Positions 1 through 57,500 of a stretch of 57,500 nt of DNA are shown piece by piece; position 1 is the first letter of the stretch; the number at the start of each line of letters is the position of its first letter. Both the position numbers and the translations under genes were made by a program. The notes beneath the pieces were generated by a model that was not told the origin of the DNA, made no database searches, and saw nothing but the letters and a program-made list of their open reading frames with translations. Source of the DNA: Bugula neritina (taxonomy: Eukaryota > Bryozoa > Gymnolaemata > Cheilostomatida > Bugulidae); contig OZ037769.1 of assembly GCA_964035545.1 (NCBI GenBank), forward strand, positions 222,501 to 280,000, in the 5' to 3' direction.

Positions 1-3000
1 GTTGCCATGACTACAGAACACAAATTAAGAGCTCAATGTGCTGACTACATGTGACGGGGTTGGAATAGCTAAATACTTACGACAGGATACAGCATACGAA
101 AAGGTCATAGTTGGAGTGATTGAGAGAGGCGTACTCTTTCATCACCTGAGATATCTCGTATGCCGTGAGATTCGTACGAATCTGAACGTCGAAACAGAGT
201 TTAGTGAAGACTTTAGTGAGTTGAGCTGAAAAAGATAGGATATGAGATTACTTTCTGTCACATGGGATGAAATATACATAATACAGTCTAGGGATGAACC
301 AGTAAGAAATATACACACTACAGTCTAGGGATGAACCAGTAAGAAATATACATACTACAGTCTAGGGATGAACCAGTAAGAAATATACATGCTACAGTCT
401 AGGGATGAACCAGTAAGAAATATACATACTACAGTCTAGGGATGAACCAGTAAGAAATATACATGCTACAGTCTAGGGATGAACAAGTAAGAAATATACA
501 TACTACAGTCTAGGGATGAACCAGTAAGAAATATACATACTACAGTCTAGAGATGAACCGGCCCGAAACTCTAGAGGGACTTTTCCAGAAGAAGATCTGT
601 CTGTTTGTCTGTCTGTTTGCCTAACTTCGGCAGTTTCAAACTCTACATTGTTGATGATAAGGCAAATCCCTTTCTTTACATGAGATTGCGTAGTTATTGG
701 GTACACTTGCACTGATGTGGTAGTCAGGGATGCAGAAGGCATAGCTGCAGGAGCTAAAACAGCATTTCTTTTCACAAATCACAATCACTTGGCACGTATT
801 CAGGTATGTAGGGGATTATTCTTCCCGTGAGGGGGAAATCCACAAAATAGTTCAGTGAAGTATTAACTCTAACTTGAAGGTGCTCAAAGATTGCAGGGAA
901 TTCAAGTTATCTATGCTATACTTACAGTGTATACTATACTTACAGTGTATACTATACTTACAGTGTATGCTATACTCACAGTGTATACTATACTTACAGT
1001 TCTATACTATACTTACAGTGTATATTATACTTACAGTGTATATTATACTTACAGTTCTATACTATAATACTTACAGTATATATTATACTTACCATCGACA
1101 TAGTCGCACTGTATGCTTATATCTTTTTTAGGCTCAGTCTTACTACAATGCTCATCTACAAAATAGTGATAGAAGTATATTATAATATGTAGAAGTATAT
1201 TATAATATGAAGAAGTATATTATAATATGTAGAAGTATATTATAATATGAAGAAGTATATTATAATATGTAGAAGTATATTATAATATGTATAAATATAT
1301 TACAATATGTAGAAGTATATTATAATATGCAGAAGTATATTATAATATGTAGAAGTATATTATAATATGAAGAAGTATATTATAATATGTAGAAGTATAT
1401 TATAATATGTAGAAGTATATTATAATATGCAGAAGTATATTATAATATGTAGAAGTATATTATAATATGTAGAAGTATATTATAATATGTAGAAGTATAT
1501 TATAATATGAAGAAGTATATTATAATATGAAGAAGTATATTATAATATGAAGAAGTATATTATAATATGAAGAAGTATATTATAATATGAAGAAGTATAT
1601 TATAATATGTAGAAGTATATTATAATATGAAGAAGTATATTATAATATGTAGAAGTATATTATAATATGAAGAAGTATATTATAATATGTAGAAGTATAT
1701 TATAATATGTAGAAGTATATTATAATATGCAGAAGTATATTATAATATGTAGAAGTATATTATAATATGTAGAAGTATATTATAATATGTATAAATATAT
1801 TACAATATGTAGAAGTATATTACAATATGCAGAAGTATATTATAATATGTAGAAGTATATTATAATATGAAGAAGTATATTATAATATGTAGAAGTATAT
1901 TATAATATGTAGAAGTATATTATAATATGCAGAAGTATATTATAATATGTAGAAGTATATTATAATATGTAGAAGTATATTATAATATGTATAAATATAT
2001 TACAATATGTAGAAGTATATTATAATATGCAGAAGTATATTATAATATGTAGAAGTATATTATAATATGAAGAAGTATATTATAATATGTAGAAGTATAT
2101 TATAATATGAAGAAGTATATTATAATATGAAGAAGTATATTATAATATGAAGAAGTATATTATAATATGTAGAAGTATATTATAATATGAAGAAGTATAT
2201 TATAATATGTAGAAGTATATTATAATATGTAGAAGTATATTATAATATGCAGAAGTATATTATAATATGTAGAAGTATATTATAATATGTAGAAGTATAT
2301 TATAATATGTATAAATATATTACAATATGTAGAAGTATATTATAATATGCAGAAGTATATTATAATATGTAGAAGTATATTATAATATGAAGAAGTATAT
2401 TATAATATGTAGAAGTATATTATAATATGTAGAAGTATATTATAATATGCAGAAGTATATTATAATATGTAGAAGTATATTATAATATGTAGAAGTATAT
2501 TATAATATGTATAAATATATTACAATATGTAGAAGTATATTATAATATGCAGAAGTATATTATAATATGTAGAAGTATATTATAATATGAAGAAGTATAT
2601 TATAATATGTATAAGTATATTATAATATGTAGAAGTATATTATAATATGCAGAAGTATATTATAATATGCAGAAGTATATTATAATATGTAGAAGTATAT
2701 TATAATATGTAGAAGTATATTATAATATGTATAAATATATTACAATATGTAGAAGTATATTATAATATGCAGAAGTATATTATAATATGTAGAAGTATAT
2801 TATAATATGAAGAAGTATATTATAATATGTAGAAGTATATTATAATATGAAGAAGTATATTATAATATGAAGAAGTATATTATAATATGAAGAAGTATAT
2901 TATAATATGTAGAAGTATATTATAATATGAAGAAGTATATTATAATATGTAGAAGTATATTATAATATGTAGAAGTATATTATAATATGCAGAAGTATAT

Positions 3001-4565
3001 TATAATATGTAGAAGTATATTATAATATGTAGAAGTATATTATAATATGTATAAATATATTACAATATGTAGAAGTATATTATAATATGCAGAAGTATAT
3101 TATAATATGTAGAAGTATATTATAATATGAAGAAGTATATTATAATATGTATAAATATATTACAATATGCAGAAGTATATTATAATATGTAGAAGTATAT
3201 TATAATATGTATAAATATATTACAATATGTAGAAGTATATTATAATATGCAGAAGTATATTATAATATGAAGAAGTATATTATAATATGAAGAAGTATAT
3301 TATAATATGTATAAATATATTACAATATGCAGAAGTATATTATAATATGTAGAAGTATATTATAATATGAAGAAGTATATTATAATATGTAGAAGTATAT
3401 TATAATATGAAGAAGTATATTATAATATGAAGAAGTATATTATAATATGAAGAAGTATATTATAATATGTAGAAGTATATTATAATATGAAGAAGTATAT
3501 TATAATATGAAGAAGTATATTATAATATGAAGAAGTATATTATAATATGAAGAAGTATATTATAATATGAAGAAGTATATTATAATATGTAGAAGTATAT
3601 TATAATAAGCAGCTACTAACATGTGACTCACCAATGTACTTGCTAACTATCAGGCTGAGTCCCACCTCATCCATCTGCTCCGTGAGTCGCTGCAACTGGA
3701 AGACGTCAGTCGGGCCAATTACTTCCTGTCTCTCGAGGAGAGAGAATAGACTGTAGGCGTCGGTAGCTTCCTCTAGACGAGCCCGGTGAATGCTCATAGA
3801 CGAGCTTCTCATCACTCTTTTCAGCTGCCTCACGTCAGCGGAGATCATCTGCTCTGACAGCTGGTGCAACATCCGTCTGCAACAATACGTCTGCAGTACT
3901 ATACACGTCTGCAACAATACGTCTGCAGTACTATACACGTCTGCAACAATACGTCTGCAGTACTATACACGTCTGCAACAATACGTCTGCAGTACTATAC
4001 ACGTCTGCAGTACTAAACAGACAGTCAATCATCCAATAGGAAGCTTCGTATCACCTGTATGGATTTATTCTGTTCCCATTCTCTTGTATCAATGAATTTA
4101 ATTGGTCGGGTGTTACTCCAATAATCTTCATCAAATCAATTCTCTGGGCTTCAAACAGTAACTCTGCCACAAGTTGTAGCTTCTGTGGGGAAATTTCTCC
4201 GGCAGTTTCTAAAATGCATTGAGATCAGTTTACATTGACCTCTTCGGATCACATAAATTAAGTGATCACAGGAGTGGCTGAGTGGTAGATTAATATTTGT
4301 TTAGTGCAAACAGTACCCTGGGAGATATGAGAAGTAAACATTGCTCAGTGAAGTAATATGCAAGCTCTTGTAACACTAAACAAAGTGATAAATATCAACT
4401 TGACCTCTTACCAAGAGCGTCGAAGAGGTCAAGTGACGAAGTGACTTCTTCCAACTTGTTGGGTCTGATTATATCTTTACACAAGAACTTCAGTACAACC
4501 AAATCATCCTTCGCCAGGCTGTCATCCAGGTGTTTCAACTTTGTGAGGTACGAACGAGGATCCAT
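1..4565 (-). CDS. Caspase-8/10-like initiator caspase (DED-DED-caspase), 3' part cut by window edge
   Basis: Six exons assembled on the minus strand: 4565-4412, 4208-4055, 3876-3632, 753-559, 225-81, 10-1 (901 codons' worth of bases is not present: 903 bases, 301 codons visible). All junctions are in phase and flanked by GT/AG. Residues about 2-80 form a death effector domain: alpha-helical pattern, 'LVVLKFLCKDII', and an R-x-D-L motif (QRIDL). Residues about 103-183 form a second DED beginning 'YRRMLHQLSEQM', close to the second DED of caspase-8. After a short linker the caspase p20 begins with 'KKGICLIINN', continues with 'HSNYDLFVCCILS' and ends at the window edge with S-H-G-N, which carries the catalytic His (codon 299). 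The catalytic Cys box and p10 lie off the left edge. In animals such proteases are recruited by FADD-type adaptors to start apoptosis or inflammatory signalling in the cytosol. The start at 4565 has a good context (AAAATGG); an in-frame ATG at 4649 is possible but adds a non-DED extension. The donor of exon 753-559 (GTTCAT) is the weakest junction. Confidence 0.92.
283..557. repeat. 37-bp minisatellite, about 7 copies, abutting a caspase splice donor
   Basis: Unit begins acagtctagggatgaaccag, period 37 (starts at 283, 320, ...). It lies in the caspase intron 558-226 and runs directly into the donor of exon 753-559: read on the minus strand every unit begins with the same GGTTCATC as the real donor. 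Confidence 0.93.
912..1090. repeat. 18-bp minisatellite (tacagtgtatactatact), about 10 copies
   Basis: In the large caspase intron 3631-754. The unit is the reverse complement of the 18-bp unit that fills the gene B intron at 38300-39840, so one satellite family occurs in two genes about 37 kb apart. Confidence 0.9.
1171..3606. repeat. 20-bp minisatellite, about 122 copies, 2.4 kb
   Basis: Unit agaagtatattataatatgt. The last two bases vary (gt, ga or gc) and a diverged unit ataaatatattacaatatgt recurs, giving a higher-order pattern. The array fills the caspase intron between the DED2 exon and the first p20 exon and stops about 25 bases from the DED2 donor at 3631. Confidence 0.97.
3877..4015. 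repeat. 32-bp minisatellite at an intron 3' end
   Basis: About four copies of a 32-bp unit starting acgtctgcaacaatacgtct. On the minus strand each copy repeats the 'tgttgcagacg' context of the real acceptor of exon 3876-3632, so several acceptor-like AGs are stacked upstream of it. Confidence 0.85.
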
Positions 4566-4649
4566 TTTCCTTCCACACAGCTGGAGTTCACAAGAAGTGA
4601 AGAAAAGTTGGCCTAAAATGAACAGATTATAACTAGTGGGGACTAACAT

Positions 4650-6650
4650 TCATTCCTACCAGCTTAAAACCTGTTGTCATCAGGTCTATGTTAATATGAC
4701 AAACAATGTGATGTGATATGTTACACATTAATATACTTTATATCAATCTTATTCACAGTAACATAATACGCACTCACAGCAATATGTATAATATAATTTA
4801 GAAAAACTTAATAATATGACTAGTCCTAGCCATACCCATAGGCCATACTGATACTCATACTCAATACACACGTGATTGTGATTGAGTTTGATTTTGAAAC
4901 ATACTTCTGCTTCACCATAGAGTATAAACTAAAACTATAACTATCGGTGTCACTATCAATATGACTATAGTATTAGTATAACTATAAGTATTCCTATTAG
5001 TATTAGTATTAGTTAATCAATATCATAATCATAACGTAAATGTTATATACTATTACTATTAGTATTAGTGATAGTATTACTATATAGTAATAGTATACTC
5101 ACTTTCACTTTTATCTTGATTTTATCAAACTAATGCTCATTGTGATTATGAACTGCGGTCACTGTTGCTAAAAACTCAAGCAGTGCGATTAGAATGAAAT
5201 GAGTACAACATTTTTGCCCATGACTATAAGTTCAAGTAGGGGAATCCCTGAAATGATCTGGAAAAGTTTTCACAATCATCTTGGTTAGATACAGTTAGTA
5301 GGACTCCCACTACACTGGGATTTCATAGAAGGGAAGTTCCCCGTTTATGACATTTAGACTGTGAATCATAGTATTGATACAAAACAGCACTTCGTAGAAA
5401 AGTTTCAATGACGACCTAATCTATCGATATAATATTATATTGTAGAGGCTATAAACTAAAAAAAGTTCTTATTCAGTGGCACATTGGACTCGCTAATTCT
5501 CAAAAGCAAATAACTCCAAGGTTGTTTTAACGGTTTGCAATAATTTTTCTATGAGTTGTCTACTCGAAAAAGCTTTATATAATATGCCTATCTACTGCTT
5601 GATCAATTGTGGTTTATGAAAATCTACAGATCTTTACTGAAGTATGATGCGCTGCACAACAATTTTAACTAATAGAGCACTAATATGGTTACATATATTA
5701 TGATATCAAAATATAAAACTTACTACAAATGACTTGAGGGTAGTTCTTCTCTACTCCACTTACAACAAGCATGCACTTTAGAACTTAAGTTTCATCATAA
5801 TTTTATGATTAAAGAAAAAAATGAACCATTTGCAGGTGTTCAGAATGATAGTAATTGAAAGATATGGAAAATATTAGCATCTATAAATTGGATGAAACCA
5901 GATTGAGAACAGAGTAGTTGCAAAGCAATACTATGTGTGGAACGTGGACCAACACATGGGAGTTGTCTGCTGTCTTCACACTGAGTTCCAAAAGCCTAAC
6001 GACTCAACCTTGAACTTGTTACACTAGTTCTAATTGATTATTTTGTACATTTCATATAACACCATGTTGAATGGGCACAGGTGGGTAGCTCAATCTGTTT
6101 ACTAACTAAGCAACTGCAATCTTCTTCTTGGCGAAGTGCTTTTCTACCTCCAGGAGTCAAAGATATTGCTGAGAAGTCAGCTATATGCAACATATGATGC
6201 ATAAATTACTTGAAGCCCACATGCTGTAGTCAATATTCTGTGAGTGTTTCATGTATAAGAGAAAAGGGTTAGGTTGTGGTACGTCAATCCTAATATTAGG
6301 TGCAGCTGTAACTAGGTTTAGCCGTTGGTCTGTGACTTTCGTCAGCATTGATCATAAATTTGGTAAGGTGAAGGTCATTTCAAAATAGTGACAGTTGAGA
6401 GTAACTATTCCACAACATCATATTTCATATGATGTAAAACACATACACAAATTATTTTAATAAAAAATACAATATCACAGCAAATTGATTTAAATGAATC
6501 TGAACAGTAAATAAATAGTTTGTATTTAAAACATTCAATAAAGATTATATCACAGTGTAAAGTGGCACTAATAAAAAAATAATATATAATTGAGGAATGT
6601 GATGAAGTTAAAAATAAAAAGTGAAACACTTCGAGTATAGAGCAACTAAA
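4650..6650. other. Intergenic region between caspase start and gene A end
   Basis: AT-rich, with no exon-like ORF or domain found on either strand. It must contain the caspase promoter (minus strand, upstream of about 4650); I see no clear TATA box. Around 4960-5100 there is degenerate TATTAG/TATAG simple sequence. Confidence 0.6.
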
Positions 6651-6651
6651 C

Positions 6652-6657
6652 TTTATT
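6652..6657 (-). promoter_or_regulatory. Poly(A) signal of gene A
   Basis: AATAAA on the minus strand, 32 bases past the gene A stop codon (6691-6689). Confidence 0.75.
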
Positions 6658-6688
6658 ACTAAAAGCTTCTGTTTGTAAAAACTAAGCT

Positions 6689-7231
6689 TTAAGTATCAGT
6701 TTGATAGACTGAGATTCTGCTGCATTCGGCCGAGTTGTCCCCAGTGCAAGTTGTGGAGCATTCATGGCTCTCAGTCTGACCATAGCGATTCGGGTCATTC
6801 CCGCAGTAGCAGTCATAATGAGAAACAACTCCCGCATAGTTGAAACCTTTAATTAAATACTGGCAAAGCTAAAATCCTACTCAATGAAATACAGTTTCTA
6901 CGAGAGGCTCAGAAATTTACCTCCCAGCAACGAGAACAGCTTTTAATAAATATAAGGTTACAAGTGAATCACTGGCATAGAAATGGACGATTAAAAAGGT
7001 GTACAAAAAAAGCAATGCATGATTGAAGCAACGTAACTAAACCCTAGCTTGGACTCTTGCTTTCTAACTACCAACAACTGAGAGAGGATTAGCTACCTGA
7101 CTGCCCACATAGACGGATACATTGAGTAACGAAGGCGCTAGTCGTGTCCAAGACAGAGGGGTCGGCATCTGAAAGAGTCTGGAGGGAGATTCTGACCCCC
7201 AGAGCTTTGGGGAGTCCGTCGTAGAAGCAAC
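6689..7231 (-). CDS. Gene A WSC domain 11 and C terminus (exons 27-28)
   Basis: 'GCFYDGL...C...C' then 'FNYAGVV...CYCGND...C...C...C...ISVYQTDT' and stop TAA at 6691-6689. The protein ends eight residues after the last Cys-Ser-Arg, with no TM or GPI signal. Confidence 0.9.
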
Positions 7232-10200
7232 CTGTAAGCACAGTTTACTGTAACTGTAATATATACTCGATACTGTAACATATACTCAATACTGTAATAT
7301 ATACTAAATACTGTAATATATACTCAATACTGTAATATATACTCGATACTGTAACATATACTCAATACTGTAATATATACTCAATACTGTAATATATACT
7401 CAATACTGTAATATATACTCAATACTGTAATATATACTCAATACTGTAATATATACTCAATACTGTAACATATACTCAATACTGTAATATATACTCAATA
7501 CTGTAACATATACTCAATACTGTAATATATACTAAATACTGTAACATATACTCAATACTGTAATATATACTCAATACTGTAACATATACTCAATACTGTA
7601 ACATATACTAATACTGTAATATATACTCAATACTGTAATATATACTCAATACTGTAATATATACTCAATACTGTAACATATACTCAATACTGTAATATAT
7701 ACTCAATACTGTAGTATATACTCAATACTGTAACATATACTCAATACTGTAACATATACTCAATACTGTAATATATACTCAATACTGTAACATATACTCA
7801 ATACTGTAATATATACTCAATACTGTAACATATACTCAATACTGTAATATATACTCAATACTGTAACATATACTAATACTGCAATATATACTCAATACTG
7901 TAATATATACTCAATACTCTAACATATACTCAATACTGTAACATATACTCAATACTGTAACATATACTCAATACTGTAACATATACTCAATACTGTAATA
8001 TATACTCAATACTCTAACATATACTCAATACTGTAATATATACTCAATACTGTAACATATACTCAATACTGTAACATATACTCAATACTGTAATATATAC
8101 TCAATACTGTAACATATACTCAATACTGTAACATATACTCAATACTCTAACATCTACTCATACGACAACAATGCTAGCTGTGTGCTGTGTGCTGTGTGCT
8201 GGGCGTCTCACCTAGATACTGCGTTCTCCACACTTTAACCCCAGACTTCCTTTCACAGTCCCCGGCGAGGTCCGTCCACCCGGCGTACTCATCTCCACAG
8301 AAACAGCTCGCCTCTCTCAACCCGGCGTAGTTGTATCCTGCAGCATATAGTATAGTATCCTGCAGCATATAGTATAGTATCCTACAGCATATAGTATAGT
8401 ATCCTGCAGCATATAGTATAGTATCCTGCAGCATATAGTACAGTGTAGTGTAGTGTAGTATATAGTATAGTATAGTATAGTATATATAATATAGTGTAGT
8501 ACAGTATAGTATAGTATAGCATAGTATAGTGTAGTATATATAGTATAGTATAGTATAGTATATATAGTATAGTATAGTATAGCATAGTATAGTATAGTAT
8601 AGTATATAGTATAGTATAGTATAGTATATAGTATAGTATAGCATAGTATAGTATAGTATAGTATATAGTATAGTATAGTATAGTATATATAGTATAGTAT
8701 AGTATAGCATAGTATAGTATAGTATAGTATATAGTATAGTATAGTATAGTATATAGTATAGTGTAGTACTTGTACCCTGTAAAATACTTGTAATACAGAG
8801 TAAGAAGTTCATACAATGCAATGCAAATACAATAAAATACAACACAATGCATAACTACGCAAAACACAGCCTGAGAGGCAGCATTACACTATATCAAAGT
8901 ATTATTCTAAACACAGCCTGAGAGACAGCATTATACTATATCAAAGTATTATTCTAAACACAGCCTGAGAGGCAGCATTACACTATATCAAAGTATTATT
9001 CTAAACACAGCCTGAGAGACAGCATTATACTATATCAAAGTATTATTCTAAACACAGCCTGAGAGACAGCATTATACTATATCATAGTATTATTCTAAAC
9101 ACAGCCTGAGAGACAGCATTATACTATATCATAGTATTATTCTAAACACAGCCTGAGAGACAGCATTATACTATATCAAAGTATTATTCTAAACACAGCC
9201 TGAGAGACAGCATTATACTATATCAAAGTATTATTCTAAACACAGCCTGAGAGACAGCATTATACTATATCAAAGTATTATTCTAAACACAGCCTGAGAG
9301 ACAGCATTATACTATATCATAGTATTATTCTAAACACAGCCTGAGAGACAGCATTATACTATATCAAAGTATTGTTCTAAACACAGCCTGAGAGACAGCG
9401 TTATACTATATCAAAGTATTGTTCTAAACACAGCCTGAGAGACAGCATTATACTATATCATAGTATTATTCTAAACACAGCCTGAGAGACAGCATTATAC
9501 TATATCAAAGTATTATTCTAAACACAGCCTGAGAGACAGCATTATACTATATCAAAGTATTATTCTAAACACAGCCTGAGAGACAGCATTATACTATATC
9601 ATAGTATTATTCTAAACACAGCCTGAGAGGCAGCATTACACTATATCAAAGTATTATTCTAAACACAGCCTGAGAGACAGCATTATACTATATCATAGTA
9701 TTATTCTAAACACAGCCTGAGAGACAGCATTATACTATATCATAGTATTATTCTAAACACAGCCTGAGAGACAGCATTATACTATATCATAGTATTATTC
9801 TAAACACAGCCTGAGAGACAGCATTATACTATATCATAGTATTATTCTAAACACAGCCTGAGAGACAGCATTATACTATATCATAGTATTATTCTAAACA
9901 CAGCCTGAGAGACAGCATTATACTATATCAAAGTATTATTCTAAACACAGCCTGAGAGACAGCATTATACTATATCAAAGTATTATTCTAAACACAGCCT
10001 GAGAGACAGCATTATACTATATCAAAGTATTATTCTAAACACAGCCTGAGAGACAGCATTATACTATATCATAGTATTATTCTAAACACAGCCTGAGAGA
10101 CAGCATTATACTATATCAAAGTATTATTCTAAACACAGCCTGAGAGACAGCATTATACTATATCAAAGTATTATTCTAAACACAACCTGAGAGACAGCAT

Positions 10201-13200
10201 TATACTATATCAAAGTATTATTCTAAACACAGCCTGAGAGACAGCATTATACTATATCAAAGTATTATTCTAAACACAGCCTGAGAGACAGCATTATACT
10301 ATATCAAAGTATTATTCTAAACACAGCCTGAGAGACAGCATTATACTATATCAAAGTATTATTCTAAACACAACCTGAGAGACAGCATTATACTATATCA
10401 TAGTATTATTCTAAACACAGCCTGAGAGACAGCATTATACTATATCAAAGTATTATTCTAAACACAGCCTGAGAGACAGCATTATACTATATCATAGTAT
10501 TATTCTAAACACAGCCTGAGAGACAGCATTATACTATATCATAGTATTATTCTAAACACAGCCTGAGAGACAGCATTATACTATATCAAAGTATTATTCT
10601 AAACACAGCCTGAGAGACAGCATTATACTATATCAAAGTATTATTCTAAACACAGCCTGAGAGACAGCATTATACTATATCATAGTATTATTCTAAACAC
10701 AGCCTGAGAGACAGCATTATACTATATCATAGTATTATTCTAAACACAGCCTGAGAGACAGCATTACACTATATCATAGTATTATTCTAAACACAGCCTG
10801 AGAGACAGCATTATACTATATCAAAGTATTATTCTAAACACAGCCTGAGAGACAGCATTATACTATATCAAAGTATTATTCTAAACACAGCCTGAGAGAC
10901 AGCATTATACTATATCAAAGTATTATTCTAAACACAGCCTGAGAGACAGCATTATACTATATCAAAGTATTATTCTAAACACAGAGTGAGAGACAGCATT
11001 ATACTATATCAAAGTATTATTCTAAACACAGCCTGAGAGACAGCATTATACTATATCATAGTATTATTCTAAACACAGCCTGAGAGACAGCATTATACTA
11101 TATCAAAGTATTATTCTAAACACAGCCTGAGAGACAGCATTACACTATATCATAGTATTATTCTAAACACAGCCTGAGAGACAGCATTATACTATATCAA
11201 AGTATTATTCTAAACACAGCCTGAGAGACAGCATTATACTATATCAAAGTATTATTCTAAACACAGCCTGAGAGACAGCATTATACTATATCATAGTATT
11301 ATTCTAAACACAGCCTGAGAGACAGCATTACACTATATCATAGTATTATTCTAAACACAGCCTGAGAGACAGCATTATACTATATCAAAGTATTATTCTA
11401 AACACAGCCTGAGAGACAGCATTATACTATATCAAAGTATTATTCTAAACACAGCCTGAGAGACAGCATTATACTATATCAAAGTATTATTCTAAACACA
11501 GCCTGAGAGACAGCATTATACTATATCAAAGTATTATTCTAAACACAGCCTGAGAGACAGCATTATACTATATCAAAGTATTATTCTAAACACAGCCTGA
11601 GAGACAGCATTATACTATATCAAAGTATTATTCTAAACACAGCCTGAGAGACAGCATTATACTATATCATAGTATTATTCTAAACACAGCCTGAGAGACA
11701 GCATTATACTATATCAAAGTATTATTCTAAACACAGCCTGAGAGACAGCATTATACTATATCATAGTATTATTCTAAACACAGCCTGAGAGACAGCATTA
11801 TACTATATCAAAGTATTATTCTAAACACAGCCTGAGAGACAGCATTATACTATATCAAAGTGTTATTCTAAACACAGCCTGAGAGACAGCATTATACTAT
11901 ATCATAGTATTATTCTAAACACAGCCTGAGAGACAGCATTATACTATATCAAAGTGTTATTCTAAACACAGCCTGAGAGACAGCATTATACTATATCAAA
12001 GTATTATTCTAAACACAGCCTGAGAGACAGCATTATACTACATCAAAGTATTATTCTAAACGCAGAGTGAAGTTGTCTCACCACGGACTCCACAATACTT
12101 CACACAATCCACCTCTTTAATGACAAATCTCTTGCTTATTCCATCCCCAACACCTCTGTAACATCCCAGGTAGGCCAGAGTCTTAGCTGAAACACCGACC
12201 AATCATATTACAGCAGCCGATTCAATGAATAAATGTCAACTAGATGTATTGTATGTTTGAGTGTATATTTATAGCAATACATACGGGCAACTCCGGTTCG
12301 TATAACACTGTTTCTCCAAGTTCCACCACTAGCTAGAGATATGGGAGACGATTGACAGTCAAACTGGGGGCTCTCTATGTACCTGTTAAAGTCATCTCCG
12401 CAGTAACACAAGTAGCCATCTTGTAGGGCGCCGTACATGTACCCTGTCAACACCAGTACATAGTTATACATCTAATAGCACATAGTTATACATCTAATAG
12501 CACATAGTTATACATATAATAGCACATAGTTATATATCTAATAGCACATAGCTATATATCTAATAGCACATAGTTATACATCTAATAGCACATAGTTATA
12601 CATATAACAGCACATAGTTATACATCTAATAGCGCATAGCTATATATCTACTAGCACATAGTTATATATCTAATAGCACATAGTTATACATCTAATAGCA
12701 CATAGTTATACATATAATAGCACATAGCTACACATCTAATAACACATAGTTATATATCTAATAGCACATAGCTATACATCTAATAGCACATAGTTATACA
12801 TCTAATAGCACATAGCTATACATCTAATAGCACATAGCTACACATCTAATAGCACATAGCTATACATCTAATAGCACATAGCTATACATCTAATAGCACA
12901 TAGCTACACATCTAATAGCACATAGCTATACATCTGATAGCACATAGCTATACATCTCACCTTCCCTCTCGCAAAAGTTCAGACATGTTGGTAGATCTGA
13001 CATGAAATCCGGCAGCCATATTCGATGACTCAGAGAATGAAGTGTAGCGTCTTTGAAGCAGCCTAATGACATCATAAAACCTTATTAGTGTTACACCATA
13101 TAGCTAGTACTGTAGCGTTACACCATATACCCATATAGTTAGTACTGTAGTGTTACACCATATAGTTAGTACTGTAGTGTTACACCATATAGCTAGTACT

Positions 13201-16200
13201 GTAGCGTTACACCATATACCCATATAGTTAGTACTGTAGTGTTACACCATATAGTTAGTACTGTAGTGTTACACCATATAGCTAGTACTGTAGCGTTACA
13301 CCATACACCCATATAGTTAGTACTGTAGTGTTACACCATATAGTTAGTACTGTAGTGTTACACCATATAGCTAGTACTGTAGCGTTACACCATACACCCA
13401 TATAGTTAGTACTGTAGCGTTACACCATATAGTTAGTACTGTAGTGTTACACCATACACCCATATAGTTAGTACTGTAGTGTTACACCATATACCCATAT
13501 AGCTAGTACTGTAGCGTTACACCATACACCCATATAGTTAGTACTGTAGTGTTACACCATATACCCATATAGTTAGTGCGGTAGATGGAGTTTATTTTAG
13601 TCCCTCCACAGGTGTTACTCTCATTGGCTGGACACTTCAAGTTACACATGTTGTCTGGATATCCTCCAAAGTATCCGTAAGAGTTACCACAGAGACACTT
13701 TGTTCTGCTCTGTAGCCCAGCGTACTTGAAACCTGCCGCAGGTAAAAAAATTAGTAACACTATGTAGAGTTAGTTCAATAGTTTATTGTTCTGCTCTATC
13801 TAGTATTCAGTAGAGTAGCAGACTTTGACATATTATGACACAATTTGACATATGATGACACATAATGACAAATAATGAGACTTATTGACACAGTTTGATA
13901 CAGTATGACACATAGTGACACAAATTGACAAATCTTGACAGAGTGTGACACCAGACGCACCTCGCATACTACAGTATTCAATGCATCTTCCAACATCATT
14001 GAAATCCCCAAAGTCCACCATGGCTCCATTCAAGTCCCTTTGCCCAGGCTGAACCTCAAAACACCCCAGGTAGCTTCTGTTGCTGAAACCTATAACATGA
14101 AGTTACAGCTACAACTTATCCAACACTCAACATTTTAGCGCAATTCGACTAAAATCACGACAAACATTACCCCTTATCCTTTCCTGAACTTTTTTTAGTA
14201 TTTTATAATTCCATGAAATACTGTACATGCTAGTAAATTCAGCGTTGTCTATTGTTTAGTTTCAGAGTTTACTAAGAATCGCTGTACTACGTACTCAGTT
14301 TCTGCTCTCTACCAGTTAACATACTCTTAGTTATAGAAGATACGAACTATTGAGGTGCTAACCAAAGCTCTTCTCTTGATACACTTCATATCTGTTCGGC
14401 TGCCAGCATTCTTCTCTGTCCTTCTTTACACACATGTAGTTGCAGCTGGCGTCATCGGCCACCCGGCCCTGTCCGTACTGATTGCCGCACGTACAGCGGA
14501 ACTCTGCTAAGGCAGCGTATCTGTACCCTGAGTCATACATATGTTGATATATATTATATTATATACCTTTACTATTACAGTGCGTTAGACAGAGTATATG
14601 TTGATATATATTATATTATATACCTTTACTAATGCAGTGTATTAGACAGAGTATATGTTGATATATATTATATTATATACCTTTACTATTACAGTGTATT
14701 AGACAGAGCAAAGGTTGATTGTAGTCATCCACTGTGATAGGCTCGTTGTTCACATCTCTGGAATATTCCTGGTCTTTATAACATCCAAGATACTCCAGTT
14801 CAACTAAACATATATTCACAGGTATTACACACAGTTACACATAATGCAATAAATCAGTTTATTAGAATATATACATACTTACTACTTACTAGTATATTAG
14901 AATATATACATACTTACTAGTATATTAGAATATATACATACTTACTACTTGGCCATGTTTGTACCTCTTCCTCTGTTTTATGACCTTTAAAAGCAAAGAG
15001 CACATGAGAACACAAATCATAGAGAAGGGCACAGAGTTGCAATATGGAGTTATCATACTCCTATTACTCTGATATATTAGTAATATGGAGTTGTCTCACT
15101 CTTAATACTAACCCGGAATGTCAATTTCATAGACCAAGTAAGTCGCACTACTTCCACAGGAATAATTTCTGCCGGGACAAGGTATTGCGCAATACTTCTC
15201 ATTCAGTATTCTACGTCTTTGGAATTTATCTCCACATGAACACCGTGTGCCTTCTCGCAACGCAATGTAGGAGTAACCTACAAATATGCTACAGTGTGCA
15301 GCTACAATACTAACCCTATATAGCGTGCAGCTACAATACTAACCCTATACAGCGTGCAGCTACAATACTAACCCTATACAGTGTGCAGCTACAATACTAA
15401 CCCTATACAGCGTGCAGCTACAATACTAACTCTATACAGCGTGCAGCTACAATACTAACTCTATACAGCGTGCAGCTAATACTAACTCTATACAGTGTGT
15501 AACTACAATACTAACTCTATACAGTGTGCAGCCACAATACTAACCATACGAAGTACAGTGTGCAGAGCAACTAGATATTCTGTTGTTAATCCCCAAGTTG
15601 ATGGGCTGACGACTCAGATCTGCATCCTCTGGTGTACCGTCATAACAGCCAATGTATGTGGTGTTCGGGTTATCTGCAGTAACAGCTGTGAATTCTACAA
15701 GTATACACCAGGTAGAGAGTATACACCAGGTAGAGAGTATACACCAGGTAGATAGTATACACCAGGTAGAGAGTATACAGGTAGAGAGTATACACCAGGT
15801 AGAGAGTATACACCAGGTAGAGAGTGTACACCAGGTAGAGAGTGTACACCAGGTAGAGAGTATACAGGTAGAGAGTATACAGGTAGAGAGTGTACACCAG
15901 GTAGAGAGTGTACACCAGGTAGAGAGTATACACCAGGTAGAGAGTTACCTGAAGAGTTGTACACGGAAAGTCTCCCCTCCCCACCACACCTGCCGTACTC
16001 TCCCGTACAGGTAACGTCACACTCACTCGTAGCTCTCTCCAACTTCGGGTTCATCTCGTCTCCACAATAACAACGATTCAGTTGTAGACCGGCAAAGTTG
16101 AAACCTGATCAGTAATATAACTGTTGTATGTGTGCATATATATTACTATATAGTTACATATATAGTAATATATATTACTATGTAAATGTCTATGGTGTAC

Positions 16201-17881
16201 ATATATATTACTAGAGTTTAATTTTACTGTTACTAGCATACAAAACCATGTCCTAAAATGTATCTTATTCTAATATGATGTTGCATGTCGCTTTCACCTT
16301 GTTCTGAAATATTTCACTTTGTTCTAAGATATTTTACCTTGTTCATAGCACAGTCTGCTGCATTCATTTGAAGTTAGTTCTAGAGATGATAATATTGGTG
16401 TCTCAATGAAATGATCCAGTATTTTGTCTGTGTAACATCCAACATAACCTTCCTTTGCTGCAAAGTAAAAATAAAAAGTGTATCGTAAATAATCAAGTTT
16501 TATCAAACTAAAACCAATGTGTACAACACACTGCGTACAATCTGTACAACACAATGTTTACAACACACTGTGTACAACACAATGTTTACAACACACTGTG
16601 TACAACACAATGTGTACAACACACTGTGTACAATGTGTACACTGTGTACAATGTGTACAACACACTGTGTACAATGTGTACAACACATTGCATATAATCA
16701 CAACTCCACCAATACAAGCAGAGTACGTTGAACTAGACCTTGTATCTGGTAGACAGAGATATTCCAGAGAGCATACAGAGGGCTGTCACTTCCACAGTAG
16801 CTGTAGTCTCCTGCGCAGGTGAAGTTACAATCTCTTTCATTCAGACTGTGATAGGGCTGTAGTTTGTCTGTACAGGCGCAGTAGTCTCGCATCAGTCCCA
16901 CGTACCGACTAGCAGCTGTAACAACACACAGGTTCTAAGGCTACAAGGTCAAACTACTAACACGTGTGAAGGTTAGTATGTCTATGACGCACTGCACTCA
17001 CTATGTATCAACATTACACACTGTTTCTATCTTTTTATAAGACAAAAATGCAACTTTTAATCCAGGTTGCTAAACTGATTTGCTGACAGCATTCCACACC
17101 CACCATTAGTCTGTGAGCAGAACGCCATGCACTGGGAGACGCTGCCGTTGGACAGCGACATCGCGTGTCCATATCTGAACTCATTTCTTATCATAGAATA
17201 GTTGTAACATCCAAGATAGTCTCTGTCGACTGCAATGTAATTATATCCTGTATATTGAGTAATATAATCATATACTATATACTTGGTAATACGGTATAAT
17301 ATTATATACTATACACTTGGTAATACGGTATAATATTATATACTATACACTTGGTAATACAGTATAATATTATATACTATACACTTGGTAATACAGTATA
17401 ATATTATATACTATAATGCTTACCATTTGCTGAAATGCTTTCTGTTCCACTGGACTCAACTGCAATTATTATGCAAAGTTTTAACAAATCAATTTAAGAC
17501 AAGTAAGATACATTATTTAGTATAATTTGAGTACCCCACGAAATATTCACAGTATACTATTACTATATTATACGTTATGTCAGTTTTGACCTTAACATAT
17601 AGACCCGTACCTCTTGTGTCGTAGACTGAGAGCTGTTCTGCCCCTCCACACATCTGATGTTTATCCCCAACACACTCTATGGAGCACAGTCTACTATCCT
17701 GTTTATAGGGTGGGTATATATAGTTCCCACACTCACATATAGTAGCCTGTAGAGACGCGTAATTGAAACCTACAATAACCAGCTTGGACATTTCCTTGGC
17801 TTTGATATGATATTTCTCTTTTCCATCAAATTTCAGTTTATTAAGGTTATTGAATAACATCTATGTATACATACACACACA

Positions 17882-17961
<80 letters not shown>

Positions 17962-20900
17962 CACATATATATATATACATATACATATATGTATACGTAC
18001 ACATATATGTATATTTATACGTAGTAAGTACACACATATATGTATACATATATGTGTACTTACATGTATATATTTATACATATGTGTATATGTACACGTA
18101 CACACATATGTATACATATATGTGTACTTACATGTATATATTTATACACACCTGAATGCGAACAGAAACCAACACACTGTGTCACTGTATTGTAGCCATT
18201 TTTGAACTCTGTTCGAATTCTATTATATGAGGAGAAAAGCTTCTTGAAGCATCCCTGATAATTCTCCATGCCTACAATAGAAATTAGTGAGTCTACTCTA
18301 CTACCCTACGAGGGTATCTACCCTACCATCCTATGAGGGTCTCTACCCTACTACCCTATGAGGGTCTCTACCCTACTATCCTATGAGGGTCTCTACTATC
18401 CTATGAGGGTCTCTACTCTACTATCCTATGAGGGTCTCTACCCTACTATCCTATGACAGATGAGAGAGATGTGTGAGAGACGCTCACCAAAAGGTGTCCT
18501 GTACATGGAGTTGGTTGTCTTCCCACCACAGCTTTGGTAAAGTCCCAGACATTTATAGCCACACTCGTTGTCTGCCCTTCTTCCAAATGACTTGATAAAG
18601 TTGCTGGTGCAGAAGCATTGAGTTGTGTTCTGTACTCCAGCATAAAAGAACCCTGTGAGAATAATATTCTACGTCAAACATAAACCAACAAACACCCATC
18701 AACACTTCAAACCCACACAGTCCTTCATATCTGAAAACACCTGGTCCCAGGCCAATTTAGATTCTTTAAAACCATTTATAATATCTATTTTTATTTCAGG
18801 TGCCATTTTTTCTACTAATAAAGTGTAACAATATTTTCAATCAACTGTATATATTCATGCAGAAGTATAAACTCACCCTTGTTGGCACAATATTCTACAC
18901 AAGACACCACAACATTGCCTCTACCAAACTCCACAATCCCTTTCTCTGGATAGTCTCTCATTTTATAGCACCCGGCATAGAAGAAGGGTCTTTCTACAGT
19001 TAGAAAAGGGTAGGCTCTTCAGTAAACTACTGGGCCATTCATGTTCAAGTACAGTTCATTGTAATAATAGAATTTAAACATATTGCAAATTCCTTCATTA
19101 CCGTATTTATAATCGGGTGGTACGGAAGTGTGCGCTTCACCTACAAAATAAAAAGTTATTTGTCAAATGGCTTGAACAATGAATAGATTGTTTTTGAAGG
19201 AGTACTTCATGGTTATTCTTTCTTGCATCAACAAATACAAAAATATGGCCAGGTAAATTTACCAACATTCAAAAAATATTGCCAAAATATAATTACAGAG
19301 CTAGTGAGCAAAACTAACATAAAGTATGATGTGTTTAAATTTCTGCTAAAAACGATTAATTGCTCTAACAACTGCTATAAATTACTTTATTAACTGCCAT
19401 AAATTATTCTAATAATCTCTATAAACTAATACATGAATACAAATAAACATCAATATTACACTAGCACACTGGCAACAAGACCAATAGATATCGGTTGCCA
19501 CGAATCAACTACAAATCCTGTGAAAAAGGAAGCAGCTTGCTGGTATATATGTTTGCTGTTACATACTTGAAGGAATATTACTTGGTGAAGGACTGGTAGA
19601 CATGATATCACTTGTCCAGGGAGAAGTTGTCCGCAAACCTGTGACTGAGAAACTGTCCGCTAATAGCAAATAAATACAAATCAACATTACAAGACTCAAT
19701 ACATTTAGTAATACAGTGATAGTCACATTGCCCTGGATAGCTGCTGACTCGAGTGTTTGATCAGTTGACTAGGCTACTAAGAGTTATTGACTAGACTAGT
19801 CACTAGACTCAGTACATCAACTGAAGAACTTAGAATTGCTTGAGTTGACTCAAGTAGTTAATTTACTTTATTCAGATTCAACTTCAGCTAATGGACGTCT
19901 CTCTCTTGAACCAACATATTATAGATTATGATATACAACTACTAAGTCTGGTATTAATCTACTAACTTGTGAGGTAGACGGAGTTGGCTAAATATCCACC
20001 ACATTCATTGCCGTCATCACAACGCATGTCACAAAAACGAGCATCTCCTCTACCATGGCTACCGTAGCTGTCTCCACAGAAACACATAGCTGCCTCTTGT
20101 ATTCCAGCATACTTATACCCTGTGATTGTATAACATTACGTAGCAGTAGTAAAACACTACGTAGCAGTAAAACACTACGCAGCAGTAGTAAGACACTACA
20201 CAGTAGTAAAACACTACACAGTAGTAAGACGCTACACAGCAGTAAAACACTACGCAGTAGTAAAACACTACACAGTAGTAAGACGCTACACAGCAGTAAA
20301 ACACTACACAGTAGTAAGACGCTACACAGCAGTAAGACACTACGCAGTAGTAAAACACTACACAGCAGCAAGAGGAGTAACTTACTAGCCTGTAGGCAGA
20401 AGTTGCCACACGAGTTCACACTTTCCACCCTCCTGGAAGACTCATAGGAGAGATCTCTGGAACCAGATCTGTCTAGATAGCAGCCTACGTAGGTGAAGTG
20501 TGACAGTGACCCTGTTCAACATAATAAGTCAACGTCAGTAAACAAGAACTATTTGTGCGTGCGTGCGTGCGTGTGTGTGTGTGTGCGTGTAGGTAGTATA
20601 GTACAGTATTAAAAGAGGAACTGATTTTTTTGCACAGTCACCTTTGCTATATCCATCTGTAGTAGGAGGTGAAACACTTCTCAGGGGAACACTCAGAATC
20701 GCCTACAGAGAGAAGTGTAGAACACAATTCATTCTCAAAATTATATCAGGAAACAAAACAAAAAAATGAAAAAAATTCTGAGAAACTTTTGTAGCTTCTA
20801 ATAACTTCTGAGAAATGAATTAACTTACAACAACAGCAACGATCACAGCAATGACCTCAACAATAGCTAGTGTGACGGCAGCTGCAATAAGCCATTGAGC

Positions 20901-21284
20901 TCTTCTAACCAGCTTCTTCTTGTAGAATTCCCCGATGCTAGTTTTTCTGGAGGTAAACGCGAAGTAGAGTCCAAAGAAAGCGCAGGGAAGGCAGCAAAAT
21001 GTGGATATGATGCCGGCTATAAACCAGGGTGCTCCAAGACGGGTGCCACCCTGACTATGATGTGCTTGCCCTGAGGGCCCATGAGCAACATACTCATAGC
21101 TTGGATTCTCGTAGCTTAGAGGCTCGTAGCTTAGAGGCTCGTAGCTTGGAGGCTCGTAGCTTGGGGGTCGAGTACCAGGAGCTGCCGAGGCACTCAAGTC
21201 AGTCAGATGTATTGAACTACATGCCAATGAGTCAGATAATGAGCCTGTACCATCCAAAGTGTCCTTTTCATCTATTTTCTCCAT
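6689..21284 (-). CDS. Gene A: CD225/dispanin membrane anchor fused to eleven WSC domains
   Basis: 28 exons, 3804 coding bases, 1267 codons plus stop: 21284-20829, 20702-20642, 20511-20386, 20119-19967, 19659-19567, 19140-19102, 18993-18877, 18652-18488, 18271-18152, 17769-17611, 17459-17424, 17229-17104, 16915-16739, 16457-16338, 16104-15949, 15673-15545, 15277-15113, 14984-14949, 14803-14681, 14527-14363, 14089-13961, 13732-13565, 13062-12961, 12443-12285, 12186-12082, 8337-8212, 7231-7097, 6846-6689. Every junction is GT/AG; intron 1 is phase 0 and all others phase 1. Residues 40-63 hold five (P/L/N)PSYE-like repeats including two PPSY motifs. Residues about 86-152 are a CD225 domain (hydrophobic hairpin, 'FCCLPCAFFG', basic loop, second TM). 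A 20-residue linker follows, then eleven WSC domains (GC-Y/F...C...C, then Y-A-G...C-x-C-G...C...C...CGG...S-V-Y). No signal peptide and no C-terminal TM. By IFITM topology the N terminus is cytosolic and the WSC array extracellular or luminal. WSC domains are linked to carbohydrate binding; ligand unknown. Internal exon choices are inferred from splice signals and need RNA evidence. Confidence 0.9.
7243..8165. repeat. 19-bp minisatellite, about 48 copies
   Basis: Unit actgtaatatatactcaat with aacata/atata variants; fills the gene A intron between WSC10 and WSC11. Confidence 0.95.
8212..12186 (-). CDS. Gene A WSC domain 10 (exons 25-26), shortened, split by a 3.7-kb intron
   Basis: 'YLGCYRG...C...C' (12186-12082) then 'YNYAGLRE...CFCGDE...DCERK' and directly 'VWRTQYL'. 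The loop with the last cysteines is deleted. The halves are separated by the 47-bp array. Confidence 0.85.
8338..8440. repeat. 22-bp repeat copied from a splice acceptor, about 5 copies
   Basis: On the minus strand each unit contains tgctgcaggatac, the same as the real acceptor and exon start of exon 8337-8212 (gctgcag|GATAC). Confidence 0.9.
8441..8766. repeat. TATAG pentanucleotide microsatellite
   Basis: Imperfect (tatag)n with tatat and catag variants, following the 22-bp array in the same intron. Confidence 0.93.
8860..12064. repeat. 47-bp minisatellite, about 68 copies, 3.2 kb
   Basis: Unit starts aaacacagcctgagagacag; main variable site is atcaaag versus atcatag. Very homogeneous. 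No unique spacers, so it is not a CRISPR array. It lies in the WSC10 intron of gene A. Confidence 0.98.
12285..13062 (-). CDS. Gene A WSC domain 9 (exons 23-24), cysteine pair missing
   Basis: 'YMGCFKD...C...C' then 'YMYGALQDG...CYCGDD...DCQSS...SGG...SVIRT'. The second cysteine of the C...C pair and the Cys of CGG are both absent (SGG), as expected if one disulfide was lost. Confidence 0.86.
12466..12955. repeat. 22-bp minisatellite, about 22 copies
   Basis: Unit catagttatacatctaata plus gca; runs up to the donor of exon 13062-12961. Confidence 0.94.
13084..13570. repeat. Composite 27/35-bp minisatellite containing a copied exon end
   Basis: Minus-strand units contain ACTAACTATATGGGTATATG, identical to the last bases of exon 13732-13565 plus its donor (ATG G|GTATATG). 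The array is continuous with the exon. Confidence 0.9.
13565..14089 (-). CDS. Gene A WSC domain 8 (exons 21-22)
   Basis: 'YLGCFEV...C...C' then 'FKYAGLQ...CLCGNS...C...C...CGG...SIYRT'. Complete. Its 3' splice-donor context is the unit of the downstream minisatellite. Confidence 0.9.
13835..13950. repeat. Degenerate 10-bp (ttgacacata) repeat
   Basis: Tgacaca/tgacata words at about 10-base spacing in the WSC8 intron. Confidence 0.75.
14363..14803 (-). CDS. Gene A WSC domain 7 (exons 19-20)
   Basis: 'YLGCYKD...C...C' then 'YRYAALAEF...CTCGNQ...C...C...CW...VY'; the CGG is replaced by CWQ. The donor of the first half lies in a 57-bp tandem triplication. Confidence 0.88.
14558..14714. repeat. 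57-bp tandem triplication including an exon 3' end and its donor
   Basis: ttagacagag recurs at 14585, 14642 and 14699 (period 57). On the minus strand each copy includes the last 27 or so bases of exon 14803-14681 followed by G|GTATATA, so three near-identical donors are present. Confidence 0.92.
14862..14946. repeat. Short 28-bp tandem repeat (tagaatatatacatacttac)
   Basis: Three copies between linker microexon 14984-14949 and WSC7. Confidence 0.8.
14949..14984 (-). CDS. Gene A possible 36-base linker microexon 18
   Basis: Acceptor gcttttaaag and donor A|GTAGTAAG, phase 1 in and out, 12 residues (GHKTEEEVQTWP plus a split codon). It has the same size as microexon 11. The frame is also kept without it, so inclusion is uncertain. 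Confidence 0.5.
15113..15673 (-). CDS. Gene A WSC domain 6 (exons 16-17)
   Basis: 'YIGCYDG...C...C' then 'YSYIALREG...CSCGDK...C...C...CGS...LVY'. The intron is filled with a 29-bp repeat. Confidence 0.88.
15296..15545. repeat. 29-bp minisatellite, about 8 copies
   Basis: Unit cagcgtgcagctacaatact plus nine bases, in the WSC6 intron. Confidence 0.92.
15700..15945. repeat. 17/18-bp minisatellite (caccaggtagagagtata)
   Basis: About 14 copies with 12-bp short units, beginning next to the donor of exon 16104-15949, where GTAACTCTC of the donor matches the unit's minus-strand CTCTCTACC region only partly. Confidence 0.9.
15949..16457 (-). CDS. Gene A WSC domain 5 (exons 14-15)
   Basis: 'YVGCYTDK...C...C' then 'FNFAGLQ...CYCGDE...C...C...CGG...LSVY'. 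Complete cysteine set. Confidence 0.9.
16515..16695. repeat. Short repeat tgtacaacacac / tgtgtacaa
   Basis: Partly palindromic 10-20-base words in the intron between WSC4 second half and WSC5. Confidence 0.85.
16739..17229 (-). CDS. Gene A WSC domain 4 (exons 12-13)
   Basis: 'YLGCYNY...C...C' then a diverged second half 'SRYVGLMRDYCAC...C...C...CG...ISVY', in which the usual G-Y-x-Y-A-G start and CxCG are altered. Confidence 0.85.
17255..17415. repeat. 34-bp minisatellite, about 4 copies
   Basis: Unit tactatacacttggtaatac plus 14 bases, between WSC4 and microexon 17459-17424. Confidence 0.88.
17424..17459 (-). CDS. Gene A 36-base linker microexon 11
   Basis: attgcag acceptor and G|GTAAGC donor, phase 1 to phase 1. 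Codes for 12 residues including SSGTESISAN between WSC3 and WSC4. Skipping it would keep the frame, so it could be alternative. Confidence 0.65.
17611..18271 (-). CDS. Gene A WSC domain 3 (exons 9-10)
   Basis: 'YQGCFKK...C...C' half then 'GFNYASLQ...CECG...C...C...CGG...LSVY'. The intron between the halves carries ACGC/AC/TA microsatellite (17870-18150). Confidence 0.88.
17873..18150. repeat. ACGC / AC / TATG microsatellite block
   Basis: (acgc)n about 17880-17950, then (ac)n, then tatatgtatac words. Lies inside the WSC3 intron. Confidence 0.93.
18285..18460. repeat. Minisatellite with core ctatgagggtctctac
   Basis: About seven copies of 16-27 bases in the intron between WSC2 and WSC3. Confidence 0.88.
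18488..18993 (-). CDS. Gene A WSC domain 2 (exons 7-8)
   Basis: 'FFYAGCYKM' half then 'GFFYAGVQ...CFCTSN...C...C...CGGK...SMYRT'. The usual CxCG is CFCT here. Confidence 0.88.
19102..19659 (-). CDS. Gene A linker exons 5 and 6 (Ser/Thr/Pro-rich spacer)
   Basis: Two phase-1 exons of 93 (19659-19567) and 39 bases (19140-19102) code for a Ser/Thr/Pro-rich stretch (MSTSPSPSNIPS, then EAHTSVPPDYKY) that separates WSC1 from WSC2. Likely an O-glycosylated stalk. Both have good acceptors (ctattag, ttttgtag). Confidence 0.75.
19967..20511 (-). CDS. Gene A WSC domain 1 (exons 3-4)
   Basis: First half 'FTYVGCYLD...C...C', second half 'GYKYAGIQ...CFCG...CDMRC...CGG...SVY'; all expected cysteines present. 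Preceded by a short linker exon (20702-20642) containing VSPPTTDG. Confidence 0.9.
20130..20370. repeat. Minisatellite with core agtaaaacactacaca
   Basis: Units of 16-18 bases in the WSC1 intron of gene A. Confidence 0.9.
20829..21284 (-). CDS. Gene A exon 1: tyrosine/proline tail plus CD225 domain
   Basis: A single 152-codon exon, phase 0 at its end. Residues 40-49 carry two PPSY motifs (NEDD4-type WW ligands; human IFITM3 has a comparable PPNYE), followed by PLSYE, PLSYE and NPSYE. TM1 spans about 86-110 with Cys97, Cys98 and Cys101, where IFITMs are S-palmitoylated. The loop is basic (TSRKT...KKKLVRR) and TM2 spans about 131-152. In genes B and C the tail and the CD225 hairpin are separate exons, so an intron was lost here or gained there. 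Confidence 0.9.
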
Positions 21285-21392
21285 AGCTTACCACTTTCTG
21301 TGTTGGTAGAATGTTTTGAAATGGAAAAAGATAATTTCAACTTCAAATGGCTAATCTAGAAACAAAGCTTTTCTCGACAAGTCCAGCCTGAG

Positions 21393-21400
21393 TTTATATA
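21393..21400 (-). promoter_or_regulatory. TATA box of gene A
   Basis: TATATAAA on the minus strand, about 110 bases upstream of the gene A start codon; places transcription start near 21365 with a short unspliced 5' leader. Confidence 0.6.
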
Positions 21401-21409
21401 CAGCTGCTT

Positions 21410-24400
21410 TAACCTAAGTCAGTAAGTGTTTATTTAAAGTGGCAGCATCAAAGTATAGGATTATTACTTAGTCAATAGTTGGTAGTAGCAGCATACAATA
21501 AGCTAGCTATTAGTAGTTACTAATCATTACTAGTTCCAGTTGTTGTTACTTGTTAATAATTACTAAACCAACTATTAACTAACAGCTAGTTTAGTAGTTA
21601 CTAGTAACCGACTAATTTAGTAACTAGTAACTACTAGTTGTTACTAACTGAACTAATAGTAGTAGCTACTAACTAACTCTAAGGACCAAGCTTATCAAAA
21701 TTACATCATGATTATGAAATGTACAATAACAAATACAATACTGAATGCTCAATACCGAATAGGGGTAACGGGGGGGGGGGGGGGGGGGGCACAACAGGTC
21801 GAATTTTGCATTTGTTGCTCTCATTCGTCTGTTTTTCAAGCTACTAGTTCAATAATCTCTAGTCTTAATGCTACATCTGTTGTCTATTACAGGTACCAGT
21901 TTGTTGTTTCTATCTTTCTTACAACTTTCAAAATAATGAAATTTTCATGACGAAAAAATCGGCCCATTGTGCCCCGGTACCGGGGTACAATGGGACACAA
22001 CAAATATATTGAAACTTTGCAGATTTTGTTGCATCTGATCTTTATTTATTTAATATTACAAATAAATAAAAACATTCGTTCAGATCTAAAGCAAAATTTA
22101 TGTTTTAGCTGTACAGTTTGTGCCACCACGGATAGCAGGGGAAGGAAAAATCAAACGCACATCACTCGGTTCTACGGTGCCATTATCATTACTGTTTAAA
22201 ACTAAAATGTTTTTTTTTTATTTACACTTCAGAGGAACTTTTATCAGAAAAAAAAAGTTTAGTAACATGTGCTACAAAATTTTGAGTGGACTTTTTTCTA
22301 TGAACTGTAGCTAAGGTGCATGGCTTCGGTTTGTGGCTGGAGTACGGAAGGGAGAGGGGGAGAGCGAATGAGCAAATCACAATTTATTTTAGTCAAATAC
22401 ATACATGTATGTTCCCTCTATGATATAATGTATAATGAATATCATGACTATCTACTAGTAGCAACAGCAGAGTGTTTTGTATTATGTATAAAAAAGCATA
22501 GCTTTAACCTCACCAGATGTATATATTATAGGGGAGCTTCACCTTGTAGTTTTGTAGTCTTATCATGATGTCTTTGATATTTTACAAAAAGGTCAGAAAT
22601 GGCTATATCTATAGGTTTTAGTAACATTTCAACCCACTTTTTGGGCAAACAAACTAATAACAGTGATCAGGGTACAATAATCAGGTGGCCCATTGTGCCC
22701 CGGTCAGCGTGGCCCATTGTGCCCCGGATGGCCAAATTGAACATAAATGTGCCTAGAGGAAAATTTATTTTAGAGTTTGCTGTTATACTAGTTAAGCAAT
22801 GTAGAGACAAGCAATGGTAACAATATCAGTAAAATCTAGGCTTGTTGCCTTTGAGTGTAAAACGTTATAGAGCTTTAACGACATCTTAAAAATTTTACAA
22901 AAAGTAGGTAAAAACAGTTTTTCACTCGCCTTTTCGACACGTATATTTTGCAAGTGTTGAAACTATAATGGCTGAATATTTATGTCAATACCTTTTTATG
23001 AAAAGAAATCACAACTCTAAGTCAATAAGTTCTCTCACAATTTGGCCGGCTTTTTGTACCCCTATGACCGTTGTGCCCCCCCTCCCCCGTTCCCCCTACA
23101 ATTTGAATTACATAACAATAACACTATGAATATGACCAACTGCATCGATATGAATTCGCTTACTTATGAGCGTCAGCGTCTTCTAGTTCTAGCAAATTTG
23201 ACATAGACAATAATTATAAGTGTAACAGTAAAGAAAACCATCTTAAATCATTATTAATTACCTTAAACTTAAGACTGAATCCAAAGTCAGAAGTCTTATT
23301 TACACCCTTCACCTTTGTTTCTCCAGCCGAGATTCGACTGGAAGATACTACCAGTGACAGTATTTAAATCAAAATGAGATTATCTCATGTGCATTTTTCA
23401 CTAGCCGAGTGACTATAATTATAATATCATAATAATCATTATAATAACATGGTTACCGTAATCACTAATCACCATCACTTAACGGTAATGGAGTTCCAAA
23501 AGCTTTGCAGTATCAGTATGTGCGAGATACTGCATAAACGTTGAGTCGAAAAGCAGTGCATGAAGTTTCAAAAGACTAGTCACGAGTGATGTAAACACAA
23601 TAGCTAGTATTCAATACTGTATTGTTATGCTATGAATAGCAAAAACTAACATTAAATAGCAAAATCAATATTATCTTTTCATCAAAAGTACGCAATATAA
23701 AAACAGCATGCGGCATGCTTTTCTAGTTTGGGTGCGATAGCATAAGTTCTTTATGTACGCGTCCTTATACAATTTCATTTGGGTCTGAGGCGTGAGGTTA
23801 TTCATTTGTAGCGAGTGCACGTGATAATATTACAGAAATGTTCAAATTATTTCAAATCCACATTAGCTCAGAAAAAGCAAGCAATTATTACCATCTGCAA
23901 TGTTTGTGCATCTCTTCAAGTATTAAAGTAAAGAAAAAACTCACCAGTATTGCAGTTTCAGTACCTACAGTATTGTATTATAATGTAATATAATACAGTG
24001 TGATACAATATTACAAAATAATATAATGTAATATAATATGATACAATACAAAATGATATTTAACTATATAATACAATATAATATGATGTAATATAACATA
24101 GTAGGCTATAACGAAATGGAATTGATATACTACAATAAAATATGGTGTAATAGAATATATTATAGTGTAATACAATGTAATATAACACAATGCAATATAG
24201 TATAATATGATATAGTATAGTACAACAAAAATGATACAATATAATACAATATAACATGGTGTAATATAGTATACAATATATCATGATATAAATCATAGGT
24301 ATAATACAATAAACTATCAAGCATAATAAATTGCAATATAATATACCATGATACAATACAATGTAGTGTAATACAACATAATGTGGTGCAATATAATATA

Positions 24401-25100
24401 ATATATCATAGTATAGTACATAAATATAATATAATATTGTATAATACAATATAAAACGATACAATCTTATACAATGAAGTATAATATATTGCATATATTG
24501 TAAAACAGTATCTGTATAAGCAGTAAGCAGGCTAGAAATTATATAAGTCTATTTCAAATCTTCAAAAGATAAAATCAGCAAGTTGTTTTCCATCAAGAAG
24601 TGATGTATAGCAATAATATGTGTCTATTATTATATGTGTCTATAATTCTAATTATAGAAAAGAATTAGATATTCTTTACAATATATCTAACAGCATTTTA
24701 TCATATTGTTTCTAACAGCATTGTATCATACTGTTTCTAACAGCACTTTATCATACTGCTGTGACCAGTTGGAAATCATATAATTTGGATATTAAATTTG
24801 ATGAATGGAAGTTGCAATTCTAATACTGCCCAATATTAAGAAAATGAAGGTGCATGATGTGGCAGGGTTTTCTCATACCTCATACCTCATACCTGAGATA
24901 TTTAGTAACAGGTCAATGTGATTACGCAATTAGTAAGAGTTTGAGTTAGTTACGAGTGATCGAGTGATTAGCAGTGCCAACTGGAGTAACCGCTCACTTG
25001 TTACATACATTTCATACTCAATCATCGTGCATAGAACTTCTCTTTTTGATTGAAGTCTCACCGTTACAGCTTCGGTCTAATTTTTGGAAGAAAATGTTGA
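21410..25100. other. Intergenic region between gene A and the small PPxY/TM gene
   Basis: Contains the probable transposon at 21762-23096 and AT-rich simple sequence at about 23980-24490 (ataatacaatata words). No exon with a recognisable domain was found. Confidence 0.6.
21762..23096. mobile_element. Probable non-autonomous DNA transposon (MITE-like), about 1.3 kb, with inverted termini and TA flanks
   Basis: The left end reads aggggtaacggg...gggcacaacaggtc; the right end, reverse-complemented, reads agggggaacgggggaggg...gcacaacggtc. The ends therefore match as inverted repeats of about 35-40 bases, interrupted on the left by a run of 20 Gs (21770-21789). TA occurs on both outer borders (21760-21761, 23097-23098), the target duplication of Tc1/mariner-like elements. 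The motif cattgtgccccgg recurs inside at 21966, 22693 and 22718, and a near-perfect palindrome sits at 21963-21994. ORFs inside (60-82 codons) show no transposase features. Confidence 0.65.
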
Positions 25101-25108
25101 GCTGAGAA

Positions 25109-26059
25109 ATGTCAAATTCCGAGATTACAAGTCAAGGAGTTGTGTTCTCAAACTCTTACTATTCTCCACCTCCCCCCTCCTATGACTGGGCTGTGCATAA
25201 TGGCTTTTCTTTAGCCTTAGTTTTACCTGCGCATAGATTGGACGTGGAAGTAAATGTTTTATAGACAACTTGTTTGGAATAATTTATATATTATTTATGC
25301 GTCTGTAATCTACATTATTTATATATCTATATACTTGTACACCTGTTAACATTCTACATTAGTTATATATCTATATACTTGTATATCTGTTAACATTCTA
25401 CATTATTTATTATATATTTATCTTTATAAACAACTCGTTTAACTTTTTTATCATTTGAACATCTCATGCATTATATATAGACTTACCATCTTTCGTATAG
25501 TATTAATGTGAGTTATTACATAATATATTACTCAAGCAAGCACAAAATAATTTTTATATTAAGAATCAAGCTGTAGCCATGACTTTCTCTAGGGCCACAT
25601 ACATGTATCACTGAGTGTATAATATTACTATTGTCAGATAAGCTCCTATATTGCACAACACTTCCAAAGCAACTAACTACCAATGGCTGTCATATATTGC
25701 CTGATGTAATATCCTGTAGCCCGCCACATGGGTTAGGCCCGATGATCAACAAACAGGTTTACCAGAACAGAGCACAGCCACACAGAAAAGAACGTGTCAC
25801 TGTCCAGGGAAACCAGCAGCACTAACCATATTCTCTGCCTGTCTTACCCTGATACTAATTGCTATTGTGGCAGCTCCAATTGTGGTAAGTGACACATTGA
25901 TTTAGAGCTCATTGTCAATTCACCTCCTAATCCGAATGTTGAATCTTCACACTGTAATACACAATGTGCATGACATGATTACATGTAATCTTACACTGTA
26001 GTATTTATGCCTTGCAGGTGACTAGTTTATTCATATTTCTGAGAGCTTACACGTTCTAG
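25109..26059 (+). CDS. Possible small PPxY plus single-TM protein (mini-dispanin-like), 115 codons
   Basis: Three exons inferred: 25109-25249, 25720-25884, 26018-26059, all phase 0 with GT/AG ends (donors GTAAAT, GTAAGT; acceptors cctgtag, ccttgcag), stop TAG at 26057-26059, AATAAA at 26172. The N-terminal exon (47 codons) contains YYSPPPPSYDW, a PPxY motif like those of the CD225-WSC genes. The second exon ends with a clear TM segment (PAALTIFSACLTLILIAIV) that falls where the first CD225 helix would, preceded by a Cys-rich CHCPG. The third exon adds 13 residues. It has neither a second TM nor WSC domains. Each exon is shorter than 60 codons. Homology to CD225 is only suggestive; it could be a degenerate paralogue or an unrelated small membrane protein. 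Confidence 0.5.
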
Positions 26060-26171
26060 ATGTTTGACAGAGGAGAAAATAGGTTTGTGTTTTACGCTTC
26101 TTCAATTTATAAATTACCTCGTTGTATTTAAATTTGCTTCAACTTTAAGTATGCAATATATTTAATAAGAC

Positions 26172-26177
26172 AATAAA
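26172..26177 (+). promoter_or_regulatory. Poly(A) signal after the small PPxY/TM gene
   Basis: AATAAA about 113 bases past the stop at 26059. Confidence 0.5.
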
Positions 26178-26179
26178 AT

Positions 26180-28860
26180 TGATTGCAAACTTAGAGCTGT
26201 ATTAGTGAGTAATAGCTGTTATGCTGTATATTTGGCTAATATCAGTTGCACTATGCTTAAGCAATTGGTAACCATGGTAACCTAGTTGAAAACAAAATAA
26301 ATTGATTTATTCATAAAGTTCCTGAATGATTGCATTATCCTGATTCCTTGTTGCAATTCAGCTTCTCGTGAAATCAGTTTTTCTGTAACCATAGTCTGTG
26401 AAAACAAGGAAACCTTCACCAAAGTGGTGGCTTGGGAGATAGAAAGAGATTCCATCTGCTTGTAGGTCATGTGACATACACACAACTCCACCATGTATCA
26501 CGACTTGAAAGTCAAGTATTACTCAAACTACTAAAATATATAAACTTACTAAGGATGTTACAATGAGCTGCAACTCTTACAGGTCTCAAAGGAGAATCCA
26601 CATGCACACAGCACGTGACTGTATAGCTGAGTAAAGGTGGAACATACTATTGCCATAGTGCAATACATATATTATATTAAATATGCTATATTAAATAGAT
26701 GACTTGTATTGAAAGCTATAGCATTGACAAGAGCTTCTTGCAGCTTTAATACAATCATTAAAGTTTCATGAGAGGTTATAAGTTCAAATCCTAGTGCAGG
26801 GCCATTGATGATGTCAGAGATGGTCACAGGGGAGAAGACTCCAGACTACTAGCAAATAATATGTAACTACTAACGCTACAGATAAGTCATCAACTTATTT
26901 TTTCATACCTTGTAATTCAAGATTCACATTCATATAAATAAATTTCACTAAAATCATGTGCAGTAGTGAGTTGTGAGACGCAAACCAAACTACATTTATT
27001 GTGATATAAATATAAATTAAACATACTTTAAGCTATCAAGGTTAAATAAAGTTAAGATATTGTATCAAACATTAGGATTATGTAACAGTATGAAATATTA
27101 CAAGTTATTAATTTACCAACACTTTTAGTACCATATTGACATTATGGATATTGATAGTATAAAGTCTACCCTAATTACAACCAAATAAAGCAGTGCAATG
27201 TTAATGGTGGAGTGGGATCTCGTTGGTGCATAGCTTCACACAGTATGCTCCAACATTCTGCTAGAAACTCGTATTCTTATCAAACGTGGTGCTTATGTTA
27301 GACTGTTAGTACAGGGTATAGAGTTTTAACACAGGTGACTAGAATATCACTGTATTCTATACTATAGTATATAATATTACACGCTGTATAATATTATATA
27401 CTGTAGTATATACTATTACATGACACAATAAAATACTATGGATTTGTAGACCTTTCTTAATTTTTTATTTTTACAAAAAACTAGTTGAAACTGCAACATC
27501 CATGCTTTATTATTCGGGATAAATATAATCTTCAAAGTAATAGGAAAGACAACTCTATAATATAAAATTTAGAACTTTAGTAGTTTATATTGTTATACTA
27601 AACTTACATATAAATTCGAGGGATGGCCAAAAATATGTTCTAAGAGTCAAATAAAGTATGACTATACGTTATTTACAAGATATCATAAGGGTTTAAAAGA
27701 CATTTAGTCTAAGAGTTAGTACAACTTTTAGACTAAATATGTCACAACGCTGCTGACAGAAAGGTATTGCCCTTAATTATAGTCTTGTAAGAATTACAAA
27801 CAAATTTTCTTAGTAGAAAGTTACTAGATATAATTATAATTATATTGATTTCTGTAAGACTTCATAGTATTACCATTTCATAATTATAATCCTTGCTAAG
27901 CAAACAAACTCAATTATGTTTAGCATAATATGCACTATATACAGCATGCAGTAGAGTCTTAGTTATTCTACCATATCCTTTAACAAAATAGCTTTCAACA
28001 TAAATTTACTGTGACTATGCATTCACGTTAACTTCTTCTATGCTTCATTTTTTATGCTGATATGTGCCCACATAATTATATGTTCAAGTACTATATGCTT
28101 ATATGCTTATGCGTTTCGTTTTCATACTAGCATGCCCTATGCTTATATGCTTATGCGTTTTCATACTAGCATGCCCTATGCTTATATGTTATATTCTCTG
28201 CAACAGTTAGCTGCTTAGCTAATATATATATGCTGATGATACAGATAATAAGCATACGTTTGCTTCTGATCAACTATAAAGAGTTCTTCCTCTTACAGCC
28301 CCATAATGCCTTAGCAGATATTACATAATATTCAGAATAAGTAATATTTGCCTTTGGTGCAGTTTAAGAAGCAAATCTTTAATTTAGTAAAGTTGCTTAT
28401 GCAGTGCTGCAGTTAAATTAAAAACTCAACAACATTTTGTTTACTTAGTTTTGTCTGTAAGAAAGTATAATGTCAAGGACTGCATGGTTGCTATGGCAGC
28501 ATCATCGCGTCATTGAACCTCTCGTCATACTCAGTAGTATAGAATTATGATTATAGATATTTGCATCTAATACAAGAGCGGGCTGAGTAGTAATAGGAGG
28601 TGTAGTGGCAGCGTAGTTGTAGCTAGTACCAGTGGGTAAACTCTTTACTCTGTACACCTTCAACCTCATAATCAGGTAATATACTGTAGTAAACATCAAC
28701 TCTAAATTCTCTTTAAATAAACTTCCCTTAAATCAAACCCTCCTGTGTTAATTTCTTTTGTTATTCCGAAATTATTTATAGGAAATATAGAATTTGAATC
28801 ACAAAGCTTCATTAGCATGTTTATATGAGTTTTGTTTCCTTTAAGGCTCCAGTCTGATTA
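26180..28860. other. Intergenic, AT-rich, no supported gene
   Basis: Two minus-strand ORFs (26494-26282 and 28699-28502) lack domains and convincing splice context. A 40-base motif around tatgcttatatgcttatgcg is repeated at 28080-28195. Confidence 0.5.
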
Positions 28861-28873
28861 GTGTAGAACTTCC

Positions 28874-31800
28874 ATGGCCAGACAACTCCCTCTTCTGCTG
28901 CAACTTCCAGCAATCATCTGTTTAGTCGTAACAGTACTTGGTAAGCACCTCCCCAGTCTCATACAGTTTCTCTATCACTCTGAACTTTAAATACATGCGC
29001 CACTTTCCCTTCGTCACTTTGACACTGTTCCTTCTCCAGATGTTGGAGTAAGTTGTGACAAAACTCCCACATGTGCTGGAAGGTCGAGTCTGTTACAAGA
29101 CTATGGGCTGTTCTGTAAGACGCAATCTTCGCTGGCAAACATGAGAGAAACTCAATCGTGCCTGGTGGAAGCCATTGCTCTAGATGAGAACAAGACATGC
29201 TCTGGCGTCAGCAACTGTACTGTAAGTTGTATTCTTTGTATTGAGAACTTAACTGTATATACTGACTTGTGTTAGAGACTTAACTGTATCTACTGACTTG
29301 TGCTAGAAACTTAGCTGTATATATTGACTTGTGCTAGAAACTTAGCTGTATATACTGACTTGTGTTAGAAACTTAGCTGTATATACTGACTTGTGTAAGA
29401 GACTTAGCTGTATCTACTGACTTGTGCTAGAGACTCAACTGCCTCTAATGACTTGTGCTGAAGACAACTGATTGTGTAGGAGGTGAACATTAGAGTAGAA
29501 GACAAGGAGTATGACTTTGAGAATCATATCTGGAGCTTTTCAGCCTGTTTCAAGAGTTCAATGCAGGTCAAGGTCTGTACAGACAACTCTGGTTAGTATT
29601 TAAATTTCTTAGTAAAATTATAGCCTTAGAGAGTGAATGCTGATTTCTACTAAAACTTTTGTAAGGCAGTTCTGCTGTACAGATTTAGTCAGATAGGCTT
29701 TCCTGTGAATATACCAGTGTATCTAACCACTCCTTAGCTGTACTATAGTTCAAACTTTACCTAAAAATAGTAAAATTTTAGCAATTTGTACAGCTTGGTC
29801 TATATACAACCTGTTCCGAAAATTTGCCAACATAAAGAGATAAGTCTGCCTTAGTAACATGATGAATTAAAACTCGCTATGACTGGTATATACACGGTAT
29901 GCACCTTTATAGTAGATTAAATCTTGTAACACTGAAATTTTTTTTTTATTTAATTATGAGACGCAATATAATTCTATTTTATTTCAATTTGTCACAAAAA
30001 GCAGAAACAAACATCACCACGTCTGCTACCACCACACAGCCTGAGAACACAACTGAAACATCTCCTCCCACAACAACCACCAGCATCCTTACATCTGACA
30101 GCAGTGAAGAGGGTATGAAACAAATTCATTGAACTATCGTTTTACATTTCTATGTGGTACTATAGGCTACTAACTTATAGTTAACTATCATACAACTTTG
30201 TGACCTGTAGGAATGACTCTGGACGGGTGCTATGAAGGCTCCGTGACATTCACAGAAGACAATGAGTCACAGTCTGTCACAGTAACCTTGACCCATGAAG
30301 AGAATGGGAATGAAGTTAATTTTACTGCTGAAGTCGTTGGCTGCTGTTCGGAGTCCCACTGCAAAGTGAAAACTTCTTCTCGTGGGTTTGATTAGACGCA
30401 GTTTTCCATTTACTAGACAGAGCTCTCTACTTACTAAACAGAGTTCTCTATTTACTAGACAGAGTTCTTTATTTACTAGACAGAGCTCTCTACTTACAAT
30501 AGACAGAGTTCTCTACTTACTAGACACAGTTCTCTACTTACTAGACGGAGCTTTTTATTTACCAAACAGAGTTCTCTATTTTGACAATACAGTTGCATGT
30601 AGAAGTAAATTATAAAGATGCTAGTATATATACATTAAGTAAGCTTAGAGTAGTGGTCTTCAAGTTAATAGAAAGTGTATTTAGGTTCCATGATATAATA
30701 TTATTACACAATGCAATGGTATATTGAAGTAGTATGATATATATATAATACAACTTGACCTAACTCTCAGCAAACTTATTAATGTGCATATGAATACATA
30801 TTGTATAAACAAGCTGTCTGGTTGCTATAGCAACGCTGTCAGCACTAATACAGTTTTTCTAAGAGGGTTTTTTTCTATAGCACTATAAGAATCAACTTTT
30901 AAAAATGCTGTTTGCTTAATATGTTTTATAAAACATCTACATAATTCATTTTAAATATACAGACATTTCATTCCAGAGGATCAATATTACTGACAAAAGT
31001 CCCTGATTATGTCAATATTATAATTAGAAAACTTCTTTCACGTGAAAATGTCACTTAATGATGGAGTATTTTCTAGAAAACTTGAAATGCAATTACGGGG
31101 ACGACGACTCCACTAGAGAGGTGATGTGTTCCGATGCTTGTTTTACTGTCATCACTGAGGAAAGTGGAGAGGCAGAGTGAGGGAGTAGCAGTAATAGATT
31201 ACCATAACTCTTCAGCTTTCTTATAATATACCCATATCAATATGCTCATAAAAGTAAAAAGTATAAAATATTCATGTAATGCAGTATTGAAATATGCTGC
31301 CACCAATAATGTGGTAACAGCCTTGGGCCAAATAAGATTGTAAAATATATAAAATGTAATATTTACCATGCTATATAATATGATATAATAATTTCTAAAT
31401 CATATATAATATAATACATAATATTGTATAATACCAATATATAAAATAGTTTTGGACAAATAACAAAACTAGTGCACCTTTTTGCTTTGCCATCAAGCGA
31501 AAAACCGAACGCATTATTCGATAGTTTCCATAAGTTTATTTCTCAAAGGAAGTGAAAAATTTTTTATAGAGTAAAACATGGCTGCCTAAATGATTTCTCA
31601 GACGAGGAGCTGAAAGAGTTTGACGTTGATAAATGCTCTCTGGAGTATGAGGCAGGAATGTGTTTGGAGGCTGATGATAGCCAGGTAGCCTAGCAACCAA
31701 TTATATACACAATCTCTGTTTGAAAGAGTTGGGTGACTATGGATATGAGTATATAGTTGGGTGAAATAGCTGAAGTAGCTTCAGTTGGGTAGTTCTAATG

Positions 31801-32106
31801 TTTGCTAAAATTTCATTATTGTGGTAACCAAATAACTGTTTTGCGACTAAAAATGATGTGACATAGAGCATGTGAAATAATTGTTTTGTTTTAAGAAGAC
31901 ATTGCTACAAGAGTATAACATCAATATTGATATTGTCTTTTCCCATGCAGGCATGTCTCAGATGTTGTATGAAATCTCTGTGTAATGATTGGACGTCAGC
32001 TGATGATATTCTGACCCAAGTTACTACTTCTGACTCTGGCTCAGTCTCTTTCTACTTCCCCGCACCTTTTATTCCAAGTGTGCTACTGACCTACAATCTC
32101 CTTTAG
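28874..32106 (+). CDS. Secreted or GPI-anchored Cys-rich protein with Ly6/uPAR-like domain
   Basis: Eight exons, 1011 bases, 336 codons plus stop: 28874-28940, 29040-29221, 29480-29591, 30005-30112, 30211-30381, 31077-31176, 31570-31684, 31951-32106. All junctions are GT/AG and in phase. Residues 1-22 are a signal peptide (MARQLPLLLQLPAIICLVVTV). Residues about 23-120 are a Cys-rich region (CDKTPTC...C...C...CSGVSNCT). One exon codes a Thr/Ser/Pro stalk (ATTTQPENTTETSPPTTTT). A second Cys-rich region follows, ending with LKCNY...MCSDAC...HGC...C...C...CLRCCMKSLCND; the CC-x4-CN ending and leading LxCxY are the signature of three-finger Ly6/uPAR domains. The last 20 residues are moderately hydrophobic (PSVLLTYNLL end) and may be a GPI signal, but this is weak. 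Function unknown; neighbours suggest a surface or secreted role. Reported residue runs are limited to short motifs. Confidence 0.8.
29250..29455. repeat. 31-bp minisatellite, about 6 copies
   Basis: Core gacttgtgctagaaacttag in the intron 29222-29479 of the Ly6-like gene. Confidence 0.88.
30398..30580. repeat. Minisatellite with core actagacagagttctctatt
   Basis: About eight units of 22-24 bases in the intron after exon 30211-30381. Confidence 0.88.
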
Positions 32107-32109
32107 GAG

Positions 32110-33960
<1,851 letters not shown>

Positions 33961-33965
33961 AGGAC

Positions 33966-34052
33966 TATAAATACATATTGCATAGTTGCACTTGTAATAT
34001 AGGTACGCCGTAGTCTCACCTGTGTACAGAACGCTCTGGGTATATTGTCAAG
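33966..34052 (+). promoter_or_regulatory. Gene B core promoter and 5' UTR exon
   Basis: TATAAATA at 33966-33973; transcription would start near 33997. A noncoding exon would end at 34052 (GTCAAG|GTAAGTTG) and join the ATG exon at 34321 (ctgctcag|AGTATG). Confidence 0.6.
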
Positions 34053-34194
34053 GTAAGTTGAGTTATGTCTACTTTAATTTTACTTTTAAGTCAAAAGGAG
34101 TGACACATTTATTGAACCTGTTTGAATTTAAGTTTTGTATTCAGTATTGCATCATGATGTTAACTTATAGCTTATTATGTACCATTCCTTACTA

Positions 34195-34290
34195 CTACTA
34201 GTAGTAGTACTAATACTACTACTACAAGTGGTGGTAGTACTGCAAGTAATGGTAGTACTGCAAGTAGTGGCAGTACTACTAGTAGTAAAC
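34195..34290. repeat. Imperfect TAC/TAG trinucleotide repeat
   Basis: Lies directly upstream of the acceptor of the ATG exon of gene B; read as DNA it forms short hairpins (actactactagtagtagt). Confidence 0.8.
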
Positions 34291-34323
34291 ACTGTAACTT
34301 GTACTATAGAAACTGCTCAGAGT

Positions 34324-37300
34324 ATGACGCTTGAACCGAAATACGAGGAGAAGACTCAATATGGAATGAATGAACCCCCACCCCCTGCATATCCAGTAGC
34401 AGTGAATGGATCCGCCCCCTCCTCTGTGTACGGCAATGTGTACTCCACTCCCGGTTCCACTCAAGCTGGTTATGCCGCACCCACCGGTTATGCCGCACCC
34501 ACCGGTTATGCTGCACCGACCGCGGCAGCGGCAGCTCCGACAGCGGCAGCTCCGACAGCGAATGGTAACAGGTCAGCCTACTACCAGAGCAAGAATGGAA
34601 CTTACTGCAACGTTGTGGTACCAGGTGACCAGCTGCAGGCAGATGGATCTCTACCCCACGTAAGTACCTTGTCTCAAGTAATACTTTGTCTCAAGTAGTA
34701 CTCTGTCTTAAGTAGTACTCTGTCTCAAGCAAGTACTCTGTCTTGAGTAAGTACTCTGTCTTAAGTAAGTACTATGTCTCAAGTAAGTACCCTGTCTCAA
34801 GTAAATACTCTGTTTCACGTAAGTACCCTGTCTCAAGCAAGTACCCTGTCTCAAGCAAGTAATCTGTCTTAATTAAGTACCCTGTCTCAAGTAAGTACCC
34901 TGTCTCAAGTAAGTACCCTGTCTCAAGTAAGTACTATGTCTCAAGTAAGTAACCTGTCTCAAGTAAGTACTCTGTCTCAAGTAAGTACTCTGTCTCAAGT
35001 AATTACTCTGTCTCAAGTAAGTACCCTGTCTCAAGTAAGTACTCTGTCTTAAGTAAGTACTCTGTCTCAAGTAAGTACTCTGTCTCAAGTAAGTACTCTG
35101 TCTCACGTAAGTACTCTGTCTTAAGTAAGTACCCTGTCTCAAGTAGTACTCTGTGTCAAGTAAGTACTCTGTCTTAAGTAAGTACTCTGTCTCAAGTAAG
35201 TACTCTGTGTCACGTAAGTACTATGTCTTAAGTAAGTACTATGTCTCAAGCAAGTACTCTGTCTCAAGTAGTGAGTCAACTGAGTCAGTTACATATAATC
35301 AGAGTGAATATTTAGTATAAAGGATCTTTGCAGGCTCCCATATTTATTACTGGGAACTGAGTGTAAGTAACATTGTACCTATATAACACTATATATTGCT
35401 GTGAAGAATATATAACACTATTATAATATATATTGTGTAAAACTACATTGGTTTTTAAGCTATTCCAGTGTCTTTTATTACTTGTGTAGGTTTTTACTGT
35501 ATAAATATTTTATTTTATTGTCTCTGGTCAGATATAACAATTGAGGTTAGAATGTGATACTAAATTAGTACTGCTCAATAGTAGCCTGTCTAATCTTCCT
35601 TTAAGGAATACTGCAAGAACAATGCTATGCAGATTCTAATGTTACAGCTGCAAAACTTGTATATACCCTCCTTATATACTCATATATGTATGTACTGTAT
35701 ATACCCTCCTTATATACTCATATATGTATGTACTGTATATACCCTCTTCATATACTCATATATGTATGTACTGTATATACCCTCCTTATATACTCATATA
35801 TGTATGTACTGTATATACCCTCTTCATATACTCATATATGTATGTACTGTATATACCCTTCTTATATACTCATATATGTATGTACTGTATATACCCTCCT
35901 TATATACTCATATATGTATGTACTGTATATACCCTCCTTATATACTCATATATGTATGTACTGTATATACCCTCCTTATATACTCATATATGTATGTACT
36001 GTATATACCCTCCTTATATACTCATATATGTATGTACTGTATATACACTCCTTATATACTCATATATGTATGTACTGTATATACCCTCCTTATATACTCA
36101 TATATGTATGTACTGTATATACCCTCCTTATATACTCATATATGTATGTACTGTATATACCCTCCTTATATACTCATATCTGTCTGTACTGTATATACCC
36201 TCCTTATATACTCATATCTGTCTGTACTGTATATACCCTCCTCATATACTCATATATGTATGTACTGTATATACCCTCCTCATATACTCATATATGTATG
36301 TACTGTATATGCCCTCAATCTAACAACACCATAAGCTATTCTATGACAATGCATGGTATCTCCAATTTAGACTATTTTGTGCTGGCTTAGCTTAGCTCTG
36401 CTATGAGCAATACAATAGACTAGTTAGGGTGTTGAGTATGTCCATCATACATGCAGCCCACTGGACTATTGAATTTGCATCAATTAATTTGAGTTGCTAT
36501 TTAAACAAGTCTTAAATAAAGCAGAGTGTGTATTCTGAATTGAAAGTTGAAACTAGTAAAACATATTACGTCATTCAACTTAGCTTACAACCAGGACAGA
36601 ATAGAACCTGCAACCAAGATACTATTGATTCTTGTATTATTCATTTCATGTTTTGTTTAACTTATTTGCTCAGAAAGTTAAATTTATACTATTTCAATAA
36701 AATGCATTTTAAGAAGTTGGGAGAAAATGGTGTCAAGATATAATGAAATTATCTAGTTATGAAAGCAAATAAGTTAGCATGATGATATTGGGCGGAATAA
36801 AGCTATTTCAGTGCTGTGTTGCAAATAGCTAAATGCAGCATCCAGCTTTTTCTGCAACGACACACTAACAGAAACTGAGACACACTGCAACTGTGACCTA
36901 TTAAAATGTGGCCCAAATATGATGAATAATTGCAGAAGTGTCACATAGCGTTCTGACACATAGTATTCTGACACATAGTATTCTGACACGTAGTATTGTG
37001 ACACATAGTATTGTGACACATTATATTCTGACACATAGTATTCTGACACATAGTATTCTGACACATAGTATTCTGACACATTGTATTCTGACACATTGTA
37101 TTCTGATACATAGTATTGTGACACATTGTATTCTGACACATAGTATTCTGACACATAGTATTCTGACACATATTATTCTGACACATAGTATTCTGACACA
37201 TAGTATTGTGACACATAGTATTCTGACACATAGTATTGTGACACGTAGTATTCTGACACATAGTATTCTGACACATAGTATTCTGACACATAGTATTCTG

Positions 37301-40300
37301 ACACATTGTATTCTGACACATTGTATTCTGACACATAGTATTCTGACACATAGTATTCTGATACATAGTATTCTGACACGTAGTATTGTGACACATATTA
37401 TTCTGACACCTAGTATTGTGACACATAGTATTGTGACACATAGTATTCTGACACATAGTATTGTGACACATAGTATTCTGACACATTGTATTGGGACACC
37501 TGGTATTTCATTGCAGACGTGTCACCATCACTCAAAGATATGGTTCTACATATCTCTCTGTGCCATCATCCTATTCTTTCCGCTGGCCATCCCCGGGGCG
37601 GTGTTCGCACACAAAGCTCGACAAGATGCTAAGAGGGGAGACAAACTCGCTTACAAGAAGCATTTGAGAATCTCTCATGTTCTCACCGGGATAGCCATCG
37701 GTTTCGGGATTTCCTCCATTGCAAATGTCACAGCAAGAGTTAGTTTTCATGAAAATCAGCAAAACATTGGCCGACATGTTTTAATAAAAGCCACACTGAG
37801 TTCAATAATTTAGTTTATTTTATTGAAAGAAGAGAATAGCATTATAAAAGTAGTATAAGTAAGTTATGTTGAGCAGTGCAACAAGTATTTTGAGTGAGCC
37901 AACAAGCAAAGCATGTTATACGATTTGGTTATTGAACACATGATGAAAATAGATTGCAACTCAATAATTCCATCTGTACAGGCTATACATATTCTATTAC
38001 TGGACGTTATCATACAAATGTTAGTCATGAAATATCCCAAGCTTTTTAATTTTAGTGGAAATTTTGATTTAGGGTGCGGGTTGAAATTCTCACGAGAACA
38101 TAACTTCTTATGCTACATTTGTAATCTAGTACAATGGCTTTTCTCAAATTCTCCATTACTGCACCTACTTCTCTACAATGCAATACAAATTTATTTATCA
38201 GACAAATAAAATATTGTAGATTCCCCAGTTTGTAAAAAAAAGTACGGTGATTTCATATGGAGGGTTAGAGAAGAGATTGGTACCGAACTGGACTAGTGAG
38301 TATAATATTAGTATAGAACTGTAAGTATAGTATAGAACTGTAAGTATAGTATACACTGTAAGTATAGTATATACTGTAAGTATAGTATATACTGTAAGTA
38401 TAGTATATACTGTAAGTATAGTATACACTGTAAGTATAGTATACACTGTAAGTATAGTATAGAACTGTAAGTATAGTATAGAACTGTAAGTATAGTATAC
38501 ACTGTAAGTATAGTATACACTGTAAGTATAGTATATACTGTAAGTATAGTATATACTGTAAGTATAGTATACACTGTAAGTATGTAGTATACACTGTAAG
38601 TATAGTATACACTGTAAGTATAGTATAGAACTGTAAGTATATTATATACTGTAAGTATAATATACACTGTGAGTATAGTATACACTGTAAGTATAGTATA
38701 TACTGTAAGTATAGTATACACTGTGAGTATAGTATACACTGTAAGTATAGTATAGAACTGTAAGTATATTATACACTGTAAGTATAGTATACACTGTAAG
38801 TATAATATACACTGTAAGTATAATATACACTGTAAGTATAGTATAGAACTGTAAGTATAATATACACTGTAAGTATAGTATACACTGTAAGTATAGTATA
38901 GAACTGTAAGTATAGTATAGAACTGTAAGTATAGTATAGAGCTATAAGTATAGTATACACTGTAAGTATAGTATACACTGTAAGTATAGTATATACTGTA
39001 AGTATAGTATAGACTGTAAGTATAGTATACACTGTAAGTATAGTACATACTGTAAGTATAGTATACACTGTAAGTATGTAGTATACACTGTAAGTATAGT
39101 ATACACTGTAAGTATAGTATAGAACTGTAAGTATATTATATACTGTAAGTATAATATACACTGTGAGTATAGTATACACTGTAAGTATAGTATATACTGT
39201 AAGTATAGTATACACTGTGAGTATAGTATACACTGTAAGTATAGTATAGAACTGTAAGTATATTATACACTGTAAGTATAGTATACACTGTAAGTATAAT
39301 ATACACTGTAAGTATAATATACACTGTAAGTATAGTATAGAACTGTAAGTATAATATACACTGTAAGTATAGTATACACTGTAAGTATAGTATAGAACTG
39401 TAAGTATAGTATAGAGCTATAAGTATAGTATACACTGTAAGTATAGTATACACTGTAAGTATAGTATATACTGTAAGTATAGTATAGACTGTGAGTATAG
39501 TATACACTGTAAGTATAGTATAGAACTGTAAGTATATTATACACTGTAAGTATAGTATACACTGTAAGTATAGTATACACTGTAAGTATAGTATACACTG
39601 TAAGTATATTATACACTGTAAGTATAGTATACACTGTAAGTATAGTATACTTACAGTGTATAGTATACACTGTGAGTATACTATACACTGTAAGTATAAT
39701 ATACACTGTAAGTATAGTATAGAACTGTAAGTATAATATACACTGTAAGTATAGTATACACTGTAAGTATAGTATACACTGTAAGTATAGTATAGAACTG
39801 TAAGTATAGTATAGAGCTATATAAGTATAGTATATTCATATAATATCAGTGTAATATATTATATGTTGCCAGCATCTGGTAGTTATATTGGCTGTTACGC
39901 TGACGACCCAGCAGATAGAGATCTGAATGGAGAAGTCATGTCTGGCCTTACAAAGGAAGAATGTCTCACCTATTGTGCGAACAAAGGTAGGGATACCATA
40001 ACCCGCTGGTTTATGTCTTGTGTCTCAACAGAACAGCTGGAGTTATTCTTCCTCTGGTTTATTCTATATAATGCTGTTGATAACCACTATTCCAACTTCC
40101 AGGATACAAGTATGCAGGGCTACAAAGTGAAACAGACTGCTACTGTGGACAAGAGTTTGATAAACACGGTAAACTTGACGACTCAGACTGCGACTACGAG
40201 TGCCCTTCTGACCCAGACTTCTCTTGTGGAGGAAGTTTCAAGAACTCAGTCTACAGAACTCACTACCTAGGTAGAGTAGCAGTATACTGTACTAATACCT

Positions 40301-43300
40301 AGGTAGAGTAGCAGTATACTGTACTAGTACCTAGGTAGAGTAACAGTATACTATACTAATACCTAGGTAAAGTAGCAGTATACTATACTAATACCTAGGT
40401 AGAGTAGCAGTATACTGTACTAATACCTAGGTAAAGTAGCAGTATACTATACTAATACCTAGGTGAAGTAGCAGTATACTATACTAATACCTAGGTAGAG
40501 TAGCAGTATACTGTACTAATACCTAGGTATTAGTACAGTATACTATACTAATACCTAGGTGAAGTAGCAGTATACTGTACTAATACCTAGGTAGAGTAGC
40601 AGTATACTGTACTAATACCTAGGTAAAGTAGCAGTATACTGTACTAATACCTAGGTAGAGTAACAGTATACTATACTAATACCTAGGTAAAGTAGCAGTA
40701 TACTGTACTAATACCTAGGTAGAGTAACAGTATACTATACTAATACCTAGGTAGAGTAGCAGTATACTGTACTAATACCTAGGTAAAGTAGCAGTATACT
40801 GTACTAGTACCTAGGTAGAGTAACAGTATACTATACTAATACCTAGGTGAAGTAGCGGTATACTATACTAATACCTAGGTAGAGTAACAGTATACTATAC
40901 TAATACCTAGGTGAAGTAGCAGTATACTATACTAATACCTAGGTAGAGTAGCAGTATACTGTACTAATACCTAGGTATTAGTACAGTATACTATACTAAT
41001 ACCTAGGTGAAGTAGCAGTATACTGTACTAATACCTAGGTAGAGTAGCAGTATACTGTACTAATACCTAGGTAAAGTAGCAGTATACTGTACTAATACCT
41101 AGGTAGAGTAACAGTATACTATACTAATACCTAGGTAGAGTAGCAGTATACTGTACTAATACCTAGGTAAAGTAGCAGTATACTGTACTAATACCTAGGT
41201 AGAGTAACAGTATACTATACTAATACCTAGGTAAAGTAGCAGTATACTGTACTAATACCTAGGTAAAGTAGCAGTATACTGTACTAATACCTAGGTAGAG
41301 TAGCAGTATACTATACTAATACCTAGGTAAAGTAGCAGTATACTGTACTAATACCTAGGTAGAGTAGCAGTATACTGTACTAATACCTAGGTAAAGTAGC
41401 AGTATACTGTACTAATACCTAGGTAAAATAGCAGTATACTGTACTAACTACCTAGGTAAAGTAACTGCACACTATTAGGCAAAATATTACAGCTCTTTTT
41501 TAGAGTTGCCTTTCCTCTCTCTAGTATTTTTACTTGGTCCTAGTAATTAACTCGTCTTTATCCAAGAGTGCTGCCTTATGCAGGATGTTATGACGACTAC
41601 AATGGAGATGCTGTCGACCAGTTCAGCTACATCATGCCCTCTAGTAACGCTACTCAAGATACGTGTATATCCAGGTGTATGCAGGAAGGTATGTTCTAAC
41701 CAACATCCACGTGTATATCCAGGTGTATGCAAGAAGGTATGTTCTAACCAACATCTACCTGTATATCCAGGTGTATGCAGGAAGGTATGTTCTAAGAAAC
41801 ATCTACCTGTATATCCAGGTGTAGGCTGAAAATCTACTAGTCTCGCTGCTTACATAATTTCTTTGCAGTTAAAAAACAATTTTCAACACTAAGTGCAAAA
41901 CAAGTATGAATAATATATTCATCAATACATGTGAGGTAGCTTTAGTGACTGTGCGCTGCTAATGAATAACACCAACCACTCTGCTGTCAGGTTATGAGTT
42001 TGCTGCCATCAAAAATGGAGAAGAATGCCAGTGTAGCAACGATCCTAACAGAGATGGTGAAGCAGATATCGGCTCCTGTAACGTCGCTTGTGAAGGGAAC
42101 GCCGACTTTCTGTGTGGAGGGAAATTCAAGAACTCGGTCTATAAAACTGATTATAACAGTGAGTCGTGCTTTAGACATGCATATGTGTAATAGAATATGA
42201 TATAATATGACATTCTATAATAAAATATAATATAATATGAAACAACATGCATTGTTTTCCTAGACATAGAAATAATAGACAACTACCTTGGTTGCTATGA
42301 CGACGATGTGAATGATAGAGACATGGATGAACACTACTTTGATATTGATGGCATCGATGATTCTGAGAAATGTGTTGAAGCTTGTGGGCACTTGGGTACG
42401 TCTTAGTACACTTTCATTATACATTCTGTTGCAATGTAAGTTACAAGTTACAAGTTACAAGTAATATACTGTGTAGGATACAAGTAATATACTGTGTAGG
42501 TTACAAGTAATATACTGTGTAGGATACAAGTAATATACTGTGTAGGTTACAAGTAATATACTGTGTAGGATACAAGTAATATACTGTGTAGGATACAAGT
42601 AATATACTGTGTAGGTTACAAGTAATATACTGTGTAGGTTACAAGTAATATACTGTGTAGGATACAAGTAATATACTGTGTAGGTTACAAGTAATATACT
42701 GTGTAGGATACAAGTAATATACTGTGTAGGTTACAAGTAATATACTGTGTAGGATACAAGTAATATACTGTGTAGGATACAAGTAATATACTGTGTAGGT
42801 TACAAGTAATATACTGTGTAGGTTACAAGTAATATACTGTGTAGGTTACAAGTAATATACTGTGTAGGTTACAAGTAATATACTGTGTAGGTTACAAGTA
42901 ATATACTGTGTAAGTTACAAGTAATATACTGTGTAAGTTACAAGTAATATACTGTGTAGGATGCAAGTAATATTCTGTGTAAGATACAAGTAATATTCTG
43001 TGTAAGTTACAAGTAATATACTGTGTAGGTTACAAGTAATATACTGTGTAGGATACAAGTAATATACTGTGTAAGATACAAGTAATATACTGTGTAGGAT
43101 ACAAGTAATATACTGTGTAAGTTACAAGTAATATACTAAGTAAGTTACAAGTAATATACTGTGTAGGATACAAGTAATATACTGTGTAGGTTACAAGTAA
43201 TATACTGTGTAGGATACAAGTAATATACTGTGTAGGTTACAAGTAATATACTGTGTAAGTTACAAGTAATATACTGTGTAGGTTACAAGTAATATACTGA

Positions 43301-45183
43301 GTAAGATACAAGTAATATTCTGTGTAAGTTACAAGTAATATTCTGTGTAAGTTACAAGTAATATACTGTGTAAGTTACAAGTAATATACTGTGTAAGTTA
43401 CAAGTAATATACTAAGTAAGTTACAAGTAATATACTGTGTAGGATACAAGTAATATACTGTGTAAGATACAAGTAATATACTGTGTAAGTTACAAGTAAT
43501 ATACTGTGTAAGTTACAAGTAATATACTGTGTAGGATACAAGTAATATACTGTGTAGGTTACAAGTAATATACTGTGTAGGATACAAGTAATATACTGTG
43601 TAGGTTACAAGTAATATATTGTGTAGGATACAAGTAATATACTGTGTAAGTTACAAGTAATATACTGTGTAGGATACAAGTAATATACTGTGTAGGTTAC
43701 AAGTAATATACTGTGTAGGATACAAGTAATATATTGTGTAAGTTACAAGTAATATACTGTGTAGGATACAAGTAATATACTGTGTAGGTTACAAGTAATA
43801 TACTGTGTAGGATACAAGTAATATATTGTGTAAGTTACAAGTAATATACTGTGTAGGTTACAAGTAATATACTGTGTAAGTTACAAGTAATATACTGTGT
43901 AGGTTACAAGTAATATACTGTGTAAGTTACAAGTAATATACTGTGTAAGTTACAAGTAATATACTGTGTAAGTTACAAGTAATATACTGTGTAAGTTACA
44001 AGTAATATACTGTGTAGGATACAAGTAATATACTGTGTAGGTTACAAGTAATATACTGTGTAGGATACAAGTAATATACTGTGTAGGTTACAAGTAATAT
44101 ACTGTGTAGGATACAAGTAATATACTGTGTAGGATACAAGTATGCTGGTGTCCAATTCGGAGAGACATGTTTCTGTGGCAATGAATACGGAAAGCACGGG
44201 GAACTTGCTAAGAGTGGGTGTAAGGATGAATGCACCGCAAACTGTGCTGGAGATGAGGCTAATTACATTTACAGAACTCGCTATATTGGTAGGATGTCAA
44301 CTAAACAATATAATATGTAACATAATTTTATGTTATATATCGCAGTATAATATGTAACATAATTATATATAACATATTATATATTGTATTATAATATATT
44401 GCATACTAATGTACCTCATGATATATTAATATATAATATCTCATCTATTACTGTATTATATGATATAATATTATTTTAAATCAGATTCTATATTAAAAAA
44501 TTGTACTATATATTGTTATATAAAATTACATAATATATTGTTATACTACATTCTATTATATATTGTTATATTATATTATATTATATTATATTATATTATA
44601 TTATATTATATTATATTATATTATATTATATTATATTATATTATATTATATTATATTATATTATATTATATTATATTATATTATATTATATTATATTATA
44701 TTATATTATGTCAGGCTGCTTCCCAGACAAAGAGCAAAGAGCTATGAGTCATGAAATAGACATTGACTCTGACCAGAATGAACCAGCCACTTGCATAGAG
44801 CTGTGTGAAGCCGCAGGTGAGAGGTCAAACTTCTAGTATATTACAACTACATGACTTTGTCCATGCTCTTACATAGACAGCTGCATCTATACTACAACTG
44901 TTACAACTATAACCTTTCTCACTTGGACAGCTGCATCTATACTGCAACTGCTACTTCGCCAATCTCAGTATTGCTACATGCTGATGCAACAATAAATTCT
45001 CTTACAGGTTACCAGTTTGCTGGCGTAGAGGACGGCGACCAGTGTTACTGCGGTAACAACCCCAACAGGTACGAGCAGGTGTCTGAAGACGAGTGTAACA
45101 GGCAGTGTTCTGGCAGCACTAAGCACACCTGTGGCGGCTCCTGGAGAATCTCCATATTCAAGACACAAGCAGATTACGATTAA
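34324..45183 (+). CDS. Gene B: CD225/dispanin anchor fused to four WSC domains
   Basis: Eleven coding exons, 1770 bases, 589 codons plus stop: 34324-34659, 37517-37738, 38220-38295, 39873-39986, 40103-40270, 41569-41688, 41991-42158, 42264-42395, 44133-44288, 44715-44816, 45008-45183. Phase 0 around the CD225 exon, phase 1 elsewhere. Residues 18-24 are PPPPAYP (PPxY); a GYAAPT triplet repeat and an Ala/Pro/Thr-rich tail follow. Residues 113-186 are the CD225 domain: TM1 'IWFYISLCAIILFFPLAIPG', the loop 'KARQDAKRGDKLAYKKHLR' that matches the CD225 A-x-x-x-x-x-G-D signature, and TM2. A 25-residue linker ends in N-W-T. WSC1 'YIGCYADD...YKYAGLQ...CYCG...CGG...SVYRT' is textbook; WSC2-4 are also complete, except that WSC3 lacks CGG (NCAGDEANYIYRT). 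No signal peptide; ends eleven residues after WSC4 Ile-Phe. Same topology as gene A is inferred. The intron sizes are dominated by private minisatellites. The exon 41569 acceptor (ccaagag) is the least certain junction. Confidence 0.92.
34656..35272. repeat. 18-bp minisatellite of splice-donor sequence, about 34 copies
   Basis: Unit gtaagtactctgtctcaa. The real donor of gene B exon 1 is CAC|GTAAGTACCTTGTCTCAA, so the array is built from it and offers about 30 further perfect GTAAGT sites. Confidence 0.96.
35650..36315. repeat. 38-bp minisatellite, about 17 copies
   Basis: Unit begins ctcatatatgtatgtactgt. Open in all plus frames, hence spurious long ORFs. In gene B intron 1. Confidence 0.97.
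36938..37496. repeat. 15-bp minisatellite (acacatagtattctg), about 37 copies
   Basis: Fills the 3' end of gene B intron 1 up to 20 bases before the CD225 exon acceptor. Because 15 is a multiple of 3 the plus frame stays open into the CD225 exon, making a false long ORF (36938-37813). Confidence 0.97.
37517..37738 (+). CDS. Gene B CD225 exon
   Basis: 74 codons, phase 0 at both ends (ttgcag acceptor, GTTAGT donor). Lacks the CC pair seen in A and C (LFFPLAIPG instead), so the main palmitoylation site of IFITMs is missing. Best match of the three to the CD225 loop consensus. Confidence 0.92.
38300..39840. repeat. 18-bp minisatellite (actgtaagtatagtatac), about 83 copies
   Basis: Begins at the donor of linker exon 38220-38295 (A|GTGAGTATAA). 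Every unit contains GTAAGTAT, a strong donor-like motif. Near 39640-39690 a few units are inverted. Same family as 912-1090. Confidence 0.97.
40258..41460. repeat. 32-bp minisatellite containing a copied exon end and donor, about 37 copies
   Basis: Unit begins tacctaggtagagtagcagt. The exon 40103-40270 ends CTACCTAG|GTAGAGTAGCAG, so each unit repeats the exon end plus donor. Two units around 40520 and 40970 are inverted and form ctaggtattag hairpins. Confidence 0.96.
41663..41824. repeat. 48-bp repeat of an exon 3' end and donor, about 3 copies
   Basis: gtatatcc recurs at 41713, 41761 and 41809 (period 48). Each copy contains the last ~25 bases of exon 41569-41688 and GAAG|GTATGTTC. Confidence 0.93.
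42438..44142. repeat. 23-bp minisatellite of splice-acceptor sequence, about 73 copies
   Basis: Unit gtaggatacaagtaatatac plus tgt. The real exon 44133-44288 begins ...tgtgtag|GATACAAGTATGC, so each unit repeats the acceptor and first ten exon bases. Confidence 0.97.
44566..44708. repeat. (TTATA)n microsatellite, about 28 copies
   Basis: Pure pentanucleotide repeat ending seven bases before the WSC4 acceptor (tatgtcag) of gene B. Confidence 0.97.
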
Positions 45184-45570
45184 AGTGCCATAATGTTAGC
45201 TAGAGAAATAGATCAATATTAATTGTATATTCTTATTGTTTTCAAATCTGTGTTTGTTTTCTTTTCTACTTGGACTTTACTTGTAAATTACCTGAAATTT
45301 TAACTTTTTTATTCATGACTTGCTGTATTTGAATATTTTTCGTGCATCATCATTTTACCAGGTGGCAATAATGTTTATCTGGTGGCAGTAATATTTACCA
45401 GGTGGCAGTAATGTTTACCAGGTAATAATGATGGCTGATGCCTATTTTAATTTTGTTTGTGCAGAGCTATGCTGTGATAAAATGAATCATTGAAAGCAAT
45501 TTTAATGCTTCTGTTTTTCAATATTTTTTCTCAAAGTTAATGTATTTTTTAGTGAATTTTAGTAGCAGAA

Positions 45571-45602
45571 AATAAATTTTTTAATCTATTTTTGTAAATA
45601 AA
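45571..45602 (+). promoter_or_regulatory. Poly(A) signals of gene B
   Basis: AATAAA at 45571-45576 and again at 45597-45602, about 400 bases past the stop. Confidence 0.6.
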
Positions 45603-46186
45603 GGTGTGATGATGTGGAAATTCAGCTTCAAAAATTAGCTTCCAAAAGAGGGTTCAAGTGTTTAGCTGTGAAGTCTTGTACAAATGATTAAAAGCCACGT
45701 TGTTTTAAAGCTTAATGTAAAGTTAATACCTTGAAGGTTGTAAACATTTAGCATAAGAAAGGTGAACGACTAGAAGTGCGTTGACACTGTCAATACAGGA
45801 AAGTGCTGGAGATCAATAGAGACTCAAGAGTTTGTTGCATGTAATCAAACTGATTAGTTATTGATTCACTGAAACAAGTAATTCTCTATTTATATGCTCT
45901 TCAAGTTCAACAACTGCTGCCGAATAAGTTTTAGTCTTTCTATATTTCAGAGCAAACAATTCATGCGTTGTTTGTTTCAAATACAGCCATAGAAAACCTT
46001 GTTCTAAATGAATCTGACATAATTAAAAATACAGACTCTACCTGGACACTGTATTATGTCTATACAGTTGAGGAAGGCAGGTTTTAGCATGCAGCTGCTA
46101 TGAAACAGAGACTGTGATAGCACCAATACCTGAGATATATTTTCAAGGGGCTCAACTTTGCTGTCTGTTGCTTCCTAAAGAGGACC
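45603..46186. other. Intergenic region between genes B and C
   Basis: Short spacer (about 580 bases from gene B poly(A) to gene C ATG) that must contain the gene C promoter; no clear TATA box. No other gene seen. Confidence 0.55.
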
Positions 46187-49100
46187 ATGGACAAGAATGA
46201 GTACACTGGGGACTCTGCTCCAGCACCGGTGAAGGCACTGGATCCATTATATGGCAGCAGGGTGCTGGTCACAGAGGCAGCGGGAGAAGAGAACCTGTAT
46301 GCAGATCCACCTGCACCAGTTCAGGCAGAGGTTGTGTCTGCTGACTCCCCACAGCTACCACGAGTTCCTGGTGATCCTGTGAACTCTTACTGTGGCCCTG
46401 ACCCACCCACCCCAGTCTTAGCAGAGAGTCTCAGCACAACTTACCAAGTTTCACAGTCTACTTCAGCCCCAACCCAGTTCTCTGTCACAGAAGGAGGTGT
46501 TACAGTTCAACAGGTTAAGTGCTATTAAATTAGTCCTTCTATAGTTTGTAATGATAGTGCTATAGTTAGTAATGATAGTGCTATAGTTAGTAATGATAGT
46601 GCTATCGCTTGTAATGATAGTGCTATAGTTAGTAATGATAGTGCTATAGTTAGTAATGATAGTGCTATAGTTAGTAATGGTAGTGCTATAGTTAGTAATG
46701 ATAGTGCTATAGTTTGTAATGATAGTGCTACAGATAGTAATGATAGTGCTATAGTCAGTATTGATAGCGCTATAATTAGTAATGATAGTGCTATAGTTTG
46801 TAATGATAGCGCTATAATTAGTAATGATAGTGCTATAGTTTGTAATGGTAGCGCTATAGTTAGTAATGATAGTGCTATAGTTAGTAATGATAGTGCTACA
46901 GTTAGTAATGATAGTGCTATAGTTAGTAATGATAGTGCTATAGTTAGTAATGATAGTGCTATAGTTAGTAATGATAGTGCTATAGTTAGTAATGATAGTG
47001 CTATAGTTTGTAATGATAGTGCTATAGTTAGTAATGATAGTGCTATAGTTAGTAATGATAGTGCTATAGTTAGTAATGATAGTGCTACAGTTAGTAATGA
47101 TAGTGCTATAGTTAGTAATGATAGTGCTATAGTTTGTAATGATAGTGCTATAGTTAGTAATGATAGTGCTATAGTTAGTAATGATAGTGCTATAGTTTGT
47201 AATGATAGTGCTATAGTTAGTAATGATAGTGCTATAGTTAGTAATGATAGTGCTATAGTTTGTAATGATAGTGCTATAGTTAGTAATGATAGTGCTATAG
47301 TTAGTAATGGTAGTGCTATAGTTTGTAATGGTAGTGCTATGCTATAGTTAGTAATGATAATTTAACAACATCAACTGGGATTTTACCATTTGTTGATAAG
47401 TTCGTATATTGACAACAAAACCGCTAATCAGTTTGTGATTGTTTAGAAAATATATTCCTAACAGTAACTAGCAGGTACTTGTGAGAGAGAGTAACTATGC
47501 AGGTACTTATGCTGTGTCCCTCAACCATCAGCACATATATGCACAAGCTCCAACTTGCCTATTCTACATAAATGAATTGTTTTTTACTTCTAGTTTTACG
47601 AAGACTTGATAGAAAAACATTAAATAGAAATGTATGTCTTGCAGTAGGTGTAGCGTTTTGATGGAACTATTTAACCTATTCAATTTTCCCACTGCTGCCT
47701 AGGTCAGCGCTGCCGCATCTGTTTGCTGGCTGGTAATCAGCATCTTCTCAGCAATCCTTTGCTGCCTGCCTCTCGGTGTTGCCGGAGCAGTTCTGTCGTG
47801 TGTCGCCATTACAGACGCCAAGAGGCAAAACAAGGAAACATATCAAGCAAGGCTCTGTCAAGCTAGAATAGTAACAGGAGTTGGGATTGGTCTCGGTTTG
47901 GTTGGACTGGTAGCAGGTCTTCTCTCCGGTGTATGTAGACTTGAGTAGTTGTGTAGAGTGTATGTAGACTTGAGTAGTTGTGCTGAGTGTATGTAGACTT
48001 GAGTAGTTGTGTTGAGTGTATGTAGACTTGAGTAGTTGTGTAGAGTGTATGTAGACTTGAGTAGTTGTGCTGAGTGTATGTAGACTTGAGTAGTTGTGTT
48101 GAGTGTATGTAGACTTGAGTAGTTGTGTAGAGTGTATGTAGACTTGAGTAGTTGTGTAGAGTGTATGTAGACTTGAGTAGTTGTGCTGAGTGTATGTAGA
48201 CTTGAGTAGTTGTGTAGAGTGTATGTAGACTTGAGTAGTTGTGTAGAGTGTATGTAGACTTGAGTAGTTGTGTAGAGTGTATGTAGACTTGAGTAGTTGT
48301 GCTGAGTGTATGTAGACTTGAGTAGTTGTGTAGAGTGTATGTAGACTTGAGTAGTTGTGTAGAGTGTATGTAGACTTGAGTAGTTGTGCTGAGTGTATGT
48401 AGACTTGAGTAGTTGTGTAGAGTGTATGTAGACTTGAGTAGTTGTGTAGAGTGTATGTAGACTTGAGTAGTTGTGCTGAGTGTATGTAGACTTGAGTAGT
48501 TGTGTAGAGTGTATGTAGACTCGAGTAGTTGTGCTGAGTGTATGTAGACTTGAGTAGTTGTGTTGAGTGTATGTAGACTTGAGTAGTTGTGCTGAGTGTA
48601 TGTAGACTTGAGTAGTTGTGCTGAGTGTATGTAGACTTGAGTAGTTGTGTTGAGTGTATGTAGACTTGAGTAGTTGTGCTGAGTGTATGTAGACTTGAGT
48701 AGTTGTGCTGAGTGTATGTAGACTTGAGTAGTTGTGCTAAGTGTATGTAGACTTGAGTAGTTGTGTAGAGTGTATGTAGACTCGAGTAGTTGTGCTGAGT
48801 GTATGTAGACTTGAGTAGTTGTGTAGAGTGTATGTAGACTCGAGTAGTTGTGCTGAGTGTATGTAGACTTGAGTAGTTGTGCTGAGTGTATGTAGACTTG
48901 AGTAGTTGTGCTGAGTGTATGTAGACTTGAGTAGTTGTGCTGAGTGTATGTAGACTTGAGTAGTTGTGCTGAGTGTATGTAGACTTGAGTAGTTGTGCTG
49001 AGTGTATGTAGACTTGAGTAGTTGTGCTGAGTGTATGTAGACTCAAGTAGTTGTGTAGAGTGTATTCCTGTGTGTTCTGAGCTCTACCTGACCCGTATAC

Positions 49101-52100
49101 TCTCAAAGAAATATTCACCATGCTATACAGACTCCTAGAAGTATGAATGTTATAATTCTATTTACCATTTTACAGCTATTACTGACATTTTCCTCGAGAC
49201 GATATGATGAACCCCTGGTATTTGACTCTGGAGTCACCATAAACCAACCATGGGATGGTAACAAAACCCATATAATGATTATTTGCTTCTTTGTGCATGC
49301 TTACTTTGCTAAATACATTATTTGAATTCTACAATACGTAGCAGTTGGAGGTAAATAGATTCTACAATAGTTAGCAGTTACAGGTGAATGCACATCCGTT
49401 CTTTTAGATCAGGGGGTGTATTTGGGATGTTTTCAAGATGTTGATGGCTCTGTGCAACTTGATGGGATAAAGTATAACTTTGGGTGGTCAAACGGAGCCC
49501 AGAAGTGTGTGGAGTTCTGCGCAATGCAAAGTAAGAGGAAAGTTATACAGCCCCACACCACTTAATCCAAGTTCTAACTGCTACCAGTTTACTAAAGAGC
49601 ATTAGCACAATATGGTGGGAAGCTAAGTTGCAGTTTATTACAAAAAGAAAGTTGATTTCTCATTTGTATATTGTAAATTACAAGCTGTACATCTACAAAA
49701 CCTTACTAGACCCTTTGTAGAAGAGATTATTCAACCTCTTTCTTTAAACTTGGTAACAGTGTGCAAGCATTGCTTCACAGGAGGAGGCAATTTCTACAAT
49801 ACGCACAACATTGTGGTAAAACATAATAAACAATACCGTAGTTATCCCCACTAAATAATAAACGATATTGTCGCTATGACCATAGTTGTAGAATATGATG
49901 CTCTATAATAGATATGTAGGCGTAAGATTATGCTGATCTATAAAGGTGATTGGTGTACAAGAAAGTATTATATTACTGCATGTGTGTAATATTGGAATAG
50001 TATGTAAATATATTCTTTTACAGGTTTCAAGTACGCAGGCCTTCAAGGAGGGGACATGTGTCACTGCAGTAACTACTACAATTCTACAACCAGACTTGAA
50101 GAGTCCAGCTGCGATGTTTATTGCCAGAATACTCGGGAAATCTGTGGAGGGTATTCAGAGAGTTCTATTTATAGAACTAACTTCTTAGGTGTGTACGATA
50201 CTGGCTCTCCTGCATACTCATACTGCATCCAATAGGTTTGTTGTTATAGCGTTGTGTACTGTTATGTAGGCTGTTTCCATGACGATTTTCCAGACATGTC
50301 TTTGGGTGAGTTCTCTGCAGAGGTTGAAAGTCACCAGGAATGTATAACAATGTGTGGAAACTACGGTAAGTCTATGTAATGTAATATGTACTGCTAACTT
50401 GATCACATGACTTAGACTGGGATCATCATCATAGACTGAGATCAACATAACTAGCCAGTCACAACTTATATGCTGCTATGTGGTATGACATGTACATGGT
50501 ATAATATATGAGATTATAGCATGATAGTTGTGCAGACAATTCCTCTACGCAATCTACCAAAGTATCCCACAAGTGGACCTGACAAATATAAATAAAAATA
50601 AAATAAGATATAAACGCCATTATATCATAGCTAACTATTTATATACCTTTCAATTTGCATTATCAACTATATTATCTATTCCGTAGCATAAAGTTATTGT
50701 GTAACTGGGAGAATAAAATACTAGCAGTAGTTGGTGGTCTATTACAGCTTATGACTTTGCCGGCCTTCAGAACTCTAGTACGTGTTACTGCGGGTACGAC
50801 CCCAACCGATACGGTGAAGCAAACTTAGCTGAGTGCAACATTCCCTGTGAATACAACTCCAGTTTGACATGTGGTGGGCTGCTTAAGAACACGGTCTATA
50901 AAACACATTTCCTCTGTGAGTATAAGACACATTTCCTCTGTGAGTATAAGACACATTTACTCTGTGAGTATAAGACACATTTACTCTGTGAGTATAAGAT
51001 ACATTTACTCTGTGAGTATAAGACACATTTACTCTGTGAGTATAAGATACATTTACTCTGTGAGTATAAGACACATTTACTCTGTGAGTATAAGATACAT
51101 TTACTCTGTGAGTATAAGGATGTAGTCTCTAAGACACATTTACTCTGTTAAGATTTAGGAGGTTGCATATTTTAGATCACTCCACCTACTACTACCTTGG
51201 TTGTTTCCTGGACAGACCTGATTTCCCTGATCTCAACTCCTTCACCTACACTCTTCAGCAAACTGATGACCACCACGCATGTGTTTCTATCTGCGCTCAC
51301 AGGGGTTCAACTTTACTTACATAACAGCTGCGTTCAAATCATTGAAAATGTTGAAGTCGAAACTTTTAATTGAAATATTACACCTTCTACTAATTTGGAG
51401 AAGATACATTAAGGTTTTACACATAGCTCAGTGTTATAAAACTATCTCGTTAGATTCTTACTGTGACTTAGTTTGTCTGGGTGATTACCTGCAGGTTTCA
51501 GGTATGCTGGGCTACAGAATGGAACTGAGTGTTTTTGCTCACAGACGTATGGTAGATATGGTAAGATGGGGGAGACAGAGTGTTACACAACTTGCCCAGC
51601 ATCTGATGCAATCTGTGGAGGAATTAATAGAAACACTGTTTACAGAACATTCTACCTGGGTGAGTAGCCAATGAGCATCATTCTACCTAGGTGAGTAGCC
51701 AATGAGCATCATTCTACCTAGGTGAGTAGCCAATGAGCATCATTCTACTGCCATATTTGACCATGAGTCTCTCTTGCATTAGCCAACCATGACTATTGGG
51801 TTTCATAGCTTATTGAGGTATTTGTAAACAACCTCTAATAGTTTATTGCGTGTGTCATCACCGAGGAGGTTGTGTCAACAGCAATCTGATGTTTATAGGA
51901 TGCTTTGAGGACGATGCATATGACAGAGCACTGAATGAAAGCATAGACTTAGCTATTAGCTATTTTGACTTTGAACCTGCGATGTGCATCACTACCTGTG
52001 AAGTAAAAGGTAAACACTATAGTGTATATTATATTTATATATTAATGTTTATGAGTCAATGCTGTTCTCATTTATACCAAATCTAGTATGTAGCAGAGCC

Positions 52101-52669
52101 TCTTCTGCTAGAACTGAAATAAGCAGACAAAGCATATGAGCAGAATTCTCGAGCCCTACCAAACATTTAAGAGTTCATATATGTGTAAGCTCTAAGCACG
52201 AGAGACAAGTTATTGCTGTTATCAAACAAAGAGTTTTTTATTGAAAACTGATAAAGAACTTGCTTGAAGTGGGCCTGTTATTATAAATTGCCAATCTACT
52301 TAGTAATGAATACTCTAACTGAATAAAAACCAAGCTAAATAGTAAATATACTGCAGTTTATACCAGAAAATATTATGTAAACATAATCTGCACTCCACAA
52401 CTGTTAGGGTAAAAACTATTGCAAAATAATCATAGCAAACAAGCTGATTGACAGTTGATGGAGCGAGTATTAATAGTGACTGGGTGTTACCAGGTTACTT
52501 GTTTGCTGGAGTACAAAATGGTAATGAATGTTACTGTGGGCACGACTTCAACAAGTACCAGCAAGCACCTGACAACCACTGTGACATTTTATGTGATGGC
52601 AGCTCTGGACAAGTGTGTGGTGGGCACCTACGGAACTCTCTGTACAAGACTTCCCTTCTAGACTTCTAA
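46187..52669 (+). CDS. Gene C: CD225/dispanin anchor fused to four WSC domains
   Basis: Eleven coding exons, 1770 bases, 589 codons plus stop: 46187-46513, 47703-47930, 49176-49257, 49408-49530, 50024-50188, 50270-50365, 50748-50915, 51176-51304, 51495-51659, 51899-52009, 52494-52669. Same phases as gene B. The 109-residue N-terminal tail is Pro/Ala/Ser-rich (DPPAPVQ, DPPTPV) but has no PPxY. The CD225 domain (residues 110-185) has 'ILCCLPLGVAGAVLS', the most canonical TM1 end of the three, a loop 'ITDAKRQNKETYQAR' and a Gly-rich TM2. After a 27-residue linker come four complete WSC domains, for example WSC3 'YYLGCFLD...FRYAGLQ...CFCS...CGG...TVYRT'. Two lack the G of CxCG (CHCS in WSC1, CFCS in WSC3). 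Ends at TAA 52667-52669 with no TM. Head-to-tail with gene B, 1.0 kb apart, so a tandem duplicate. Confidence 0.92.
46540..47355. repeat. 21-bp minisatellite, about 38 copies
   Basis: Unit gctatagttagtaatgatag plus t, in gene C intron 1. Confidence 0.97.
47703..47930 (+). CDS. Gene C CD225 exon
   Basis: 76 codons, phase 0 both ends (gcctag acceptor; GGT|GTATGT donor). Contains the CC pair (LCCLPLG) expected to be palmitoylated in IFITM-type proteins. Confidence 0.93.
47928..49065. repeat. 29-bp minisatellite of splice-donor sequence, about 39 copies
   Basis: Unit gtgtatgtagacttgagtag plus nine bases. The CD225 exon ends CCGGT|GTATGTAGAC and each unit carries gtGTATGTAGAC, so the array copies the donor. 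Its minus strand is open throughout and gives a false 457-codon ORF. Confidence 0.97.
50900..51150. repeat. 24-bp repeat of exon end and donor, about 10 copies
   Basis: Exon 50748-50915 ends ACACATTTCCTCT|GTGAGTATAAG; the unit acacatttactctgtgagta plus four bases repeats that junction. Confidence 0.95.
51648..51748. repeat. 31-bp repeat of exon end and donor, 3 copies
   Basis: cattctacctaggtgagtag recurs; the real junction at 51659 is TTCTACCTGG|GTGAGTAGCC. Confidence 0.93.
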
Positions 52670-53820
52670 GCTATTACTAATTATATTGAATGTCATTGAA
52701 CTATTGAAATCACGTCATAGTGTCTGGCTGATCGGGCTATTGTTATTTCAATTCCTTCACTGAATTCAATAATCAAAGAAAGTATCTTTCATGCAGTGTA
52801 GGTTGTGATGAATATTAGCAATGCAAAATTATTATGTAATAAATAATATAATTCTTAGTCACATTTTTTACCAATTTAATAGCTTCTTACAGATAATAAA
52901 AAAGTTGAATATGTAAAGCAAAAACTTAGTAAATGACTTTGAAATTTCTTATATAGAGAAGAAATAAGATATAGCACTTTGATTTAGCCACACTCCATTC
53001 CAATAGCTAAAACAAAATGCTCTACAAGAATTAAATTCATGTTGTGTTTGAAATCATGAATTTTTGATAGCATAACATTATAAGTGTTTTAACATGAATG
53101 TAAATAAAATATATCCAATGATTAAAGATATACTCTCTGTTCAAAATTTTCATCCAATTAAATGGTGTTAAAAAAAAAGAAATGCTATTCTAAGAATTAT
53201 TAAAAGCTTTGATAAGAAAAAGCTGTAAGTTGTTGCAAGTTTCTCTAACACATCAATTACTAAATTAGAATGTTTGCAATAAACAGCAAATTAATTGATA
53301 AGATTGTGATGTAATAGCTGCATTAATAGCTAAATATTGCAAACACGATCTAGCAACCGATTTATTAGATATAAACATTTGGTTTAGTCATTAACCTGAA
53401 GCTTACAAATAAGGAGAGCATTTAAGGCTTAGTTCATTTATGAAGAAGCAGTTTGATCTATCAGTTAGTACCAAGCAATTGAAGTGTAAGTATAGCATTG
53501 ATAAGTATAACATTAGTAAGTATAACTATAGTAAGTATAACAATAGTAAGTATAAAAATATAGTAAGTATAACAGTAGTGAATATAACATTCATGAGTAT
53601 AACAGAAGTAAGCAATAGACGAGGATAAATTGTATTTTATACATAAATCAATGCTGTAATAAAATGACAATATTATACTAAAATCTAGAAGCAACAAACT
53701 GTGTCAAATCAGAGAAATAGCTTGCTGCATACTGTTATTACCTTGACAACGAGTTATTACCTTGACAACGAGTTATTACCTTGACAACAATTATTTTTGA
53801 TATTGCACGTAAACACTTCT
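52670..53820. other. Intergenic region between gene C and CBM39 gene
   Basis: AATAAA at 52838-52843 is the likely gene C poly(A) signal. The rest is AT-rich; small agtataacaatagtaagt repeats at 53490-53600. No coding exon found; the promoter and a 5' UTR exon of the CBM39 gene should lie near its 3' end. Confidence 0.6.
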
Positions 53821-53830
53821 CACTTTCCAG

Positions 53831-57199
<3,369 letters not shown>

Positions 57200-57500
57200 G
57201 TGACTTTCTACACACGAGTTGAAGTTGTAAATTCATGGTGCACTTTATAGCAGGTATTCTACTATTTGCATGTGAGAAACATATAACCAACTGGTAGCTG
57301 CAGATAGCTATACATCAATATAATACTATAATAATATAACTGTATGTTAGTAATATATTATTGTAATATTTTAACTATAAAATAATGCAGTAATACAATA
57401 ATATAACTATGAATTAACATAAATAATACATACTAATAATACTGTACACTAATACAATATTATATAATAATATGACTACAAAAATATAATAATATAACTA
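57200..57500. other. Start of CBM39 gene intron 4
   Basis: AT-rich (taatataacta words); nothing coding seen before the window ends. Confidence 0.6.

Follow-up and report, generated by a model that had tools for sequence, protein, structure and literature searches.

A predicted family of Bugula neritina membrane proteins joining a diverged dispanin hairpin to an array of WSC domains

Introduction

Dispanins are regarded as small membrane proteins in which hardly anything follows the second membrane segment, and a C-terminus of under 10 residues has been reported for them (PMC3282796). For IFITM3, the literature describes a C-terminus that lies outside or in the lumen, palmitoylation at C71/C72, and a link between its PPxY motif and NEDD4 (PMC13194588). 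The 2012 dispanin paper placed both ends outside, contrary to a type II topology. WSC domains are described in other settings: in the fungal sensors Wsc1-3, an N-terminal WSC domain is followed by a Ser/Thr region, a single transmembrane segment (TM) and a cytosolic tail at the C-terminus; beta-1,3-glucan is bound by SiWsc3, a lectin with three WSC domains; and the WSC domain of Kremen1 contacts a protein, Dkk1 (PMC9024836). Here, we describe a locus of the bryozoan Bugula neritina in which the two domain types appear to be encoded by one gene, and the gene family to which it belongs.

Results

A CD225 exon, a linker exon and 22 half-WSC exons form one gene model

The locus lies on chromosome 5 (C5; contig OZ037769.1) within the 57,500-nucleotide stretch of DNA that we analyzed (the window). 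The main gene (minus strand, 21284-6689) was modeled as a CD225 exon, a short linker exon and 22 alternating half-WSC exons ending in a single stop codon, an arrangement that the original prediction had proposed and that our gene model bears out (Table 1). The model comprises 28 exons, 3846 nt and 1281 residues, or 3639 nt and 1212 residues without the four optional linker exons; the 3804 bases first given need correcting, while the length is indeed a multiple of three. Since the exons are symmetric, this last property adds little as evidence. The modeled internal junctions carry AG/GT, the WSC exons are all of phase 1-1, and a poly-A signal (AATAAA) is present at 6657. The intron within WSC10 contains a 47-bp minisatellite of about 68 copies.

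Table 1. Positions of the modeled features within the window.
Feature	Position	Strand	Exons and remarks
Exon 1 (start codon, N-terminal tail, CD225/dispanin hairpin)	20829..21284	-	ends in phase 0; CD225 profile
Linker exon, end of TM2 and stalk (AILSVPLRSVSPPTTDGYSK)	20642..20702	-	phase 0 to 1; same-phase exons in paralogues
WSC1	19967..20511	-	20511-20386, 20119-19967; Pfam
Optional Ser/Thr/Pro linker exons	19102..19659	-	19659-19567, 19140-19102; open, phase 1-1, AG/GT
WSC2	18488..18993	-	18993-18877, 18652-18488; Pfam
WSC3	17611..18271	-	18271-18152, 17769-17611; Pfam
Optional linker exon	17424..17459	-	in gene model
WSC4	16739..17247	-	17247-17104, 16915-16739; Pfam
WSC5	15949..16457	-	16457-16338, 16104-15949; Pfam
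WSC6	15113..15694	-	15694-15545, 15277-15113; Pfam
Optional linker exon	14946..14984	-	in gene model
WSC7	14363..14803	-	14803-14681, 14527-14363; Pfam
WSC8	13565..14089	-	14089-13961, 13732-13565; Pfam
WSC9, 6/8 Cys	12285..13062	-	13062-12961, 12443-12285
WSC10, 6/8 Cys	8212..12186	-	12186-12082, 8337-8212
WSC11	6689..7231	-	7231-7097, 6846-6689, including stop codon
Paralogue B	34324..45183	+	N exon 34324-34659 with PPAY; CD225 exon 37517-37738; candidate linker 38229-38295; four WSC domains
Paralogue C	46187..52669	+	N exon 46187-46513 without PPxY; CD225 exon 47703-47930; linker 49176-49257; four WSC domains

Pfam recovered the WSC domain (PF01822, threshold 27.8 bits) in 11 stretches of the main protein, with 389.5 bits for the whole protein (E 4e-119). 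At E up to 0.1, only WSC and CD225 were found in this protein, with no Kringle or CUB domain. Nine of the 11 WSC domains carry eight cysteines in a 3+5 pattern, and WSC9 and WSC10 have six each; all ten sequons of the protein fall within the WSC part.

The hairpin of the main gene is a diverged dispanin domain

Two hydrophobic peaks (residues 88-106 and 137-155) flank a K/R-rich loop, and no other peak of the main protein exceeds the hydrophobicity threshold. The Pfam check proposed with the original prediction gave a divided result: the WSC array was confirmed, whereas CD225 (PF04505) scored 15.8 bits (E 0.015), below the curated cut-off of 27.1 bits. Exon 1 nevertheless reached 34.1 bits against a CD225 profile built without that exon, while none of 500 shuffled versions of the hairpin region scored above 7.1 bits; on the leave-one-out score and the shuffles together, we rejected a chance hydrophobic exon as the origin of the CD225 call. 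The exon also scored 36.3 bits against four WSC-less CD225 domains of the same genome, and a profile-profile comparison of ten WSC-linked CD225 domains, the main one included, with six ordinary ones gave 98.8%. The custom profiles identify it as a diverged CD225 domain, and we read the hairpin as a dispanin that has diverged and not as an IFITM proper. A CD225 tree did not group the main domain with the rest (its branch is long, the support weak and the bootstrap not settled); an independent fusion giving rise to the main gene is possible.

CD225-linker-WSC genes recur in two clusters

Two more genes of this order, B and C, lie on the plus strand of the window (Table 1), and a further cluster was found at C5:3.61-3.82 Mb. 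Pfam detected WSC in both window paralogues (3.5e-64 for B, 3.5e-49 for C) and CD225 below the cut-off (0.047 and 14.3 bits; 3.1e-4 and 21.2 bits). The model of gene C omits the first half of WSC3, which was placed by eye at about 51176-51304 and has a weak donor. The two C5 clusters contain 20 CD225 exons, of which 18 are followed downstream by WSC matches; for the exon at 3614537 this evidence is a single weak WSC half (1.2e-3), and no downstream WSC was found for the remaining two. The paralogues that we looked at have about 2 to 4 WSC domains, against 11 in the main gene. Because many paralogues show this domain order, we consider an isolated assembly artefact improbable.

A genome-wide Pfam search for CD225 (E up to 0.05) returned 48 matches, 14 in the clusters and 34 outside; the exons of the main gene and gene B were absent from them. 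Among the 14 cluster exons in that list, four exceed the cut-off (38.5, 36.8, 34.9 and 28.0 bits), and when six proteins were scanned with Pfam, only that of the paralogue L041 passed it (32.6 bits). For the N-terminal part of paralogue J3, DUF4190 scored 29.2 bits and CD225 23.5 bits, each below its cut-off.

Of the eight DNA blocks conserved between J3 and J4, a recent pair, seven coincide with N, CD225, linker or WSC exons; the seventh proved to be the first half of WSC2, which strengthens the gene model. The dN/dS ratio of this pair was 0.32 overall, 0.09 for CD225 and 0.11 for both WSC1 halves, a rough value because dS is 1.4-1.6 there. Sequence conservation does not extend to the linker of this pair (dN/dS 1.14). 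J2 and J3 are 92-95% alike throughout and are therefore uninformative on exons.

The junction recurs in phase, and a separate annotation joins the same domains

All ten genes whose gap could be read have a linker exon of identical phase. Nine of these exons end in Trp-x, and the linker of the main gene lacks the Trp. The model EB796_022373, from a separate B. neritina annotation made by AUGUSTUS with transcriptome hints, has the same domain order: a PPEY/PPDY tail, a CD225-like hairpin and two WSC domains. Because neither the linker exon nor the beginning of WSC1 is part of this model, its junction differs from the one proposed here. Its precomputed Pfam column lists WSC only, its CD225 score lies below the Pfam cut-off, and its best matches lie in C5:3.71-3.75 Mb (74-82% identical for the top places).

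Used as a single-sequence query, the full main protein retrieved two fungal WSC proteins and nothing else. A query with the paralogue alignment returned nine proteins, EB796_022373 among them; of the five inspected, this one alone has a CD225-like part. Residues 1-190 of L041 retrieved five proteins; the Pfam column gives WSC for each of them and CD225 for none, and three of the five, on inspection, had no CD225-like part. In these protein searches, which returned few animal proteins, CD225-WSC fusions beyond Bugula neritina were not found.

Discussion

Recurrence of the domain order, the linker of constant phase and the separate annotation make the predicted CD225-linker-WSC architecture well supported. 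The claim of a new architecture holds in this form, as a family and not as a single odd gene. We consider it likely that these genes form a family expanded in this lineage, and that their products are type II membrane proteins in which a dispanin hairpin carries a WSC array on the extracellular side, putatively acting as recognition or scavenger receptors. The N-terminal tail, which is rich in proline and in most members but not all contains PPxY-like motifs, would lead into the hairpin; the linker exon would complete TM2, add a short stalk and bridge the change from splice phase 0 to phase 1, and the string of phase 1-1 half-WSC exons would encode the ectodomain.

Both the type II topology and the function are inferred. 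By analogy with IFITM3, the C-terminus would be outside or luminal; as in SiWsc3, the array may bind polysaccharide or glycoprotein ligands by avidity, and the WSC-array proteins are probably glycan-binding receptors. The tail might engage WW-domain ubiquitin ligases and in this way control endocytosis and turnover, and the whole protein could serve as a surface or endosomal receptor for microbes, symbionts or matrix. The main-gene tail has PPSY at residues 40 and 45 and PLSY/NPSY repeats. Among five tails checked, PPxY occurs in the main gene, B and J3, LPxY in the paralogue L039, and neither in C. The tail of gene B contains three sequons, which, together with the missing PPxY of gene C, weakens the arguments on topology and ligases. 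A more speculative extension, which we hold only tentatively, is that a multigene receptor class arose in bryozoans that couples a hairpin of IFITM/dispanin type, able to modulate membrane fusion, directly to a tandem WSC lectin array outside the cell as a ligand-targeted IFITM, such that binding outside would steer the clustering, endocytosis (PPxY/NEDD4) and fusion behavior of the carrying membrane.

The fusion might instead be an artefact of joining by eye two adjacent genes, a short dispanin and a secreted WSC gene with its own signal-peptide exon. CD225 genes without WSC do exist, given that the 34 genome matches outside the clusters have no listed WSC match nearby, and in two of the nine gaps scanned, those of gene C and the L042 gene, an upstream in-frame ATG gives the linker frame a signal-peptide-like start. 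These extensions, however, are read across sequence that precedes the splice acceptor and may have arisen by chance. The main gene leaves only 317 bp between its CD225 exon and WSC1, with no signal-peptide-like ORF inside, the same-phase linker recurs, and EB796_022373 also links the two domain types, albeit across a different junction. We therefore regard two separate genes as unlikely. The same two starts could also mean that one locus yields an anchored CD225-WSC form and a secreted WSC form through alternative first exons; no such start was seen in the other seven gaps, the main gene included, and we judge this the least probable of the alternatives.

A different objection accepts the architecture and assigns the array to structural adhesion in cuticle, colony matrix or zooid contacts instead of microbe recognition. 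Bryozoans build a cuticle, the sequence carries nothing that discriminates the ligand, and WSC domains also make protein contacts, as reported for Kremen1-Dkk1 (PMC9024836). Recognition families are likewise marked by tandem expansion and divergence of their members, a resemblance that is no more than suggestive. Adhesion is a real possibility, if not the one we favor.

If the proposed receptor family is confirmed, its use of a dispanin hairpin to anchor large ectodomains would mean that the hairpin is open to recruitment as a receptor module. The family would also provide an exon-level route to such proteins, a phase 0 to 1 adaptor exon placed before phase 1-1 shuffling modules, and would add candidate recognition receptors in Bryozoa, whose immunity has, to our knowledge, been little studied.

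Compared with the CD225/dispanin family (IFITM1-3, PRRT2, TUSC5), the main protein shares two hydrophobic segments, a basic loop, similarity to the CD225 profile, a proline-rich tail with PPxY motifs and a CC pair in the first segment, which we read as corresponding to the palmitoylated pair of IFITM3. It differs in its more than 1,100 residues after TM2 and in a Pfam CD225 score below the cut-off. EB796_022373 is alike in its PPxY-type tail, CD225-like hairpin and WSC domains, and unlike in having two WSC domains and a skipped linker exon. Kremen1/2 are membrane proteins with an extracellular WSC domain, as predicted for the main protein, and gene C matched five solved sequences, four of them Kremen1; the main protein, in contrast, has no Kringle or CUB, is anchored by an N-terminal dispanin hairpin and carries 11 WSC domains instead of one. 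SiWsc3, the beta-glucan lectin of Serendipita indica, resembles it in a tandem WSC array for which joint action has been proposed (PMC9024836), but is secreted, with three WSC domains and no membrane anchor. The fungal sensors Wsc1-3 tether a WSC ectodomain to the membrane, as the main protein would, whereas in the main protein the order is reversed, with the hydrophobic segments placed before the WSC array.

Results

A CD225 exon followed by WSC exons in the main gene

The main gene lies on the minus strand of the window, which spans C5:222501-280000 on chromosome 5 of the 215.8-Mb B. neritina genome, and we modelled it with 28 exons and a single stop (3846 nt, 1281 aa). The original prediction placed this CD225-WSC gene at the coordinates that our model gives; its length of 3804 nt is slightly different. 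Besides the CD225 and linker exons, the model comprises 22 half-WSC exons plus four small linker exons that are optional, and AATAAA occurs at 6657, 3' of the stop. Pfam recognized 11 WSC stretches in the protein (389.5 bits), with eight cysteines in nine domains and six in the other two. Many introns contain minisatellites (e.g., 47 bp x 68); by eye, several arrays start at an exon edge and copy the splice donor or acceptor, thereby offering multiple near-identical splice sites.

Features of the window
Feature	Position	Strand	Basis
Main CD225 exon	21284-20829	-	gene model
Main linker exon	20702-20642	-	gene model
Intron minisatellites	7253-8160, 8333-8444, 8862-12065, 12458-12957, 13086-13584, 14539-14719, 15290-15545, 15700-15945, 20144-20365		
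Gene C, signal-peptide-like start	49143-49257	+	
Death effector domain frame	3600-3962	-	PF01335, E 2.3e-11
CBM39 gene	53831-56391 and 57000-57200	+ (53831-56391)	PF15886, 3.8e-16 over exons assembled by eye

Two further genes in the window, the plus-strand paralogues B and C, each consist of an N exon, a CD225 exon, a linker, and four WSC domains. A second cluster at C5:3.61-3.82 Mb contributes 17 additional CD225 exons, 13 from a genome-wide Pfam CD225 search and four from a further search (one of these four has a stop codon inside the CD225 match). Across both clusters, 18 of 20 CD225 exons are followed, before another CD225 is reached, by same-strand WSC matches; at C5 position 3614537 this is one weak half only (1.2e-3), and no downstream WSC exon was found in the C5 cluster for those at 3632546 and 3705005 (L045:1022-1240 and L053:987-1208). 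Outside the clusters lie 34 of the 48 matches of the genome-wide Pfam search, none with a WSC within 70 kb among the matches listed, a list that is a lower bound because 150 of 253 WSC candidates were scored. More WSC clusters occur in the genome (G000) at C3:15.15-15.90 Mb, C4:23.06-23.12 Mb, and C8:5.81-5.89 Mb, with no CD225 nearby among the matches listed.

An open reading frame bearing a death effector domain lies near the WSC genes, and the window also carries a gene in which a CBM39 carbohydrate-binding domain precedes a Thr/Pro-rich stretch; CBM39 has four matches genome-wide.

Identity of the hairpin

The main-gene CD225 scored 15.8 bits, below the Pfam cut-off of 27.1, and was not among the matches of the genome-wide Pfam search. 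Because the main, B, and C exons served as seeds for our custom CD225 profiles, B and C were judged by Pfam scan and the main exon by leave-one-out scoring. The main exon reached 34.1 bits against a profile of 13 other CD225 exons of the same genome, with itself left out, and 36.3 bits against one built from only four WSC-less CD225s; shuffled versions of its hairpin part scored at most 7.1 bits (n = 500). A profile-profile comparison of 10 WSC-linked CD225s, the main gene included, with six ordinary CD225s gave 98.8% probability. Judged from sequence comparison, the main-gene hairpin is a diverged dispanin. In the paralogue J3, the DUF4190 model scored higher than CD225 (29.2 versus 23.5 bits), both under the cut-off.

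A separate B. neritina annotation, EB796_022373, made with AUGUSTUS and transcriptome hints (PMC7576161), has PPEY and PPDY in its tail, followed by a CD225-like hairpin that scores 16.5 bits (under the cut-off) and two WSC domains. This model has no linker and lacks the beginning of WSC1, so it backs the domain order, not the proposed junction.

The linker exon

In all 10 genes with a readable gap (main, B, C, and the paralogues L032, L039, L041, L042, J2, J3, and J4), the interval from CD225 to WSC1 can accommodate an exon starting in phase 0 and ending in phase 1; the gene starting in L040, where the sequence ended, stands outside this count. The linker ends in Trp-x in every gene except the main one, a tally in which Trp was required for J2-J4 but not for the other seven (one to three candidates per gene), the Trp-bearing one of three being chosen in L032, L039, L041, and L042. 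Comparison of J3 with J4 gave eight conserved DNA blocks, seven of which coincide with N, CD225, linker, or WSC exons, among them the first half of WSC2; J2 and J3 are too similar for such blocks to discriminate exons. The J3/J4 dN/dS values were 0.38 for N, 0.09 for CD225, 1.14 for the linker, 0.11 for each WSC1 half (rough, with dS of 1.4 and 1.6), 0.41 for the second b-half, and 0.32 for all. Thus, the linker preserves its frame and splice sites without sequence conservation.

In gene C and L042, an ATG upstream of, and in frame with, the linker creates a signal-peptide-like start; such starts, present in two of nine gaps scanned, may be either chance or a secreted isoform.

Discussion

No paper of the open-access literature searched was found to bring CD225 together with a WSC domain, and there was no dispanin/IFITM-WSC fusion among the titles listed, a minority of the papers concerned, including bryozoan, sponge, and Bugula literature. 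WSC is named among the domains of invertebrate SRCR proteins and sponge pattern-recognition receptors (PMC10855680, PMC8242945), and a bryozoan dispanin is described as changing expression in Fredericella sultana (PMC7460649).

At C4:17.29 Mb, three WSC-less CD225 genes (L017, L018, and L020) have a possible phase 0 donor on the CD225 exon and a candidate following exon that contains NGT sequons and a stop codon. For L017 and L020, this exon is one of five candidates and terminates in NGTYNGTSTP and the stop; unspliced, the frame closes a few codons on. If this exon is used, WSC exons would have joined a pre-existing outward-facing tail.

IFITM3 is regarded as type II, with its C-terminus outside and its PPxY motif a docking site for NEDD4 (PMC13194588), whereas the 2012 dispanin paper draws both termini outside (PMC3282796); both topologies place the C-terminus outside, but the second has a non-cytosolic tail. 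The Cys-rich WSC array holds all 10 sequons of the main protein, which fits an outside location; the three sequons in the gene B tail do not help this argument. PPxY occurs in three of the five tails examined and LPxY in a fourth; the gene C tail lacks both motifs. Based on the IFITM3 topology and PPxY motif, the sequons, and the known partners of both domains, the family probably comprises membrane-anchored recognition or scavenger receptors, with ligand and role proposed by analogy: the WSC domains of the three-WSC lectin SiWsc3 bind beta-1,3-glucan, that of Kremen1 binds a protein (PMC9024836), and CD225 proteins are described as binding SNAREs and regulating membrane fusion (PMC11730294).
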